From Dysidea avara (taxonomy: Eukaryota > Porifera > Demospongiae > Dictyoceratida > Dysideidae), in NCBI RefSeq assembly GCF_963678975.1, contig NC_089276.1, forward strand, positions 26,183,555 to 26,247,554: DNA of 64,000 nucleotides, given 5' to 3'. The notes under the pieces were generated by a model. The model did not search any database. It saw only the letters and a program-made list of their open reading frames with translations, and had not been told where the DNA came from. A program made the translations under genes and the position numbers. Of the stretch, positions 1-64,000 are shown in pieces (within the stretch, counting starts at the first letter, position 1; every line of letters starts with the position of its first letter).

Positions 1-199
1 GATATGAGGGGGGAGCTGACCAGGGGAAGAAATGAACTGAGGCACTACATTGTCTCTGGTTTGGTAAGGTGAGACCAAAAAAAAGTCACAACCAGCTGAC
101 AATAGCTACCCACCTCACCAGCTACGAATTTATACTGATAAACTGCCTAAAAATCCTTTAAAATCCTTACATGGCTTGCTACACACTGCTCTAATACTG

Positions 200-912
200 T
201 GATTGCTTTATAGTATAGCGGCACAACCAAAAAATCGTGCACTTTTTCATAAAGCCATGAAACTTTCCACATAAATAGTACTCCTCGATACATGTATTTT
301 TAGATATAGTGCCATCGCTGATTTGACCTTTGGTGACCTTTACGGCCATTTTTGTACAGAAAATTGATCATTTATTGTCTTTAACTCCCTGAGGCAGTAA
401 TTAACGTGTTAAAACATGGTACCAAACAAAAGATCTTGCTGAAAGAAACAACTTGGTTTTTATTTGAAGTCAATAGGTGATTTCATTAAAAAGTTATGAT
501 CATTTTTATTAGCTACAAAATTTGATATATTTACCTCCCCTCAAGGTGTGAATTACCTGTGGGCAGATAATTATGCATAAATTTATCAAATTTTGTAGCT
601 AATAAAAATGATCATAACTTTGTAATGAAATCACCTATTGACTTCAAATAAAAACTAAGTTGTTTCTATCAGCAAGATCTTTCGTTTGGTACCATGTTTT
701 AACAAGTTAATTACTGCCTCAGGGAGTTAAAAACAAAAATGATCAATTTTTTGTACAAAAATGGCCGTAAAGGTCACCAAAGGTCAAATCAGCGATTGCA
801 CTATATCTAAAAATACATGTATTGAGGAGTACTATTTATGTGGAAAGTTTCATGGCTTTATGAAAAAGTGCACAATATTGCCAATTTAGGGGGCTACGGC
901 GCTATACTATTA
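200..912. repeat. Foldback MITE, family A copy 1
   Basis: Two arms of about 330 bp are near-perfect inverted copies. The left arm runs from about 205 (TATAGTATAGCGGC) and the right arm ends near 909 (GCGCTATACTATTA). The arms meet near 550 around a short AT-rich centre. There is no ORF of substance. The same design recurs at 6636-7270 and 34929-35587, so this is a non-autonomous DNA transposon family. The AT-rich ends would suit a TA target, but this is not proven. Confidence 0.85.
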
Positions 913-929
913 TTAGAGTGACTGCTCTG

Positions 930-1260
930 TTAGAGTATCTTGATCTTGATCACAGTTTTCAGCCCCACCCCAAGAGGGATAATTTTGCATGATATCATTC
1001 TGAGGGGGGCCCTTTCTGCCGCCTATGCAAGAAAGAGTATATTCAGTGGAAACTTTATCCCACAAGGACAGTGACCAGGAAATCTAGCAGGGTCCCATCC
1101 ATAACAGAGCCATGAAAAGCTACCTTGCGAAGAATAAACCCATGTTCCTGAACAGGAAGTATAGTGAGCCAAGTGGAAGCATTCCATTCAGAAGACAGCT
1201 CCAAAGCTCTCTTCAAACTTGGAGAAGCTTGCTCCAATAATACAAGCACACTCTTAGCAG
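930..1260 (-). pseudogene. Relic of a retroelement C-terminal region
   Basis: On the minus strand, 1055-1249 encodes a segment with WLTILPVQEHGF. In the next frame the segment continues as RYGWDPARFPGHCPCG. The pattern WLT-LP-x2-HGF, then RYGW-P, then a CxCG motif occurs near the C-terminus of a widespread class of reverse-transcriptase-like proteins in marine invertebrate genomes. The frame change and several stops show that it is dead. The family name is from memory of the motif, not from a search. Confidence 0.5.
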
Positions 1261-1834
1261 AAACAATTGTAATAGACTTTAAATGCTGAACAACAGACCT
1301 TAAAGACAGCTGAATGCTTCAAGCATCATATGAGCATACACCTGACTGGGAAAAGGCAATGACTGTATAAGTTCAGTGACCTTAATGGATGCATCATACT
1401 TGGGAGATGACAACTGAACTGTTGGATAGTGATAGTAATCATAACTCAATCACATGGCACACAGTCTAAAAATAGTACACGCATGCATACATTGATTAAA
1501 TAATAATAATTACATCATTATACTACAGAACAGGATCAGTAATTCCTAAATCACCAAACCTTGCAGGGAGGGGAAATATGTTCCTCTCTAAGTTGGAAAA
1601 TATTTCTCCCTTTGCGAATTGGAATCATTCTTATACTGTAAATGCCCGCCACCTTCAGCACCCCACATACCAAATTTGAGCAAGATTTCCTAACACGATT
1701 GTGAAATACAAGCCTTCAAAATTTGGCTTAATTCTGAGGTTTGATGTGCAAATAATTAGCTCCCAAATTGTCTCCAAATTTCTTAAGTTTCCTATCACCC
1801 TGTTACAGCAATACTACCACCATATTAGCTGGTA

Positions 1835-1978
<144 letters not shown>

Positions 1979-2465
1979 TGAGAAGAATACATACATCCAA
2001 TGGGAATATACCTGTAATTTAAGCCTTAGTAATGGAAAGGAGGGGTACACAGTGAAATTATGCACATTAGGAACATGTAACAGTCATAAATGGTGTTTGT
2101 CACAGCCGCATTTGATTTAATTATATGGAATGAAATAATGATTAAGTAACTCAAAGTAGCTCAAAAACATATCCAGGCAAGAAAATGTATTTATGAAGGC
2201 CACAATGGCAGCAGATAATCAGAGCAGAAAGTGAAGTCATCTGGCTAACCCAGAAACACAGTTGCTGGCTATACACATGCAGTATATACTTTAAGTAGTT
2301 GAAGGTAATGTATTAACATGGGAGCACAAACTGTGTTGTTTATGAAACAATTAACTAAATACCATGAGACTATATATGTTGCCTGGCAGGATGTACAAAA
2401 ACATGAGCAGACAGCTGGAGATGCCCGCAAGCAGAATCAAGTATTAATGTCCTAACAATGCTGCG

Positions 2466-2600
2466 ACAGCATGCATGCAACAACACACATGCAACAGCAC
2501 GCATGTGACAGTACGCATGTGACAGCAAGCATGCGATAGCACGCATGCAGTGACATGTATACAATGTCATGCATGTAATGATACGCTTGCAATAACACTA
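2466..2600. repeat. Imperfect GCATGY-rich minisatellite
   Basis: About nine imperfect units of 13-15 bp on the theme GCATGYRACAGYAC lie in tandem. No coding frame is credible. The stretch from 2601 to 3135 is AT-rich and holds nothing recognisable. Confidence 0.7.
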
Positions 2601-3135
2601 CTGCAATAAGCTATAGGAATAAACATATTGCCTAGCTCACAGAAATACACATAAATAACTGAGCAAATTCTGTGGGTATTTAGAGCAGAAGCTAGGTATA
2701 TCATGTGTGTAGATATTCAAATAATTTTTTTCTGTCTGCAAACGTAGCATGTGTTATGGGAGGGATCTCGTGATCTTAACCCTACCAAATTAGTTTATGA
2801 TTTGTACAATAAATGATTATGACATCATCACATTTCACTTATCCTAACCTGAATCAAGCATACTGATTTCAATTCATGATGCTATAACAAAACATGAATA
2901 GCTAGTTTATATTCTTTTATTGTATTCCTAAGGCATGTTGGCTTCACTTACTGTGGTATGGTACGTAATTCTACACCCCACCAAGGCATGTTAACTGTAA
3001 TATATTGCACTGCAATGAATTACATTATGCTTTTATGCTTTTGAGCAATGTTTGAAAAAATCAAGCCTATTGGGTACTCAAATTATACTTGAGGCGACTG
3101 TTTTATTTCTTATTTCTATAATGTTTTCTCTGCAG

Positions 3136-3464
3136 CAGATGTGATGGCCAATCAAGCAGTTGTGTTCTATGAACATCTGGCTTCTGCCTATCAGAGAAGA
3201 GGAATGTTCATTATGCTATCGGGTTGGGTTGGATCAGATGTTGCTTGTCTTTTTCTTTGCAACAGTCAGCCATTAGATGTTTACGTAGTTCTCGATCTTC
3301 TGGCAGCAGGCTCACTCAAGTAAACTCTTTAGCTGCTGTTGAGTTGATCCAGGCAAAGATTGGGCTTTACCCACTGCATGACTAATTATTGTTTAATGTG
3401 TTATTTAAGTGTTTTATTTCGAATTTTTTCACCAGAAAAACTTTGAAAATGGGTGCAGAGCTAT
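3136..3464 (+). CDS. Possible 5' exons of the Ig/death-domain receptor
   Basis: An open segment follows a pyrimidine tract and CTGCAGCAG acceptor (exon 3136 or 3139 to 3319) and ends at a GTAAAC donor. A 29-nt microexon (3436-3464) follows, with acceptor CACCAG and donor GTAAGT. The phases would join through to the Ig exon at 3639 without a stop. The encoded text is not similar to any domain I recognise, and no signal peptide is visible. A receptor with an Ig domain should have a signal peptide upstream, so the true first exon may lie elsewhere or before this. This is a guess from splice phase only. Confidence 0.2.
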
Positions 3465-3638
3465 GTAAGTGTGAAAACTGCATTTGATTTTTCTTGCAAA
3501 TATACTCACGGTGTGGCACGCTGGCTTTCTTGGCCACATGAATGAATACTACAGTACACTATAGTACAGTACACTATATTAATTGAGGAATTTTTAAAGC
3601 AGCGTGTATATTTGTCATTGGATATCTTTCTGTTATAG

Positions 3639-3950
3639 GTTCAGCTCCAATAATCGATCCAGTAAATTTTGACAAAGATGAAAATGAATTTATAGGGACA
3701 TCTCGTAATTTCACTGTAGCAGTGCTGAGCAGTATCACCCCATTTTTGAATGATGGTAATTGGTCAAGATTATATGCTCCATTAAATGATAGTGGACATG
3801 TGTTTATCTCCAACTTCATCAGCAATGGAAGAACATATAGCTCAATGGCTATCCAAAATTTATCTTTAAATGATTCAGGAGCATATTCTTATTGCACATC
3901 TAACAAATGTGGAAAGTCATGTGTATCTGCTATCCTGCATGTAGCACCAG
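3639..3950 (+). CDS. Receptor exon: Ig-like domain
   Basis: A 312-nt phase 1-1 exon has acceptor GTTATAG and donor GTATAT. The typical F-strand Ig signature LNDSGAYSYC is clear, and a Trp sits where the C-strand Trp belongs (GNWSR). The usual first Cys in the B strand is absent (FTVAVLSS), so the canonical disulphide cannot form. Two extra Cys follow the F-strand Cys. Several N-x-S/T sites suit an extracellular location. Confidence 0.75.
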
Positions 3951-6900
3951 GTATATATACATAAATGTATGCATGCATGCATGTATGAACATATGTATGT
4001 ACATATGTATGTATGTACGTACGTACGTATGTATGTATGTATGTATGTATGTATGTATGTATGTATGTATGTATGTATGTATGTATGTATGTATGTATGT
4101 ATGCATGCATGCATGTATGTATGAATATATGTATGAATATATGTATGTATGTACGTACATACGTACGTATGTATGTATGTATGTATGTACGTACGTATGT
4201 ACGTATGTTTGTATGTATGCATGTGAGTCACATGGACATCACTACTTTCACGAAATGTCAAGTTGGATAACATTATTTTAACCCACCAACTGTGTGTTCT
4301 ATTAGAGTAGTGTATGTTGTATGCGAGTAATTGACAGAACTGTGGCATTTAGATGAAAGCTATTCAATTACACCTCACAGTGCTCAATGGTCATTTAGGA
4401 AATTTTGTCCTGGTAAATCACTTATATACTGTAGTTATGTATTGATCCATATCCAAGTTTCTACCAATGATAGTTTTTACCTTTACAATCACAAAGAAAG
4501 TCACAGTAATACAATTATGGAGAGAACATGCATTTTCTTCTGAACTGCATTCACTATCCAAGTTAAATATTTTAATACATCTCCACTAAGTAAACACCAC
4601 GGATACACTTGAATCAAGATGATGATGACTTAATGTGACGTTCTCTCCTTGCTGACACTCATCTACATTCTTGCTGGAACAAGAACCCTATACAACATTA
4701 AAACTCAATTATCAGTACTGTTTTAGGGTTTGCATCAAAAGTGACATGCGCCACCTAAAATTCCACCTTTAAAAATCATCCTAGAAACATCTTATGCCAC
4801 CATAATCACCTTTACAGAATAATATTTGTCCATAACATGAAATACAGCATTAAAAACAAGAAAACACTTACCAGTGACCAGATATTGAATTTTGTTTAAA
4901 TCTCCATAACTTGAAATTTTGTCTCACGGCTCACTCACTCACTCACTCACTCACTCACTCACTCACTCACTCACTCACTCACTCACTCACTCACTCACTG
5001 ACCACAGTCGCAAGCCTAGAGCCCAAACGAAGTAGCGCATGGTCACCATTTTATGCCACAACAACAAGCTCACCAGTGGGATATGCCTTTTGGGATTCCA
5101 ACGAGTGTACACCCTGTGCCCCTTGTCTTTCCTTTTACCTTCAATCAGGTTGGTTGTCTTCTTCATCAAGCATCAAAACCATACTGAAGCATTAATTTTC
5201 CGTATCAACACTTTTCTGTAGACACCACAAAATTATTTCAGAAAGCACTTATGCTGCTGAAAGAGCAGGGCGCTTATAATTTCAAGTGTTACATGTGAAA
5301 CATTAAGGCTGCTGAGTTGTCACTTCAACTTTTGCCAACACCTAGACTACAATCCAAAGTGATTTTTAGACGGACTGATACTCGACAACTTGTTCCTCTG
5401 AACACAGTGACTCAGCCACTCAGTGCTGTACAGCGGGATCAGCGAGTGATTCATGTGATTGGATAGTGCTCAAGTAGAAATTGTATTGCTTTATCCTGTT
5501 AGTCAAGACTAAGCTCCAGACAACTGCTACTACGATCAACGGTAAGCTATGGACCCTACTACGGGCCTGTGTGCTTCCAAATTTAGCACAGTTCGTAGTT
5601 TAATAAGCTGTAACTAGCTAGCTGTGCTACACCCAAAACTAAGCAAACTAGTATTTTTAAAAATTGTTAATGTAAAAATGAAGTAGGGATCTATGTAATA
5701 AAAAGTAGTGAAACAAGAGATAAATGATGGTATTACAGCATAGCTCGATGGGAAAGTTCCTACTTTGGCACATTAGCTATAATTTTGCTTAATGCCAAAG
5801 TAGGGGCTTTCCCACCTAGCTATGCTGTAATACCATCATTCATCTCTTGTTTCACTACTGTTTATTGCATAGATCCCTACTTCATTTTAAAATTATTTTT
5901 TAAAATACTGGTCTACTAATGAATTATATCCACTAATGTGTTGATTATAATAATACATAAAAACACAACACATACCTTTTTATAGTATACATATATAGTG
6001 TAAAAGACTGTATAAATCAAGCACCACAATAAGTTGTGCAGTTCCCACTTCTGTATGATACACACATCAAAATACAGATAGTGGCTAGTGACTACTGTCT
6101 TCTGACCCTGGGCAAGTCGTGCAAAAAATGCGCACAGTAAAGTATTTTTGGCTTGCTAATTATCAATTTTTGAAAATCATTGCTTAAACAAATATAACAA
6201 ACCAAGTTATGAGCAGTGATGCAAAAATGTGCTACTCACAGTCCCTTGCAGTACACCTGTGTCAAATATAACACCAGACAAACTAACTAACAACCAGTTG
6301 TGTGTTGTACAGCCAATGGGGCTAAAGCCTATACCACCCAAACATGTTTTGCTTTGGTCAAATTTCTGTTGGTGCACAACTTTATTTAATCAGGCTTTTG
6401 AAGGCTGGACCCTTTTTCACAGATCAGTTGTTTTGCAAAGTATGACAAAAAAGCTTAGTAAACTTACCATGAACATGATTGTGCCACAAAATTTTGAAAC
6501 AATGGTCAGACAAATGTACCAAACAATCAGCACTTCAACATTTGTAACAGTTAAACTATTCCTATTTGTGCATGTTTACAGCATTACCAATGGTACTATG
6601 GATACCATCACATGGATTGTTTTTCACCTAGTAGAGCGACATAGTCCAATAGTTGTGCACTTTTTGATACAATTATGAAGCTTTCCATGTAAGTTGTATA
6701 TACTCCTTGTGACATATATTTTTTGATATAGTGCCATTGCATATTTGACCTTTTGGTGACCTTTACAGCCATTTTTTGTATGAAAATTCATTGTTTTTAT
6801 CTGCCAGAGGGCATCATTTTGCACAGTTTCAAATTAAAGGTGCTAGCTACTAAAATGAACTACTTGATTTGAAGTCAATAGGTGATTGCATTCCAAAGTT

Positions 6901-9900
6901 ATGATCATTTATATTAGCCATGAAATTCTATGAATTACTTGCCTTTTAATTTACACCAGAAAGGAAAAAACTTTATGATTTATAAAAATGATCATAGCTG
7001 TGTAAGGGAATGAGATACTTCAAACAAAATCAATATTGTTCTTAGATCAACACCTTTAATTTGATACCATGTTTAACAGTGTAAAATAATGCCTCAGGGA
7101 GATAAAAACACAAAAATTATTAGACAAATGGCTGTAAAGGTCACCAAAGGTCAAATCCGTGATGGCACTATATCAAAAAAACATATGTCACAATTTGTAT
7201 GGAAAGTTTCGTAATTGTATCACAAAGTGCACGAAATGTTCATTTTCTGATGCTATACTATTTTTATGACAGAATTATAGCCACATTTTTTATTATTCTT
7301 AATAGTTCGTTATAAAATTATTATTTGATTATATGGGTTTCACTCTAACTGGTATGTAAGCAAAGAAATTATATGCACATATCACATACAATGATTTATT
7401 CTTTATTCAGATAATGTACTTGATTCATCGGATTCATCAGTTGATCCATCTATTGTAATTTGGATGGTAGTAATATTTGCAGTCATTTTGCTATGGCTCT
7501 TAATTATGTATTGTTGCCTTCCAAGAATTACACGACGTTGTAGAACAGGTAAGAATAAACACATACAGTACCTGTGTTGCACTTGGTTTTATTAGGTGGA
7601 CTCTTTGGGCAAAATCGTCATCACGACTATAATGGTATGATACATATGAAAACTTATAAATTTTGTAGAGACTAAAAAGCAATGATGTCATCTATACCTG
7701 CAGCTATACTAGTGGACATTTTAATTCCTACTTCAGTCATACACAGAGATGAAATGTGATAGCTGCAGGTGTAGATGACCTTCCTTGTTTCATTGCTTTA
7801 TGATCCCTATGTACTCCAATGCATCCCACATCAAAGAAAAGAGCAGTGCCAGCTAGACATAGCTACTATAGTGATTTACCACATGTCCCAACCATCAACT
7901 ACTACTGGAAATTGTTGTGGCATGTTCACCTATGTTCCACCTGTTACGTATATGGTATTATACAGACAAAGAACAGTAAGAAAAGCATCTCTGTAATCAA
8001 TTCAGTCACTACAGGAATTGTGAGTTATGCTTGGCTGAAGGCATCAGCTAGTTAGCTCGGGTATACAGGCTTTGCCTTTACCCGTATTTAATTATAATCA
8101 TAATCATAATCATAATCGTTAGTCAGTCAATCAGTCAGTCAGTCAGTCAGTCAGTCAATTATTCAGTCAGTCAGTGAGTCAGTTAGCCAGTTAATTAGTT
8201 AGTATAAAATTCAACTAAAATAAAACTTTCTAAAATTCCATAGAAACTTGATGAAATAATTTGGGGCTGTCCTGGAGGCATTTTTAGGCCTTTTTATGCC
8301 TAAACAGTGCTGCCAAACTGTTTTAAAGGAAAAGAGAGGTTTTTATTGGGTGATATTCAGGGGACAGATCCAGGAGCTGGCAAAGGGAGGGATACATACA
8401 GGATAAGTTCTAGATGGTTGGGGAGAGCCAGATTCCCTTGTTAGTTGCTGCATTTTTGAAGCAGCAAATAATCACCTCTTAGTTCTTAGTAGTGTCTCAT
8501 TGTAGCTTTTTGCCATTCTGGCCTTTGTAAATGGTTGTGAAATCTTAAAAAAGGCTGAAACAACAGCAACACGATAATTATTTTTAGAGGCACTTAGTAT
8601 GCACGAAGGTGGTGACAATTTCACAGCTGTAGTTCACTGGTTTTACGTGAATTTGTAATAATACTAGTAAAATGTGCATAAAACTGATCTTGGCCTGAGA
8701 TAAAGTTTACTGTTTTAATCAGAAGTATTCCCAGCTCCTCCACAAGGTGAGAAGGAAAGAGGGGGGGTGCATTTGCCCCAAATGCCCTATCCTCGATCTG
8801 CCATTGATATTGAAGGAAAAGCCAAAATTTTCCTCCTAACAGTGCAGTTACTACCATACTTTAAATTGTGATAATAAGTGCCATTTGATGGATTACCCTT
8901 GCATGTATATTTAGCTATTGGAGCCATTAGTCCTCATGAGCAGCAAAGCCACTATGATGACTACTATAAAGGTATGATACCTTTAAAAAATGTTAGAAAT
9001 GTTTCATGTCTATCACACATAGCTAATATGAACATTGGTCGTCCTAGACCTAATGAACAAAGTGGTCATCGTGGTTCTGATGGTATGGTATGTGTGAATA
9101 AAATGTTAGAAATGTTTCATGTCAATCACACATAGCTAATATGAACATTGGTCGTCCTAGACCTAATGAACAAAGTGGTCATCGCGGTTCTGATGGTATG
9201 GTATGTGTGAATAAAATGTTAGAAATGTTTCATGTCAATCACACATAGCTAATATGAACATTGGTCGTCCTAGACCTAATGAACAAAATGGTCGTCATGG
9301 TCCTGATGGTATGGTATGTGTGAATAAAATGTTAGAAATGTTTCATGTCAATCATAGCTAATGTGAACATTGGTCGTCCTAGACCTAATGAACAAAGTGG
9401 TCATTGTGGTTTTGATGGTATGATAATATTGTTAGTAATTACATAGTGATTTGGTCTGCCATACATTTAGTCCCAATAGTAGGAGTCCCAAATTGTACTG
9501 ATACGTAGTTTCTGTATAACTGTACTGTTACTCTGACAGTATGGTACGTAACCATTGCTAATGTCATCATTTTGCATCATAGCAATGGTTGCTAGAGAAG
9601 AGTTGCTAAGTGTGATTAGTCTTTTGCTGTGATTAATTTTCAAATTTCTATTGCTTTGCTAGTGAAGGAGGTGGTCACTATGTGATTAGTAGGGAATCAC
9701 AGACATTTGAGTACAATTGGGACAATAATTGTATGAGTAGGCCTGAGTCAGATATGCTCAAAATTTTGCCTAAAATGCTTTCAGGAATTTCCTACCTATT
9801 ATGCTCTTCAGTGTTCCCGTTATGTTTGCATTATGCTCCTACGTTAGCAATATTTCTTTAAATATTCTTGGAACATTTTAATCAGTGAATTCTCTATTAG

Positions 9901-12900
9901 AGCATTTCACTACAAAGTGACTGTTCTATTAGACAGTATCGATCTAAAGTAGCTACCAGTATGTATTGTAGTTTGCAGATTCCACTGACTGCTCCATTAG
10001 TGAATATCTATCTATTTTCATGGAAATAAGCTCCAGTTTGAAATATCCACCTAATACACTAGCATTATGCTGGCATACTACTCCAGCCTATTATGCTTTT
10101 ATTATGCTGGCATATTTGACGTAGGCCTATGTAAGAATAACAGTCAAAATTGCACAAGGTGAAGCCAAGTACAATTTGGCTGTTACAAGTACAATTATTC
10201 CCTAATTACACTGAAATTACCTATTCATATGTATCACACATAGTCACAGGCACCACCAGTCCTCTTAGGCCTAATTCTCCCAGTAGAACATCACACCTTG
10301 ATCCATCTATATATCACACATTATTGTAATGTCTATCACGTTAACTACAGTGTACGCATATTGCAAGAACAAGGAAAATTAGGGATCATAGAAAGTAGTG
10401 AAACAAGGAGGTCACCTAGTAATACTTGCAGATATACTAGTGGACAATTGACCACTACTTCAGACATGGGTAGGGATTAAATGTCTACTAGTAAATTTGA
10501 AGGTATAGGCAGTCTCCCTTGGCCAATAGGGATTGAGTAGTATATCTGAACATGTAACTAGGTAGCATCCCTTTTTTCACTAGCTTTTATTTTAATGACT
10601 TAAAAATCCTTATTTTCCTTGTACTTTGTTTGTCCTTTGTAATACTGTTGAGTATTAAATGGTGAATCGACAAATTACATACATCACAAAAATCCAATCA
10701 ACTACAATCAACATACATTACTTCTACTCAATGTTCACTAAATTTTTATCACGAGATTTGCTACAATACTAGTACCCCCCCATAGCAAAGTGAAAATTAA
10801 ATAAGATGAGCACGCCATCACGCTTGTCAGCCAGAGCGGGTGGTTTTGTGATGCTTATAAGATGGTTCTAAAAAAGTAGAAGTTGGTGATGAGGGATGAG
10901 GTGGTGATATATACTGACTCGGGTGTTCTAGTGAGTTCTATGTACTTGTATGTAAGCTGGCTTCATTCAATCCATGGAAACTACTTCCTTACATCCCTTG
11001 ATGTTTAGAGTAAAATATTTCTTGTTATGAATAAGGACTTCATAAGGGCGTGGAGAGGAAAACATAAGCACAAGTTTGAAGAAGGTCACTGACGATGCTT
11101 CTGCTGATGTGGTGGTATGGCCATAAGCTGTTGCAACACTGTTTCCAACTTGGTGGCATAGCTTAATGGATCAGTTGAAAGTTCTGAAGTGGTGGCAAAA
11201 ATTCACTTGGGATCTGTAGTGTGGTACCATAAACAAACTCTTATGGAGTACAATGAAAGTCTTGTTTTACTGTAATTACTGTAGTTCAAATACTCAGCAG
11301 GGCCATAGGTAGTGCTGTTGTCCAATTGGCTGTGTTATGGTATGATTTTTAAAATGGATTTCAACTGATGATGAAAACATTCAATCATCCCATTAGCTAT
11401 TGGGTGATAAGAAGTGGTGCAAATGTGTTTACAGCCCATTAACTGCATAAGTGTTGACCACAATGCTGATTCAAAATGTTGTCTCCTGTCAGTTACCATG
11501 GATGGAACTCCAAAGCATGAGATCCAAATGTGGACAAATGCCTGTGCCACTGTTTTAGCTGTAATGTCTGAAATAGGCTGTGCTTCTGGCCATCTAGTAA
11601 AGTGGTCAATACAAGTAAGAATGTAACTACTGTTACCTTGAGAAACTGGTCCCACAATGTCAATGTGGACATGGTCAACATCTTTGTTAACATCTGGCCA
11701 CACATAACATGCCGTAACTAACTTCTGTGCTGCCCTTATACTGGGGTGTCCTAGAGAATGTAAAGAGTCAAGCACATTTCTTCGAAAGTTACATTGCATG
11801 TATGGGCGTGGTACTCCTGTTGACATATCACAAAGAATGGTGGAATCAGTACAGTATGGGTTCTAATTTGAGTGATGAAGTCTGTCTCAGCTGAGCTGCA
11901 GACTGTGTTGTGTGAATTGCATTGGTATCCTCCACCCATGACAAAGCATCTGCAACACTATTATTATCTGGACCCTTGATATGATGAATATCACTTGTGA
12001 ATTGAGTAATGAACTCTAGGTGTCTGAGTTGTGTGATTATATTTAGACTGTAAAGCAAATATTAACAACTCGTGGTCAGTAAAGATTCAAAAATAACAAC
12101 CTTTTATGAAGTACTGAAAATGCTTGATACACAGATAGTAAATCACTAATAGCATCCCTGTCAAAGGTACAGTACCTTGTTTCTGCTGGTGTAAGCTTCT
12201 TTGAGAAGAAAGCAATCAGTTCCCATTAATGGTCTATTCTGGAATTTGATGGTAAGCTCTAAACCTTGGAGAAGATACAGTAGTTGCTCTTTGCAGAGTA
12301 CTAGTGAAGTCATGTAGATGAGGAATAGGATATCTATCAGGTGATGTGATGTTATTTAGCTCTCTGTAATCTTCACAAGGGTGCCAATCTCCAGTTATTT
12401 TAGGGACTATAATATGTAATGGCGATACCCAACAACTAGAAGATGGTATAGTTGAAGCATGTACTCAAAATGTTGCTCTGCTGGGGTGGGAATATACAGG
12501 TGGGCCCACCATGTAAAAGAAGTGAGTGACATTGTGTTTTGCGGGTTGCTTGGTTGTACGAAGTCTTACAATTGTACAATGGTCCAGTAGTATGGCTTCA
12601 AATTTGTTGTTTGGATGATTTGATACACTGATGAAGACCGGTGTCCCCATCCATATATTTAGTCATCTATTTAACATTATTGACAATGTAACAGGATTAT
12701 GTTTTCTTGTGGACACTGGAGCTGAAGTAAGTAAGTGTTATCCCACCTTCAGTTTCAAACCATAACCACTGCAAGTCTACTCTAACACTGCAGGCTGTCA
12801 ATAACACATCAATAACAACTTATGATAATCGACTTCTTACATTAAACATTGGATTCATAATTGCTGATGTGAAAAATCCTATCATTGGTGCTGACTTCCT

Positions 12901-15900
12901 GCGACTTTACAGCCTCCTAGCGGATGTTGAGCATAACAGGCTGGTGAATAACATTACACAGCTTTGAGTTCAAGGAGTTTCTGCTCAAGGATCATTCCCT
13001 AGTCCTACTCAGTGGTGAAAGACCTACTGTCAATATTTTGGGGGTGAAAACAGTTGGAACATTGGAGATGCCCACTTCCATGATCCTGTCAGCAGTTTTA
13101 GCCAGCTCTGAGATTGAGGTAGTGTCACTAGCTGAGGCTAGGACTATACAGACATTGGATGAGAGTCACTGTAAAAAGAGTTGTCAAATGAAATATCTCC
13201 AGCTAACTGTTGCAAACGATGAAGAAATTGTGAAGGTTTGCAATTTCCCAACCCTTCACTTCCCATAATTATGACTGGTGAACCCCACACATACCACATC
13301 AAACCAAAAAAGTGCCATGCAGACATATCAATTAATTATATATCTAAATGTGTACCCCAGCTGTCAATTACCGAAAAGTAAAGTACATAGCCATTTCACT
13401 CTATATCCAGCCCGTTATCTCGCACTACAAACAAAGAACAGTACGATAACTCCCTCTGCAATCAATCCAGTCACTGCAGAAAATGCAGATGATTCACAGG
13501 GAAGACACAATCACTCCTACAAATCAACACCCTACACTGTCAGGGAAAAGAAATGGAACATAAAAAGGGAAGATAATGGGCAATCCATGATGTGTGCATT
13601 GTACATACTGTGGTATGCCCCAAAAGGCACCTGTTGGGCTACCTTAGAATGTATGAAAGGCAGTTATGATGCTAATAAAAGATGACCAAAAGTTCTCTAA
13701 CACCACTACAGTGGCAGATACAGGGGGGTTGCAATGGTGTAAGCTGAAACCCCATCTTTTAAAGATAGCATGCACCCCTAATTTATTTATGACTTGTCAT
13801 GTGAGTGATAAAATCACCAAGAGTTATATAGTGTATTATATTAGGACTTTTTCTACTGGTGAAACTCCATATTTTGTCTTTGAAATCACCATTACAGCGT
13901 TCATCAGTAGGTAGTGACCTTATATAGACTATTACATAATTATAAACAGTCACATGCAGGTCATGTACAGCAATATGATTGGCTGTAACCACGTTGTAGA
14001 GTTGGTTGTTATGTATCTTAAAACTTGTAGCTAAAGAAACGCTCTCTACTTAGTTGTTTGGCTTACCGCTTCATAATACTATCATACATTGTTGGTGCCA
14101 TGATCAGGATTCACTTTGCCTTACAGCTAGCTATGCCTACCTTTGTAACCTGTTATGAAAAAGCTGGGGTGTCATGGCATTTGGAGTGAGACTGTACCCC
14201 AGAAGGCAAGCGAATTTATCCGAAGAACTCTTATTTGTTGTATTCTCTTCACAGTTAGCTACTGTTAACTTGTGACAAAGATACAGTGCAATGGAGAATT
14301 TACGTCGCTGGCACTCATCTCACAAGACCTACTGTACCCATTTAACTAAGCTACACCAAACAGTAACTGAAATAATGGACTCTAGTGAAGCAATAGATGA
14401 TTCTAAGTTGGGAAGTTTGTCTACTTCTGTCAAAAAACTGCAATGAAAGGCAAAGGCCATTGGAGAACAAGATGCCAAAATTGCTAGAGAGATACAGAAC
14501 TCAGAGAAGTTAGAAAAGCGGCTTAGAATGTGTACGAAGCAATAGAGCTACAAGTCAGTAGTACTAAGAGAATTGAACAGATAAAATGCTTTATCTCATG
14601 TCACTCAAAATAGGTAGAGCCACACCCCTGAGCAGAACTGCTAGTCAAAGTTTAAATTTAAGTGCGAGTATGCAACCATTCGTACCACTTAACATGGAAA
14701 CTCACTCATCTCAGGAGATATAGAGTCATCTCCCAAGTAGTAACAGCCATAGCAGTATGGCTAGTCAGTCCAGTCACAGTGTCAGTCATTTACCTAAGCT
14801 GAATTTACCCACCTTCTGTAGTGACCCTTTGTCCTGGCAGACTTCCTGGAATTATTTTAGTGCGGCTGTAGACTCCAGCCCTGTCCTGCCAGGAGTACAA
14901 AAGTTCAATTACCTAAGAGCTCAGCTTCAGGGAGAAGCTGCCAGTGCTGTGGCAGAGAGATGAAAAATAATTACATTCAGTTGAGATCCTCAAGGAGAGA
15001 TTTGGGCAAAATCAAACAATAGTAAATGCCCACATGTAAGCCCTGATGAATCTACCTCCACCGAAGAACACAGTGACTGAATTAAGAGCCTTTTATGACT
15101 CCATTGAGGGTCACATAAGAAGCCTACTCTCTCTAGGAACTACTCTCAAATCATATAGTGCTATGTTGATTCTTGGAAAATTACTTGCAGNNNNNNNNNN
15201 NNNNNNNNNNNNNNNNNNNNNNNNNNNNNNNNNNNNNNNNNNNNNNNNNNNNNNNNNNNNNNNNNNNNNNNNNNNNNNNNNNNNNNNNNNNNNNNNNNNN
15301 NNNNNNNNNNNNNNNNNNNNNNNNNNNNNNNNNNNNNNNNNNNNNNNNNNNNNNNNNNNNNNNNNNNNNNNNNNNNNNNNNNNNNNNNNNGTTATGACCT
15401 TTTTTTTTTTTTTTTTTGGTCTTTAACTTACAGCTTGGGTGAAGGGCCCCACTTTAACTCTTTGCCCTGGCCCCTTAATTTCTCTGGGCGGCCCTGACCC
15501 CAAGCGGTTTATCTGGTAGGCGTGGCAAGTAGTCGTTTTATATTACTGTAGCTAATCTCGATTGCGTAATTGTTACACACTGTTGGTTTTTTCGTTGTAT
15601 CTTCCTGGTTTTTAACTCGATTTCTGTCAAACCACAAAAGGTTTGAGGTTCAATAGTTAACCTATTCACCAACCGATTTTCAGCTTCTTCCCATACGCGG
15701 TTTACCCTGTAGGCGCAGTGAGTAGGCGTGACAACATATTGGTGTTATTTTTCGTGAATAATCGCTCATGACTCTTTGCCTGTTTATCGTATTCCAGCGA
15801 AAGTTGGTATTGAGATGTGCCTTTATACTTCCCCTTCTGTGTGCCAAATTTCAAGGCAATCGGATAAGGCGTTCGCGTTTTATAGCAGTTTTTGTCAGTG

Positions 15901-18900
15901 TGCGAAAAGAGGAAGAAAAATATGAAGAAAAAAAACGAAGAAACTAAGCCAATTTTTGAAGTCGCATATCTCAGGAACGCCTGAAGCGATTTTGCTCAAA
16001 TTTGAAATGTTGAGTACTGAAGTTGGAGGGCATGTCCATAGCAAAAATCGTCTTCTTTCATCAAGGCAGTACAGAGCTACGGAGGTGCGAAAATTTCATT
16101 TCGTTCTTCCTGTCAATATACTCACGGGTGTTACGCGCCGGCTTCTTGGGCCGCACGACACACTACCATGTGTCTTGATATATGTAATGGTTATACCATG
16201 GGCACGAGTGCTTTGCCTGATATATATACACATAAGCCCGAAGGCCGCAGGCCCGAGATGAGAAGAGAAATAAAGTATAACATCAAAGAAATCTAATGAT
16301 TTCAGGATATAGTGTGCACTCCTATTACGTGTGCAATAGCACTGGCTTAACGAGATGTAACAGTATGCAGTGGTACAGTGCATATATCTCATCAATTTTC
16401 TGAACCAGTGTAATATGTGATATATATACACTGGCTTTCTTTTGATCTAAGGTGTGAAAGTGGTATATATATATATATATATAATTTTTATACTTTTATA
16501 TATATTCTTTTATTCTTACAATATATAGTACAATATATATTATATAGTTATACAATGGGCAAGAGTGCTCTGCCTGATATAAACGCATGAGCCTGAGGGC
16601 CGTTAGGCCTGAAGGCGAGTGCGTTATACAGGCAGAGCACAAGTGCACATTGTATAACTGCTATGTACCACTCACCTAATAGGTGGAAAGATCTAACGCT
16701 GCAGCTACATTTCTTTTATAAGGTAGAAAGCCGATATCGATTATGGCACTCTAAAACTATTGACATTACTACGTATCAAGCATGACCTTTACCATACAAT
16801 CACACGGCAATGCCACAATCAATTGTTATGGTGAGTATCAATTAGAACAATATTATTTTAAAAAGTGATTTGTTAAGGTGGAAACTTCGATCAAACTAGT
16901 AAGGTATGTAACTACGTTTATATATATGTAAATAGAGTTTTACCTACCGTGTTTGCCTCTGATCACCATTGGCTGCTTTTAGATCACATATATAACATAG
17001 TAGTGACATTCTCTGTATGGCCCCACAATCGAATTTCACATGTTAGGCTATATAAGAATTCGAGTAAACAGTGTAACATCTTGCCACCTATTAGGTGAGG
17101 TGTCATAGCGGCCTTAACCGCCGGCACTTGTGCAATGTAGCACAAAACCACAGCCAGTGCAAAAAAATATATATTGCACTGCAGTCAGTGCATTATAAGT
17201 TATAATGCACTCCCTGCGGTTAGTGCAGCAGTGCTATATATGAATTATAGCACTCGCGGCGCCTTTGAACTGCCCACACAGAGTAGTACGTATTCTATTG
17301 GTTTACAGATGTATAACTTTCTACAAAATTAATAAAGATTGAAACATGGGAATCATGCAAGCAGAAAGCACATTATGTGTACACTAAAAATATAGCTGGT
17401 TGTAGTGTGGTATTATCATGTATTGTGAACAGCATCATACCATTGATCAAACATTTAAAAGTCACTATAACCCATTCCTGGCTAATTCCTGTAGCTATAT
17501 ATGTCTGGAAGGCATGCTTGCTTTAATTATAACTATAACAGGCAACACACAGAATAGCTGTTCTTTTAGTTGGCATAGCTTAAAGATGTACATAGTAGAG
17601 AAGCAGGGGATCTTGTGATCACTGTAAAAACAAAAGTGTTTCAAAACACCTTTTTGGGTGTCCTAACTACTATGTCTGTGGGGCTCCCTTGGAGGTGTTT
17701 CATTACACTTCATCAGGATGTTACAAAACTCCCACTAAGGTGTTCAATAACACCGAATACTAAAAAGTCTGACCCTTTGAAGGGAGGGTATTGGGATAGG
17801 TGCCACAGGTACTAGTACGATAGGTAAAGCAATTAAGAAGCTTGCATGTGTGTATTGTAAGGGCACACACACATCTAACAACTGTGATGTGGTCATTAGC
17901 ATTGAGAAATGCCTGTAACACATCAAGAAGGAAGCTTATGCTTCAATTGTTTAGAGTTAGTCAGTGCACATCACAAGCTCGCTGCAAGAAATGTAACAAC
18001 AAACATCACACCAGTATTTGTAACACTGGTAGTTCCAAACCAAAACAATTACCTGGTGACCACAAGACACAGCCTAATGAAACAAAATCAAGTCCTAGTC
18101 AGGTGACCCAAGCCACTGTTCCAACACAATAGCAATGGCTAACACAGACACATCCGTGTTGTGTAACTTTGGCAACTCTGTTTGTTTACTGAAGACTGCT
18201 GTGGCTAGAGTAGTTTCTGAGACAGGCAGCAACACTGCAAATATTTTATTTGACGAAGGTGCTCAGCACTCTTTTATCTCCAAGAGGCTAGAAAACAATT
18301 TGCAGCTGACACCAAGTAGACAAGAGAGTGTTTCTCTGGCTGCATTTGGAGCTGATACTTCTACACCACAACATTTAGATGTAACAGATGTCACAATCGT
18401 CAGCCAAACAGGAGAGATGATATCACTGTCAGTACTAGTAGTTCCAAAGATTGCTGCCCCCCTCAAATGTGTCACAACTTCTAAGTTATGAGAGCTTTCC
18501 TATCTTAGGGACCTCACTCTAGCTCACCCCATAATGAAGGAAAACAGTCAGTTTGATATATCTATACTAATCGGAGTTGATTACTATTGGAAGATTGTTG
18601 AAGATCACATTGTAAGAGACCCACAGCTGTGTAGTCAAAACTAGGCTATCTTCTATCGGGGCCACTAGCTCTCTCATCCCCCTCCTATACAGTCACAAGC
18701 ATGCACATTGGCATTCACAATGATCCTGAGATTGATGACCAAACTCTTAAAAGGTTTTGGGCAATAGAATTCAGTGGAACATTACCAGCAGTGAAATATT
18801 CTGACTAATTTATGGACACTTACCTGAGGACAATCACACATGAAGAAAATGGCTCCTATGTGGTTAAATTTCCTTGGAAAGAAGATCATGCTCCATTACC

Positions 18901-21900
18901 ATCAAACTATGAAGTATGCAAATGAAGAACTATATCACTAGTCCACCGACTGGCTAGCACACCAGAGCTGATGGTAGCTTATGATCAAATCATCACAGAC
19001 CAAGAGAGGAGAGGGTTTGTGGAGAAAGTTAACTCAACATCAAATATCCCAGCACATTACATACCACACCATCATGTCAAGCAGAATTCTGTTACTACTC
19101 CAATATGTGTGGTGTATGATTGTAGCTGTCAGATGTCCAACAATCACCCAAGTCTGAATGACTGTTTTTGAAGTTGAACCATCTCTAGTGAATGATCTTT
19201 GTTCTATTCTCCTCCGTTTTCTGGCCCACAAGTTTGGCTTTACTACTGATATTGAGAAAGCTTTCCTACATATTAAGCTTCATGAGGATGATCAAGACTT
19301 TACTCACTTTTTTTGGCTGTCAACTCCAGAAGATCTAGAGAGTGAATTTGATGTTTATCATTTTAAGGTAGTGGTTTTTGGATCAGCAAGCTCACCTTTT
19401 ATTCTGAATGACACTCTTCGTTTACACCTAAGTAACCAAAACTCAGAAACAGCTGATGATATGATCCAGAACTTATATGTAGACTGACAATGTGATTTCT
19501 GGAGGTCCTACTGAGGAAAGTGTTGTCCAGTACTTTAGAAAGGCCAGAACATATATGTCCAAAGCAAACTTCAATCTGAGAAGTTGGGCATCCAACAGTC
19601 CACAGTTACAAGCCATTACACACATGAAGAGTGTTGCTGATCCTAGCCAGATGGTCAACTTGTTAGGCTTACACAGGAATGTATCAACAGACCGAGTGTG
19701 TTTCATACCAAAACAGCTAAATTCTGATACTGACTCTGCAATTACTAAGAGAAATGTTTTACAGTTTTCATGTAGAATTTTGATCCACTTGGTTCCTGTC
19801 CAATGGCGGATCCAGGATGGGGCATTTGGGGCAAATGCCCCCCCCCCTCCCCCCTTCAAAAAATTGCATACAAGATCGAGATACTCTAATAGAGCAGTCA
19901 ATTACTCTAATAAAGCAGTCACAATGTTCATGAGGCAGTGTAGCTTACCTATGAAGCTATAAATAGGATTTTATTTTACATAACAGACATGATATAGTTG
20001 GTAAGGATAACTAGCTATTATTGTCGTGACCTTTTTTTTTTTTTTTTTTTTTTTTGGTCTTCAACTGGTTTTCAGCAAGTTTTTTTTGGTCTTCAACTGT
20101 TTTTCAGAAAGGTGCCCCCCCTCTTTCCAAACTCTGGATCCGCCCCTGCTGTCTCCAGTTAGTGTCTGTGCTAAACTGTTGATGAAGCAACTTTGGCAAA
20201 TGAATGTTGGGTGGGATGAGCCTTTAGAACCATCTATAAGAGAACAGTGGAACAACATTTGCTGACAACCTACAGAAGGCAGCCCATGGTTCTATCTCAA
20301 GATGGTATTTTGATGATGATGACTGCAACACTCAAGCTCAAGAAATCCATGGATTTGCAGATGCTAGCTTAAAGGCATATGGAGCAGTAATCTACATCCA
20401 ATAAGGCAATGAGGTGTCATTTGTCATAGCCAAGACACGTGTTGCTCCACTCAGCAAACTCACACTGCTTAAGCTTGAACTTATGGCTGCACTGGTTGCT
20501 ACAAGGCTTACAAAGTTTGTAACTGAATCACTAAATAGTTTTTATCCTCACATGCCTGCTTACTTGTGGTCTGATAGTCAGATTGTGCTCCATTGGATAG
20601 GGAGCCAGAAAACAGAAGCTACAGTTTGTTTCCCACCACAAAAAGGAAGTTACTCAAACCTTTCCATCCACAGTGTGGAACTACTGTCCAACTGGAGACA
20701 ATCCAGCAAATTTACTGACAAGGGGGATGGACAGTGATGTACTCAATGATCCTCTTTGGAATACTGGGAAGTCTAAATGGCCACAATGGAAGCAAACTGA
20801 AATTCTACATTTACAGAGTTAACTGATGATGCTGATGAACCAATATCAATTGAACAGGCACCACAGACAGGTCTGCACAAGATTTTAGAGTTTTCTAACT
20901 TCAGCTCATTGATGAGATTGCTACAAGTTACAGCTTACCTTCTAAGATTCACTCACAACATGAAACATCAAAATGCTCACTTGGTTGGTACACTAACTGT
21001 TCAAGAGATCAACAATGCTTTAACTAAATGGATTAAAAATTGTTAGCAGACTTACTTTCACCGAGAAGTCAGACATCTACAGTCAAAGTCTGCAAAGCAT
21101 TTGCCACTTGTAAGACAGCTCCGCTTATTCCTGGACAATGACTTCCTTTGATTTGGTGGCAGAATTCATAATGCTCCAATATGTGAGTTGTCAAATTTCC
21201 ATACCTCCTGCCAACAAAACATCCAGTTATTTGGGGCACGTGTTCACATCTGGCACCATTCTATCTTTTATCTTTTCTATCAATTAAGTTAGTTCCTGGT
21301 CTCAGGTACAGTGTCAGACTTCTTACTGTATAAGTAGAAATTTTTACAGTGAATTAAATTTGGAAGTTGGCAAATTTTCACTGAAATTGTCAAATTTAAA
21401 TCCACCAAATATCTGACGAGCTAAAGAGATCAAAAACATACAGAGATTCGATGGAAGACCTGTAAACCTACACAACTTATTCTGACAAAGATCTAGCCAA
21501 CAATGGAAGATACACTAGTAACTGAGAATGGTCCACAGCATGCAGCGGCGATAAGACCGGTTGGTCACATATTCTGATATATCGCACATCACTATAATAC
21601 TTGGAGGCTAAAACTCAAGTTATCATGGGCTTTCATGATGCCATCTGAAATTCTCAAATGCAGTCCATGCATGATTAGTAGGGGTGAAACGAATATTAAA
21701 TTTTAGGTATTTGAATATTCTTCAAATTAACAAACGAATTAACGAATTATTCTTTAAGAATTTTTTGTATAATTAGGTGCTTGAAAGGGACAAAATCACT
21801 TTGATTACTACTAAAACTTTAAATGTTAAAAAAGAAAAGTCCTTTACATGTATTATTAAGATGAAAAATTATATTTTAAAATGACAGTTTTCAGTTGTCA

Positions 21901-24900
21901 AAATGTTTTCAAGGTTAATTAAATGTGTACATTATCCGATTAATGAATATTTAACGAATAACGAATATTTCTTAACGAATACGAATATTTCTTAACAAAC
22001 GAATAACGAATATTCGTACTATTCGTTTCAGCCTTAATGATTAGTGCAAGTCCCTGTGAGCAAGAGGAAATTTGTCAAATAGAAATGTTGTTCAATTCCC
22101 CTAATATTTCCCCATCAAATTTTCTGCTTTTATGGTATGTACCAGTACCTCCACTTTTAATATATGTGACCCGGTCTTATCGCCCATGTCAGCAGATTCA
22201 ATTTTTCACCCAGGACACAAAGCTACATGAATAAACTATCTAATTCCACAATCAAAATCAGCTAGACTTGAGTGGTCTGGTTTTGCTGACTGCTTTTCCC
22301 AAGCCCAGTGGTGATCTGTATGTGCAGTGTGGGGCCTTAATGTCTGGTCAGCCTGGGGATGACTATACAGCTCTGTGGGGTTGAATAAGTACCTCTGGTA
22401 TGAATTTCCTTTCATTTTAGCCAATTTTGAGACTTCAGTGGTCCCAAACTTAGTCTAATTCATTCCCGCCTTCCTTTTCAATTTTTGAACACCATCTTTC
22501 CTGCCTTCCAAGCTCCACCACCTCCCACCCATTTTGCAGCTTGCCTGATACAGTCAACCTCAGTTTAAAAACTATCTAAAATGGCTGGAAACTTAGTGGT
22601 TGGCTACTTGCACAGTGGATGCTGTGGAAGGTAAGGAATTGGTGTAAAATGTGTGAAAATTTGGTACACATAGCTTCAACCATTGGCGAGCTACAACACA
22701 CTAAATATTTAAAAGCGGCGTTTCTCGATGCTTTTAAATAGGCGATAAGCCCGGTTATCCCAGACTGGATCACATATTACCTGGTTACCACAAAAGTAAT
22801 AATTATTACATAATGCGTTACATAAGTAATGTGTTACCCCCAACACTGTTGGAGTCCAGACATGAGATTATAGGGCTGTGCTGGCTTCTTAGTGGCTGAT
22901 ATGTAGCAAAATCAACAGAATAAATGTCTGGCCAACATTATCAGGCCACCACCAGTAAACCACTGATTCTTGCTAAGCCAAGCCCTCCACAAGGTGCCAG
23001 AAACCGCCATTCAAGCTCTCCACACCATCCAGAAAAGACGTCTGTTAAACCAGTCTTAAGTAGTTTGAGTAGTACTGATGGTCAAAACTAGTAGTATGAC
23101 AGTACTACTACCCACTGATGGTGTTAGTTTGATTTTGCCTGATGTGTGATTTGGATCGGTTTTTGTAAAATATACCTTAATCTGGTCACATATACCAAAG
23201 GGTAAAGAAAACATATAATTGTATGAGGTAAAGTGAATAAATGTATCCATGGTTACAATGGTTATTTGTTTCACTGTGTAAACTAGCTACTTACAGTTTT
23301 ATGAGATATAAACTGTACTAATAAAGTGGTTGACTGCTCTATTTCGTTGACCAACAAAAGTGGGAGAATCCCTCCATTTTCACTACTTATGAACATGACC
23401 ATTCTGAATGTTTAGGAGTAATATTAATATTTAAGTGCACAAAGGGAATGGTCATTTTTACATGTTTTGTAGAGGATTGGGGTTTTTGGTGCAGTTTCCT
23501 TACCCTAAACAAGGCCTCCTAAATTAAGTCCATACAAAGCTTTAGTCAGGTCCTACACTAATAATCCAGAAAACAAGGTACCATGACCACCACCTCTCTT
23601 AAATTATAGCCCTAGCCAAGTCTCAGTAGAGTATATACTCTTGTAGCTATGTAGGTGCTGTAATACCATCATATCTTTGCTTAACTGCATGATCACTTCA
23701 TTGTTAATATTGTTAATAATTTATTGCACTATTTTGTAATCAACTATTTCAGGTGCACCAAGAGCACTCAGCATTGGAGAAAGGGCAAAACAACGTATGT
23801 GAAATGATGTAACAGTTTAATATTTGTGCATGTACAACTTATTTGTGACTGGGTCTGGGAAAATCAGCCTTATCGCACGTGACAGCAGATTTGAGTTTTC
23901 ACCATGAACACAAAGCTACATTAATAAACTATCAAATTTCATAATCAAAATCAGCTAAACTTAAAAATTCAGTGGTCTGCTATTGCTGGCTGCTTTCCTC
24001 AAGCATAGTGACAATCCGTACAAATGGTCTGGGGCCCTAGTGCAGCTCTGGCCAGTCTGGGGATGGCTGTGGCAGTGTGGCTGTACAGCTCCATGGCATT
24101 GATTGAAGACCTGTGATGTAAATGTCCTTTTGTTTTTGAGACCTGAATGGCCTATAACTCATCCCTACACCTTCCTCTTTAATTTTTTAAACATTCCCTT
24201 TATGCCTTCCTCTTTAATTTTTTAACAGTCTCTAGCCCCCCACCCCTTTTTGGAGCTTGCCTGGTACAGTCAACATCAAGTTAAAACTAACTAAAATGGC
24301 AGGAAACTTAACTATTTCTACTGTGGACACTCTTGCAGAAGGTATAAGAAGTTGGTGTAGAATGTGTGAAAAAATGGTACATATAGCTTCAACCATTGGT
24401 GAGCTGTACTTAAAACTGGCATTTCTCTTAAACAGGCGATAAGACTAGTTTTCCCACACTGGGTCAAATTTTTGTATTTTTATGCACATATTTGACCAGA
24501 TGCATTAATTGAAATAAATGCTGTATCTTATAGTCACTCATGATGAGTGATTACATTGTTTTCTTAAAATAATAGCACTAATGCTATTGTTGAATTAATA
24601 CTTCTAGAATTATAAATTGAACTGCTATGGCTGTAGACTCCTTGAGTTTACAGTAAGAAAAGTATTAACGTATTACAAATGTTAAGTTCATTTTTCTGGG
24701 CCTTGAAAGCAACTCCCATAACATACTGTATATAGAATGTTGTGCAGAAACAGTAGTTGTCCCTGAGTACTATATTAGATGCACAGTTTTTGATCCTTTT
24801 AACATAGTAACTGCAGCTATTTACCATGTTTATACCTTTTTGTTTAAAGGACCACCACTCCAAATAACAGATTTCCGTTTAGTCTATAATGTTTTAAGAC

Positions 24901-26035
24901 AAGGAGCTATTTCCAGTTGGAAACCACTTGGAATGCAACTTGGTCTGACCTCGGATAAACTGAATGAAATATCAGCAGATTGTAGGGATAATGATTATGA
25001 AAGGCACATTGAAAGAGTTTTTGAATTGTGGAAACAGCAGTCACAAAAACGAACTTGGAAGGATTTAATAAGGGCAATAGAAGTAACAACTGTTAACCCA
25101 CAACTCTGCATGGATTTGTCAGTGAAGCACCTAGCAGGTATGTAATTTTGTGTATTATTTAAAACCAAGCTTGCAGCTAGCAACTGCTAATCAGCTTGTT
25201 TATTTGCATGCACTGTCTCTCTGCTGTTTAAATCTTATATATTTGTTTTACTACTAAAAATACAATTTGAATCCACAATTTGAACAGTCTCGTAATTTTA
25301 AGATGACTGTTAACCATTGTTTTAATTAATAGACCATTACTAACTATTCACCTTGCAAATGAAAAAATTGTCACTGCTAAAACAGGAGAACAAGTGAGTG
25401 GCAAATCAACAACTTACAAATTAAGCTCCTTGCAGAGTGTATGAAAACAGCTAGCACTCTGAGGTGCATGCATTGAGTATTTACTTATGCCTTGTTATGT
25501 ATTTGATTCTTCATGCACCCCCTTATTCCTGTACATGCTCATGTTTACAATAATAATTGCAGTATAAGTCCGTTAGCTGGCCAGTCAGTCAGCAAGTAGA
25601 AATTCATTGAAATTTAAATCATCAAAGAAACCCTTGGAAGTACATACTTTAGGTCATTTTACATTTGGTTTGATCTTGAGCAGTGCTAAGTCATTGTGAT
25701 TCTGCAAGTTTTATTGCAATCTTTGATAGATTATGCATTTTGTTGCTACAGATTTTGATGATAAGGTTTTGGATAAAGATTTATCTAATGAAGTTTTGAT
25801 ACCAATGGCAAAGTACTGGTTTGAACTTGGCCTGGCATTAGGTATTGATGAAACACAACTGGACAACATTCCGGTTGCTGATAGCAGTCAAGGTTTTCGT
25901 AAAATGCTACACACTTGGTGGCAGCAAAACTTTGCAGCTGACCGAACATGGAATACCATTGTATTCTCTCTTGATGCTGTGAACCTAAGTGTGTTTGCTA
26001 AGGAAGTATATGATTCACGGATTGGAGCAGAATGA
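3639..26035 (+). CDS. Ig-like, single-pass receptor with two death domains (5' end uncertain)
   Basis: Supported exons are 3639-3950 (Ig-like), 7411-7548 (transmembrane), 8879-8971, 9023-9082, 9136-9195, 9249-9308, 9358-9417 (20-aa repeats), 23753-23794, 24850-25137 (death domain 1) and 25752-26035 (death domain 2 and stop). Every internal junction is phase 1 with GT-AG borders, and the joined frame has no stop, which is strong internal support. The predicted product has an extracellular Ig-like domain, one membrane helix with a basic stop-transfer, a repeat-bearing tail and tandem C-terminal death domains. Death domains recruit adaptors through homotypic contact, so a signalling receptor is inferred. 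UNC5 receptors also pair Ig and death domains but carry TSP1 and ZU5 domains, and none are seen here. The 14-kb intron between 9417 and 23753 is full of transposons. The first exon and ligand are unknown. Confidence 0.7.
3964..4224. repeat. (GTAT)n microsatellite array
   Basis: A long GTAT/GTAC tetranucleotide array with interspersed GCAT units sits in the intron immediately after the Ig exon. Six overlapping spurious ORFs arise from it. The next stretch (4225-4830) shows no further feature. Confidence 0.95.
4830..5220. repeat. Interspersed repeat with (ACTC)n insert
   Basis: A segment beginning TTAAAAACAAGAAAACACT is followed by an ACTC run (4930-4999) and a unique-looking part near AACAACAAGCTCACCAGTG. 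A diverged copy without the ACTC run lies at 44938-45180, so this is a dispersed repeat. The region 5221-5667 shows no gene. Confidence 0.7.
5668..5892. repeat. Foldback MITE, family B copy 1
   Basis: Inverted arms begin AAAATGAAGTAGGGATC and contain the subterminal motif AGTGAAACAAG. The arms are about 100 bp and meet near 5780. Relatives are at 38292-39090, 39698-39755 (one end only) and 46109-46572. Confidence 0.85.
6636..7270. repeat. Foldback MITE, family A copy 2
   Basis: The arms share GTGCACTTTTTGATA, then ATAGTGCCAT, then TTTGACCTTT with the copy at 200-912, in the same order and inverted in the second half. It is more diverged than copy 1. It lies in the receptor intron before the transmembrane exon. 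The open frame at 6229-6678 overlaps it and is not credible as a gene. Confidence 0.75.
7411..7548 (+). CDS. Receptor exon: transmembrane segment
   Basis: A 138-nt phase 1-1 exon follows TTTATTCAG and ends at GTAAGA. A short acidic and Ser-rich stalk leads into about 22 hydrophobic residues (IVIWMVVIFAVILLWLLIMY). Next come a Cys pair and the basic stop-transfer RITRRCR. The order places the Ig domain outside the cell and everything downstream in the cytoplasm. Confidence 0.75.
7665..7812. repeat. Foldback MITE, family C copy 1
   Basis: The arms GTCATCTATACCTGCAGCTA and TAGCTGCAGGTGTAGATGAC are inverted around 7732. The inner sequence ATACTAGTGGACATTT recurs in the copies at 10376, 41397 and 43601. 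Confidence 0.75.
8030..8300. repeat. Interspersed repeat with (AGTC)n tract
   Basis: The order CTGAAGGCATCAG, then AGTC repeats (about 8119-8190), then a sequence ending near GGCATTTTTAGGCC recurs at 42660-42800, 43130-43270 and 44380-44560. It is a dispersed element whose ends are not defined here. Confidence 0.6.
8358..8806. repeat. MITE with CAGGGGCGGATCC-type ends, copy 1
   Basis: The left end CAGGGGACAGATCCAGG and right end CGATCTGCCATTG are inverted relatives, with an inner GGGGTGCATTTGCC motif near the right end. The same ends flank 19801-20148 and 28058-28630. Ends of this kind are typical of hAT-related non-autonomous elements; the class is inferred. Confidence 0.65.
8879..8971 (+). 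CDS. Receptor exon: juxtamembrane cytoplasmic segment
   Basis: A 93-nt phase 1-1 exon follows ATAATAAG and ends at GTATGA. Its last part reads PHEQQSHYDDYYK, with three Tyr and several acidic residues that could be phosphorylation sites. The text PHEQQSH resembles PNEQSGH in the following mini-exons, so those may derive from the end of this exon. The polypyrimidine tract is weak. Confidence 0.6.
8985..9440 (+). repeat. 113-bp tandem repeat, four copies
   Basis: Units start near 8991, 9104, 9217 and 9330 (TGTTAGAAATGTTTCATGTC). The period is exactly 113 bp, except for a 4-bp deletion in the last. Each unit contains one 60-nt exon-like block plus about 53 bp with intron-like borders. Copies differ at only a few positions, so the expansion is recent or homogenised. 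Confidence 0.92.
9023..9417 (+). CDS. Four tandem 60-nt mini-exons of the receptor tail
   Basis: Blocks 9023-9082, 9136-9195, 9249-9308 and 9358-9417 are each exactly 60 nt, preceded by CATAG and followed by GTATGR. They are phase 1-1, so any number can be included without breaking the frame. Each encodes 20 residues containing IGRPRPNEQSGHRGSD or a close variant (copy 3 has NEQNGRHGPD, copy 4 HCGFD). Introns between them are 49-53 bp. The repeats add a basic, Pro/Gly/Asn-rich linker between the membrane helix and the death domains. No known domain is recognised. That they are exons is inferred from borders and phase; they could also be an intronic satellite. Confidence 0.6.
10244..10303 (+). 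other. Possible diverged fifth mini-exon (relic)
   Basis: The sequence TATCACACATAG precedes this block exactly as in the mini-exons. The next 60 nt stay open in the same phase and keep RPN, Ser, His and Asp at matching codons. The donor position reads CATCTA instead of GTATGG, so splicing there is lost. It is either a decayed fifth copy or chance. Confidence 0.35.
10376..10618. repeat. Foldback MITE, family C copy 2
   Basis: The left end is AAATTAGGGATCATAGAAAG with AGTGAAACAAGGAGG, and the inner part is ATACTAGTGGACA. The right arm is inverted but diverged, ending near AAATCCTTATTTTCC. The nearby region 9441-10243 contains no gene, only two copies of the motif GACTGCTCTATTAGAG near 9890 and 10000. 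Confidence 0.7.
11335..12560 (-). pseudogene. Ty3/gypsy retrotransposon pol remnant (RT, RNase H, integrase)
   Basis: Reading the minus strand from high to low coordinates, several pieces appear in pol order. At about 12480-12560 is a pre-RT segment with MVGPPVYSHPSR. At about 12230-12430 is an RT start with WHPCEDYRELN. At 11846-12058 is the RNase H tail with IKGPDNNSVADALS. At 11335-11826 is the integrase, with an H2C2-type zinc region (LGHP) and a core keeping the three acidic positions (HIDIVGP, VTDRRQ, MIECFHH). The paired-Cys part of the zinc finger is deleted. Frameshifts and the loss of the RT centre show that it is inactive. Confidence 0.8.
12660..12985 (+). pseudogene. Gypsy-type aspartic protease fragment, opposite strand
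   Basis: On the plus strand, VDTGAEVS (retropepsin active site) is followed after a frame break by IPPSVSNHNHCKSTLTLQAV. The second protease signature IIGADFLRLY comes near 12885. In an intact element the protease is on the same strand as RT. Here it faces away from the pol part at 11335-12560, so the element has been inverted or rebuilt. The stretch 12986-13260 is open but unrecognised. Confidence 0.7.
13268..13690. repeat. Interspersed repeat, family D copy 1
   Basis: It begins TTATGACTGGTGAACCC, then continues through a CAGCTGTCAATTACYG block and a block near GGTATGCCAAAAGGCACC. The same order is found at 42085-42640 and partly at 43810-44320. Weakly similar open frames exist in each copy, but no protein family is recognised. 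From 13691 to 14290 nothing else is identified. Confidence 0.65.
14291..15190 (+). pseudogene. BEL/Pao retrotransposon, gag part
   Basis: The frame from 14291 (MENLRRWHSSHK) is followed, with stops and shifts, by LPKLNLPTFCSDPLSWQTSW at 14757-14963. FNYLRAQLQGEA comes next, then a segment up to the assembly gap. This arrangement is typical of the DUF1759/DUF1758 polyprotein of Pao-like elements. No long terminal repeat was recognised. The frame is broken at least three times. Confidence 0.75.
15191..15390. other. Assembly gap (200 N)
   Basis: Exactly 200 undetermined bases, a round figure used as a scaffold join, so the true distance is unknown. It falls inside the BEL/Pao gag. The sequence right of it is a different element, so colinearity across the join is not guaranteed. 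Confidence 0.98.
15391..16300. repeat. Unclassified transposon-derived sequence
   Basis: The first 150 bp match the T-run and GGTCTTYAACT motif found in the MITE at 19801-20148. The rest contains TTTATCTGGTAGGCGTGGC and a GAAGAAA-rich part. At 16185-16262 lies one arm of the hairpin element described at 16548. The open frames here are not credible genes. Confidence 0.5.
16548..16660. repeat. Hairpin element with GTTATACAATG ends
   Basis: Arms from GTTATACAATGGGCAAGAG to GTGCACATTGTATAAC form a hairpin of about 110 bp around AGGGCCGTTAGGCCT. The inner GCTCTGCCTGATATA pairs with TATACAGGCAGAGC. A related half copy is at 16185. Around it (16300-17300) lie AT runs and the self-complementary CACCTAATAGGTG at both 16670 and 17085, in a repeat-only stretch without genes. 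Confidence 0.75.
17821..19800 (+). pseudogene. BEL/Pao retrotransposon: zinc knuckles, protease and RT
   Basis: Zinc-knuckle pieces (CVYCKGTHTSNNC, then CFNCL and CKKCNNKHHTSIC in shifting frames) lead into an aspartic protease at 18135-18490 (NILFDEGAQHSFIS). RT follows at about 18970-19500 with TTDIEKAFLHIKLHEDDQ and the box NLYVDN, where the usual second Asp is replaced. Pao-type sequence continues to 19800. At least four frame breaks and stops mean it is inactive. Confidence 0.85.
19801..20148. repeat. MITE with CAGGGGCGGATCC-type ends, copy 2, inside BEL/Pao
   Basis: The left end is CAATGGCGGATCCAGGATG and the right end CTGGATCCGCCCCTG. It splits the Pao reading region between DPLG and LSPV, showing that it landed after the retroelement. 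Bases next to the ends (TTCCTGTC and CTGCTGTC) could be a diverged 8-bp target duplication. It contains C-rich and T-rich runs. Confidence 0.8.
20149..21250 (+). pseudogene. BEL/Pao retrotransposon: RNase H and integrase start
   Basis: The Pao reading resumes with SPVSVCAKLLMKQLW. RNase H features follow: IHGFADASLKAYGAVIY, KLELMAALVATRL and LWSDSQIVLHWI. The last is followed by a broken integrase leader up to about 21250. Stops interrupt every frame. No integrase catalytic core was found, so the element is 3' truncated here or diverged. From 21251 to 21678 there is no further gene. Confidence 0.8.
21679..22036. repeat. MITE with GGGGTGAAACGAAT ends
   Basis: The left end AGGGGTGAAACGAATATT and right end ATTCGTTTCAGCC are inverted. 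The interior is rich in GAATATT and CGAAT. The ends resemble those of hAT-like elements (GGGCTGAAACGA), as at 39911. No ORF. Confidence 0.75.
22163..22776. repeat. TIR element, family E copy 1
   Basis: The ends TATGTGACCCGGTCTTATCG and CGATAAGCCCGG...GGATCACATA are inverted. The body is colinear with 23842-24468 (for example AATCAAAATCAGCTA and the GCTTGCCTG block). Another end fragment is at 21547-21573. No transposase is encoded, so it is non-autonomous. Confidence 0.75.
23753..23794 (+). CDS. Receptor exon: short linker
   Basis: A 42-nt phase 1-1 microexon follows CTATTTCAG and ends at GTATGTG. It encodes GAPRALSIGERAKQ plus a split Arg codon. It connects the repeat region to the first death-domain exon in frame. 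The call rests on its good splice borders and on frame continuity. Confidence 0.5.
23842..24468. repeat. TIR element, family E copy 2
   Basis: A diverged copy of 22163-22776 in the same orientation, with ends TTTGTGACTGGGTCTGGG and GGCGATAAGACTAGTT...GGGTCAAA. It lies in the intron before the first death-domain exon. Its ORF at 24257-24442 has counterparts in copy 1 only as noise. Confidence 0.7.
24850..25137 (+). CDS. Receptor exon: death domain 1
   Basis: A 288-nt phase 1-1 exon. The core reads SSWKPLGMQLGLTSDKLNEI, then a helix with ERHIERVFELWKQQ and WKDLIRAIE. This is the standard death-domain layout, with the Trp-x2-Leu-x3-Leu-Gly-Leu pattern of helices 2-3 and the Trp-x2-Leu of helix 5. 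Such domains sit in the cytoplasm and bind other death-fold proteins. Confidence 0.85.
25752..26035 (+). CDS. Receptor exon: death domain 2 and C-terminus
   Basis: The exon starts after GCTACAG in phase 1 and ends at TGA (26033-26035). It encodes KYWFELGLALGIDETQLDNI, then FRKMLHTWWQQNF and WNTIVFSL, a second death-domain fold. It is more diverged than domain 1, but keeps the same helix landmarks. The protein ends about 15 residues after the domain. Confidence 0.8.
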
Positions 26036-27215
26036 CTGACAGAAGTTTAGAAATCAATACACTACATACATTCTTTATCTATTGTTTCAAACTAGATATA
26101 TTTACCGCTATAATGTATATAAAGTTGATAATTGTAAGTGGTGAGTATGCAAAATGCTTACATAGACCACCATGACAATTACACTATTACCAGGCTTGTG
26201 GCATGGTACATACATTGTAGTATTTAATCACTGTACTTTTGCTTTTTGAAAAAATTGCATATAATAGCTACTTGCTGAAAACTATGAAACAAATTAGCAG
26301 CAATGCAGTGGTAATTTAATGTAATTTATTGCATCACAATAAATTGAAGTTAACATGCATGCTGCAGATATACAGTAGCACTATAAGAACTTGCACATAA
26401 TTGCTGTGACTTGCTATGACCTAAGGGTCCACTATGATCTAAGCATGTGAAGTAATTTTGAAATGGTTTCAAGTATTGTGTAATCGACAAACTGGTTTAA
26501 CAAGTTTGCGGTCACGTGACACACCACGTTCTCGAAAGGTGAATGACCTAGTTAAAGAAAAGTTCCCACCCACCCACCTGCCCACTGTTTGGATATAAAT
26601 TAGATATATGTGCACATGTAGGCATGGCTGCTTGTACACTATATGTATAAGGTATGCAATTTGTTATTGCAACAACTTTTGTTACTTATTATAATATTAT
26701 ATATATATATTAATCTTAGGTAGGTGGTGACTGAGGATTGAGGGTGGGTGAATTAGATTCTAGTTATGTAGCTGTAATGCTTTATCTATTAATGCCAATA
26801 CTAATGTTCATGACATAGCTTTGTCTGTCATTTTGATTGCTAGTGATCAATTGCTGCGATTTGACGTGCCTTAGCAGTTTGCTATCGTCACTTGCAAATG
26901 CTATGTTCATTCTATTTATAGAAGAACTTACTGCCCGCCCTATGATTTCCTCAGTTGCCCGTTATTCATCCAAACTCATCCTCTCTATATCATATATTAT
27001 ATGATCTATATATTGTCATGTCATGCACGATCTCATGTACATATAACCTGATTTACTATTATGGTGTCATTGTGTTCTTGTTGCATGATTGTTGAACTTG
27101 TGTATTGTCATTTACACTACTGGCTTTGTGGAAAATGTTATGTGATTAGCATTAGGAAAAAGAGTAGGCAATGTAGAGCTTGGTGCAGTGGAAGGGTGGA
27201 TAGCTAGGGGAATAA

Positions 27216-27252
<37 letters not shown>

Positions 27253-30200
27253 TATGTGTAATTTAATCCTCAATAAACAGTGGCGGTTGCCACTATTCCC
27301 AGGGGTGGGCCCCAGCAACCAACATTTTAATTTATAATTTACAGTCAGCAGGTGTGGGACTTACAAATGTTTCTATGTTACAGCAATTAAGATTAGAATA
27401 CAGGTATAAGCAGCAGATTAGCTGTTCAATCACAAAATATGTACCTGACACTAATGCTTCACCTAAATGGAAATAATATGCAGTCAGCAGATGTTATTAG
27501 AATAGTACAAAGCATGCATGGGAAAAATTTCTGCTTTACATCAATTAGGATTACAAACTAACAAAGTTATGGAAGAGCAGATGATGATGTAGTAACATAA
27601 TACTAGCCTAACAGTGATTGATCTAAATGAAAATAATGTAAGCTCAACAGGGTTATTAAAACCTGTAAATATTTCTACTTTGTAGTAAGAAGGAGTAGAA
27701 TATGCATCAGATGATATAACAGCTGTACTATCACACAGTGTTAACCTGATCTTTACAAATAAATTACACTCAGTAAAGTATGTAGCAAAATTCTTGCAAC
27801 ACATTCAATCACTTACTTATACCAGTTTATTACATTCATAACAAAGGTATCAGTGCAGAAGCTTTGAAACATGTAATAAATAATTTTAATAGTGTAAAAA
27901 TAATTATAATGTCATATGGGAGACAGAGATCGCTGAAAAAACAAAACAAGAGTTGAACAAGCCAGCATGTAAACACACAGAGATCTCTATTTGGACTCAA
28001 TGGATATGGTAGAAACTAAGAAAAAAACAATTGTTTCTATAAATCAGGAGCAAATAACAGGGGCAGATCCAGGGTTTGGCAAGGGGGTGCACAAAGGAAG
28101 GCAGGCTGGACTCAGCTTCACCTGACTAACTTTATATTTGTTTCATGTGCTTGTAAATATGCGTCCTTTATTTTATGCACAAAATATATCAATTTATTGT
28201 AAAAAATAAAAATAAAAAAAACAAACAAAGGTAATAGGCATATGTCTGGGGGCTGACACTAAAAGTCCTTTATATGTTTCAGGACTGAGATTTTTGATGT
28301 AGAGCAGTTTTAGTAATTAATAGTTATGCTAAGTGGTCTGCTTTGTATGCATCAGTGACAGTCACAATAGTTTAGTTATGAGTCAATTGTCATTATAGAA
28401 TGGCATACAAAGTGCCATGCACGTGCATTTTATCTGCAAAATTCCTAGCTAGTTAAATGTGTCCATGGGGGTGGTGCTGCAGATGCCAGTTTTTCATAAT
28501 ACTCAACAACAACTGTGGAGGATTCTTAATAGTGTTACATGTGGTGACTGTTCTATTGGAGTATTTTGTTTAAAGTTTTTTTGGGGGGGGAGGGGGGAGG
28601 TGCACATGCCTCCTTGGATATGCCACTGGATAAGTAGTGAGAATGCTTCTGTATAAATGTTTATTTGAGTCCAAATAGAGATCTCTGTGTGTTTAACGTG
28701 CTGGACTCTTGTTTCTTTACCAATAAAAGTACATTTTTATAACTGAAATCTGCCATTTTGTTCATCTTTTTTTTCTCTGATCTGCAGGAAATCTGTTCAC
28801 TTTCACTTTTTAGGGGATAAAACTACACAGCATTCCTTCCTATGTCTTTCTTCATGTCCATGACCTTTTTTAAAATGTATGATAACATCCATTCTCAAGC
28901 AAAATTAATTTGTTTCTTGTAGGTTCACTTTACCATAGATCTTCTGCAAGGGAAACCAATTATGTTAATATACATAAGTATCCAATCTCTATTCAAGATA
29001 ATTTTCATTTGGAAACCATATATCATTACCTATATATTTAAGTTCATATCAGATCAGCAATGTTGTTGCATCGACTTACTGTGATCACAGAGCTGTACAT
29101 GTGTGCACATGTACCAGAAGCCATATCCTAATACACATAGCTGACCACAGTGTGTTACACACTGCCTAATGTTGGGTACAAAGTGCACTCAGAAAACAAC
29201 TCTGACAATATAAGCTGAACACTTAACAGCTACTGTATGATGATGACTGACTTGATGTTAACTATGTAAAAGCACCACCAGCACTTTTTATTATCATTTA
29301 ACTATCAGTAGATGTGAACAGGCCTGCAAAAATAGGGCATTTAGGTACACACAACATTTCCAAACTTTTATCACCCATAACAGGTATTAAGCAATTAATT
29401 GGCTTTATAATTTCAGTACTTAGGTATAACTTGTTAGGTATAGTTTGTGCCCACATACCCCATTTTTGCAGGCCCAGTCACAAATGGATTTATAAATAGC
29501 AAACAAAATAGTGTAAAAGTAATTATAATTATGGGAAATAGAGATCTAAACCATTGCAACATCCTTTTGACCTCACAATTATTATCCAGTGGACATCTTC
29601 CAGATTAACTTCTAAGGCTTCTTTAGAAGTTGGGGAGCTTTCTAAGGTGGTCTTTAGGTGAGTGTTCTATTAGGATTTTAGTAAGAGATCTCTTTTTACT
29701 ATTATTATTATTATTATATAGCAAACACACAATGTAATAGTATACACTTTTGCAATGTATTTTCATGCAACGTTATTTAATTTATGCAATTACTACATGG
29801 CAATTACTACATGGCAATTACTACATGGCATGTACTAGACTTCAATTTAACTATAAAAATTCATGTGTCATTAAGCATATGGAACATGGCCCACTGATAT
29901 ACACTTTGAATTTGTCAAATTATAAGATCATCAGAATCCCTGGTGCTTACTATATATTATATTTATGCCATCAGATTATGCCTTTAATTCATCACACATC
30001 ACAGTAACTTTAGTCTGGTACTATGTAAATTATAGTTTATTAGCGCCAGTAGCAGCAGTTCATTGGTATCACCCATTGGGTTACTTCTTAATAAAAGTTT
30101 GATAGTTATAGCAGCAAGCCAACCATGCAAAAGGAGGCACTTTTGTTAAAATTACATGTGTCAATCTCTTAAGGGATACATATACCTTCTAATCAGAGCA

Positions 30201-30523
30201 ATTGGCACATTTAATGCAACTTTAAATACTTGTAACTATACTTCACATAATCATAAATGTGCATGTGTGTTGCAAAGTTTGGGCCATGCATCCTCATAAT
30301 CATGACTTGAGTGTGGACCAAGATGATGTGGACCTTATTATGAAGTCAGAAAGAGTTATTATAATGAATTTTGCATGCACACCATTCATGTTGACATTTT
30401 ATTACAGAAAATATCAATCAAATTAAAATTAGATTCAGAAACAGTATTCACACAATATCAAAAAAAGATTTTTTTTAAAAAACAGCAAATGGCAGTGTTA
30501 ATATTAAACAAAAATCTTACTGG
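26036..30523. other. Repeat-rich intergenic region
   Basis: No coding exon is supported between the receptor stop and the minus-strand TRAF copy. The region contains AT runs (26700, 27220-27246), two nested elements (27933-28730 and 28058-28630), the motif GACTGTTCTATTGGAGTAT at 28544, and a 14-bp triplication (CAATTACTACATGG) at 29790-29830. The poly(A) signals and ends of both flanking genes must lie here. Confidence 0.6.
27933..28730. repeat. Inverted-repeat element carrying a nested MITE
   Basis: The outer arms (AACACACAGAGATCTCTATT near 27972 and AATAGAGATCTCTGTGTG near 28671) are about 70 bp and inverted. Between them, 28058-28630 is a third copy of the CAGGGGCAGATCC-type MITE, with right end GGATATGCCACTGGA. 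The nesting shows the order of insertion. Confidence 0.75.
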
Positions 30524-32143
30524 CTAGTCAGCGTCTATTTCAAAGAATAGTTTATCATTGACGAGATATTGAACAAGTGGTGCTTCCTCTTGCTTCTTTA
30601 GACATTCAGACATAATGAAGTCGGTATAGCCCCATCCCGGATTACTACGGCCACCTGCCGGTTTGACAATACAATGTAGTTTGATGTCAGGGTTATTGCG
30701 ACTTAAATAGTATTCTTTTTTGTACATAAAATGACCTTCGTCATATAATTGATTCAACAACTTCACCTGTACTCTACCATCATAAGGCCATTCAAGCTTG
30801 TCATCATTCTCACCAGCTGTGATATTTACAAATACGGCAAGATATCTATCCTTCCTTGTTCCTTGACTGCTCGGGTTAATATTGTGGTACATTTTGTATC
30901 CACGATGGCTGTAGAAGCGTACAGTACGGAAACTAGTGCCTCCAGGTTTGGAGCTTTCTTCTAATTTGGCACTGTAATTTTGTAAGCTTACAATCACTGG
31001 CAGGGCACGATCAAGTTGTTGTGTGATAAATTCATGAAGAAGATACAATGAATTCATGAATGAAGATACAATAAATGAAGAAGATACAATAAATTCATGA
31101 ATGAAGAAGATACAATAAATTCATGAATGAAGATACAATCTTCAATTCTCAGCTTTGCAGCAATCTTTGTCATCCCATTAATAAAATGCTCTGTTTTATT
31201 CATTTCCTCAACACTCTTAGCAAACGTGTTTTGCATGTCATCAAGACCAATCAGTTTGTGCTGAACCTTCTCTAGCTCATTGAGTAGCATTGTCTGCACA
31301 CTCTTAAGTTTGTCTTCAAATTCTTCTTTTGCCTTTTGTAGGTCTTCCTTGTATCTTTCTTGCAACATGGACAACTGTTTACTTTTGTCTTCCAATTCTT
31401 CTTTGGTCTTTCGTAAATCTTCCTCATGTTTTTCTTGCAATAGAAACATCTGCTTACTCATTGCTAGTTGGTGTTGGCTTACATTAGATTTCAAGTGATC
31501 ATCTAGATTTCTTCGTTGCAGTTTTTCATTGCATCCCATAATGGGGCAAGGCACTAGTTGAAATTCACACTCCTTTAAGTGCTGTAGGAGAACTGACTGC
31601 TGAAGTGATTTCTTGCAACCATTATTTGGACAAGTGACTAGTAGTGTTGGACATGGATTGTGTTTATTGTTCATATCTAAAACAGTCATGCTATGTTTGC
31701 AAGTAGCACAAGTGACTAGTTGATACTGGCATTCCTTGATATGTAACTTTAGCTCTCTTCATTGTAGTTCCTGAGCACAGCCAGTGTTTGAACATTTTAT
31801 GGACACAAAATTGCAATTTCCTTCAATTTTTCCTATTGATAAGTGGTTTAGAAGATTACGATGCTCCCCTGACCAAGGACAACCCGGTTCCTTCTTGGTG
31901 CAGTAAACTTTAGTATCATTTACCCTACGGCTGAAACTTAAATCCCTAAAGCAAGTGAAATCCTCTGTTTGACAATAAGGACAACATGGCACAGCTACAA
32001 TAAATGTGTTGACCACAGCAATTGGTTTGGTGGGGATCATTGAGCAAACCATGACACAGAACACACTTCAACTGATCTTTATCCAGTGCATTCACCGGCT
32101 CAACATCACCCAATGCAATAGCAATGGGAGAATCGGTCTCTTT
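30524..32143 (-). pseudogene. Broken duplicate of the RING-TRAF-MATH terminal exon
   Basis: It is colinear over its whole length with 36580-38058, including the acceptor (TTTCATTTTAG) and the start KETDSP (EETDSP in the intact copy). Damage includes a deletion of about 17 nt inside the RING after CCGQHIY that shifts the frame. A TGA follows ELQ at 31759, where the intact copy has an Arg codon. A short AT-rich tandem insertion at 31028-31135 shifts the frame before the MATH domain. The MATH part (30524-31020) remains open and ends FFEIDAD, as in the intact copy. It could still be spliced but would not give the full protein. Confidence 0.85.
31028..31135. repeat. Tandem repeat inserted in the TRAF pseudo-exon
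   Basis: Four to five units of 17-27 bp on the theme AATGAAGAAGATACAATAAA lie between the coiled coil and MATH parts. The unit resembles the local exon text GAAGATACAATGAATTCATG, so it probably grew from there by slippage. The intact copy lacks it. Confidence 0.85.
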
Positions 32144-32354
32144 CTAAAATGAAATAACAAAATGTATTGTATGTATGTATATGTAACTTGTGAAAAGTAA
32201 GTAGAAGACATAATATTATCATGTAAGCCAACAAAATTCACAAGTGTGTTAATCAAATTACAATGCAAATACAGCTTCATATTGCAAGCACTAAAGCAGA
32301 CCACTTTTACAGAACCAGTGGACCAGCAGATCAGTATGCTGTATGGATATTGCT

Positions 32355-32981
32355 AACAAGGTTTCTGTTTCAATATCTGAGAGTGAGGCTACCCACAAAA
32401 TGATTACTAAGGTAGCAGGATGAGTTTTACAATTGTAAGTAGCCAAGATCACAGTATATATTGTCTGTGGTGCTCTAAACTGTATAAAAACTATTAGTTG
32501 GCATTGTTAGAAAGTTTTTACCACAATTTCAGTCAAAGAGGCATTCACACAGTGCTGTACAAGAAAACAAGAAAGTGCTGGGATTGGGCCATAAAGTGAA
32601 CAAAAATTAAACAGCAGAGAATTATGGTGAAGGACAAGCCTTAAGTTGAATGCTAGCAGCTATATCCCTTGTTTATCTACTAGTTTCATCAATAGTTAGC
32701 TATGACTAACTTCTTCATCAAGAGTTCTTGTTCCCAGACTCCTTAGTCAGTAGCAGCATTACTAGTGTCCTCATCCATCCTATCAATGCTAATGATGTCT
32801 GTTTTGTGCCTGAAAGCACACGACTAGTAACCCACTGCAGGTCTCTATTTTAGACAGAAACCCATTAAGTCTCCAGATATCAAAGGGGAATATTCATAAA
32901 CAGTTGCAGCCTCAGTATCAATTTCTGGGTAGCCCTCACACACATCATTCTTTGGATTCTAAATAGCATAGAAACTTGTTG
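32355..32981. repeat. TIR element near the TRAF pseudo-exon
   Basis: The ends AACAAGGTTTCTGTTTCAAT and GCATAGAAACTTGTT are inverted, with inner GAGGCTACCCAC and GGGTAGCCCTCAC. Related inverted arms occur at 38212-38905. Intron sequence from 32144 to 36579 otherwise contains only repeats. Confidence 0.65.
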
Positions 32982-33751
32982 GCAAATTCTCTACTTTCAT
33001 GCTTGTTTGCTAACTATGTAACATGTTTGTTTATTGTTAATGGCCTATTGTGTATAGTAGTCATGCAGCCAAGAATTCACCTATGAATCACTGTATACAT
33101 AGCTTCAACACCCGCAATTATCATGAGTCATACCTTTCAATGAATACTGTATAGTCTATAATCTACCTGGCTTCATTACTTAAAAGTGTTCAATAGCCAT
33201 TATGATAACAAGTTTTCTCTACTGATTGCTGGGTAAACCACAGGGTACTAAATCATTAATAAGCCCTACTTATAGGAACATGTATTTAAAACAAAACGTG
33301 ATGAGTGCAAGAGTTTGTATTACCTTTCTTCTCCTGAGAATTTAGGAGTCTGCAACTCTACTTAAAATAGGCACTATAGATGATAAACAGTTAGGTTGCT
33401 TTTATAATTGTACTGTTTTGTTGAAGTATAAGACTGCTCTATTAGAGTATCTTGATCTATAAATGCAAGTTATGAGGGGCTCTCAAAATTTTTACAAGTT
33501 CATCTTGTGTTATAGCCTCTGCCCCAGATCTAACCTTAGTTGCTGCTTTTGTCTGCTCGTGGTTAGCTGCTAAAAGCACACAGCAACTGTGAGCAAACAG
33601 CAGCTACCTAGGAAGTAACAAGCAGCAGCACTACTGAGTATTCACTGCTGTTGAAGTGGAAGGTGCAGTTATTAACAGCAGACCATATAGCATCCATTAA
33701 GCATACACCATTGTACTTTTGTTTGCTGTGTTCATTAATGATTTACCATCC

Positions 33752-33977
33752 TGTACCATAAATTAGGAAAATTCATCATCATCAAAAAAAATTTCATCAC
33801 TGGTTGTATCGACGAAAATTGATAACGACAAATTATTTTTAACTATATGAATATTTGCACATATAAATATTAACATTCTGTCAAAATTTTTTCATCGACT
33901 ATGCCAGTGACAAAATATGTTGCGTCAAAATTTTAATACACAAAATTTTTCTATGCCAAAATTTTCCTGATTTACGG
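33752..33977. repeat. Small TIR element, AT-rich
   Basis: The ends ACCATAAATTAGGAAAATT and AATTTTCCTGATTTACGGT are inverted over about 225 bp. There is no ORF. It lies in the intron between the two TRAF terminal exons. Confidence 0.6.
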
Positions 33978-34928
33978 TATCACACTAGCATCACTATTCT
34001 TATTTACTGATGAAAGGAAGCATTTTAAAATCATACTTTTCTTTATAGAATGACCTCAACCAAGCATTTAACTGAGTGATCTTTTATTCATGAGTAATGA
34101 ATCATATTTACCTTGGGAAAAGAATTTGGCTAGGCCAATGGCTCCCACAACTTTACCATAAAAGGAACACCTATTGTAAGAACCCTCTGTGTTATCTACG
34201 AGTACACATATCATCTCTCCACCCACTGTGAATTCATTAGAATAAATGCAAGCCTACAGAAAAATTAGTTGCACTTGTTTGTTAGCTAGCCTTTTGAAAT
34301 CCCTAGTGCTTATTTTCAACTGATGCCAGAGGTGTGTTACAATAATTTTGGACGATTTCTTGCTTTTTATAGTCAGACTCAACCACAGAAGTGCATGTTT
34401 TAGAAATCAATACCATTCACCACAAGGCATAAAACATACACATTATTCAACACTAAAATCTCAGTGTGGTTCATTGCCAAAAATAATTTTCCTACTGCTA
34501 GCAATAATGTGCACTGTTAATTATAACACTGCTAATGCATCTGTCCATCTTCTTTTCTTTTTTTGTAACATAGCACATATTGACATAAAATTCAATTACA
34601 TTACAGCATCAGCTATAGCCTTTCAGCAGTCAGCATAATATTATTCATTATAATATATAGGTTTACCATTTTTTTGTTTGTTATAATGCTTGTAAATAGC
34701 AGAGTGTACAATGTTAACAGTTAGCCAGAGAAACGTTTCCCATTGCACACAACCTAACAGATGGGTGAGGCTGCACATATTTATGAAAACTGCATTAAGT
34801 GTATATAACTAGAGTTCAAACCAATAATGACAAATTCACACTGTTGAAAAGACCACTAAAACTAGACTACTGGTACAGTAGGTGTATGTGCTTCTATATG
34901 CACGACAATACAGACTGCTGTAAAGCCT

Positions 34929-35587
34929 TATAGTAGAGTGGCTAAGTGAAAAAATCATTCACTTTTTGATAAAAGCACCAAACTTGGTACAACATTTGCT
35001 TAATTCATGCTATTTCATATTAGATATGGTGCCACTAAAATTACCAATCATATCACGCTCAAAGAACCTGAAAATAAAATTAGTAGAAAATATATTGGGG
35101 AAGCCATAAAGTACTCTGAGCCTCAATAGGAAATCCTTTAGACAAGCAAAGGATGGTCATATCTAAAAGCTGATAAAGGGAGGTGTCCATCCAGGTCATT
35201 AGCTTTCCATGTTAAGAAGCACGGAGGGTCATGGTACATGAAGCCATAGATGTGCAAGACATTATTTCTATTGGATCATACCTGTACTTTTAACACTGAA
35301 ATATTGGCTGCATTAGAAATGTTTAAAAACAAGTTATTTTACCACATTTTTCTAATTACACCTGTAAATTTGAGATACATTCATGCTATTATTTAAGCAA
35401 AGCAAAAACAAAGATTTTGGATGCACCTGCATGGTTTCCTGAGTAGCTATAAATGGAAAGTTTCTAAACATGCCCTAAGGCAATGATTTTGGTGTGGCAC
35501 CGTATCTCAGCATACCTCACTCAACTTCCACAGAAAATTTGGTGCTTTTATTTCATCAAAATTTGTTGCTTAGCCACTCTACTATTA
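34929..35587. repeat. Foldback-type MITE, family A relative
   Basis: The ends TATAGTAGAGTGGCTAAG and CTTAGCCACTCTACTATTA are inverted, and the inner CACTTTTTGATAAAAGCACC matches GGTGCTTTTATTTCATC inverted. The design (TATAGTA ends, CACTTTTT, ATATGGTGCC) matches the copies at 200 and 6636, but the middle is unrelated. No genes occur at 35590-36579. Confidence 0.7.
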
Positions 35588-36579
35588 ATAAATAAACTAA
35601 TGTCCATTTGGTTTCACATGGGGTACTTTGAGATAAATAACAACATGAAATTGATAAGGAGACCTGACTGCCTGGCAGACACCTAGCATTCGAGTGTAAA
35701 TTTAATCGAATGGCTGCAGGATTGGGGCTGCCTAGGTCCAGTCATGTTTCTCCTTTCTGTAACTTTTCAAACACACACTCAATCACCTTTCAACCACTAA
35801 AAGTGATTTTCCATATGATCATTATTTTGTATACGATGCACTCAGGGTTCTCAGCGTAGGACACCTGGTCCTACAGCCTGCTTAAAGATGTTAAGATGCA
35901 GAAAGGAGAAAAAATCCATGACTGGACCTATAGGCAGCCATCCCATTTGAGCTCGAACACTTACAGGCCAGGAGTCTGCCGGATGTTTCTCCTTATCAGT
36001 TTCATGTATTTGTATCCATAGAGAGTGACTTATTATCTCATGCGAACTACCCCACAAAATTTTATACCTACATGGTTGGCAAAAAAAAGCCATTATTGCA
36101 TGTAAATCGACACTTGGTGCTACCTGCAAAAAGAAATGGGACACAAAGAAGGACAAAGGTAAGTCCATGATACATATATTGTAGATACTGAGGTTGGTGA
36201 AATGGTTCATTTAGAACCCAATAACACCAAATAGCAAAGAATTCAAGCCCATAGCATTAGCCATTGTTGAGCTATGTTTGTTGGGGCAAGCCTGAGTGAG
36301 CCCCCAGTATTATCAGTTGAGCATGGTACATACAGTGTGAACACAAAAATTTCCTAAAGCTCCACACTTGGCAGATGAAATTATAGTGATCTGACAGAAT
36401 GTTAAAATATTTCATCAATAATACTCTTGATATTACATCATTATGAATGTGCATGCATGTACTTGTTACACCATACATGCCGACATATTAAAGATTGACA
36501 AACAGCATCGCAATAGTTACAAAAAAACCAAAAGGTAAGCAGTATATTGCAGTTTTAATTAAACAAGATTCTATAGTAG

Positions 36580-38058
36580 TTAGTCAGCATCTATTTCAAA
36601 GAATAGTTTATCATTGACAAGATACTGAATGTGTGGTGTTCCCTCCTGCTTTTTCAGATGTTCAGACATAATGAAATCGGTATAGCCCCACCCTGGATTA
36701 CTACGATTGCTCATTGGTTTGGCTATGCAGTGTAGTTTGACATCAGGATTACTACGACTCAAGATATATTCTTTTTTGTAAACGTAATGGCCTTGGTCAT
36801 ACAGTTGATTCAACAACCTTACTTGCACTTTTCCATCATAGGGCCATTCAAGCTTGTCATCATTCTCACCAGCTGTGATATTTACGAACACAGCAAGATA
36901 TCTATCCTTCCTTGTTCCTTGACTGCTTGGATTAATATTGAGGTACATTTTGTATCCACGGCGACTGTAGAAGCGTACAGTACGGAAACTAGTGCCCCCT
37001 GGTTTAGAGCTTTCTTCTAATTTGGCACTGTAGTTTTGTAAGCTTACAATCACCGGCAGGGTACAATCAAGTTGTGTGATAAATTCTGCATTGGAGTGCA
37101 GAAACAATCTCCAATTCTCAGCTCTAAGCTTATAAGCAATCTTTGTCATTCCGTTAATAAAATGTTCTGTCTTCTTCATTTCATCTACATTATTGGTCAA
37201 CTGGCCTTGCATAGCTTCAATGCCATCTAACTTTTGTTGTACCTTTTCTAATTCACTAGTCAGCTTTGTGTGTACATTCTTCAGCTTGCCTTCAAATTCT
37301 TCTTTAGCTTTTTGTAAGTCTTCCTTGTGCCTTTCTTGTAATAGGAACATCTGCTTACTCATTGCTAGTTGGTGTTGGCTTACATTAGATTTCAAGTGAT
37401 CATCTAGATTTCTTTGTTGCAATTTTTCATTGCATCCCATAATGGGGCAAGGCACTAGTTGAAATTTACACTCCTTTAAGTGCTGAGGGAGAACTGACTG
37501 CTGAAGTGATTTCTTGCAACCATTATTTGGACAAGAGACTAGTAGTGTTGGACATGGATTGTGTTTATTGTTCATGTCTAAAACAGTCATTTTACTTTTG
37601 CAGATATCACAAGTGACTAGTTGATACTGGCATTCCTTGATATGTAACTTTAGCTTTCTTCGCTGTAGTTCTTGAGTACAACCAGCATTAGGGCATTTTA
37701 CAGACACAAAATCACAACTTCCTTCAACCTTGCCTGGTGATAAGTGGTGTAGAAGATTACGATTCTCCCCTGACCAAGGACAACCTAGTTCCTTGTTGGC
37801 ACAGTAAACTTTACTATCATCTACCCTACGACCCATGTTTATATCCCTAAAGCAGCTAAACTTCTCACTCTTACAGAAAGGACAATGTGGCTGAGCAACC
37901 CGACGGCTACATCCAAAACAAATGTGCTGACCACAGCATTTGGTTTGGTGGGGATTATTTAGCAAACCATGACACAGAATGCATTTAAACTGATCTTTCT
38001 CCTGCGGATTCACCAGATCAACTTCAGTCAATGCAATAATGGGAGAATCAGTCTCTTC
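36580..38058 (-). CDS. RING, TRAF zinc-finger, coiled-coil, MATH terminal exon
   Basis: A 1479-nt exon is open from the acceptor (TTTTTAG at 38059-38065) to the TAA, giving 492 residues. The order is as follows. RING at about 26-64: C-x2-C, then KCCGQHICFGC and CPFC. Two or three TRAF-type zinc fingers at about 85-240: CPWSG, ECQYQLVTC, ECKFQLVPCPIMGC. Coiled coil at about 245-320: QERHKEDLQKAKEEFEGKLK. MATH/TRAF-C at about 340-490: SFRTVRFYSRRGYKMYL, GWGYTDFIM. TRAF proteins are E3 ligases and adaptors whose MATH domain binds receptors or partners. There is no Met before the RING, so an upstream exon must supply the start. Reading phase points to the CARD/DED exon at 47425-48399. Confidence 0.88.
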   Translation of the reverse strand, partial: EETDSPIIALTEVDLVNPQEKDQFKCILCHGLLNNPHQTKCCGQHICFGCSRRVAQPHCPFCKSEKFSCFRDINMGRRVDDSKVYCANKELGCPWSGENRNLLHHLSPGKVEGSCDFVSVKCPNAGCTQELQRRKLKLHIKECQYQLVTCDICKSKMTVLDMNNKHNPCPTLLVSCPNNGCKKSLQQSVLPQHLKECKFQLVPCPIMGCNEKLQQRNLDDHLKSNVSQHQLAMSKQMFLLQERHKEDLQKAKEEFEGKLKNVHTKLTSELEKVQQKLDGIEAMQGQLTNNVDEMKKTEHFINGMTKIAYKLRAENWRLFLHSNAEFITQLDCTLPVIVSLQNYSAKLEESSKPGGTSFRTVRFYSRRGYKMYLNINPSSQGTRKDRYLAVFVNITAGENDDKLEWPYDGKVQVRLLNQLYDQGHYVYKKEYILSRSNPDVKLHCIAKPMSNRSNPGWGYTDFIMSEHLKKQEGTPHIQYLVNDKLFFEIDAD

Positions 38059-38291
38059 CTAAAAATGAAAAGTATGGTAAGTATGCATCACTCAATGTAA
38101 AAAGCACAATAATTAACCAAAAAAATACACTAGTGCATTCATTATCACAATGCAAATGCAGTTATTGTGTTATAAGAAAGGACTCAGCTGTTCAGTGTGC
38201 TATATGAAACTTGGCAACAAGAAATGAGCCTAATGTGGGTGAGGCTACCCATACTAAGGCCACAGGGCAAGTTACTAGTGTATAATAATTT

Positions 38292-39090
38292 AGAAATAAA
38301 GTAGGAATCCAAGCAATAAAACTTGTGGAATAATAGATGAATGATGGTATTACAACTTAGAAAATTCTATTACGTAATATTTCCAAGGTTACTAAATCCA
38401 ATAGAAACCTGTGGTGGGGTTACTAAATAGTTAGTAACCTGTGGTCTCGCCGGTGGTTGTTTACTACATTCATCGGCAAAGCCAAAAACAAAATGTCCTT
38501 ACTGTTAGCTCAAGACAGGCATCATTAGCATTCAGATAGTCTAGGCATTCAATACACCAATGTCTGACGTGGTGTGACACTGACACAATAAACTTGAAGG
38601 ATAAGTCTCAAAGTTAGCACACACGGTTTGCTTCTTAATAGCTTACTTTCTGGACTACACAAGCATCATTCTAGCTCGGCATAGTAACAATGCTAGCACG
38701 TCCAGTTTGCCACTTTCTTTCACTCTTTTGACCTAAGAAATTTTCTAAATCACTTAGAACGGGTTGACATCAGTTTCTACACTATTTAGAGCCTGATGTG
38801 AGCTTGGCTACCCACAATTAATTACCTTGGCTGTGGCCTCAGTAATTAAGAATTAAGTTTGTGGGTAACCTCACCCACATCATCCTCAGGTCTCTAAATA
38901 AATAGTGTAGAAACCTTGTCGACCTGTTCTAACTGATACACAGCCCTGTGGGAAAATCCCTACATTGGCAAGTCATATCAATTTTTCTGTTCAACGCCAA
39001 AGTAGGGATTATCCCATAGAGTTATGTTGTAATTATTTACAGTATTTCTTGCTTCACTAATGTTTCATATACTACTGTTTTTTGTTGTAA
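38292..39090. repeat. Family B MITE with nested inverted-repeat element
   Basis: The outer ends are AAAGTAGGAATCCAAGCAAT with GATGAATGATGGTATTACA, and near 39010-39090 the inverted TTATGTTGTAATTATTTACAG with CTTGCTTCACTA. Inside, 38760-38940 forms a second inverted repeat (TTTCTACACTATTTAGAG and CTCTAAATAAATAGTGTAGA). An isolated family B end is at 39698-39755. These lie in the proposed 9.4-kb intron. Confidence 0.65.
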
Positions 39091-39910
39091 CTATAGCTAT
39101 TATATACATGGTGACTGTTCTATTAGAAAATTCAACATGGCTGAGGTTGACTGCTTTACTAGAGCATCTCTAGTGGGCCTGGAATATTTTCAAGGAGCAT
39201 GGTCTTTCCATGACTTGCTACTAGTAATAGGCATGGTCGATGTGATTGATCACAATAAGTACAGCTAGAGGCATGTCACATGGTGCCTGATCACAATTTG
39301 GTACTACTAGATTGTAAAGCAGCACGGTCAATCGTAACGTGCAGCTACAAGTACAGTGTCTGTTAATACCTCTTATAGCAGTTTGAATGTTTTAAACAAT
39401 TTTGTGATATGCATTAAGGTGATGACCAGCATGATAGAATATAAAAGGAAAGTGCAGAGGGCAGACACTCATTGGAACCCCACATGCCACTGGTATATTG
39501 TGGCATAATATAGTGAGCATATGATGCGATATTTGGCCTCTAACTTTGTGACTGTGGTTAGGCAATCAGACACATCTATAGCTCACTCAAGATCAGCGGC
39601 AAGATCAAGGTAATCTAAGAAAGCAGTAATCTCAACACAACCGTATTCAATATTCTAATATCTTGTATCTATAACAAAAAAATGTAATCAATTATTAAAA
39701 ATGAAGTAGGGATCCAAGCAATAAAAAACAGTGAAACAAGACACAGGTGCCACTGTGAAGGTTTTGCAACCTCTCAGGGGATAGCATCGTAAGTTTGCAC
39801 TTAGGACTGACCATCACAGCCTTGGTGGGCTTTGCCACAATGTCACACGCACCGCTGGAATTCTATGTAGCTGTACCATGACCAAATGTTGTCAATAAAT
39901 TACTAGTAGT

Positions 39911-40710
39911 CTAGGGCTGAAACGATCATGGTTTTTTAGTATTCGAGTACTCACTAGAGTTAACGATTGAGTACTCACAAGTACTAGCTACTTGTAGTCA
40001 TACCCGGTAATTTTTTTGAGTGTACTGTCAAACTGCCACTACAACACAGATTTTATCCTGCCAAAATATTAAAATGCACTGACACCCAGGTTTAAGCTTT
40101 CAGTACTCACAATATAATCATGCCAAAAGTAATGTAACCATGTCATAAATAATGTAACACACTGTTTCTAGTCAAGTACAACAGTCTTTAAGCTATGAAA
40201 TGAAACTTCACGCATCCCACAAGTCAAAGGTAACACTGGATAACATAGTTTAAAATACATTTTGCACATTCATAGCTGAAAAGTACAAGTAAGTTGGTGT
40301 TCAAACCTCAGTGTTTTGGCTTGACGTAAAGCTTGTGGCCACAAACCATAAACAAACAGCTTAATTAAATATTAGTGCCTTTGTAAGGCTACTCTCCGTT
40401 TATCCAGTCACAATGTCCAGACAACAATAAAATTAACCAATATGCAATATTGACCGGAAATTGGCTGATTGTCAATGATGTTTCGAGCCCTGTACCCATT
40501 TGACATGTATTGCAACACACTGTATTAAAGTACTGACGTTAGTGCTCCTGACAAAAAAAAATTATGCCAACCAAACTCTACAGCCTTCATTGTGTCACTC
40601 CCTGATGACAAATAGCTGGATCATGTGATCTTAACAAGTACTCGAGTACCAATTTTGCTATCCATGTACCAAAATCCTTAACGAGTACTTGTCGAGTATT
40701 ACATGACACA
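39911..40710. repeat. hAT-like non-autonomous element (right end unclear)
   Basis: The left end is CTAGGGCTGAAACGATCATG. Internal GAGTACTCACTAG and GTACTCGAGTACC motifs recur inverted toward 40690 (ACGAGTACTTGTCGAGTA). The GGGCTGAAACGA end is common in hAT-type elements. The right terminus was not pinned down. Confidence 0.5.
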
Positions 40711-40755
40711 CCTTTGCCATTGCCTCCTTTTGGAAGGTCGCATAACCCAAACCAG

Positions 40756-40760
40756 CGTGT

Positions 40761-40820
<60 letters not shown>

Positions 40821-40867
40821 CATGCATGCGTGTATGTAGGTCAAACTAGTGTGTTATGTGTGTGTGT

Positions 40868-40948
<81 letters not shown>
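40756..40948. repeat. Two (TG)n microsatellites
   Basis: TG runs at 40756-40815 and 40862-40946 are separated by GTGCGTGCATGCATGCG and a short unique bit. The poly Cys-Val frames are artefacts. The sequence from 40949 to 41396 has no gene. Confidence 0.95.
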
Positions 40949-40952
<4 letters not shown>

Positions 40953-41396
40953 GCATGCGTGCACGCGCAAATACACTGTATGTGGGTCAGCACCTACACA
41001 ATGTGACCAACAGGCAATGGGTTTTAGCCGGCTAAGCTGACGACAATCACAAGGTCAAGTCCAGGATCCCACCTGATGGTATCACTTGGTACACACCAAC
41101 CTGGTGCCCCTGTGGAGGTTTTGCAAGCCTCCCAGGGGGAAACTGAAGTCTGCACTTAGGACAATGGATGTTATCATAATGCCAGAGCACATGCTGCTGC
41201 TAGAGTTCAATGGATCCTCTGGTTTCCATGTAGCTGCACTATGACCATTTCCAGTGAACCTGGTGGCATGATTGTTCACTTTTGCTGCTGTCTGTCCCTT
41301 CCAATTAGGAAGGCTGTGTACCCAAAGGGGTAGCAGAGAAGGACGGAAGTGTGCATGTATATGTGCATGTATGCATATGTAGTGCGTGTGTGCTTT

Positions 41397-41592
41397 AATT
41401 AGGGATCATAGAAATAAAAGTAGTGAAACAAGGGAGGTCGCCTACTACTGAAGATATAGTATTGGACATTAAATCTCTACTTCAGTCTACACCCATGACT
41501 GAATTAGAGATTAAATGTCCACTAGTATATCTTCAGGTATAGGCAACCTCCCTTGTTTCACTACTTATGATTCCTAATCAAACTTAATTTTC
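41397..41592. repeat. Foldback MITE, family C copy 3
   Basis: The left arm is TTAGGGATCATAGAAATAAA with AGTGAAACAAGGGAGG, and the right arm CCTCCCTTGTTTCACTACTT is inverted. The centre is TACACCCATGACTGAATTAG. It is nearly identical to 43601-43785. Confidence 0.88.
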
Positions 41593-41835
41593 ATATACTT
41601 GTTTGTTTACTTTGGTGTAACATTGTTATGACTGGTGAACCCACGTATACCTACAGTGTATTAGAGGCGTCAAGCTTATTGTTTTCACCTGAATGTGCAC
41701 CCCAAATACTAATTACTGAAATAGCAAAGTGGCTGTTTTCCCAAAACTATGGAACCCTCTCCTATAGATCTGCGTGCTAAAATAGGTAGTCTGTGACTAT
41801 ACACACAAGTACACAAAAAAATTGGAATTTTCAAC

Positions 41836-42050
41836 TAGAGTAGGGACCATAGCACATCGATAAAAAGTACTGAAACGAGTTGGAATAGTGCACGATATTA
41901 AATCACAGTAAAACAATAAGAAGTTACTGTGCATTTTGGATATAACACTTCTTATTGTTTTACTGTGATATAATATCGTGCACTACTCCAGCTTGTTTCA
42001 GTACTTTTTATCAATGTGCTATGGTCCCTACCCTACTTGAAATTTCAATT
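41836..42050. repeat. Foldback MITE, family C-like with different core
   Basis: The ends AGTAGGGACCATAGCACATC and GATGTGCTATGGTCC-type are inverted, with AGTACTGAAACGAG near the end. The core is AATCACAGTAAAACAATAAG and its inverted partner. The outer motif GGGACCATAG...TGAAAC is shared with families B and C, while the core is unrelated. Confidence 0.8.
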
Positions 42051-42084
42051 TTTTTTGTATACTTGTTTGTCAACTTTTTTTGTA

Positions 42085-43270
42085 CATAATTATTATGACT
42101 GGTGAACCCACACATACCGCATCTGACATGGTGCCGTGCCCCCCAGTTATATCAATTATCATCGAAAAGTGAAGTATCCATTACGTTTCATTGTCAGCTA
42201 TGCTCAACCCGTTACACAGCATTACGAATTAACAACTGTTCGATTAGCACCTCTGCAATCTACGCATACCGAAAGAAAGAAATGGCGCTGCGCATCCCAA
42301 TTATATCAATTATCATTTGAAAACTGAAGTATCCATTATGCTGTCATTGTTGGCTATGTTCAACCCGTTACACAGCAGTATGATTCAAGAACTGCTCAAA
42401 AAGCACCTATGCAATCAAAATAGCCACTATGAAAAATATGGACGATTTCCGTTTCGAAGGAAGCCATCACGTGCTACTGTCCAATTGACACTTTTCGCTG
42501 TCAGCAAAGATGAATGGGACACAAAGGAGGACACTGGTAAGTCCATGAAGAATGCATTGTTTGTACTGCGGTATGCCAAAAGGCACCTCTCGGGCCAAAG
42601 CAACATTGAACAGTGAAAAAATCAAGCCCGTAGCCTTAGCTGTTATCAAGTTACACTTGTCTGAAGGCATCAGTCAGTCAGTCAATAGAAAATTCTGTCA
42701 AATAATTTTAAAAAAAATTCCCCGTAGCAACTTGTTGAAAGTGTTTCGGTCGATCTGAAAGCTTCTTTGGGTTTTATCTAACCAATACTGCCTCATCGTT
42801 GTCTGGGCTGGTTTTAGGGTGATGTTATTTCGTGGGCCACGTCTACTCCTTTGTGGTCCCTACTATACAACTGAAGAACACTATGAGAAGGACCTCTGCA
42901 ATCAATCAGTCACAAAAGGAAAACTTGGATGATTCGTAGGGAAGCCATCAAACAGCGCTACCATGAATCGATACCTTGGGCTGTCAGCAAAGATTAATGG
43001 GACACAGATAAGTCCATGAAGCATGCATTGTATGCACTGCAGTATGCCAAAAGGCACCAGTCGGTTTGAGGCGACATCAAACAGTCAAAATATCAAGTCC
43101 ATAGCTTTAGCCAATATCGAGTTACGCTTGTCTGAAGGCGTCAGTCAGTCAGTCAGTAGAAAATTCCACCAAACCAATACTGCCATGATGCCATGAAGGT
43201 ATCATGAAGCTGGTTTTAGGTTGATATTTTTGGTCAAAAATACCCAAACCTTCATGATCCCTAATCTATC
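42085..43270. repeat. Interspersed repeat, family D copies 2 and 3
   Basis: The order TTATGACTGGTGAACCCAC, then a TATCAATTATC block repeated twice (42150 and 42300), then CTGCGGTATGCCAAAAGGC, then the GTCAGTCAGTCAGT tail at 42672 is partly repeated at 42850-43270. Members are at 13268-13690 and 43810-44580. Codon-like similarity between copies exists but frames are short, and no family is recognised. Confidence 0.65.
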
Positions 43271-43600
43271 GTACTGTATGATGAAGGAAAGTACTAGTGG
43301 GAATTTTCATGACTTGATGACAAAATACTCAAAGGATGTTCATATATATATATAAACAAACAAGTTGCTTAACTTGTAAGGCGAATTCAACGAAATGTAT
43401 GCTAGCCTAATAAAGCACCTGTACATCTCATGTGACCGTGTTGAGTCCTTTACACTGCACACAAATTATATTACCAGGGGTTTTCATGACAGACTAAAGT
43501 ATGACATTTCCTGAAATTCAAATGTCATGAATATGTGTTATTCCTTGTCTCAATGAAATATGAACAATTATAAGGAAAAATTACGAATTTTAAGTTCGAT

Positions 43601-43785
43601 TAGGGATCATAAAAAAAAGAAAGGGAAACAAGGGAGGTTGCCTACACCTACAGATATACTAGTGGACATTTAATCCCTGATTTAGTCTATACCCATGACT
43701 GAATTAGAGATTAAATGTCCATTAGTATATCTGCAGGTGTAGGCAACCTCCCTTGTTCCCTACTTTAATTGAACTTAAAATTCCT
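43601..43785. repeat. Foldback MITE, family C copy 4
   Basis: The arms run from TTAGGGATCATAAAAAA with GAAACAAGGGAGG to CCTCCCTTGTTCCCTACTT inverted, with the centre TCTATACCCATGACTGAATT. It lies between the family D blocks. Confidence 0.85.
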
Positions 43786-43809
43786 AATTTTTCTTATACT
43801 TGTTTGTTT

Positions 43810-45180
43810 ACTTTTTTGTACATACCGCATCAAAAGAAATTAGAGCATCAGATGCAATGATTTCATCTAAATGTGCACCCCAGCTATCAATTACTGATTT
43901 AAAAGTGAAATGGCCATTCCACTTCACTTTCAGCTATGTTCAGCCTGGTACACAACGCTACCAACGAAGAACAACAGGGGAAGCACCTCTGCAATCAATC
44001 CAGTCACCACGAAAAGTATGAACAATCCGCATGCCCCAACTATCATTTACTGACTTGTAAGTGGCCATCATGCTCCGCTATCGGCTATATTCAGCCCGTT
44101 TCACAGCATTACAAATGAAGAACAGTAGAAGTGCCTCTGCAGTCACCATGAAAAATATGGACAATTCCCGTAGGGAAGCCATCGCATTAGCTACTGAGGA
44201 TTGACACCTTGAGCTGTCAGCAAAAATAAATGGCACACAAAGGAGGACAAAGGTAACTTAGGTAAGTCCACGTGTGCATTGCACATACTGCGGTATGCCA
44301 AAAGGCATGTCTCTGGACGACGTGATGTCAAACAGTGAAAGAATCAAGCCTGTAGCCTTAGCCGTTATTGAGTTAAGCTTGTCTGAAGGCATTTGTCAGT
44401 CAGTAGAAAATTCCACTAAGAAAAATTATTTCCCTTAATTTCATAGTAACTTTTTGGGAGCGTTTCAGGTCGTACTGAAGGCATTTTTGGACTTGGTTAT
44501 ACCTAACCAATACAGCCAAGGTGCCATGAAGGTATTGTGAGGATGGTTTTAGGATGATAGAAAAGCCCAAACCTTCACGATCCCTAATACACAGTAATAT
44601 ACAGTACTACCATACTGTATGATGAAATTGTATAACCTACTAAACAAAAAACATAGTTTGCATTTTTTCCAAAACTTTTGTTGTGATTTCTTTGTTGCCT
44701 AGAGGGAAAACCAATGGCTGGTTGAAGTCTGTCGACAGTTCTAAGCAATAGAAAGCAGGAAAGTAAAGTAAGTACAGTGGCTCTATTGAAAATAAACAAC
44801 AGGTGGTTAAAAGACTGTACAGCAGTACTAAGTGACGGGTGCCACTAAAAATGCTGTGTCTAACAACCATCATAGAATACCATGTCATGAAAATCACATT
44901 TACAAAATAGTCTTACTCTATTTGACATCAAATAGAGTGTTAAAAACAAGAAAACACTCACAGGTGGCTGGGTGTAGAATTTTTTTTTTAAATCGTTGAA
45001 TTCTGGTTTGCCAACCTGCCTTGACCACACTCACAAAGCTAGAGGCCGAAAGAAGCAGTGCATGACTTCCATTTTACACACAACAACAAGCTCACAAGTG
45101 GGGTATGCCTTTAGCGGTTCCAATATTTGTCTCCCTCAAGGAAGGTGTTGATATGGAAAATTAATGCCTTGGTATATTTT
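43810..45180. repeat. Family D copy 4 and dispersed repeat copy
   Basis: 43810-44580 repeats the family D order (CAGCTATCAATTACTGA, GGTATGCCAAAAGGCA, GTCAGTAGAAAATTCC). 44938-45180 matches the repeat at 4830-5220 (TTAAAAACAAGAAAACACT, AACAACAAGCTCAC). From 45181 to 46108 the sequence has several TTCGAAG motifs, inverted between 45310 and 45790, and no gene. Confidence 0.6.
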
Positions 45181-46108
45181 CTCGGCATTAAGAAGACAAC
45201 CATTTACGTAATATGGCAAAGCATAGAAGGCAGGAGCATATTAGATGCCAGAAACCTTCCTTGAAGAAGCATATTTAAATACCAGAACTACCATATAGCA
45301 GGTTATATTCGAAGCAGAAAATTTCGTACAAGAAGTAAAATCTGAATTTCGAAGAATTTTAATTTTGAAGAGTACATATTTCGAAGTCCGGGTAATGGAA
45401 ATTTGTATCACAAATTAGAGATACATGAATGTTTGCCAAAAACTGACTGAAGGAATAATCCCATCCCTTTGCACTGGAGAGAATACTGAGGGAGTCTTGA
45501 GTGGAATAAATTCACTGGCTTGATTGCGCTTGATTGTAGCTAGCTAGCTATCCGCAACCATAGATTCTAGAGTAGATGGCATCCCATTCTAGATCACCTG
45601 TTTTCTGGTTATTGGCACAGTAATGATACAGTTTACCCATTATCATCAGTAATACTGAGCTAAAGTTCAAGCGAATCACTGAAAGCTTTCACTTGTGGGA
45701 ATCGATTTTCGAAGAACAACCAGACGTGGGAATTTATTTTTGAATAAAAGGGCCTCTTTGAAATATCCAAAAATAAAAACCCTTCGAAAATTACCAGCTA
45801 TACAGTATTTGAGACATCTATCAGACTGTACACTATAGTATCATTCCTGGTAGTTAGGTAGCAGCTAAAGCTGCACTTGTAAAATAATTGCAATGGGTCA
45901 CATGCCCTTAAATGATCAGAACACGCAACCACACATCTAATAATCAGTGCTGAGGCCACGCCCTTCAATGATCTAGCTCTGTAGAAAACAAGGCATTGTA
46001 CCACGCCTTAGCTTAATTTAAAGCATTGCTGAGTAGCGAGATTGAGATATTCTAACAGAGCAGTCACAGCCACACATGTATTTCATAGCTATGCAAAAAC
46101 AGTTATCT

Positions 46109-46572
46109 AAAAATGAAGTAGGGTTCCAGTAATAAAACAATCTGAGATGATGGTAGCTATATATGAGAGAAACTCCTTACTTGATTAATAAATCCCTTTA
46201 AGACCTGAATTGTTCCAGTGAAAAAACATGTTTTTTTTTGTGGTGTTTGTGGATATAGCTTTGTATCTCCCAAATCGCCTATCCCTGTTCCAATTGCCCT
46301 TTATAACATCGATATACATACCTTGGCCCAGGTCTTTGACGATTAACCAGCCCATCAGCCGACCAGAGCAATCCTTGCACTCCCAGACTCTTCTTTTTTT
46401 CACAAAGCGACGCGTATTTTCACTCTTTCTTCTCCGCGCTCATATCTTGGAAACGGTTAGTTCCAGCAACAAAAACTAACCGCCATCTTGTTGAGTATGA
46501 CATGGTGAATCCGTTGAGATTTTCCTTTATAGCTACATGTACCATCATCTCGTTTCACTACTTCATTTTTAA
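46109..46572. repeat. Family B MITE, long copy
   Basis: The left end is AAAATGAAGTAGGGTTCCAG with GATGATGGTAGCTA, and the right end ACCATCATCTCGTTTCACTA with CTTCATTTTT inverted. The interior, about 350 bp, is unrelated to other copies. The stretch 46573-47424 has no supported exon, although the CARD/DED gene must be spliced across it. Confidence 0.7.
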
Positions 46573-47424
46573 ATTACAGTAATAATAATTTATTTCACTG
46601 TACTAGATTAATCAATTGTAAGCTACAAGTGAAGCAGCCTATGGAGTTGGGATTTGTCTCCATGCATTCTCCATGAACTCAAGAATAATTCATAAAGGTA
46701 TAGTTTTGGTCTACATATACTCATGCTTGGGAGTAAGAATGCTATTCAAACTCAGAAACAGCAACAACGTTACATTATACCACAACGTAAGCACATGTAA
46801 CTCATGTCAGCTTCTTTGTGTATAGAAATAACACAATGATATTCTTACTCTCCATGAACAGGCAATACAATAGTTATACAGGGTATGAGTTATTATTGTT
46901 TTATTGTTCATTGAAGTGAATAAACTGCACATAAATCATCTGTAGCACCCATTTTTTATCCAATGCACCAAACAGTGGATCCGAACAGCTCTGTTCTAAA
47001 GTTGACAAAAATCAGTTCAGCAGATTTGGGTGAAGCCATTGATTATATACACCAATTACTCCAATAAAAAATATTTACAAAATACTGTTACAGTAATAGA
47101 GAACAGTCACTACTACATAAAATTATACTACTGTTAGCATTCGAATTACTACACAGATTAGTAAAGATACACCACTGTATCGCAAAGAATTACATAAATT
47201 AGTCAGGTTTTTGCTCAGCAGGTCACAATTAATTTTTATTTCCACAATTAAAACGAATGTGCAAATTCATTTAGGTGACATGTGATGGAAACATAAGTTT
47301 TTGTGCAGTGTTGCATGGTATTACCAATCCATTCTGTGCCCTACTACCAATGGTCAACACTTTAGCACTTCCATTACCAAACGTAAATACAAAATAAGGT
47401 ATACAATACACACTGTACACTTAC

Positions 47425-48399
47425 CTCAGCTGGTAAAAAGTCATCATGTTGTTGTTGTGAGACCTGTTTCATTTCTTTCAGGTTTACTATCCCCTCAACA
47501 CGAAATTTAGTAGGGATTGCTTTAAACTGCTTCAGTAGCTTTGTACTATTTTCTTTCGATGTTTGCCATATCAGATTACGTGTATCAGCCTCACACCCTT
47601 GGAAGGTTATGTCTGTGTATTTCAGCAGCTGTGAGCTCTGACGCATGGTGTTCTTAATTTCTCGCACCCTACTAATGGATATCTCTTGTATTGGCTGTTG
47701 CGAAACCTCGCTTGACAGGATTGTATACCCACTAGGCGGCTCCATTGTTAGTGGAGATGGTAGCATCCGGCAGTGTCTAATATAGCTCTCAACGGTGTGT
47801 GCAATTTCGTGACATCTCAAGGTAGTAGCAATTGCAATCAGTATTTCGCAATCATTATTATTAAGATGCCTGCTCCTTTCCAACACTTTAATGAGAGTCG
47901 TGTAGTCAGTGATGCAGTCAATTGCTGGTACAGACATTGATGTAATTCGCTGCAAACAAAATTTGATCTGGTCAATTGCAATATTTCTAGCTTTTAGTTG
48001 TTCTAGCACTCGTGATAACATTCCATTGTAATCAATACTAGCTTGGTCGAATTTCCTATCATCAGGAGAATCTTGTGTAATTTCGTCAGCTAGTAACATC
48101 AGGATAGTATCGTTCCCGGTGTCCGGGGCTTCATTCTGGCACTGTTGGAGGGCTTCAGCGAATTCTACAAATGCGTCGGGTCCTTTACGCCGAGCTATCG
48201 CCACAACTTGCTCGATTTTATCACAAAGCCGAGTTTCCTCTCGCAGAACTCTGGCTAGTTGAGATTGTGTCACCAACTTTCTCCTAACGAGAAATTTCCC
48301 CAGCAACTCCAAATTCAAATACAGTTTAAAATCTATCATAAACTTATCGAACAGTGCATCGTGAAACGTTCGCTTCGGCGGCTCATCTCTACTCGCCAT
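47425..48399 (-). CDS. First exon with CARD and DED-like domains
   Basis: The ATG at 48399 opens a 975-nt exon (325 codons). The reading ends FLPAE at a perfect donor (GAG|GTAAGT at 47424). The ORF continuing past the donor is read-through. Residues about 30-90 form a CARD, with ELLGKFLVRRKLVTQSQLARV and VVAIARRKGPDAFVEFAEAL. Residues about 125-215 have a DED-like pattern, with MLSRVLEQLKARNIAIDQIKF, LIKVLERSRHLNNND and HTVESYIRHC. The remaining 100 residues have no recognised fold. CARD and DED modules build cell-death and inflammatory complexes. The exon ends in phase 0. The next minus-strand exon I can support is the RING-TRAF-MATH exon at 38058, which also begins in phase 0. Confidence 0.82.
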
Positions 48400-48479
48400 T
48401 TTTGTTGACTGAGCGTTTTCTAGAGAAAGGTCACTCGAAAAAATACCCTATAGTTACCTCAGTGTGGTGGTAAAAAAAA

Positions 48480-48602
48480 AATGGTTAGATGCCGCAAAGT
48501 AAGCGGCAATGCCTTAACCATGTGTTGTAGGTTATAAGCCGAAGCTTATCTCGTCCTTATCGAGGGAGTTGCTAACCGTCTCTCCTTTTCTACAACACAA
48601 CC
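48480..48602 (-). other. Compact multi-hairpin element upstream of the CARD gene
   Basis: Several stems lie within about 120 bp. An outer GTGTTGTAG/CTACAACAC stem encloses ATAAGC-CGAA-GCTTAT and CTCG-TCCTTA-TCGAG. Next to it GGTTAG-ATGCCGC pairs with GCGGCAAT-CTTAACC. Read on the minus strand it ends in a T run, as at a Pol III stop. It may be a tiny transposon or a structured RNA; no known RNA family fits. Confidence 0.4.
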
Positions 48603-48868
48603 AGTAATGGTAAGGAAAATGTATTTATAATCTTACTTTACTTCACAATATTCGATAGTGGGTTTTAATTTTTAATCAACTTGTAAGCACTAATACTATA
48701 CTTACTGAAAACACAAGCACTTACCAATCATGGTCTAAAATGTGGTTGCAAAAAAGGTGATTGCCCTGTACTGGAGTACTACTGTCTGTTAATGGTAAAC
48801 ATTTAAAATACAAGTGTTTTATTGATCAATATTGTATGAATACTACAAACATATTTATACACAATTTA

Positions 48869-55015
<6,147 letters not shown>

Positions 55016-55164
55016 AGCGCCTACCAAAATAATTAATGGTATTACGGTAATTTTACCATTTTGGAGGCGCTTATAAATTTGATGAGATATCGGTTAAAAA
55101 CGTGTAGTGGCTATTCGATAGACTGGAATACACTTTACAACTGTTGCATCGCTTAACTGCCAAA
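55016..55164. promoter_or_regulatory. Bidirectional promoter between FDX2 and the Cache gene
   Basis: The two start codons face away from each other across 149 bp, so both core promoters must lie here or overlap the 5' UTRs. 55017-55070 is an imperfect palindrome: GCGCCTACCAAAAT on the left mirrors ATTTTGGAGGCGC on the right, with ATGGTATTACGGTAATTTTA between. A TTATAAAT box-like stretch follows at about 55071. Confidence 0.6.
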
Positions 55165-55952
55165 ATGAGATGGAAAGCGATTGTATCTTGCTTGCTATTA
55201 TTGTTGTGTACTGATCATCGAGCTATCGCTCAGAGAGGCATAGCTAATGTTTCGATGTCGCAGTTAGCACAGACTTTATCTATGGAGTTTTCTACTATTA
55301 TTAGGAGCGGAATTGGAGCTGACCAGCTAGTGGTAAGCTGTGCATACTCGTTATACACCAGGCTAGATAGCTTTAACTACCGAATGTTAAGTGGTTTGGT
55401 GTGAGCTGATATTTACATTCAGTAACTAGTGGCTGCATGTTTTGTGGAGGATAATGGAAGCGTGTTTTTGTGTGAACACGTTTCACTCCCGGCACAGGTG
55501 TTGATTGATGTTCTGTTTGCGTGTATGATTCTGTTAATGTGATATGAGTAATTAAATGGGTGCTCATTTTGTCATGTTAAATATTTATCATACTTTCATC
55601 CTTTGATCTTATAGCAAGCATTTGAGGGACCATCAATCTTCGGTGGTCATGAGACTGCGACAGATGGAGATGTTGAGAGTTGGGTAAGAAAAGTTCATAC
55701 AGATAATTAGTTAATTCATGACCTGACCAGCTAGCTAGCCACAATTAAAATCATTAATATGTTATACCACAGATTAACCAAGCCAATGCACAGCAGTTTC
55801 ATGATAGCATTATTGAAGTGTTTGATATTGCGTTCAGTCAGGATAGCACTGAAGTGGACAGTTCCATAATGTTCCCTGAAGATTTCTCTGAAGAGTGCTG
55901 TGATATCACAAACTTTGCTCAGATAGAGTAAATTCCTTTGTTGTATACTGCA

Positions 55953-56024
<72 letters not shown>

Positions 56025-59000
56025 TATTGTTATAAGATAAAGGCCACACATTCTGCTATATGGTTAAATGTTATCAATATTTGTATGTATTTATGTTGGA
56101 TTCAGACCTTCGAGAAAACAATTTTACATAAACTTGTAGGTGCTAGATGTTGCCGACAAATTGTCGGTAACCATATAGTATTAATGTCATTGATAAACAA
56201 CTCTGTATAGAGTGGGTGAAGTGTAATTCCTTGCTAATGCCAATGTCATTAATCGATTACATGTATATACCAAATACATCCAGTAAAGCCAAATAGTATA
56301 ATTTGTGAATGGTGTTGGATTGCTGTTGTAAATTGATCATCATCTGATCAGTATCAAAGTGTCGAGGATGTGTCAAGTGTTTATACATTTTTTGCTGTCA
56401 ATTTGGTCACTATTATGTCTGATTGAGTTTTCAAAAATCTGTTAAGGAATGTCCACATTCCATAGTTTCAGTCATAGCAGATGAGCTCTTGGCACTGTAC
56501 TTACACTGCTAGTAGAAAACTGACGAGGCACTTAATTGTGTTGATACCAGTTTGTACAATACTTTTAAAGACAACTGTGACTAGTGGATTCAAGTATATA
56601 AGCATATTCATACTTCTGTAAGAGTTGTTTGATCATTGAATGAGACTACACAGTATATTTGCTGTGCAGTGTACCCTGTGTTTTTTAAAAATATCCATTG
56701 GTGTATGTCAATTTGTTAGAGTTAATAGACTTAGTGATGGATGATAATTGTATTGTAAAGTACACTAAGATTGTTTGTTAAACTTGGTCCATCCTTTTCT
56801 CTTTTTTTTTGTAGCAAATGTTGCCACCAGTGTCAGAGTCAATCAGACAGTGTTAAGACCTACCTGACAAATGTTGGTGGTGTTCTTACGAAAAATGTTA
56901 CTAATTTGTTAGCTCAATTTGGGGTTCAAGTGAGATTTGAGTTCGCCCATCAATCTGGTGCACTAATAGAAATTCCAGCAATCAACATAGGTGCTGTAGG
57001 AAATTGTGTAACAAGGAACCCCACCACAGAGTAAGTACCTAACTTGTTGACAAAAGGACACAGCCATACACTTATGTATCTGCACTGCAGTCATTGTAGC
57101 CAGTTTTCTTTAACTTAATTTCAACTGATTACACTTCCACCTCTATAAGACATGTTATGGGATCTCATGTTGTTTTAGTATATAGAGTTACCTTATGGTG
57201 TGGTACATGTGGTTTATTGTGTAGCTTATTGGAAGGCTGTGAAAAAGTTTTTATTCAACTAATCAGTCTATCACCAGCCTACTGAAGTCACAGCTTAGTA
57301 AGCAAAATCAACTGATTAATTCACCACTGGGAATCCTTATACATTAAAGTATTACTGCTCCATTAGCTTATACTGGCTGGAAAAGATGGCCTGTTGGTGA
57401 TGATTTCAGGGTCAATAGTGATAAGGCTGTTAGGTACATGTACTATGGAAACAACCACTAAATTAGTGCTAGTAGTTTATTACATTATCCCTCCCTTATA
57501 GGAACTGGTATACAGTGACTTTGACATCTGGAGCAGTCATGCAGTCTGATAGGGTTGCTGGAAAAGGTAATGAATTATTAATGTACACCATCTGCTGGTG
57601 GTTGTGGTCTGTATCTTAATGTAATGACATTGTTGGCTATTTGATAACACGATAGCTGGGCTTAACCAGTATACCATAATCTCGTTTTATCTAATCTGTT
57701 TGAAAATGATTACTTAAGTAATTTTTAGTTGCCTCAAAATTATGTAATGTAATTAGGAGAGGGCTTTAGCTTAGTGTTTAAGGCTTGTTTTACACATACA
57801 TGTACAGAAACACTGTACATAGTGATGTGAATGCACTACCACACAAACATGCCACTTACGTGCATACACAGTGTGTGTGTCAGACTAGCTACTAATAGCA
57901 ATTTGTTTCACTGTAGATGCTCTAGTCATTTCCAGAGCTAGTAGCAAAGATGGCAGTGTTGTGGTTGCAAGAGCTACCATCTTCATGGTTGAATTATTCA
58001 AATATCTCAATGAAAAACTAGAGGATCGGCCATCATCTTACTGGTTTGCCATAAACACTCAAGGTGAATATATTTGTTAAAACCTGACTGTTTTGTTAGG
58101 GAAGCTACACAAACTAGTACTACTTCATACATCTTGTGGTCTTGAATTGAACACTAAGACTTTTTTTAACCATACAAATTATAAATGTATAATGCATCTC
58201 AGATTCCCTTGCACACCTTTTTTTCAGTTGCCCCTGCTTGATTTTACCAAGAAACAATCCTGCAGTATCTGTATATCTTGTGAATGTGATGAAAAGGTTT
58301 TCCTATATTATAAAACTTTGCATGGGCGAGATCAAAGGAAAAAGTGTACTCTAAATTTCATAAAGTACACTCTCAGCCGGCCAACAGTGCTTCATGACCA
58401 CAAAAAGTGCTTTATTCGTTCAATAAAGCACTCTTTGTGGGCAATAAAGCACAGTTGCCTACGTGCATTAGTGCAGGCTAATAGCCTGCGGTGCTCGCGT
58501 CAGTACGACTAATCACCCACGCCGGTGAAGGCTGATAGACTCGCCACGCTGAGTGATCAATCACCCTAGCCAATACGAGTTTTACCACTGGATTGCTTTT
58601 ATAGACATACCTAAATGCTTCGATGATGGGTGGGAGAAGGTAATGTTGCTGTTACGTTTGTTGATGTAAACAGACAAGCCCTGGAGATATCACGGAATGA
58701 TTTCACTGTGACTCACAATAGAATTGATTGTGGGTTGCGAGCAAAACCTGCCAAAATGTGCGATGAACGTCTACCATGCCAAACTATGGTGAAATACGTG
58801 TGAGTTACTTTGTTAAACTAGTTCGTGTGCGTTCAGGCTGCTAATAGTTCATGCAATGCGTGTTAGTTACGAGTCCTAGTGTATGGTGAAGCTACATGAC
58901 TAGAAAGTTCCATAAATCATTTAAAACATAGCCGCGAGTGCTATATGAAAAATAAAGTGCGAGGCGCGCGGCCGAGATGCTAATAAAGCACGAGGCAAAC

Positions 59001-61451
59001 ATGGGCAAATGATCTCACTTGATGATACATGACTACCCTGTTAGCATGTTTTTCACATGGTGTCTGCACTTTCACAGTGACCCCACTTGTTGGAGTTGTT
59101 CACTTGTAGTGTAGTGAAGAAGAGAGAAAACTGCATAGAGGAAAAATGCGTTGCAGTGCAACTTTTTCCCAGAGCAAACCAGTGTTGAACCTACCTTATA
59201 ATATAGTTTGTGCATGTACCAATGAATGTTAGCCTGGAATGCTATAGCTGGATTGGTAATATACAACATATTGTGTAGCTACTGAGCCACTTTTCTTATC
59301 ATGGTTGACTGCTCATTTATATCATTCTTGTACCCTAGTCTGCATTTGGGCATGGTCGTGTAGCTGCAGATGTTATGTGAATAGTTTTGTTTTATTTTTG
59401 GTGATAATTGTATAAATGGCTGAGCATACATACACTATATGGCTAATACCAATGTCACCTATAATGATGTTGGGTACAAAACTTTAGAAGTTTACATTTT
59501 ACCAATGAACATAATGGAAAAATAGATTCTTTGGCTGTTGTTATCACAACCCTTGCTAGTAAACAAAGTACAAGCTGACCACTAATAATTTGAGTCTGTA
59601 CCATATGAATATGGTAAAGTTATTACTGCTTTGCCTTATTTTGAATTTCAGAAGATATATTCTACCATCCACACCAACCTATTGATGATAGACTGACAAT
59701 TCGTCAACTTGAACAAGATGTAGTGTTTAATAGTGTCCGTATGGCCATGACCAGGTATTCCATTATAATGTGTGTAGGTAATCAATACAGAAGTTTGTAC
59801 CACTCATTATTGCGTTTTTATTGTATGATGGTGTCACTTCAGGTTGGATTCTGGAGCAGATAGTGGATCAAAGACGCACCTATTATCACTGGGTCCTACT
59901 GTAGCTCATGGATATAATCAAAGAGTCCTTCAGTCTACATACATATACCGACCTATTATAAGAGATGAGACGGTTAGTTCTACTATAGCCTATTTGTGTA
60001 TAGGATTGATTAAATGTGTTGAATATCAATGATCCTTATGTGCACACTAGTCAGAGCCAAGATGTCTTGTCATGTAGAGATGTCATAGCAAGAAATGTCT
60101 TATCATAAATAGTCTGATATTTAATCCTCGGTATTACAGAATCTCAAAATGCTGTCTTTCCTTTCTTATGATTCTATCGTCATTGTATTGTTTACTTCTA
60201 CCAGCTGCTTGTACTCAGTCTCCTTCTCCATGGCCAGTCTACATGATGTATTTTGTAATTTAAACTTTTTCGTTTGTGTGCTTTAGCAGTCTTGAGTATT
60301 TAATACCCATGGCATACCATAGCGATGTAGCAAATGTAACAGTAAAAATGTACTGGTCTTTTGTTTTGCAGGGTAATCTGTCTGTTTGTGTGATACTGGC
60401 TGAAGAAGATCGTAATGTATCATACATTGTTGCTACCAATCCTGAAAGTAATATCATACCAATATAACTACAGTGTTGTCATGGTGAACCTTTTGTAGAT
60501 ATCTTAGGGACAGATACTAGCAGGGAGCCATTTTATCACTGTAGTTTTGCGACTGGTGCTACTAACCATGAGGCATGTTCCTACTATTGCCAATTTGCCT
60601 CACGTGGTATGTACGCTGTGTGTATGTAGTGGTGTATTTAGTGTTTGGTTTGTAGATGCGTTGTCTGCTTACCTGACTAATCCAAGTGTTCCACCTAATG
60701 ATGATTCTGATGTCACTGCTAGTGTGAATTTGTATCTTGGAGGTGGGAGTAGGCCACAATGGGTGCAGGTAATTAAATTGTTTAGTTTAATAGGTTGTAT
60801 TGTGTGTACTACAGTAGTGCATTGAGTCCTGGACTTATGATGTTCCATATTCCCTGTATGCACAGTTTTTCCTTGTATTACAGTTGTATGATGTTTGCTA
60901 GACTGCTGTTAAATAGTATACTTTTTTAACAATGACCCTTTTGATGTTGTTGGTAGCATCTTTCACTAATCAGCTGGTGTTGTTTTTTACTTATTTCACA
61001 GATGGGTGTTGCGACAGAAGCAGCAAGGGCATCAGTGCTGCTAAACTCAGTTTGGTTGAGCAATAATAATGATATCAATGAGGCGGTGTCATGGAGATAT
61101 GTTGCCTTCCCTTCTGGTTTACTGCTTCATCATCCTGCTGTGAAGTCTGATCAAAATCTCAGGCTTGAACATTTACCATGGTATGATGTTTGTGTGTATA
61201 TGTGTTTGTATGTGCAAGTGCCAGCTCTTTGTGTTTCACTTAGTGGGTAAAAGTTTTTGGGTGCCCACAAGTTACTAGTCCTGTCCCAAGAGGATCTGCC
61301 TGCACTGACTCACAGCACCTGAGTAGTGCATAGGTTTCCCAGTGATGGTTCACTGGGAAGGCTATGCTAGTGGTAATGAAGGCTTTGCTTCTTTTTTTTT
61401 TGTAACATGTGTTTGTGTGTATCTCTCTGTGTGTAGTGCATGTGTGCGTGT

Positions 61452-61518
<67 letters not shown>

Positions 61519-62864
61519 CGTGTGTGTGTGTGCGTGTGTAGATGTGACATGGTGTACATGTACAGTGGTATGTACAATATACACTGATCTACAGGTATAA
61601 CAGAGCACTAGCTCATCCTGGTCTTATAACATTATCACCAGCCACTCCTGATATTCGTGGCAGTGGATTGATATATTCAGTCAGTAAGGCCATTTACCGG
61701 CCTACCTCGGATGGGTTAGTAGTATCTTGTACCATTTGTTGCTGTATATTGTCTCTATTGTTCTACAGAAACATTGCTAACCGTGTTGGGGGACCACCTT
61801 TGGCAGTGATCGCTGGTGATCTGTCATTGGCTTCACTTCATACATTCATCAATACCATGGAACCATTGTGTGCTGAAAGAGATTACAAGTATATTTTCTA
61901 CATATCAATCAATAAATAATTATGTGATTGTTCGTAGTTGTTTTCTGATGGACTCTGCTGGTATATTAATATACCATCCAAGATTTCTATCGGAGATTCC
62001 CAGAGAACCTGTTCATATTGGATTCTATGTAAGTATTATCCGGTACCAGTTGTTGTGATTTGTGGTGACTGTTTGTAGCACCGGCGATTTTATAATGACT
62101 TAATATTGGAACCATTGTTGGTAAAAAAGAACAGATGTAATGACTACACTAAAACAGTCAATGTAACAGAAAGAAGTTTTACAATGGTAAGTAACTTGGT
62201 ATGGTAACATGTAGATGTAAATATACTCCAATAGAGCAGTCTTATCTTGTTAGCTGAATTATATGCCTGCATTATAAATGTACTTGAAACTTATGCTCTT
62301 TACTTTGACATAAGCTTTGTGTGCTTGTGGATTGTTCCACTTACACACATGATCTATTCGATAACAGGAGCTTTAAACCTTATGTCGATAAGCACTATTC
62401 ACATTGCTAGGTAACTATGTAATCTAATGAACTACTACTGACATAATTTTAGGATACCGTATTAAGTATGTGTAGTTAGTTATACAGCTGTTGTTCTTTG
62501 TGTTTGCAGTTTAGTGTGACATTCACTGCTGTGCTGGAACAGTTGACAAGTTGTCTTAACTACCAATTTACTCTAGTACCAGGCACCAATGTGTACTTCG
62601 CCATTACACATGGACCTAGGTGTGATCCATTCTTCTGCTTGTGTCGTCCTTCACCAGTAAGTGTGTATGTGAAATGTGTGTGTGTGTGTGCGTACGTGCA
62701 TGCATGCGTGTATGTGTGTACGTACTAGTATCACAAAGTTCATAATTAATGTTTGATGTCTTTTGTAGCTCTTGGACTGTACCTCTTGTCCTAATAACCG
62801 GATATCATCTACACAGTGTGAATGTCCATGTTCCTGTCAACTATTTCCAGATAGAGCTGTGTAA
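55165..62864 (+). CDS. Double-Cache protein, alpha2-delta/CACHD1-like, without VWA domain
   Basis: Eighteen phase-consistent exons: 55165-55332, 55615-55683, 55773-55927, 56815-57030, 57502-57566, 57917-58063, 59652-59754, 59843-59972, 60372-60447, 60499-60606, 60656-60768, 61002-61180, 61595-61714, 61769-61888, 61938-62028, 62079-62186, 62510-62656, 62769-62864. They give 736 aa. A signal peptide (IVSCLLLLLC, cut near AIAQ) starts the protein. Two Cache-like modules follow. The first spans exons 5-9: NWYTVTLTSGAVM, DGSVVVARATIFM, FAINTQEDIFYHP. The second spans exons 12-15: YNRALAHPGLITLSPATP, GPPLAVIAGDLSL, DSAGILIYHP. A Cys-rich end (CDPFFCLC, CECPCSC) matches the alpha2-delta C-terminal style. 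No VWA or MIDAS DxSxS motif is seen. Alpha2-delta proteins sit extracellularly and modulate channels, while Cache domains bind small ligands; the role here is unknown. The last exon also has a good GTAAGA donor at 62861, so a further exon outside the window is possible. Confidence 0.82.
55953..56021. repeat. (CA)n microsatellite
   Basis: A run of about 34 CA units lies in the intron after exon 3 of the Cache gene, 25 bp past the donor. The derived ORFs are artefacts. Confidence 0.95.
58340..58990. repeat. Intron repeat with AAAGTGCTTTATT hairpins
   Basis: A perfect hairpin AAAGTGCTTTATTCG/CAATAAAGCACTCTTT sits at about 58403-58436. More CACTTTATT/AATAAAGCAC copies and GC-rich parts extend to about 58990 (AATAAAGTGCGAGGCG). 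The weakly related TGCACTCCCTGCGG block is at 17160-17280. It lies within the 1.6-kb intron between Cache exons 6 and 7, which join in phase without any extra exon. Confidence 0.65.
61452..61548. repeat. (TG)n microsatellite
   Basis: A TG run with a few TGCG interruptions lies in the intron between Cache exons 12 and 13. It ends about 50 bp before the exon 13 acceptor. Confidence 0.93.
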
Positions 62865-64000
62865 GATGTGATATAATGCAAAACAGTCCAAGAAAAGGGT
62901 ACCTCTTTCCAAACATGCCATTGTTGCCATAAAAATTATGATGATGGCTGCAATGATGTTAAAGTCCTTATACAAACTTTCAATAATGTTCTGCTAATGT
63001 CATAAAATAGTTTGGTCATTATTACTATTGCAGCCATTTCTTTAATACCCACTCTGATATTAAAAGTAGTCTGCAAACGGTTGTACCCTTTTTGGCAGTT
63101 GAAAACTGTTTTGTACGTATACATATATGTGTGAACCCTTAACGTACATGCAGCCAGGCTTTCAGGCTTGTCTTCATGCAGACCTTTTCTATGTCAACAA
63201 GAATAATATAACACTTTGGGTAGCTATAAGAGCTGTATTTCCCAAATCATACCTAAAAGTTCATGTTTGTTTTTTATGAAAACATGTAAAAGTGAAGAAA
63301 GCGAACTTTGATAGTAGAAGGTTTGTAAAGTTCTGGTAACATGATATCAATCTACTACATGTAACTCACACATTAGATTCCTTGGTATTGATTCTGAGTT
63401 GTTGGGTAAATAGGTAGTACGGTTTTTCATTTTTGAAATCACAAGATGTTTATTGATGTGGCCAACCTCATTTGATCTGGTAGAACTTACTGTAAGAAGT
63501 GAATAACTAAAATAGATTGTGCACATTTGGGATATTGACGGGCTGAACAAAACCGCAATTTTTGCACATTCCTTGAATATTAACTTCTCTGTTATCTATA
63601 GTAATGAAGGGGTAGACTGCCAAAGTTTTAGGCTTTTGTGTTGAATGCCGGTCTTCGGATTATTATGCTAGATCAGCAAGAGTAATAAATTCAGGTGCTT
63701 AATTAATCAATCATAACTTGTGGCTATGAGGATGGGACTGGACTCAATCTGTTCACAATAACAGGCAAATCCATCAAAATGTAGTGCTTTTCCTATATTG
63801 TACCACATTTCAACAAGGAAATGATGATTGCGAACTTCATTTCTGCCACATCGTAAATAATTACCCGTAACGCACATGCCCTCTTCTTTGTGAATGTTAA
63901 ATATTCTTACTCTCCATAAACAGGTGGATCCAGTGGGATATCATACAGTACGATAGTATTATATAGTAGGGACGTCGAAGGTGTGGGCGTGGCCAGTGAT
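62865..64000. other. Region downstream of the Cache gene, no gene seen
   Basis: There is no open frame with recognisable content. The sequence TATTCTTACTCTCCATAAACAGG at 63901 has a close relative at 46848, so at least one dispersed repeat is present. If the Cache gene continues past the 62861 donor, its next exon is not identifiable here. Confidence 0.5.

Follow-up and report, generated by a model that had tools for sequence, protein, structure and literature searches.

In vertebrates, TRAF2 joins a death-fold complex by way of TRADD, whose TRADD-N domain docks non-covalently on MATH (structure 1F3V; consulted sections of PMC8195603). According to the same sections (Kaur et al. 2021, eLife, PMC8195603), proteins of Amphimedon carry one to three Death-like domains, an RRM-like TRADD-N domain and a variable C-terminus that can be MATH; among TRADD-N proteins, the DEDD2 clade includes TRIM ubiquitin-ligase fusions, and not every TRADD-N domain is paired with MATH. 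Here we describe a locus of Dysidea avara, within a window of 64,000 nucleotides (the whole stretch of DNA that was analysed), in which two exons on the minus strand are predicted to form one gene. Its product would be an 817-residue protein with CARD, DED, TRADD-N-like, RING, TRAF zinc finger, coiled-coil and MATH parts, a reading to which we assign a probability of about 0.8.

The sequence itself gives the exons, the frame and the domains of the predicted fusion gene. Exon 1 (47425..48399, minus strand) opens at an ATG in the context caaaaATGG, is enclosed in frame by the stop-to-stop ORF 48447-47374, and reaches a phase-0 donor, GAG/GTAAGT (GTAAGT at 47419..47424, minus strand; the slash marks the exon edge), after 325 codons and without a stop, as the sequence-only reading had stated. 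Exon 2 (36580..38058, minus strand) begins in phase 0 directly after ..TTTTTAG, at the acceptor TTTTAG/GAAGAG, and consists of 492 codons (38058-36583) followed by a stop, past which lies a possible polyadenylation signal, ATTAAA (36554..36559, minus strand). Joined, the 325 and 492 codons, both on the minus strand, give the 817 residues that had been claimed. It had also been noticed correctly that exon 2 has no Met before its RING: the first is residue 75, beyond the RING, so that a start at this Met would lose the RING. Among the TRAF-like exons sampled from this genome, 24 of 24 have an in-frame Met ahead of the RING, and its absence from exon 2 rules out that the TRAF exon is a complete TRAF by itself. 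The edge of exon 2 is further supported by a tandem copy (30527..32143, minus strand), because similarity to the copy is high from TTTTAG/ on and ragged upstream. This copy covers exon 2 only, with no CARD/DED exon ahead of it, and is disrupted by frame breaks, an inserted repeat and a deletion within its RING part.

The interval between the exons would be an intron of 9.4 kb (38059..47424, minus strand), with CA repeats and inverted repeats. The earlier claim that it holds no further supported exon survived a scan with a codon-usage model. The training set was 38 ORFs, each 180 codons or longer and many TRAF-like, taken from 22 regions elsewhere in this genome. Among the ORFs of the window the TRAF exon ranked first (37.1), part of the tandem copy second (25.3) and the CARD/DED exon third (14.5), while the best scores in the interval were 6.6 (a CA repeat on the plus strand) and 4.3 on the minus strand; as a control, 16 pieces of 9.4 kb gave maximum scores of 4.4-12.1. 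On its minus strand the interval contains no NNG/GTRAGT donor, and donors at 6 of 7 consensus positions yield a single candidate start exon (three codons, 40720-40712), against two on the control strand. Additional well-supported coding exons in the interval were ruled out by the scan together with this donor search. An earlier hexamer model, with TRAF matches only as training and since superseded by the codon model, had ranked one segment of the CARD exon ninth in the window (13.6).

Exon 1 has 10 homologues (45-80% identity) and exon 2 has nine besides the window's own entry (48-84% identity). The two exons are linked in other assemblies: four of the 10 exon-1 homologues are on contigs that match those of exon-2 homologues in exact size and source, namely P0009/P0017 (contig size 2,400,373), P0011/P0022 (54,608), P0006/P0020 (47,026) and P0010/P0018 (6,586), the last with both halves within 6.6 kb. 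The exon-2 homologues on these contigs are 48-55% identical. This comparative linkage is the strongest evidence for one gene, though it comes from equal contig size and says nothing on order, strand or splicing. Chance adjacency of the two exons was ruled out by the four contig sizes common to homologues of both. The donor position, as judged from the protein sequences of the homologues rather than their DNA, is kept in 10 of 10: the residue right after the exon end is a Val (codon GTN), and the reading beyond is unlike. From these observations we infer that exon 1 is spliced to exon 2.

The claim that both exons belong to one gene was strengthened by the linkage, the donor, the Met-less TRAF exon and the empty interval, and was weakened by four distant homologues whose TRAF exon opens with Met and by two long contigs with one half only. 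These last points favour two neighbouring genes, in which a small 3' exon completes the CARD-DED gene and the TRAF gene has a short 5' exon whose far edge falls within or close to its ATG, their linkage being kept by co-regulation; we consider this improbable. In four exon-2 homologues, P0016-P0019, the protein opens with M[TA][ED], as expected of an independent TRAF; the Met aligns with the first codon of the window exon or lies one codon ahead of it, and is possibly a real start codon. Two contigs within the homologue lists are long and unpaired (P0008, exon 1 only, 2,247,977; P0016, exon 2 only, 963,486), and the interval does hold the weak three-codon start exon. However, the residue at the Met position is Glu in the window exon and P0013 and Lys in the tandem copy, P0015 and P0020 as called begin further in, which suggests that they have no start codon there, and no coding-supported exon that could serve instead as an end or a start was found in the interval. 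The Met observation is itself biased, since gene callers begin at start codons by design. It is very unlikely, in our view, that the fusion is one of two isoforms, with exon 1 also ending by intron retention in a short CARD-DED-alpha/beta protein. Reading does continue in frame to the ORF end at 47374, with the stop 16 codons past the donor and an AATAAA at 47240, but this stretch is unlike in the homologues and AATAAA is common in AT-rich DNA. Such an isoform would come in addition to the fusion, not in its place.

With one gene as the preferred reading, its C-terminal part shows the arrangement of the TRAF family, with a RING first, TRAF-type zinc fingers next and MATH at the C-terminus. The fingers (residues 86-229 of exon 2; 37372..37803, minus strand) match Pfam zf-TRAF (E 1.3e-14) with a conserved Cys/His pattern, and the MATH (TRAF-C) domain (36589..37047, minus strand) matches Pfam MATH_2 (E 7.5e-22) and the MATH structures of TRAF2, TRAF4 and TRAF6. 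Between them, a charged, heptad-like sequence judged by eye is a probable coiled coil (residues ~238-300; 37159..37347, minus strand). The RING (C26-C62; 37873..37983, minus strand) has the motif CCGQHIC, with Gln at the usual position of the fourth zinc ligand and the His displaced by one residue, and Pfam RING gave zero matches in the window protein, P0013, P0016 and P0020. These features favour the view that the fusion lacks ubiquitin-ligase activity and acts as an adaptor, which we think unlikely. Against this, the displaced His is found in 8 of 8 covering rows, the remaining RING Cys are conserved (the Cys/His set in the seven or eight rows that cover these positions), and the same CC-x-x-H spacing occurs in several TRAF-like exons of this genome. 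The A2 profile, moreover, matches 7l3l_A, a structure of the TRAF5 RING and finger (E 1.9e-13), and the RINGs of TRAF6, BRCA1, RBBP6 and RING2; TRAF6 and BRCA1 are active ubiquitin ligases. The ligase activity of the fusion RING is putative.

Exon 1 encodes a CARD (residues 19-103; 48091..48345, minus strand) and a DED (residues 120-218; 47746..48042, minus strand). In the window protein both Pfam matches fall short of the curated cut-offs (CARD E 0.016, DED E 0.014); at E <= 10 both domains are found in 11 of 11 family members, with best values of 9.9e-5 and 2.3e-6, respectively. The CARD has a six-helix death fold of CARD type, and fold prediction of the stretch that had been called DED-like gave a six-helix death fold of DED type. 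Fold searches matched the CARDs of CARD8, MAVS and NLRP1 and the DEDs of FADD, caspase-8 and PEA-15. The AF2 model of exon 1 is of moderate confidence (mean pLDDT 62); Foldseek gave no CARD or DED among the best 50 matches listed for it, and zero matches at E <= 0.001 for either model. In a genome-wide search the sole full-length match to the exon-1 module is at this locus (1 of 17 rows), so no TRAF-like locus elsewhere in the genome carries it, which counts against the one-gene reading. An exon-1 HMM run over 30 loci hit a single ORF, in two overlapping loci (E 0.03 and 0.05). Those loci include 22 TRAF regions of 9.9 kb that reach at most ~9 kb upstream, less than the exon spacing here, and it is therefore the genome-wide search that carries the single-copy point. 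Viral contigs searched with each exon, and genome contigs searched with the exon-1 alignment, yielded no relative. Nor did a search with the 817-residue model recover a spliced protein of the same architecture: residues 1-330 of the query had zero matches at E <= 1 among 3735 candidates of 449-1430 aa.

The domains listed in the sequence-only reading (CARD, DED, RING, TRAF fingers, MATH) are all there, but a third alpha/beta domain of exon 1 had been missed. It covers residues 222-319 (47443..47736, minus strand), with a predicted beta-alpha-beta-beta-alpha-beta order that is RRM/ACT-like and TRADD-N-like; the RRM-like fold appears in AF2 models of moderate to low confidence, and its fold matches are generic. 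The TRADD-N motif is a tiny residue plus Ser, sometimes Cys (PMC8195603, section 8). A candidate is G268-C269, where beta2 ends and passes into the beta2-beta3 turn (47593..47598, minus strand), with Gly in 11 of 11 rows and Cys in 10 of 11 (Tyr in P0010), a two-residue motif that is weak alone. PF13820 and PF09034 gave no match at E <= 10 in the 11 members, hhalign of the domain against human TRADD-N scored 10.1, no better than shuffled sequence (200 shuffles: mean 10.3, 95% at 15.4), and no TRADD chain was among the fold-search matches listed, which does not count against such a domain. That this is a covalent TRADD-TRAF, with death folds, a true TRADD-N and its partner MATH on one chain and kept in distant relatives, is a tentative and rather doubtful proposal. 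If true, the TRADD-N/MATH contact of vertebrate TNF signalling would form inside one chain or join identical ones, serving either as an autoinhibitory latch or as a link turning death-fold filaments into ubiquitin-ligase arrays. In the clade with a Met-initial TRAF exon, one locus would then give rise to an independent TRAF as well as the fusion, and would preserve an intermediate step from two genes to one.

In the mechanism we propose, the CARD-DED pair would be recruited into, or would nucleate, death-fold assemblies, clustering the TRAF body, which would be trimerised through its coiled coil and MATH. The RINGs, brought together, could then build ubiquitin chains on the assembly, and these would recruit downstream signalling of the NF-kB/JNK type. 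With death-fold, TRADD-N-like and TRAF parts in one chain, a separate adaptor for recruitment would be unneeded, and contact of the TRADD-N-like part with MATH, in the same chain or another, may serve as a brake or cross-link. A natural fusion of partners that are separate elsewhere suggests that they act jointly. It would unite death-fold assembly and TRAF ubiquitin signalling in one molecule, allow the age of the TRADD-TRAF connection to be tested, and, being compact and single-copy, lend itself to the question of whether polymerisation of the death folds alone is sufficient to activate a TRAF ligase.

The fold of both helical domains is like that of the DEDs and CARDs matched above; to our knowledge none of FADD, caspase-8, PEA-15, CARD8, MAVS and NLRP1 is fused to a TRAF body. 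Within the same genome, single-exon TRAF-like genes (for example on C3, C4, C7, C10 and C12) mostly encode RING, zf-TRAF and MATH together, and are ~24-37% identical over the aligned part. Literature under hyphenated names such as CARD-TRAF gave one paper, which is unrelated, and the consulted part of PMC6321704 has nothing on TRAF fusions. Kaur et al. 2021 (PMC8195603) list MATH C-terminal to sponge Death-like and TRADD-N domains; a whole RING-zfTRAF-coiled coil-MATH body is unnamed in the consulted sections. Like the Amphimedon proteins described there, the predicted Dysidea protein would have a Death-like unit, a putative TRADD-N-like domain and a variable part, an order that is present here across two exons. 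It differs from them in a third domain without detected sequence similarity to PF13820 or TRADD-N, in its complete RING-zfTRAF-coiled coil-MATH C-terminus, and in being single-copy rather than part of a large expansion. Sponge Death-like and TRADD-N proteins with MATH were thus known already; what would be new is CARD-DED-TRADD-N-like joined to a whole RING-zfTRAF-MATH body. As in vertebrate TRADD-TRAF2, which on the account in PMC8195603 is two proteins with a Death domain, a death fold and a TRADD-N(-like) domain stand on one side and a TRAF with MATH on the other, here with CARD and DED and in one predicted chain, resembling a covalent TRADD-TRAF2.

The window carries two long open exons on the minus strand, 9.4 kb apart, which we consider likely (probability about 0.80) to be spliced into a single gene. 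Exon 1 (48399-47425; 325 codons), with CARD, DED and a third, TRADD-N-like domain, runs from its Met to a perfect phase-0 donor, and exon 2 (38058-36583, stop codon 36582-36580; 492 codons), with RING, zf-TRAF, coiled coil and MATH, is in phase 0 directly after TTTTAG, its earliest Met being residue 75. Re-reading the sequence bore out the coordinates, the phases and the 817-residue total of the sequence-only reading. In Pfam, exon 2 matched MATH (E 7.5e-22) and zf-TRAF (E 1.3e-14), with no match for its RING; a profile of ten exon-2 sequences matched the TRAF5 RING-plus-finger region (E 1.9e-13) as well as the RINGs of BRCA1, RBBP6 and RING2. The RING Cys/His ligands are conserved in the alignment rows spanning them, with the His displaced by one residue towards the C-terminus (CCGQHIC), a spacing also present in several other TRAF-like exons of the genome.

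The start of exon 2 was compared with that of other TRAF-like exons by searching the TRAF protein against the genome assembly (550.8 Mb in 108 contigs, the window lying on contig C5), and from 22 regions (top matches and long open frames) chosen among at least 137 exon matches we kept 24 rows starting within the first 30 residues. All 24 have an in-frame Met before the RING (23 upstream of the aligned part, one inside it), and exon 2 of the window has none. Its 5' edge is supported by a tandem copy of the TRAF exon alone (32143-30527, minus strand), since high identity to exon 2 begins directly after TTTTAG and similarity upstream is ragged. No CARD/DED exon goes with this copy, so exon 2 can evidently be duplicated without exon 1. 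The copy has decayed in several places, with interruptions of the reading frame and the insertion of a short repeat.

No well-supported further exon was found in the interval 38059-47424. For a codon-usage scan, 38 ORFs of 180 codons or more, drawn from 22 genomic regions outside the window, served as the training set. Three ORFs of the window scored highest, namely exon 2 (37.1), part of its broken tandem copy (25.3) and exon 1 (14.5), while the interval reached 6.6 (a CA repeat on the plus strand) and, on the minus strand, 4.3. The maxima of 16 equally long control pieces were 4.4-12.1, in line with the earlier claim of no other supported exon between the two. No NNG/GTRAGT donor occurs on the interval's minus strand, where one start-exon candidate with a 6-of-7 donor (3 codons) was found, versus two on the control strand. 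A hexamer model built solely from TRAF matches performed poorly on exon 1.

The protein database yielded ten exon-1 homologues at E <= 10 (weakest 7.2e-84) and 11 exon-2 matches at E <= 1e-20, including the window's own protein (P0014) and a distant TRAF (P0023). In four cases contig size (2,400,373; 54,608; 47,026; 6,586) and source label are identical for both halves. Taking equal size to mean the same contig, 4/10 exon-1 and 4/9 exon-2 homologues appear to lie with the other half; four exact agreements by chance would be very unlikely. The exon-2 proteins of these four cases are 48-55% identical to the window's, and one pair would fall within 6.6 kb. In addition, Val (GTN) directly follows the last exon residue in all ten exon-1 homologues and the reading beyond differs, which fits a conserved phase-0 donor. 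The exon-1 module has one full-length match in the genome, and the remaining 16 matches at E <= 10 are partial (best 1e-5).

Other observations leave room for two separate genes. Of the six unpaired exon-1 homologues, five lie on short contigs (1,427 to 9,650) and one, P0008, on a long contig (2,247,977); of the five unpaired exon-2 homologues, four are on short contigs (2,629 to 10,983) and one, P0016, on a long contig (963,486). The two long contigs, with only one half among the proteins listed, speak against a single gene, and counting the second lowered our figure from 0.83 to 0.80. In four exon-2 homologues (P0016-P0019) the initial Met falls either on the position of the first Glu of the window's exon 2 or on the preceding codon. 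This Met may be a true start in those animals, or merely the exon's first codon picked by the gene caller; P0020, whose contig is common to an exon-1 homologue, is called from further inside the exon. A spliced exon 1-exon 2 product was not found among 3735 candidates at E <= 1 for residues 1-330 of the 817-residue model.

The CARD, DED, Death and TRAF genes identify the genome as an animal's, and several other loci stand out. An ORF with a Death domain (24669-25145, plus strand; Pfam E 7.1e-7) lies on the strand opposite to the broken TRAF copy, some 5.4 kb past it, and is possibly another death-fold gene of the neighbourhood; a minus-strand ORF at 11335-11862 resembles, by eye, a retroelement integrase. 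TRAF-like genes occur in large sets (at least 137 exon matches genome-wide), many on contig C4 (for example loci L010, L012, L014-L016, L021 and L023). At locus L020, around 7270-9312 (plus strand), a TRAF-like exon has a long N-terminal extension right after a good acceptor (TTTATTTAG) and possibly belongs to a further TRAF gene that has a coding exon upstream. On contig C7 (26.09-26.26 Mb; loci L034, L036 and L039), the CARD part of the exon-1 family HMM matched several ORFs whose tails are long and of low complexity; the ORF scanned in L039 matched Pfam CARD at E 1.1e-11.

Fusions of this kind are already known, as the available part of Kaur et al. (PMC8195603) describes, for the sponge Amphimedon, 357 TRADD-N proteins of the NCOA6 clade, whose architecture is mostly one to three Death-like domains, then TRADD-N and a variable C-terminus (MATH being one option), and, for the DEDD2 clade, fusions to TRIM ligases. 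That part does not name a complete RING-zfTRAF-MATH body preceded by CARD, DED and a TRADD-N-like domain, and none of the freely available papers listed in literature searches describes such a fusion in its title or abstract opening. In the predicted protein, CARD and DED would bring it to death-fold assemblies, or nucleate them; the attached TRAF body would thereby be concentrated and trimerise, and its RINGs could then assemble ubiquitin chains to which downstream kinases are recruited. In vertebrates the same job is done by two proteins, with TRADD-N of TRADD binding the MATH domain of TRAF2 (1F3V; PMC8195603), though the available text of Kaur et al. cautions that the TRADD-N partner is not universally MATH. 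Unlike in TRADD-TRAF2, the corresponding parts would here lie on one predicted chain.
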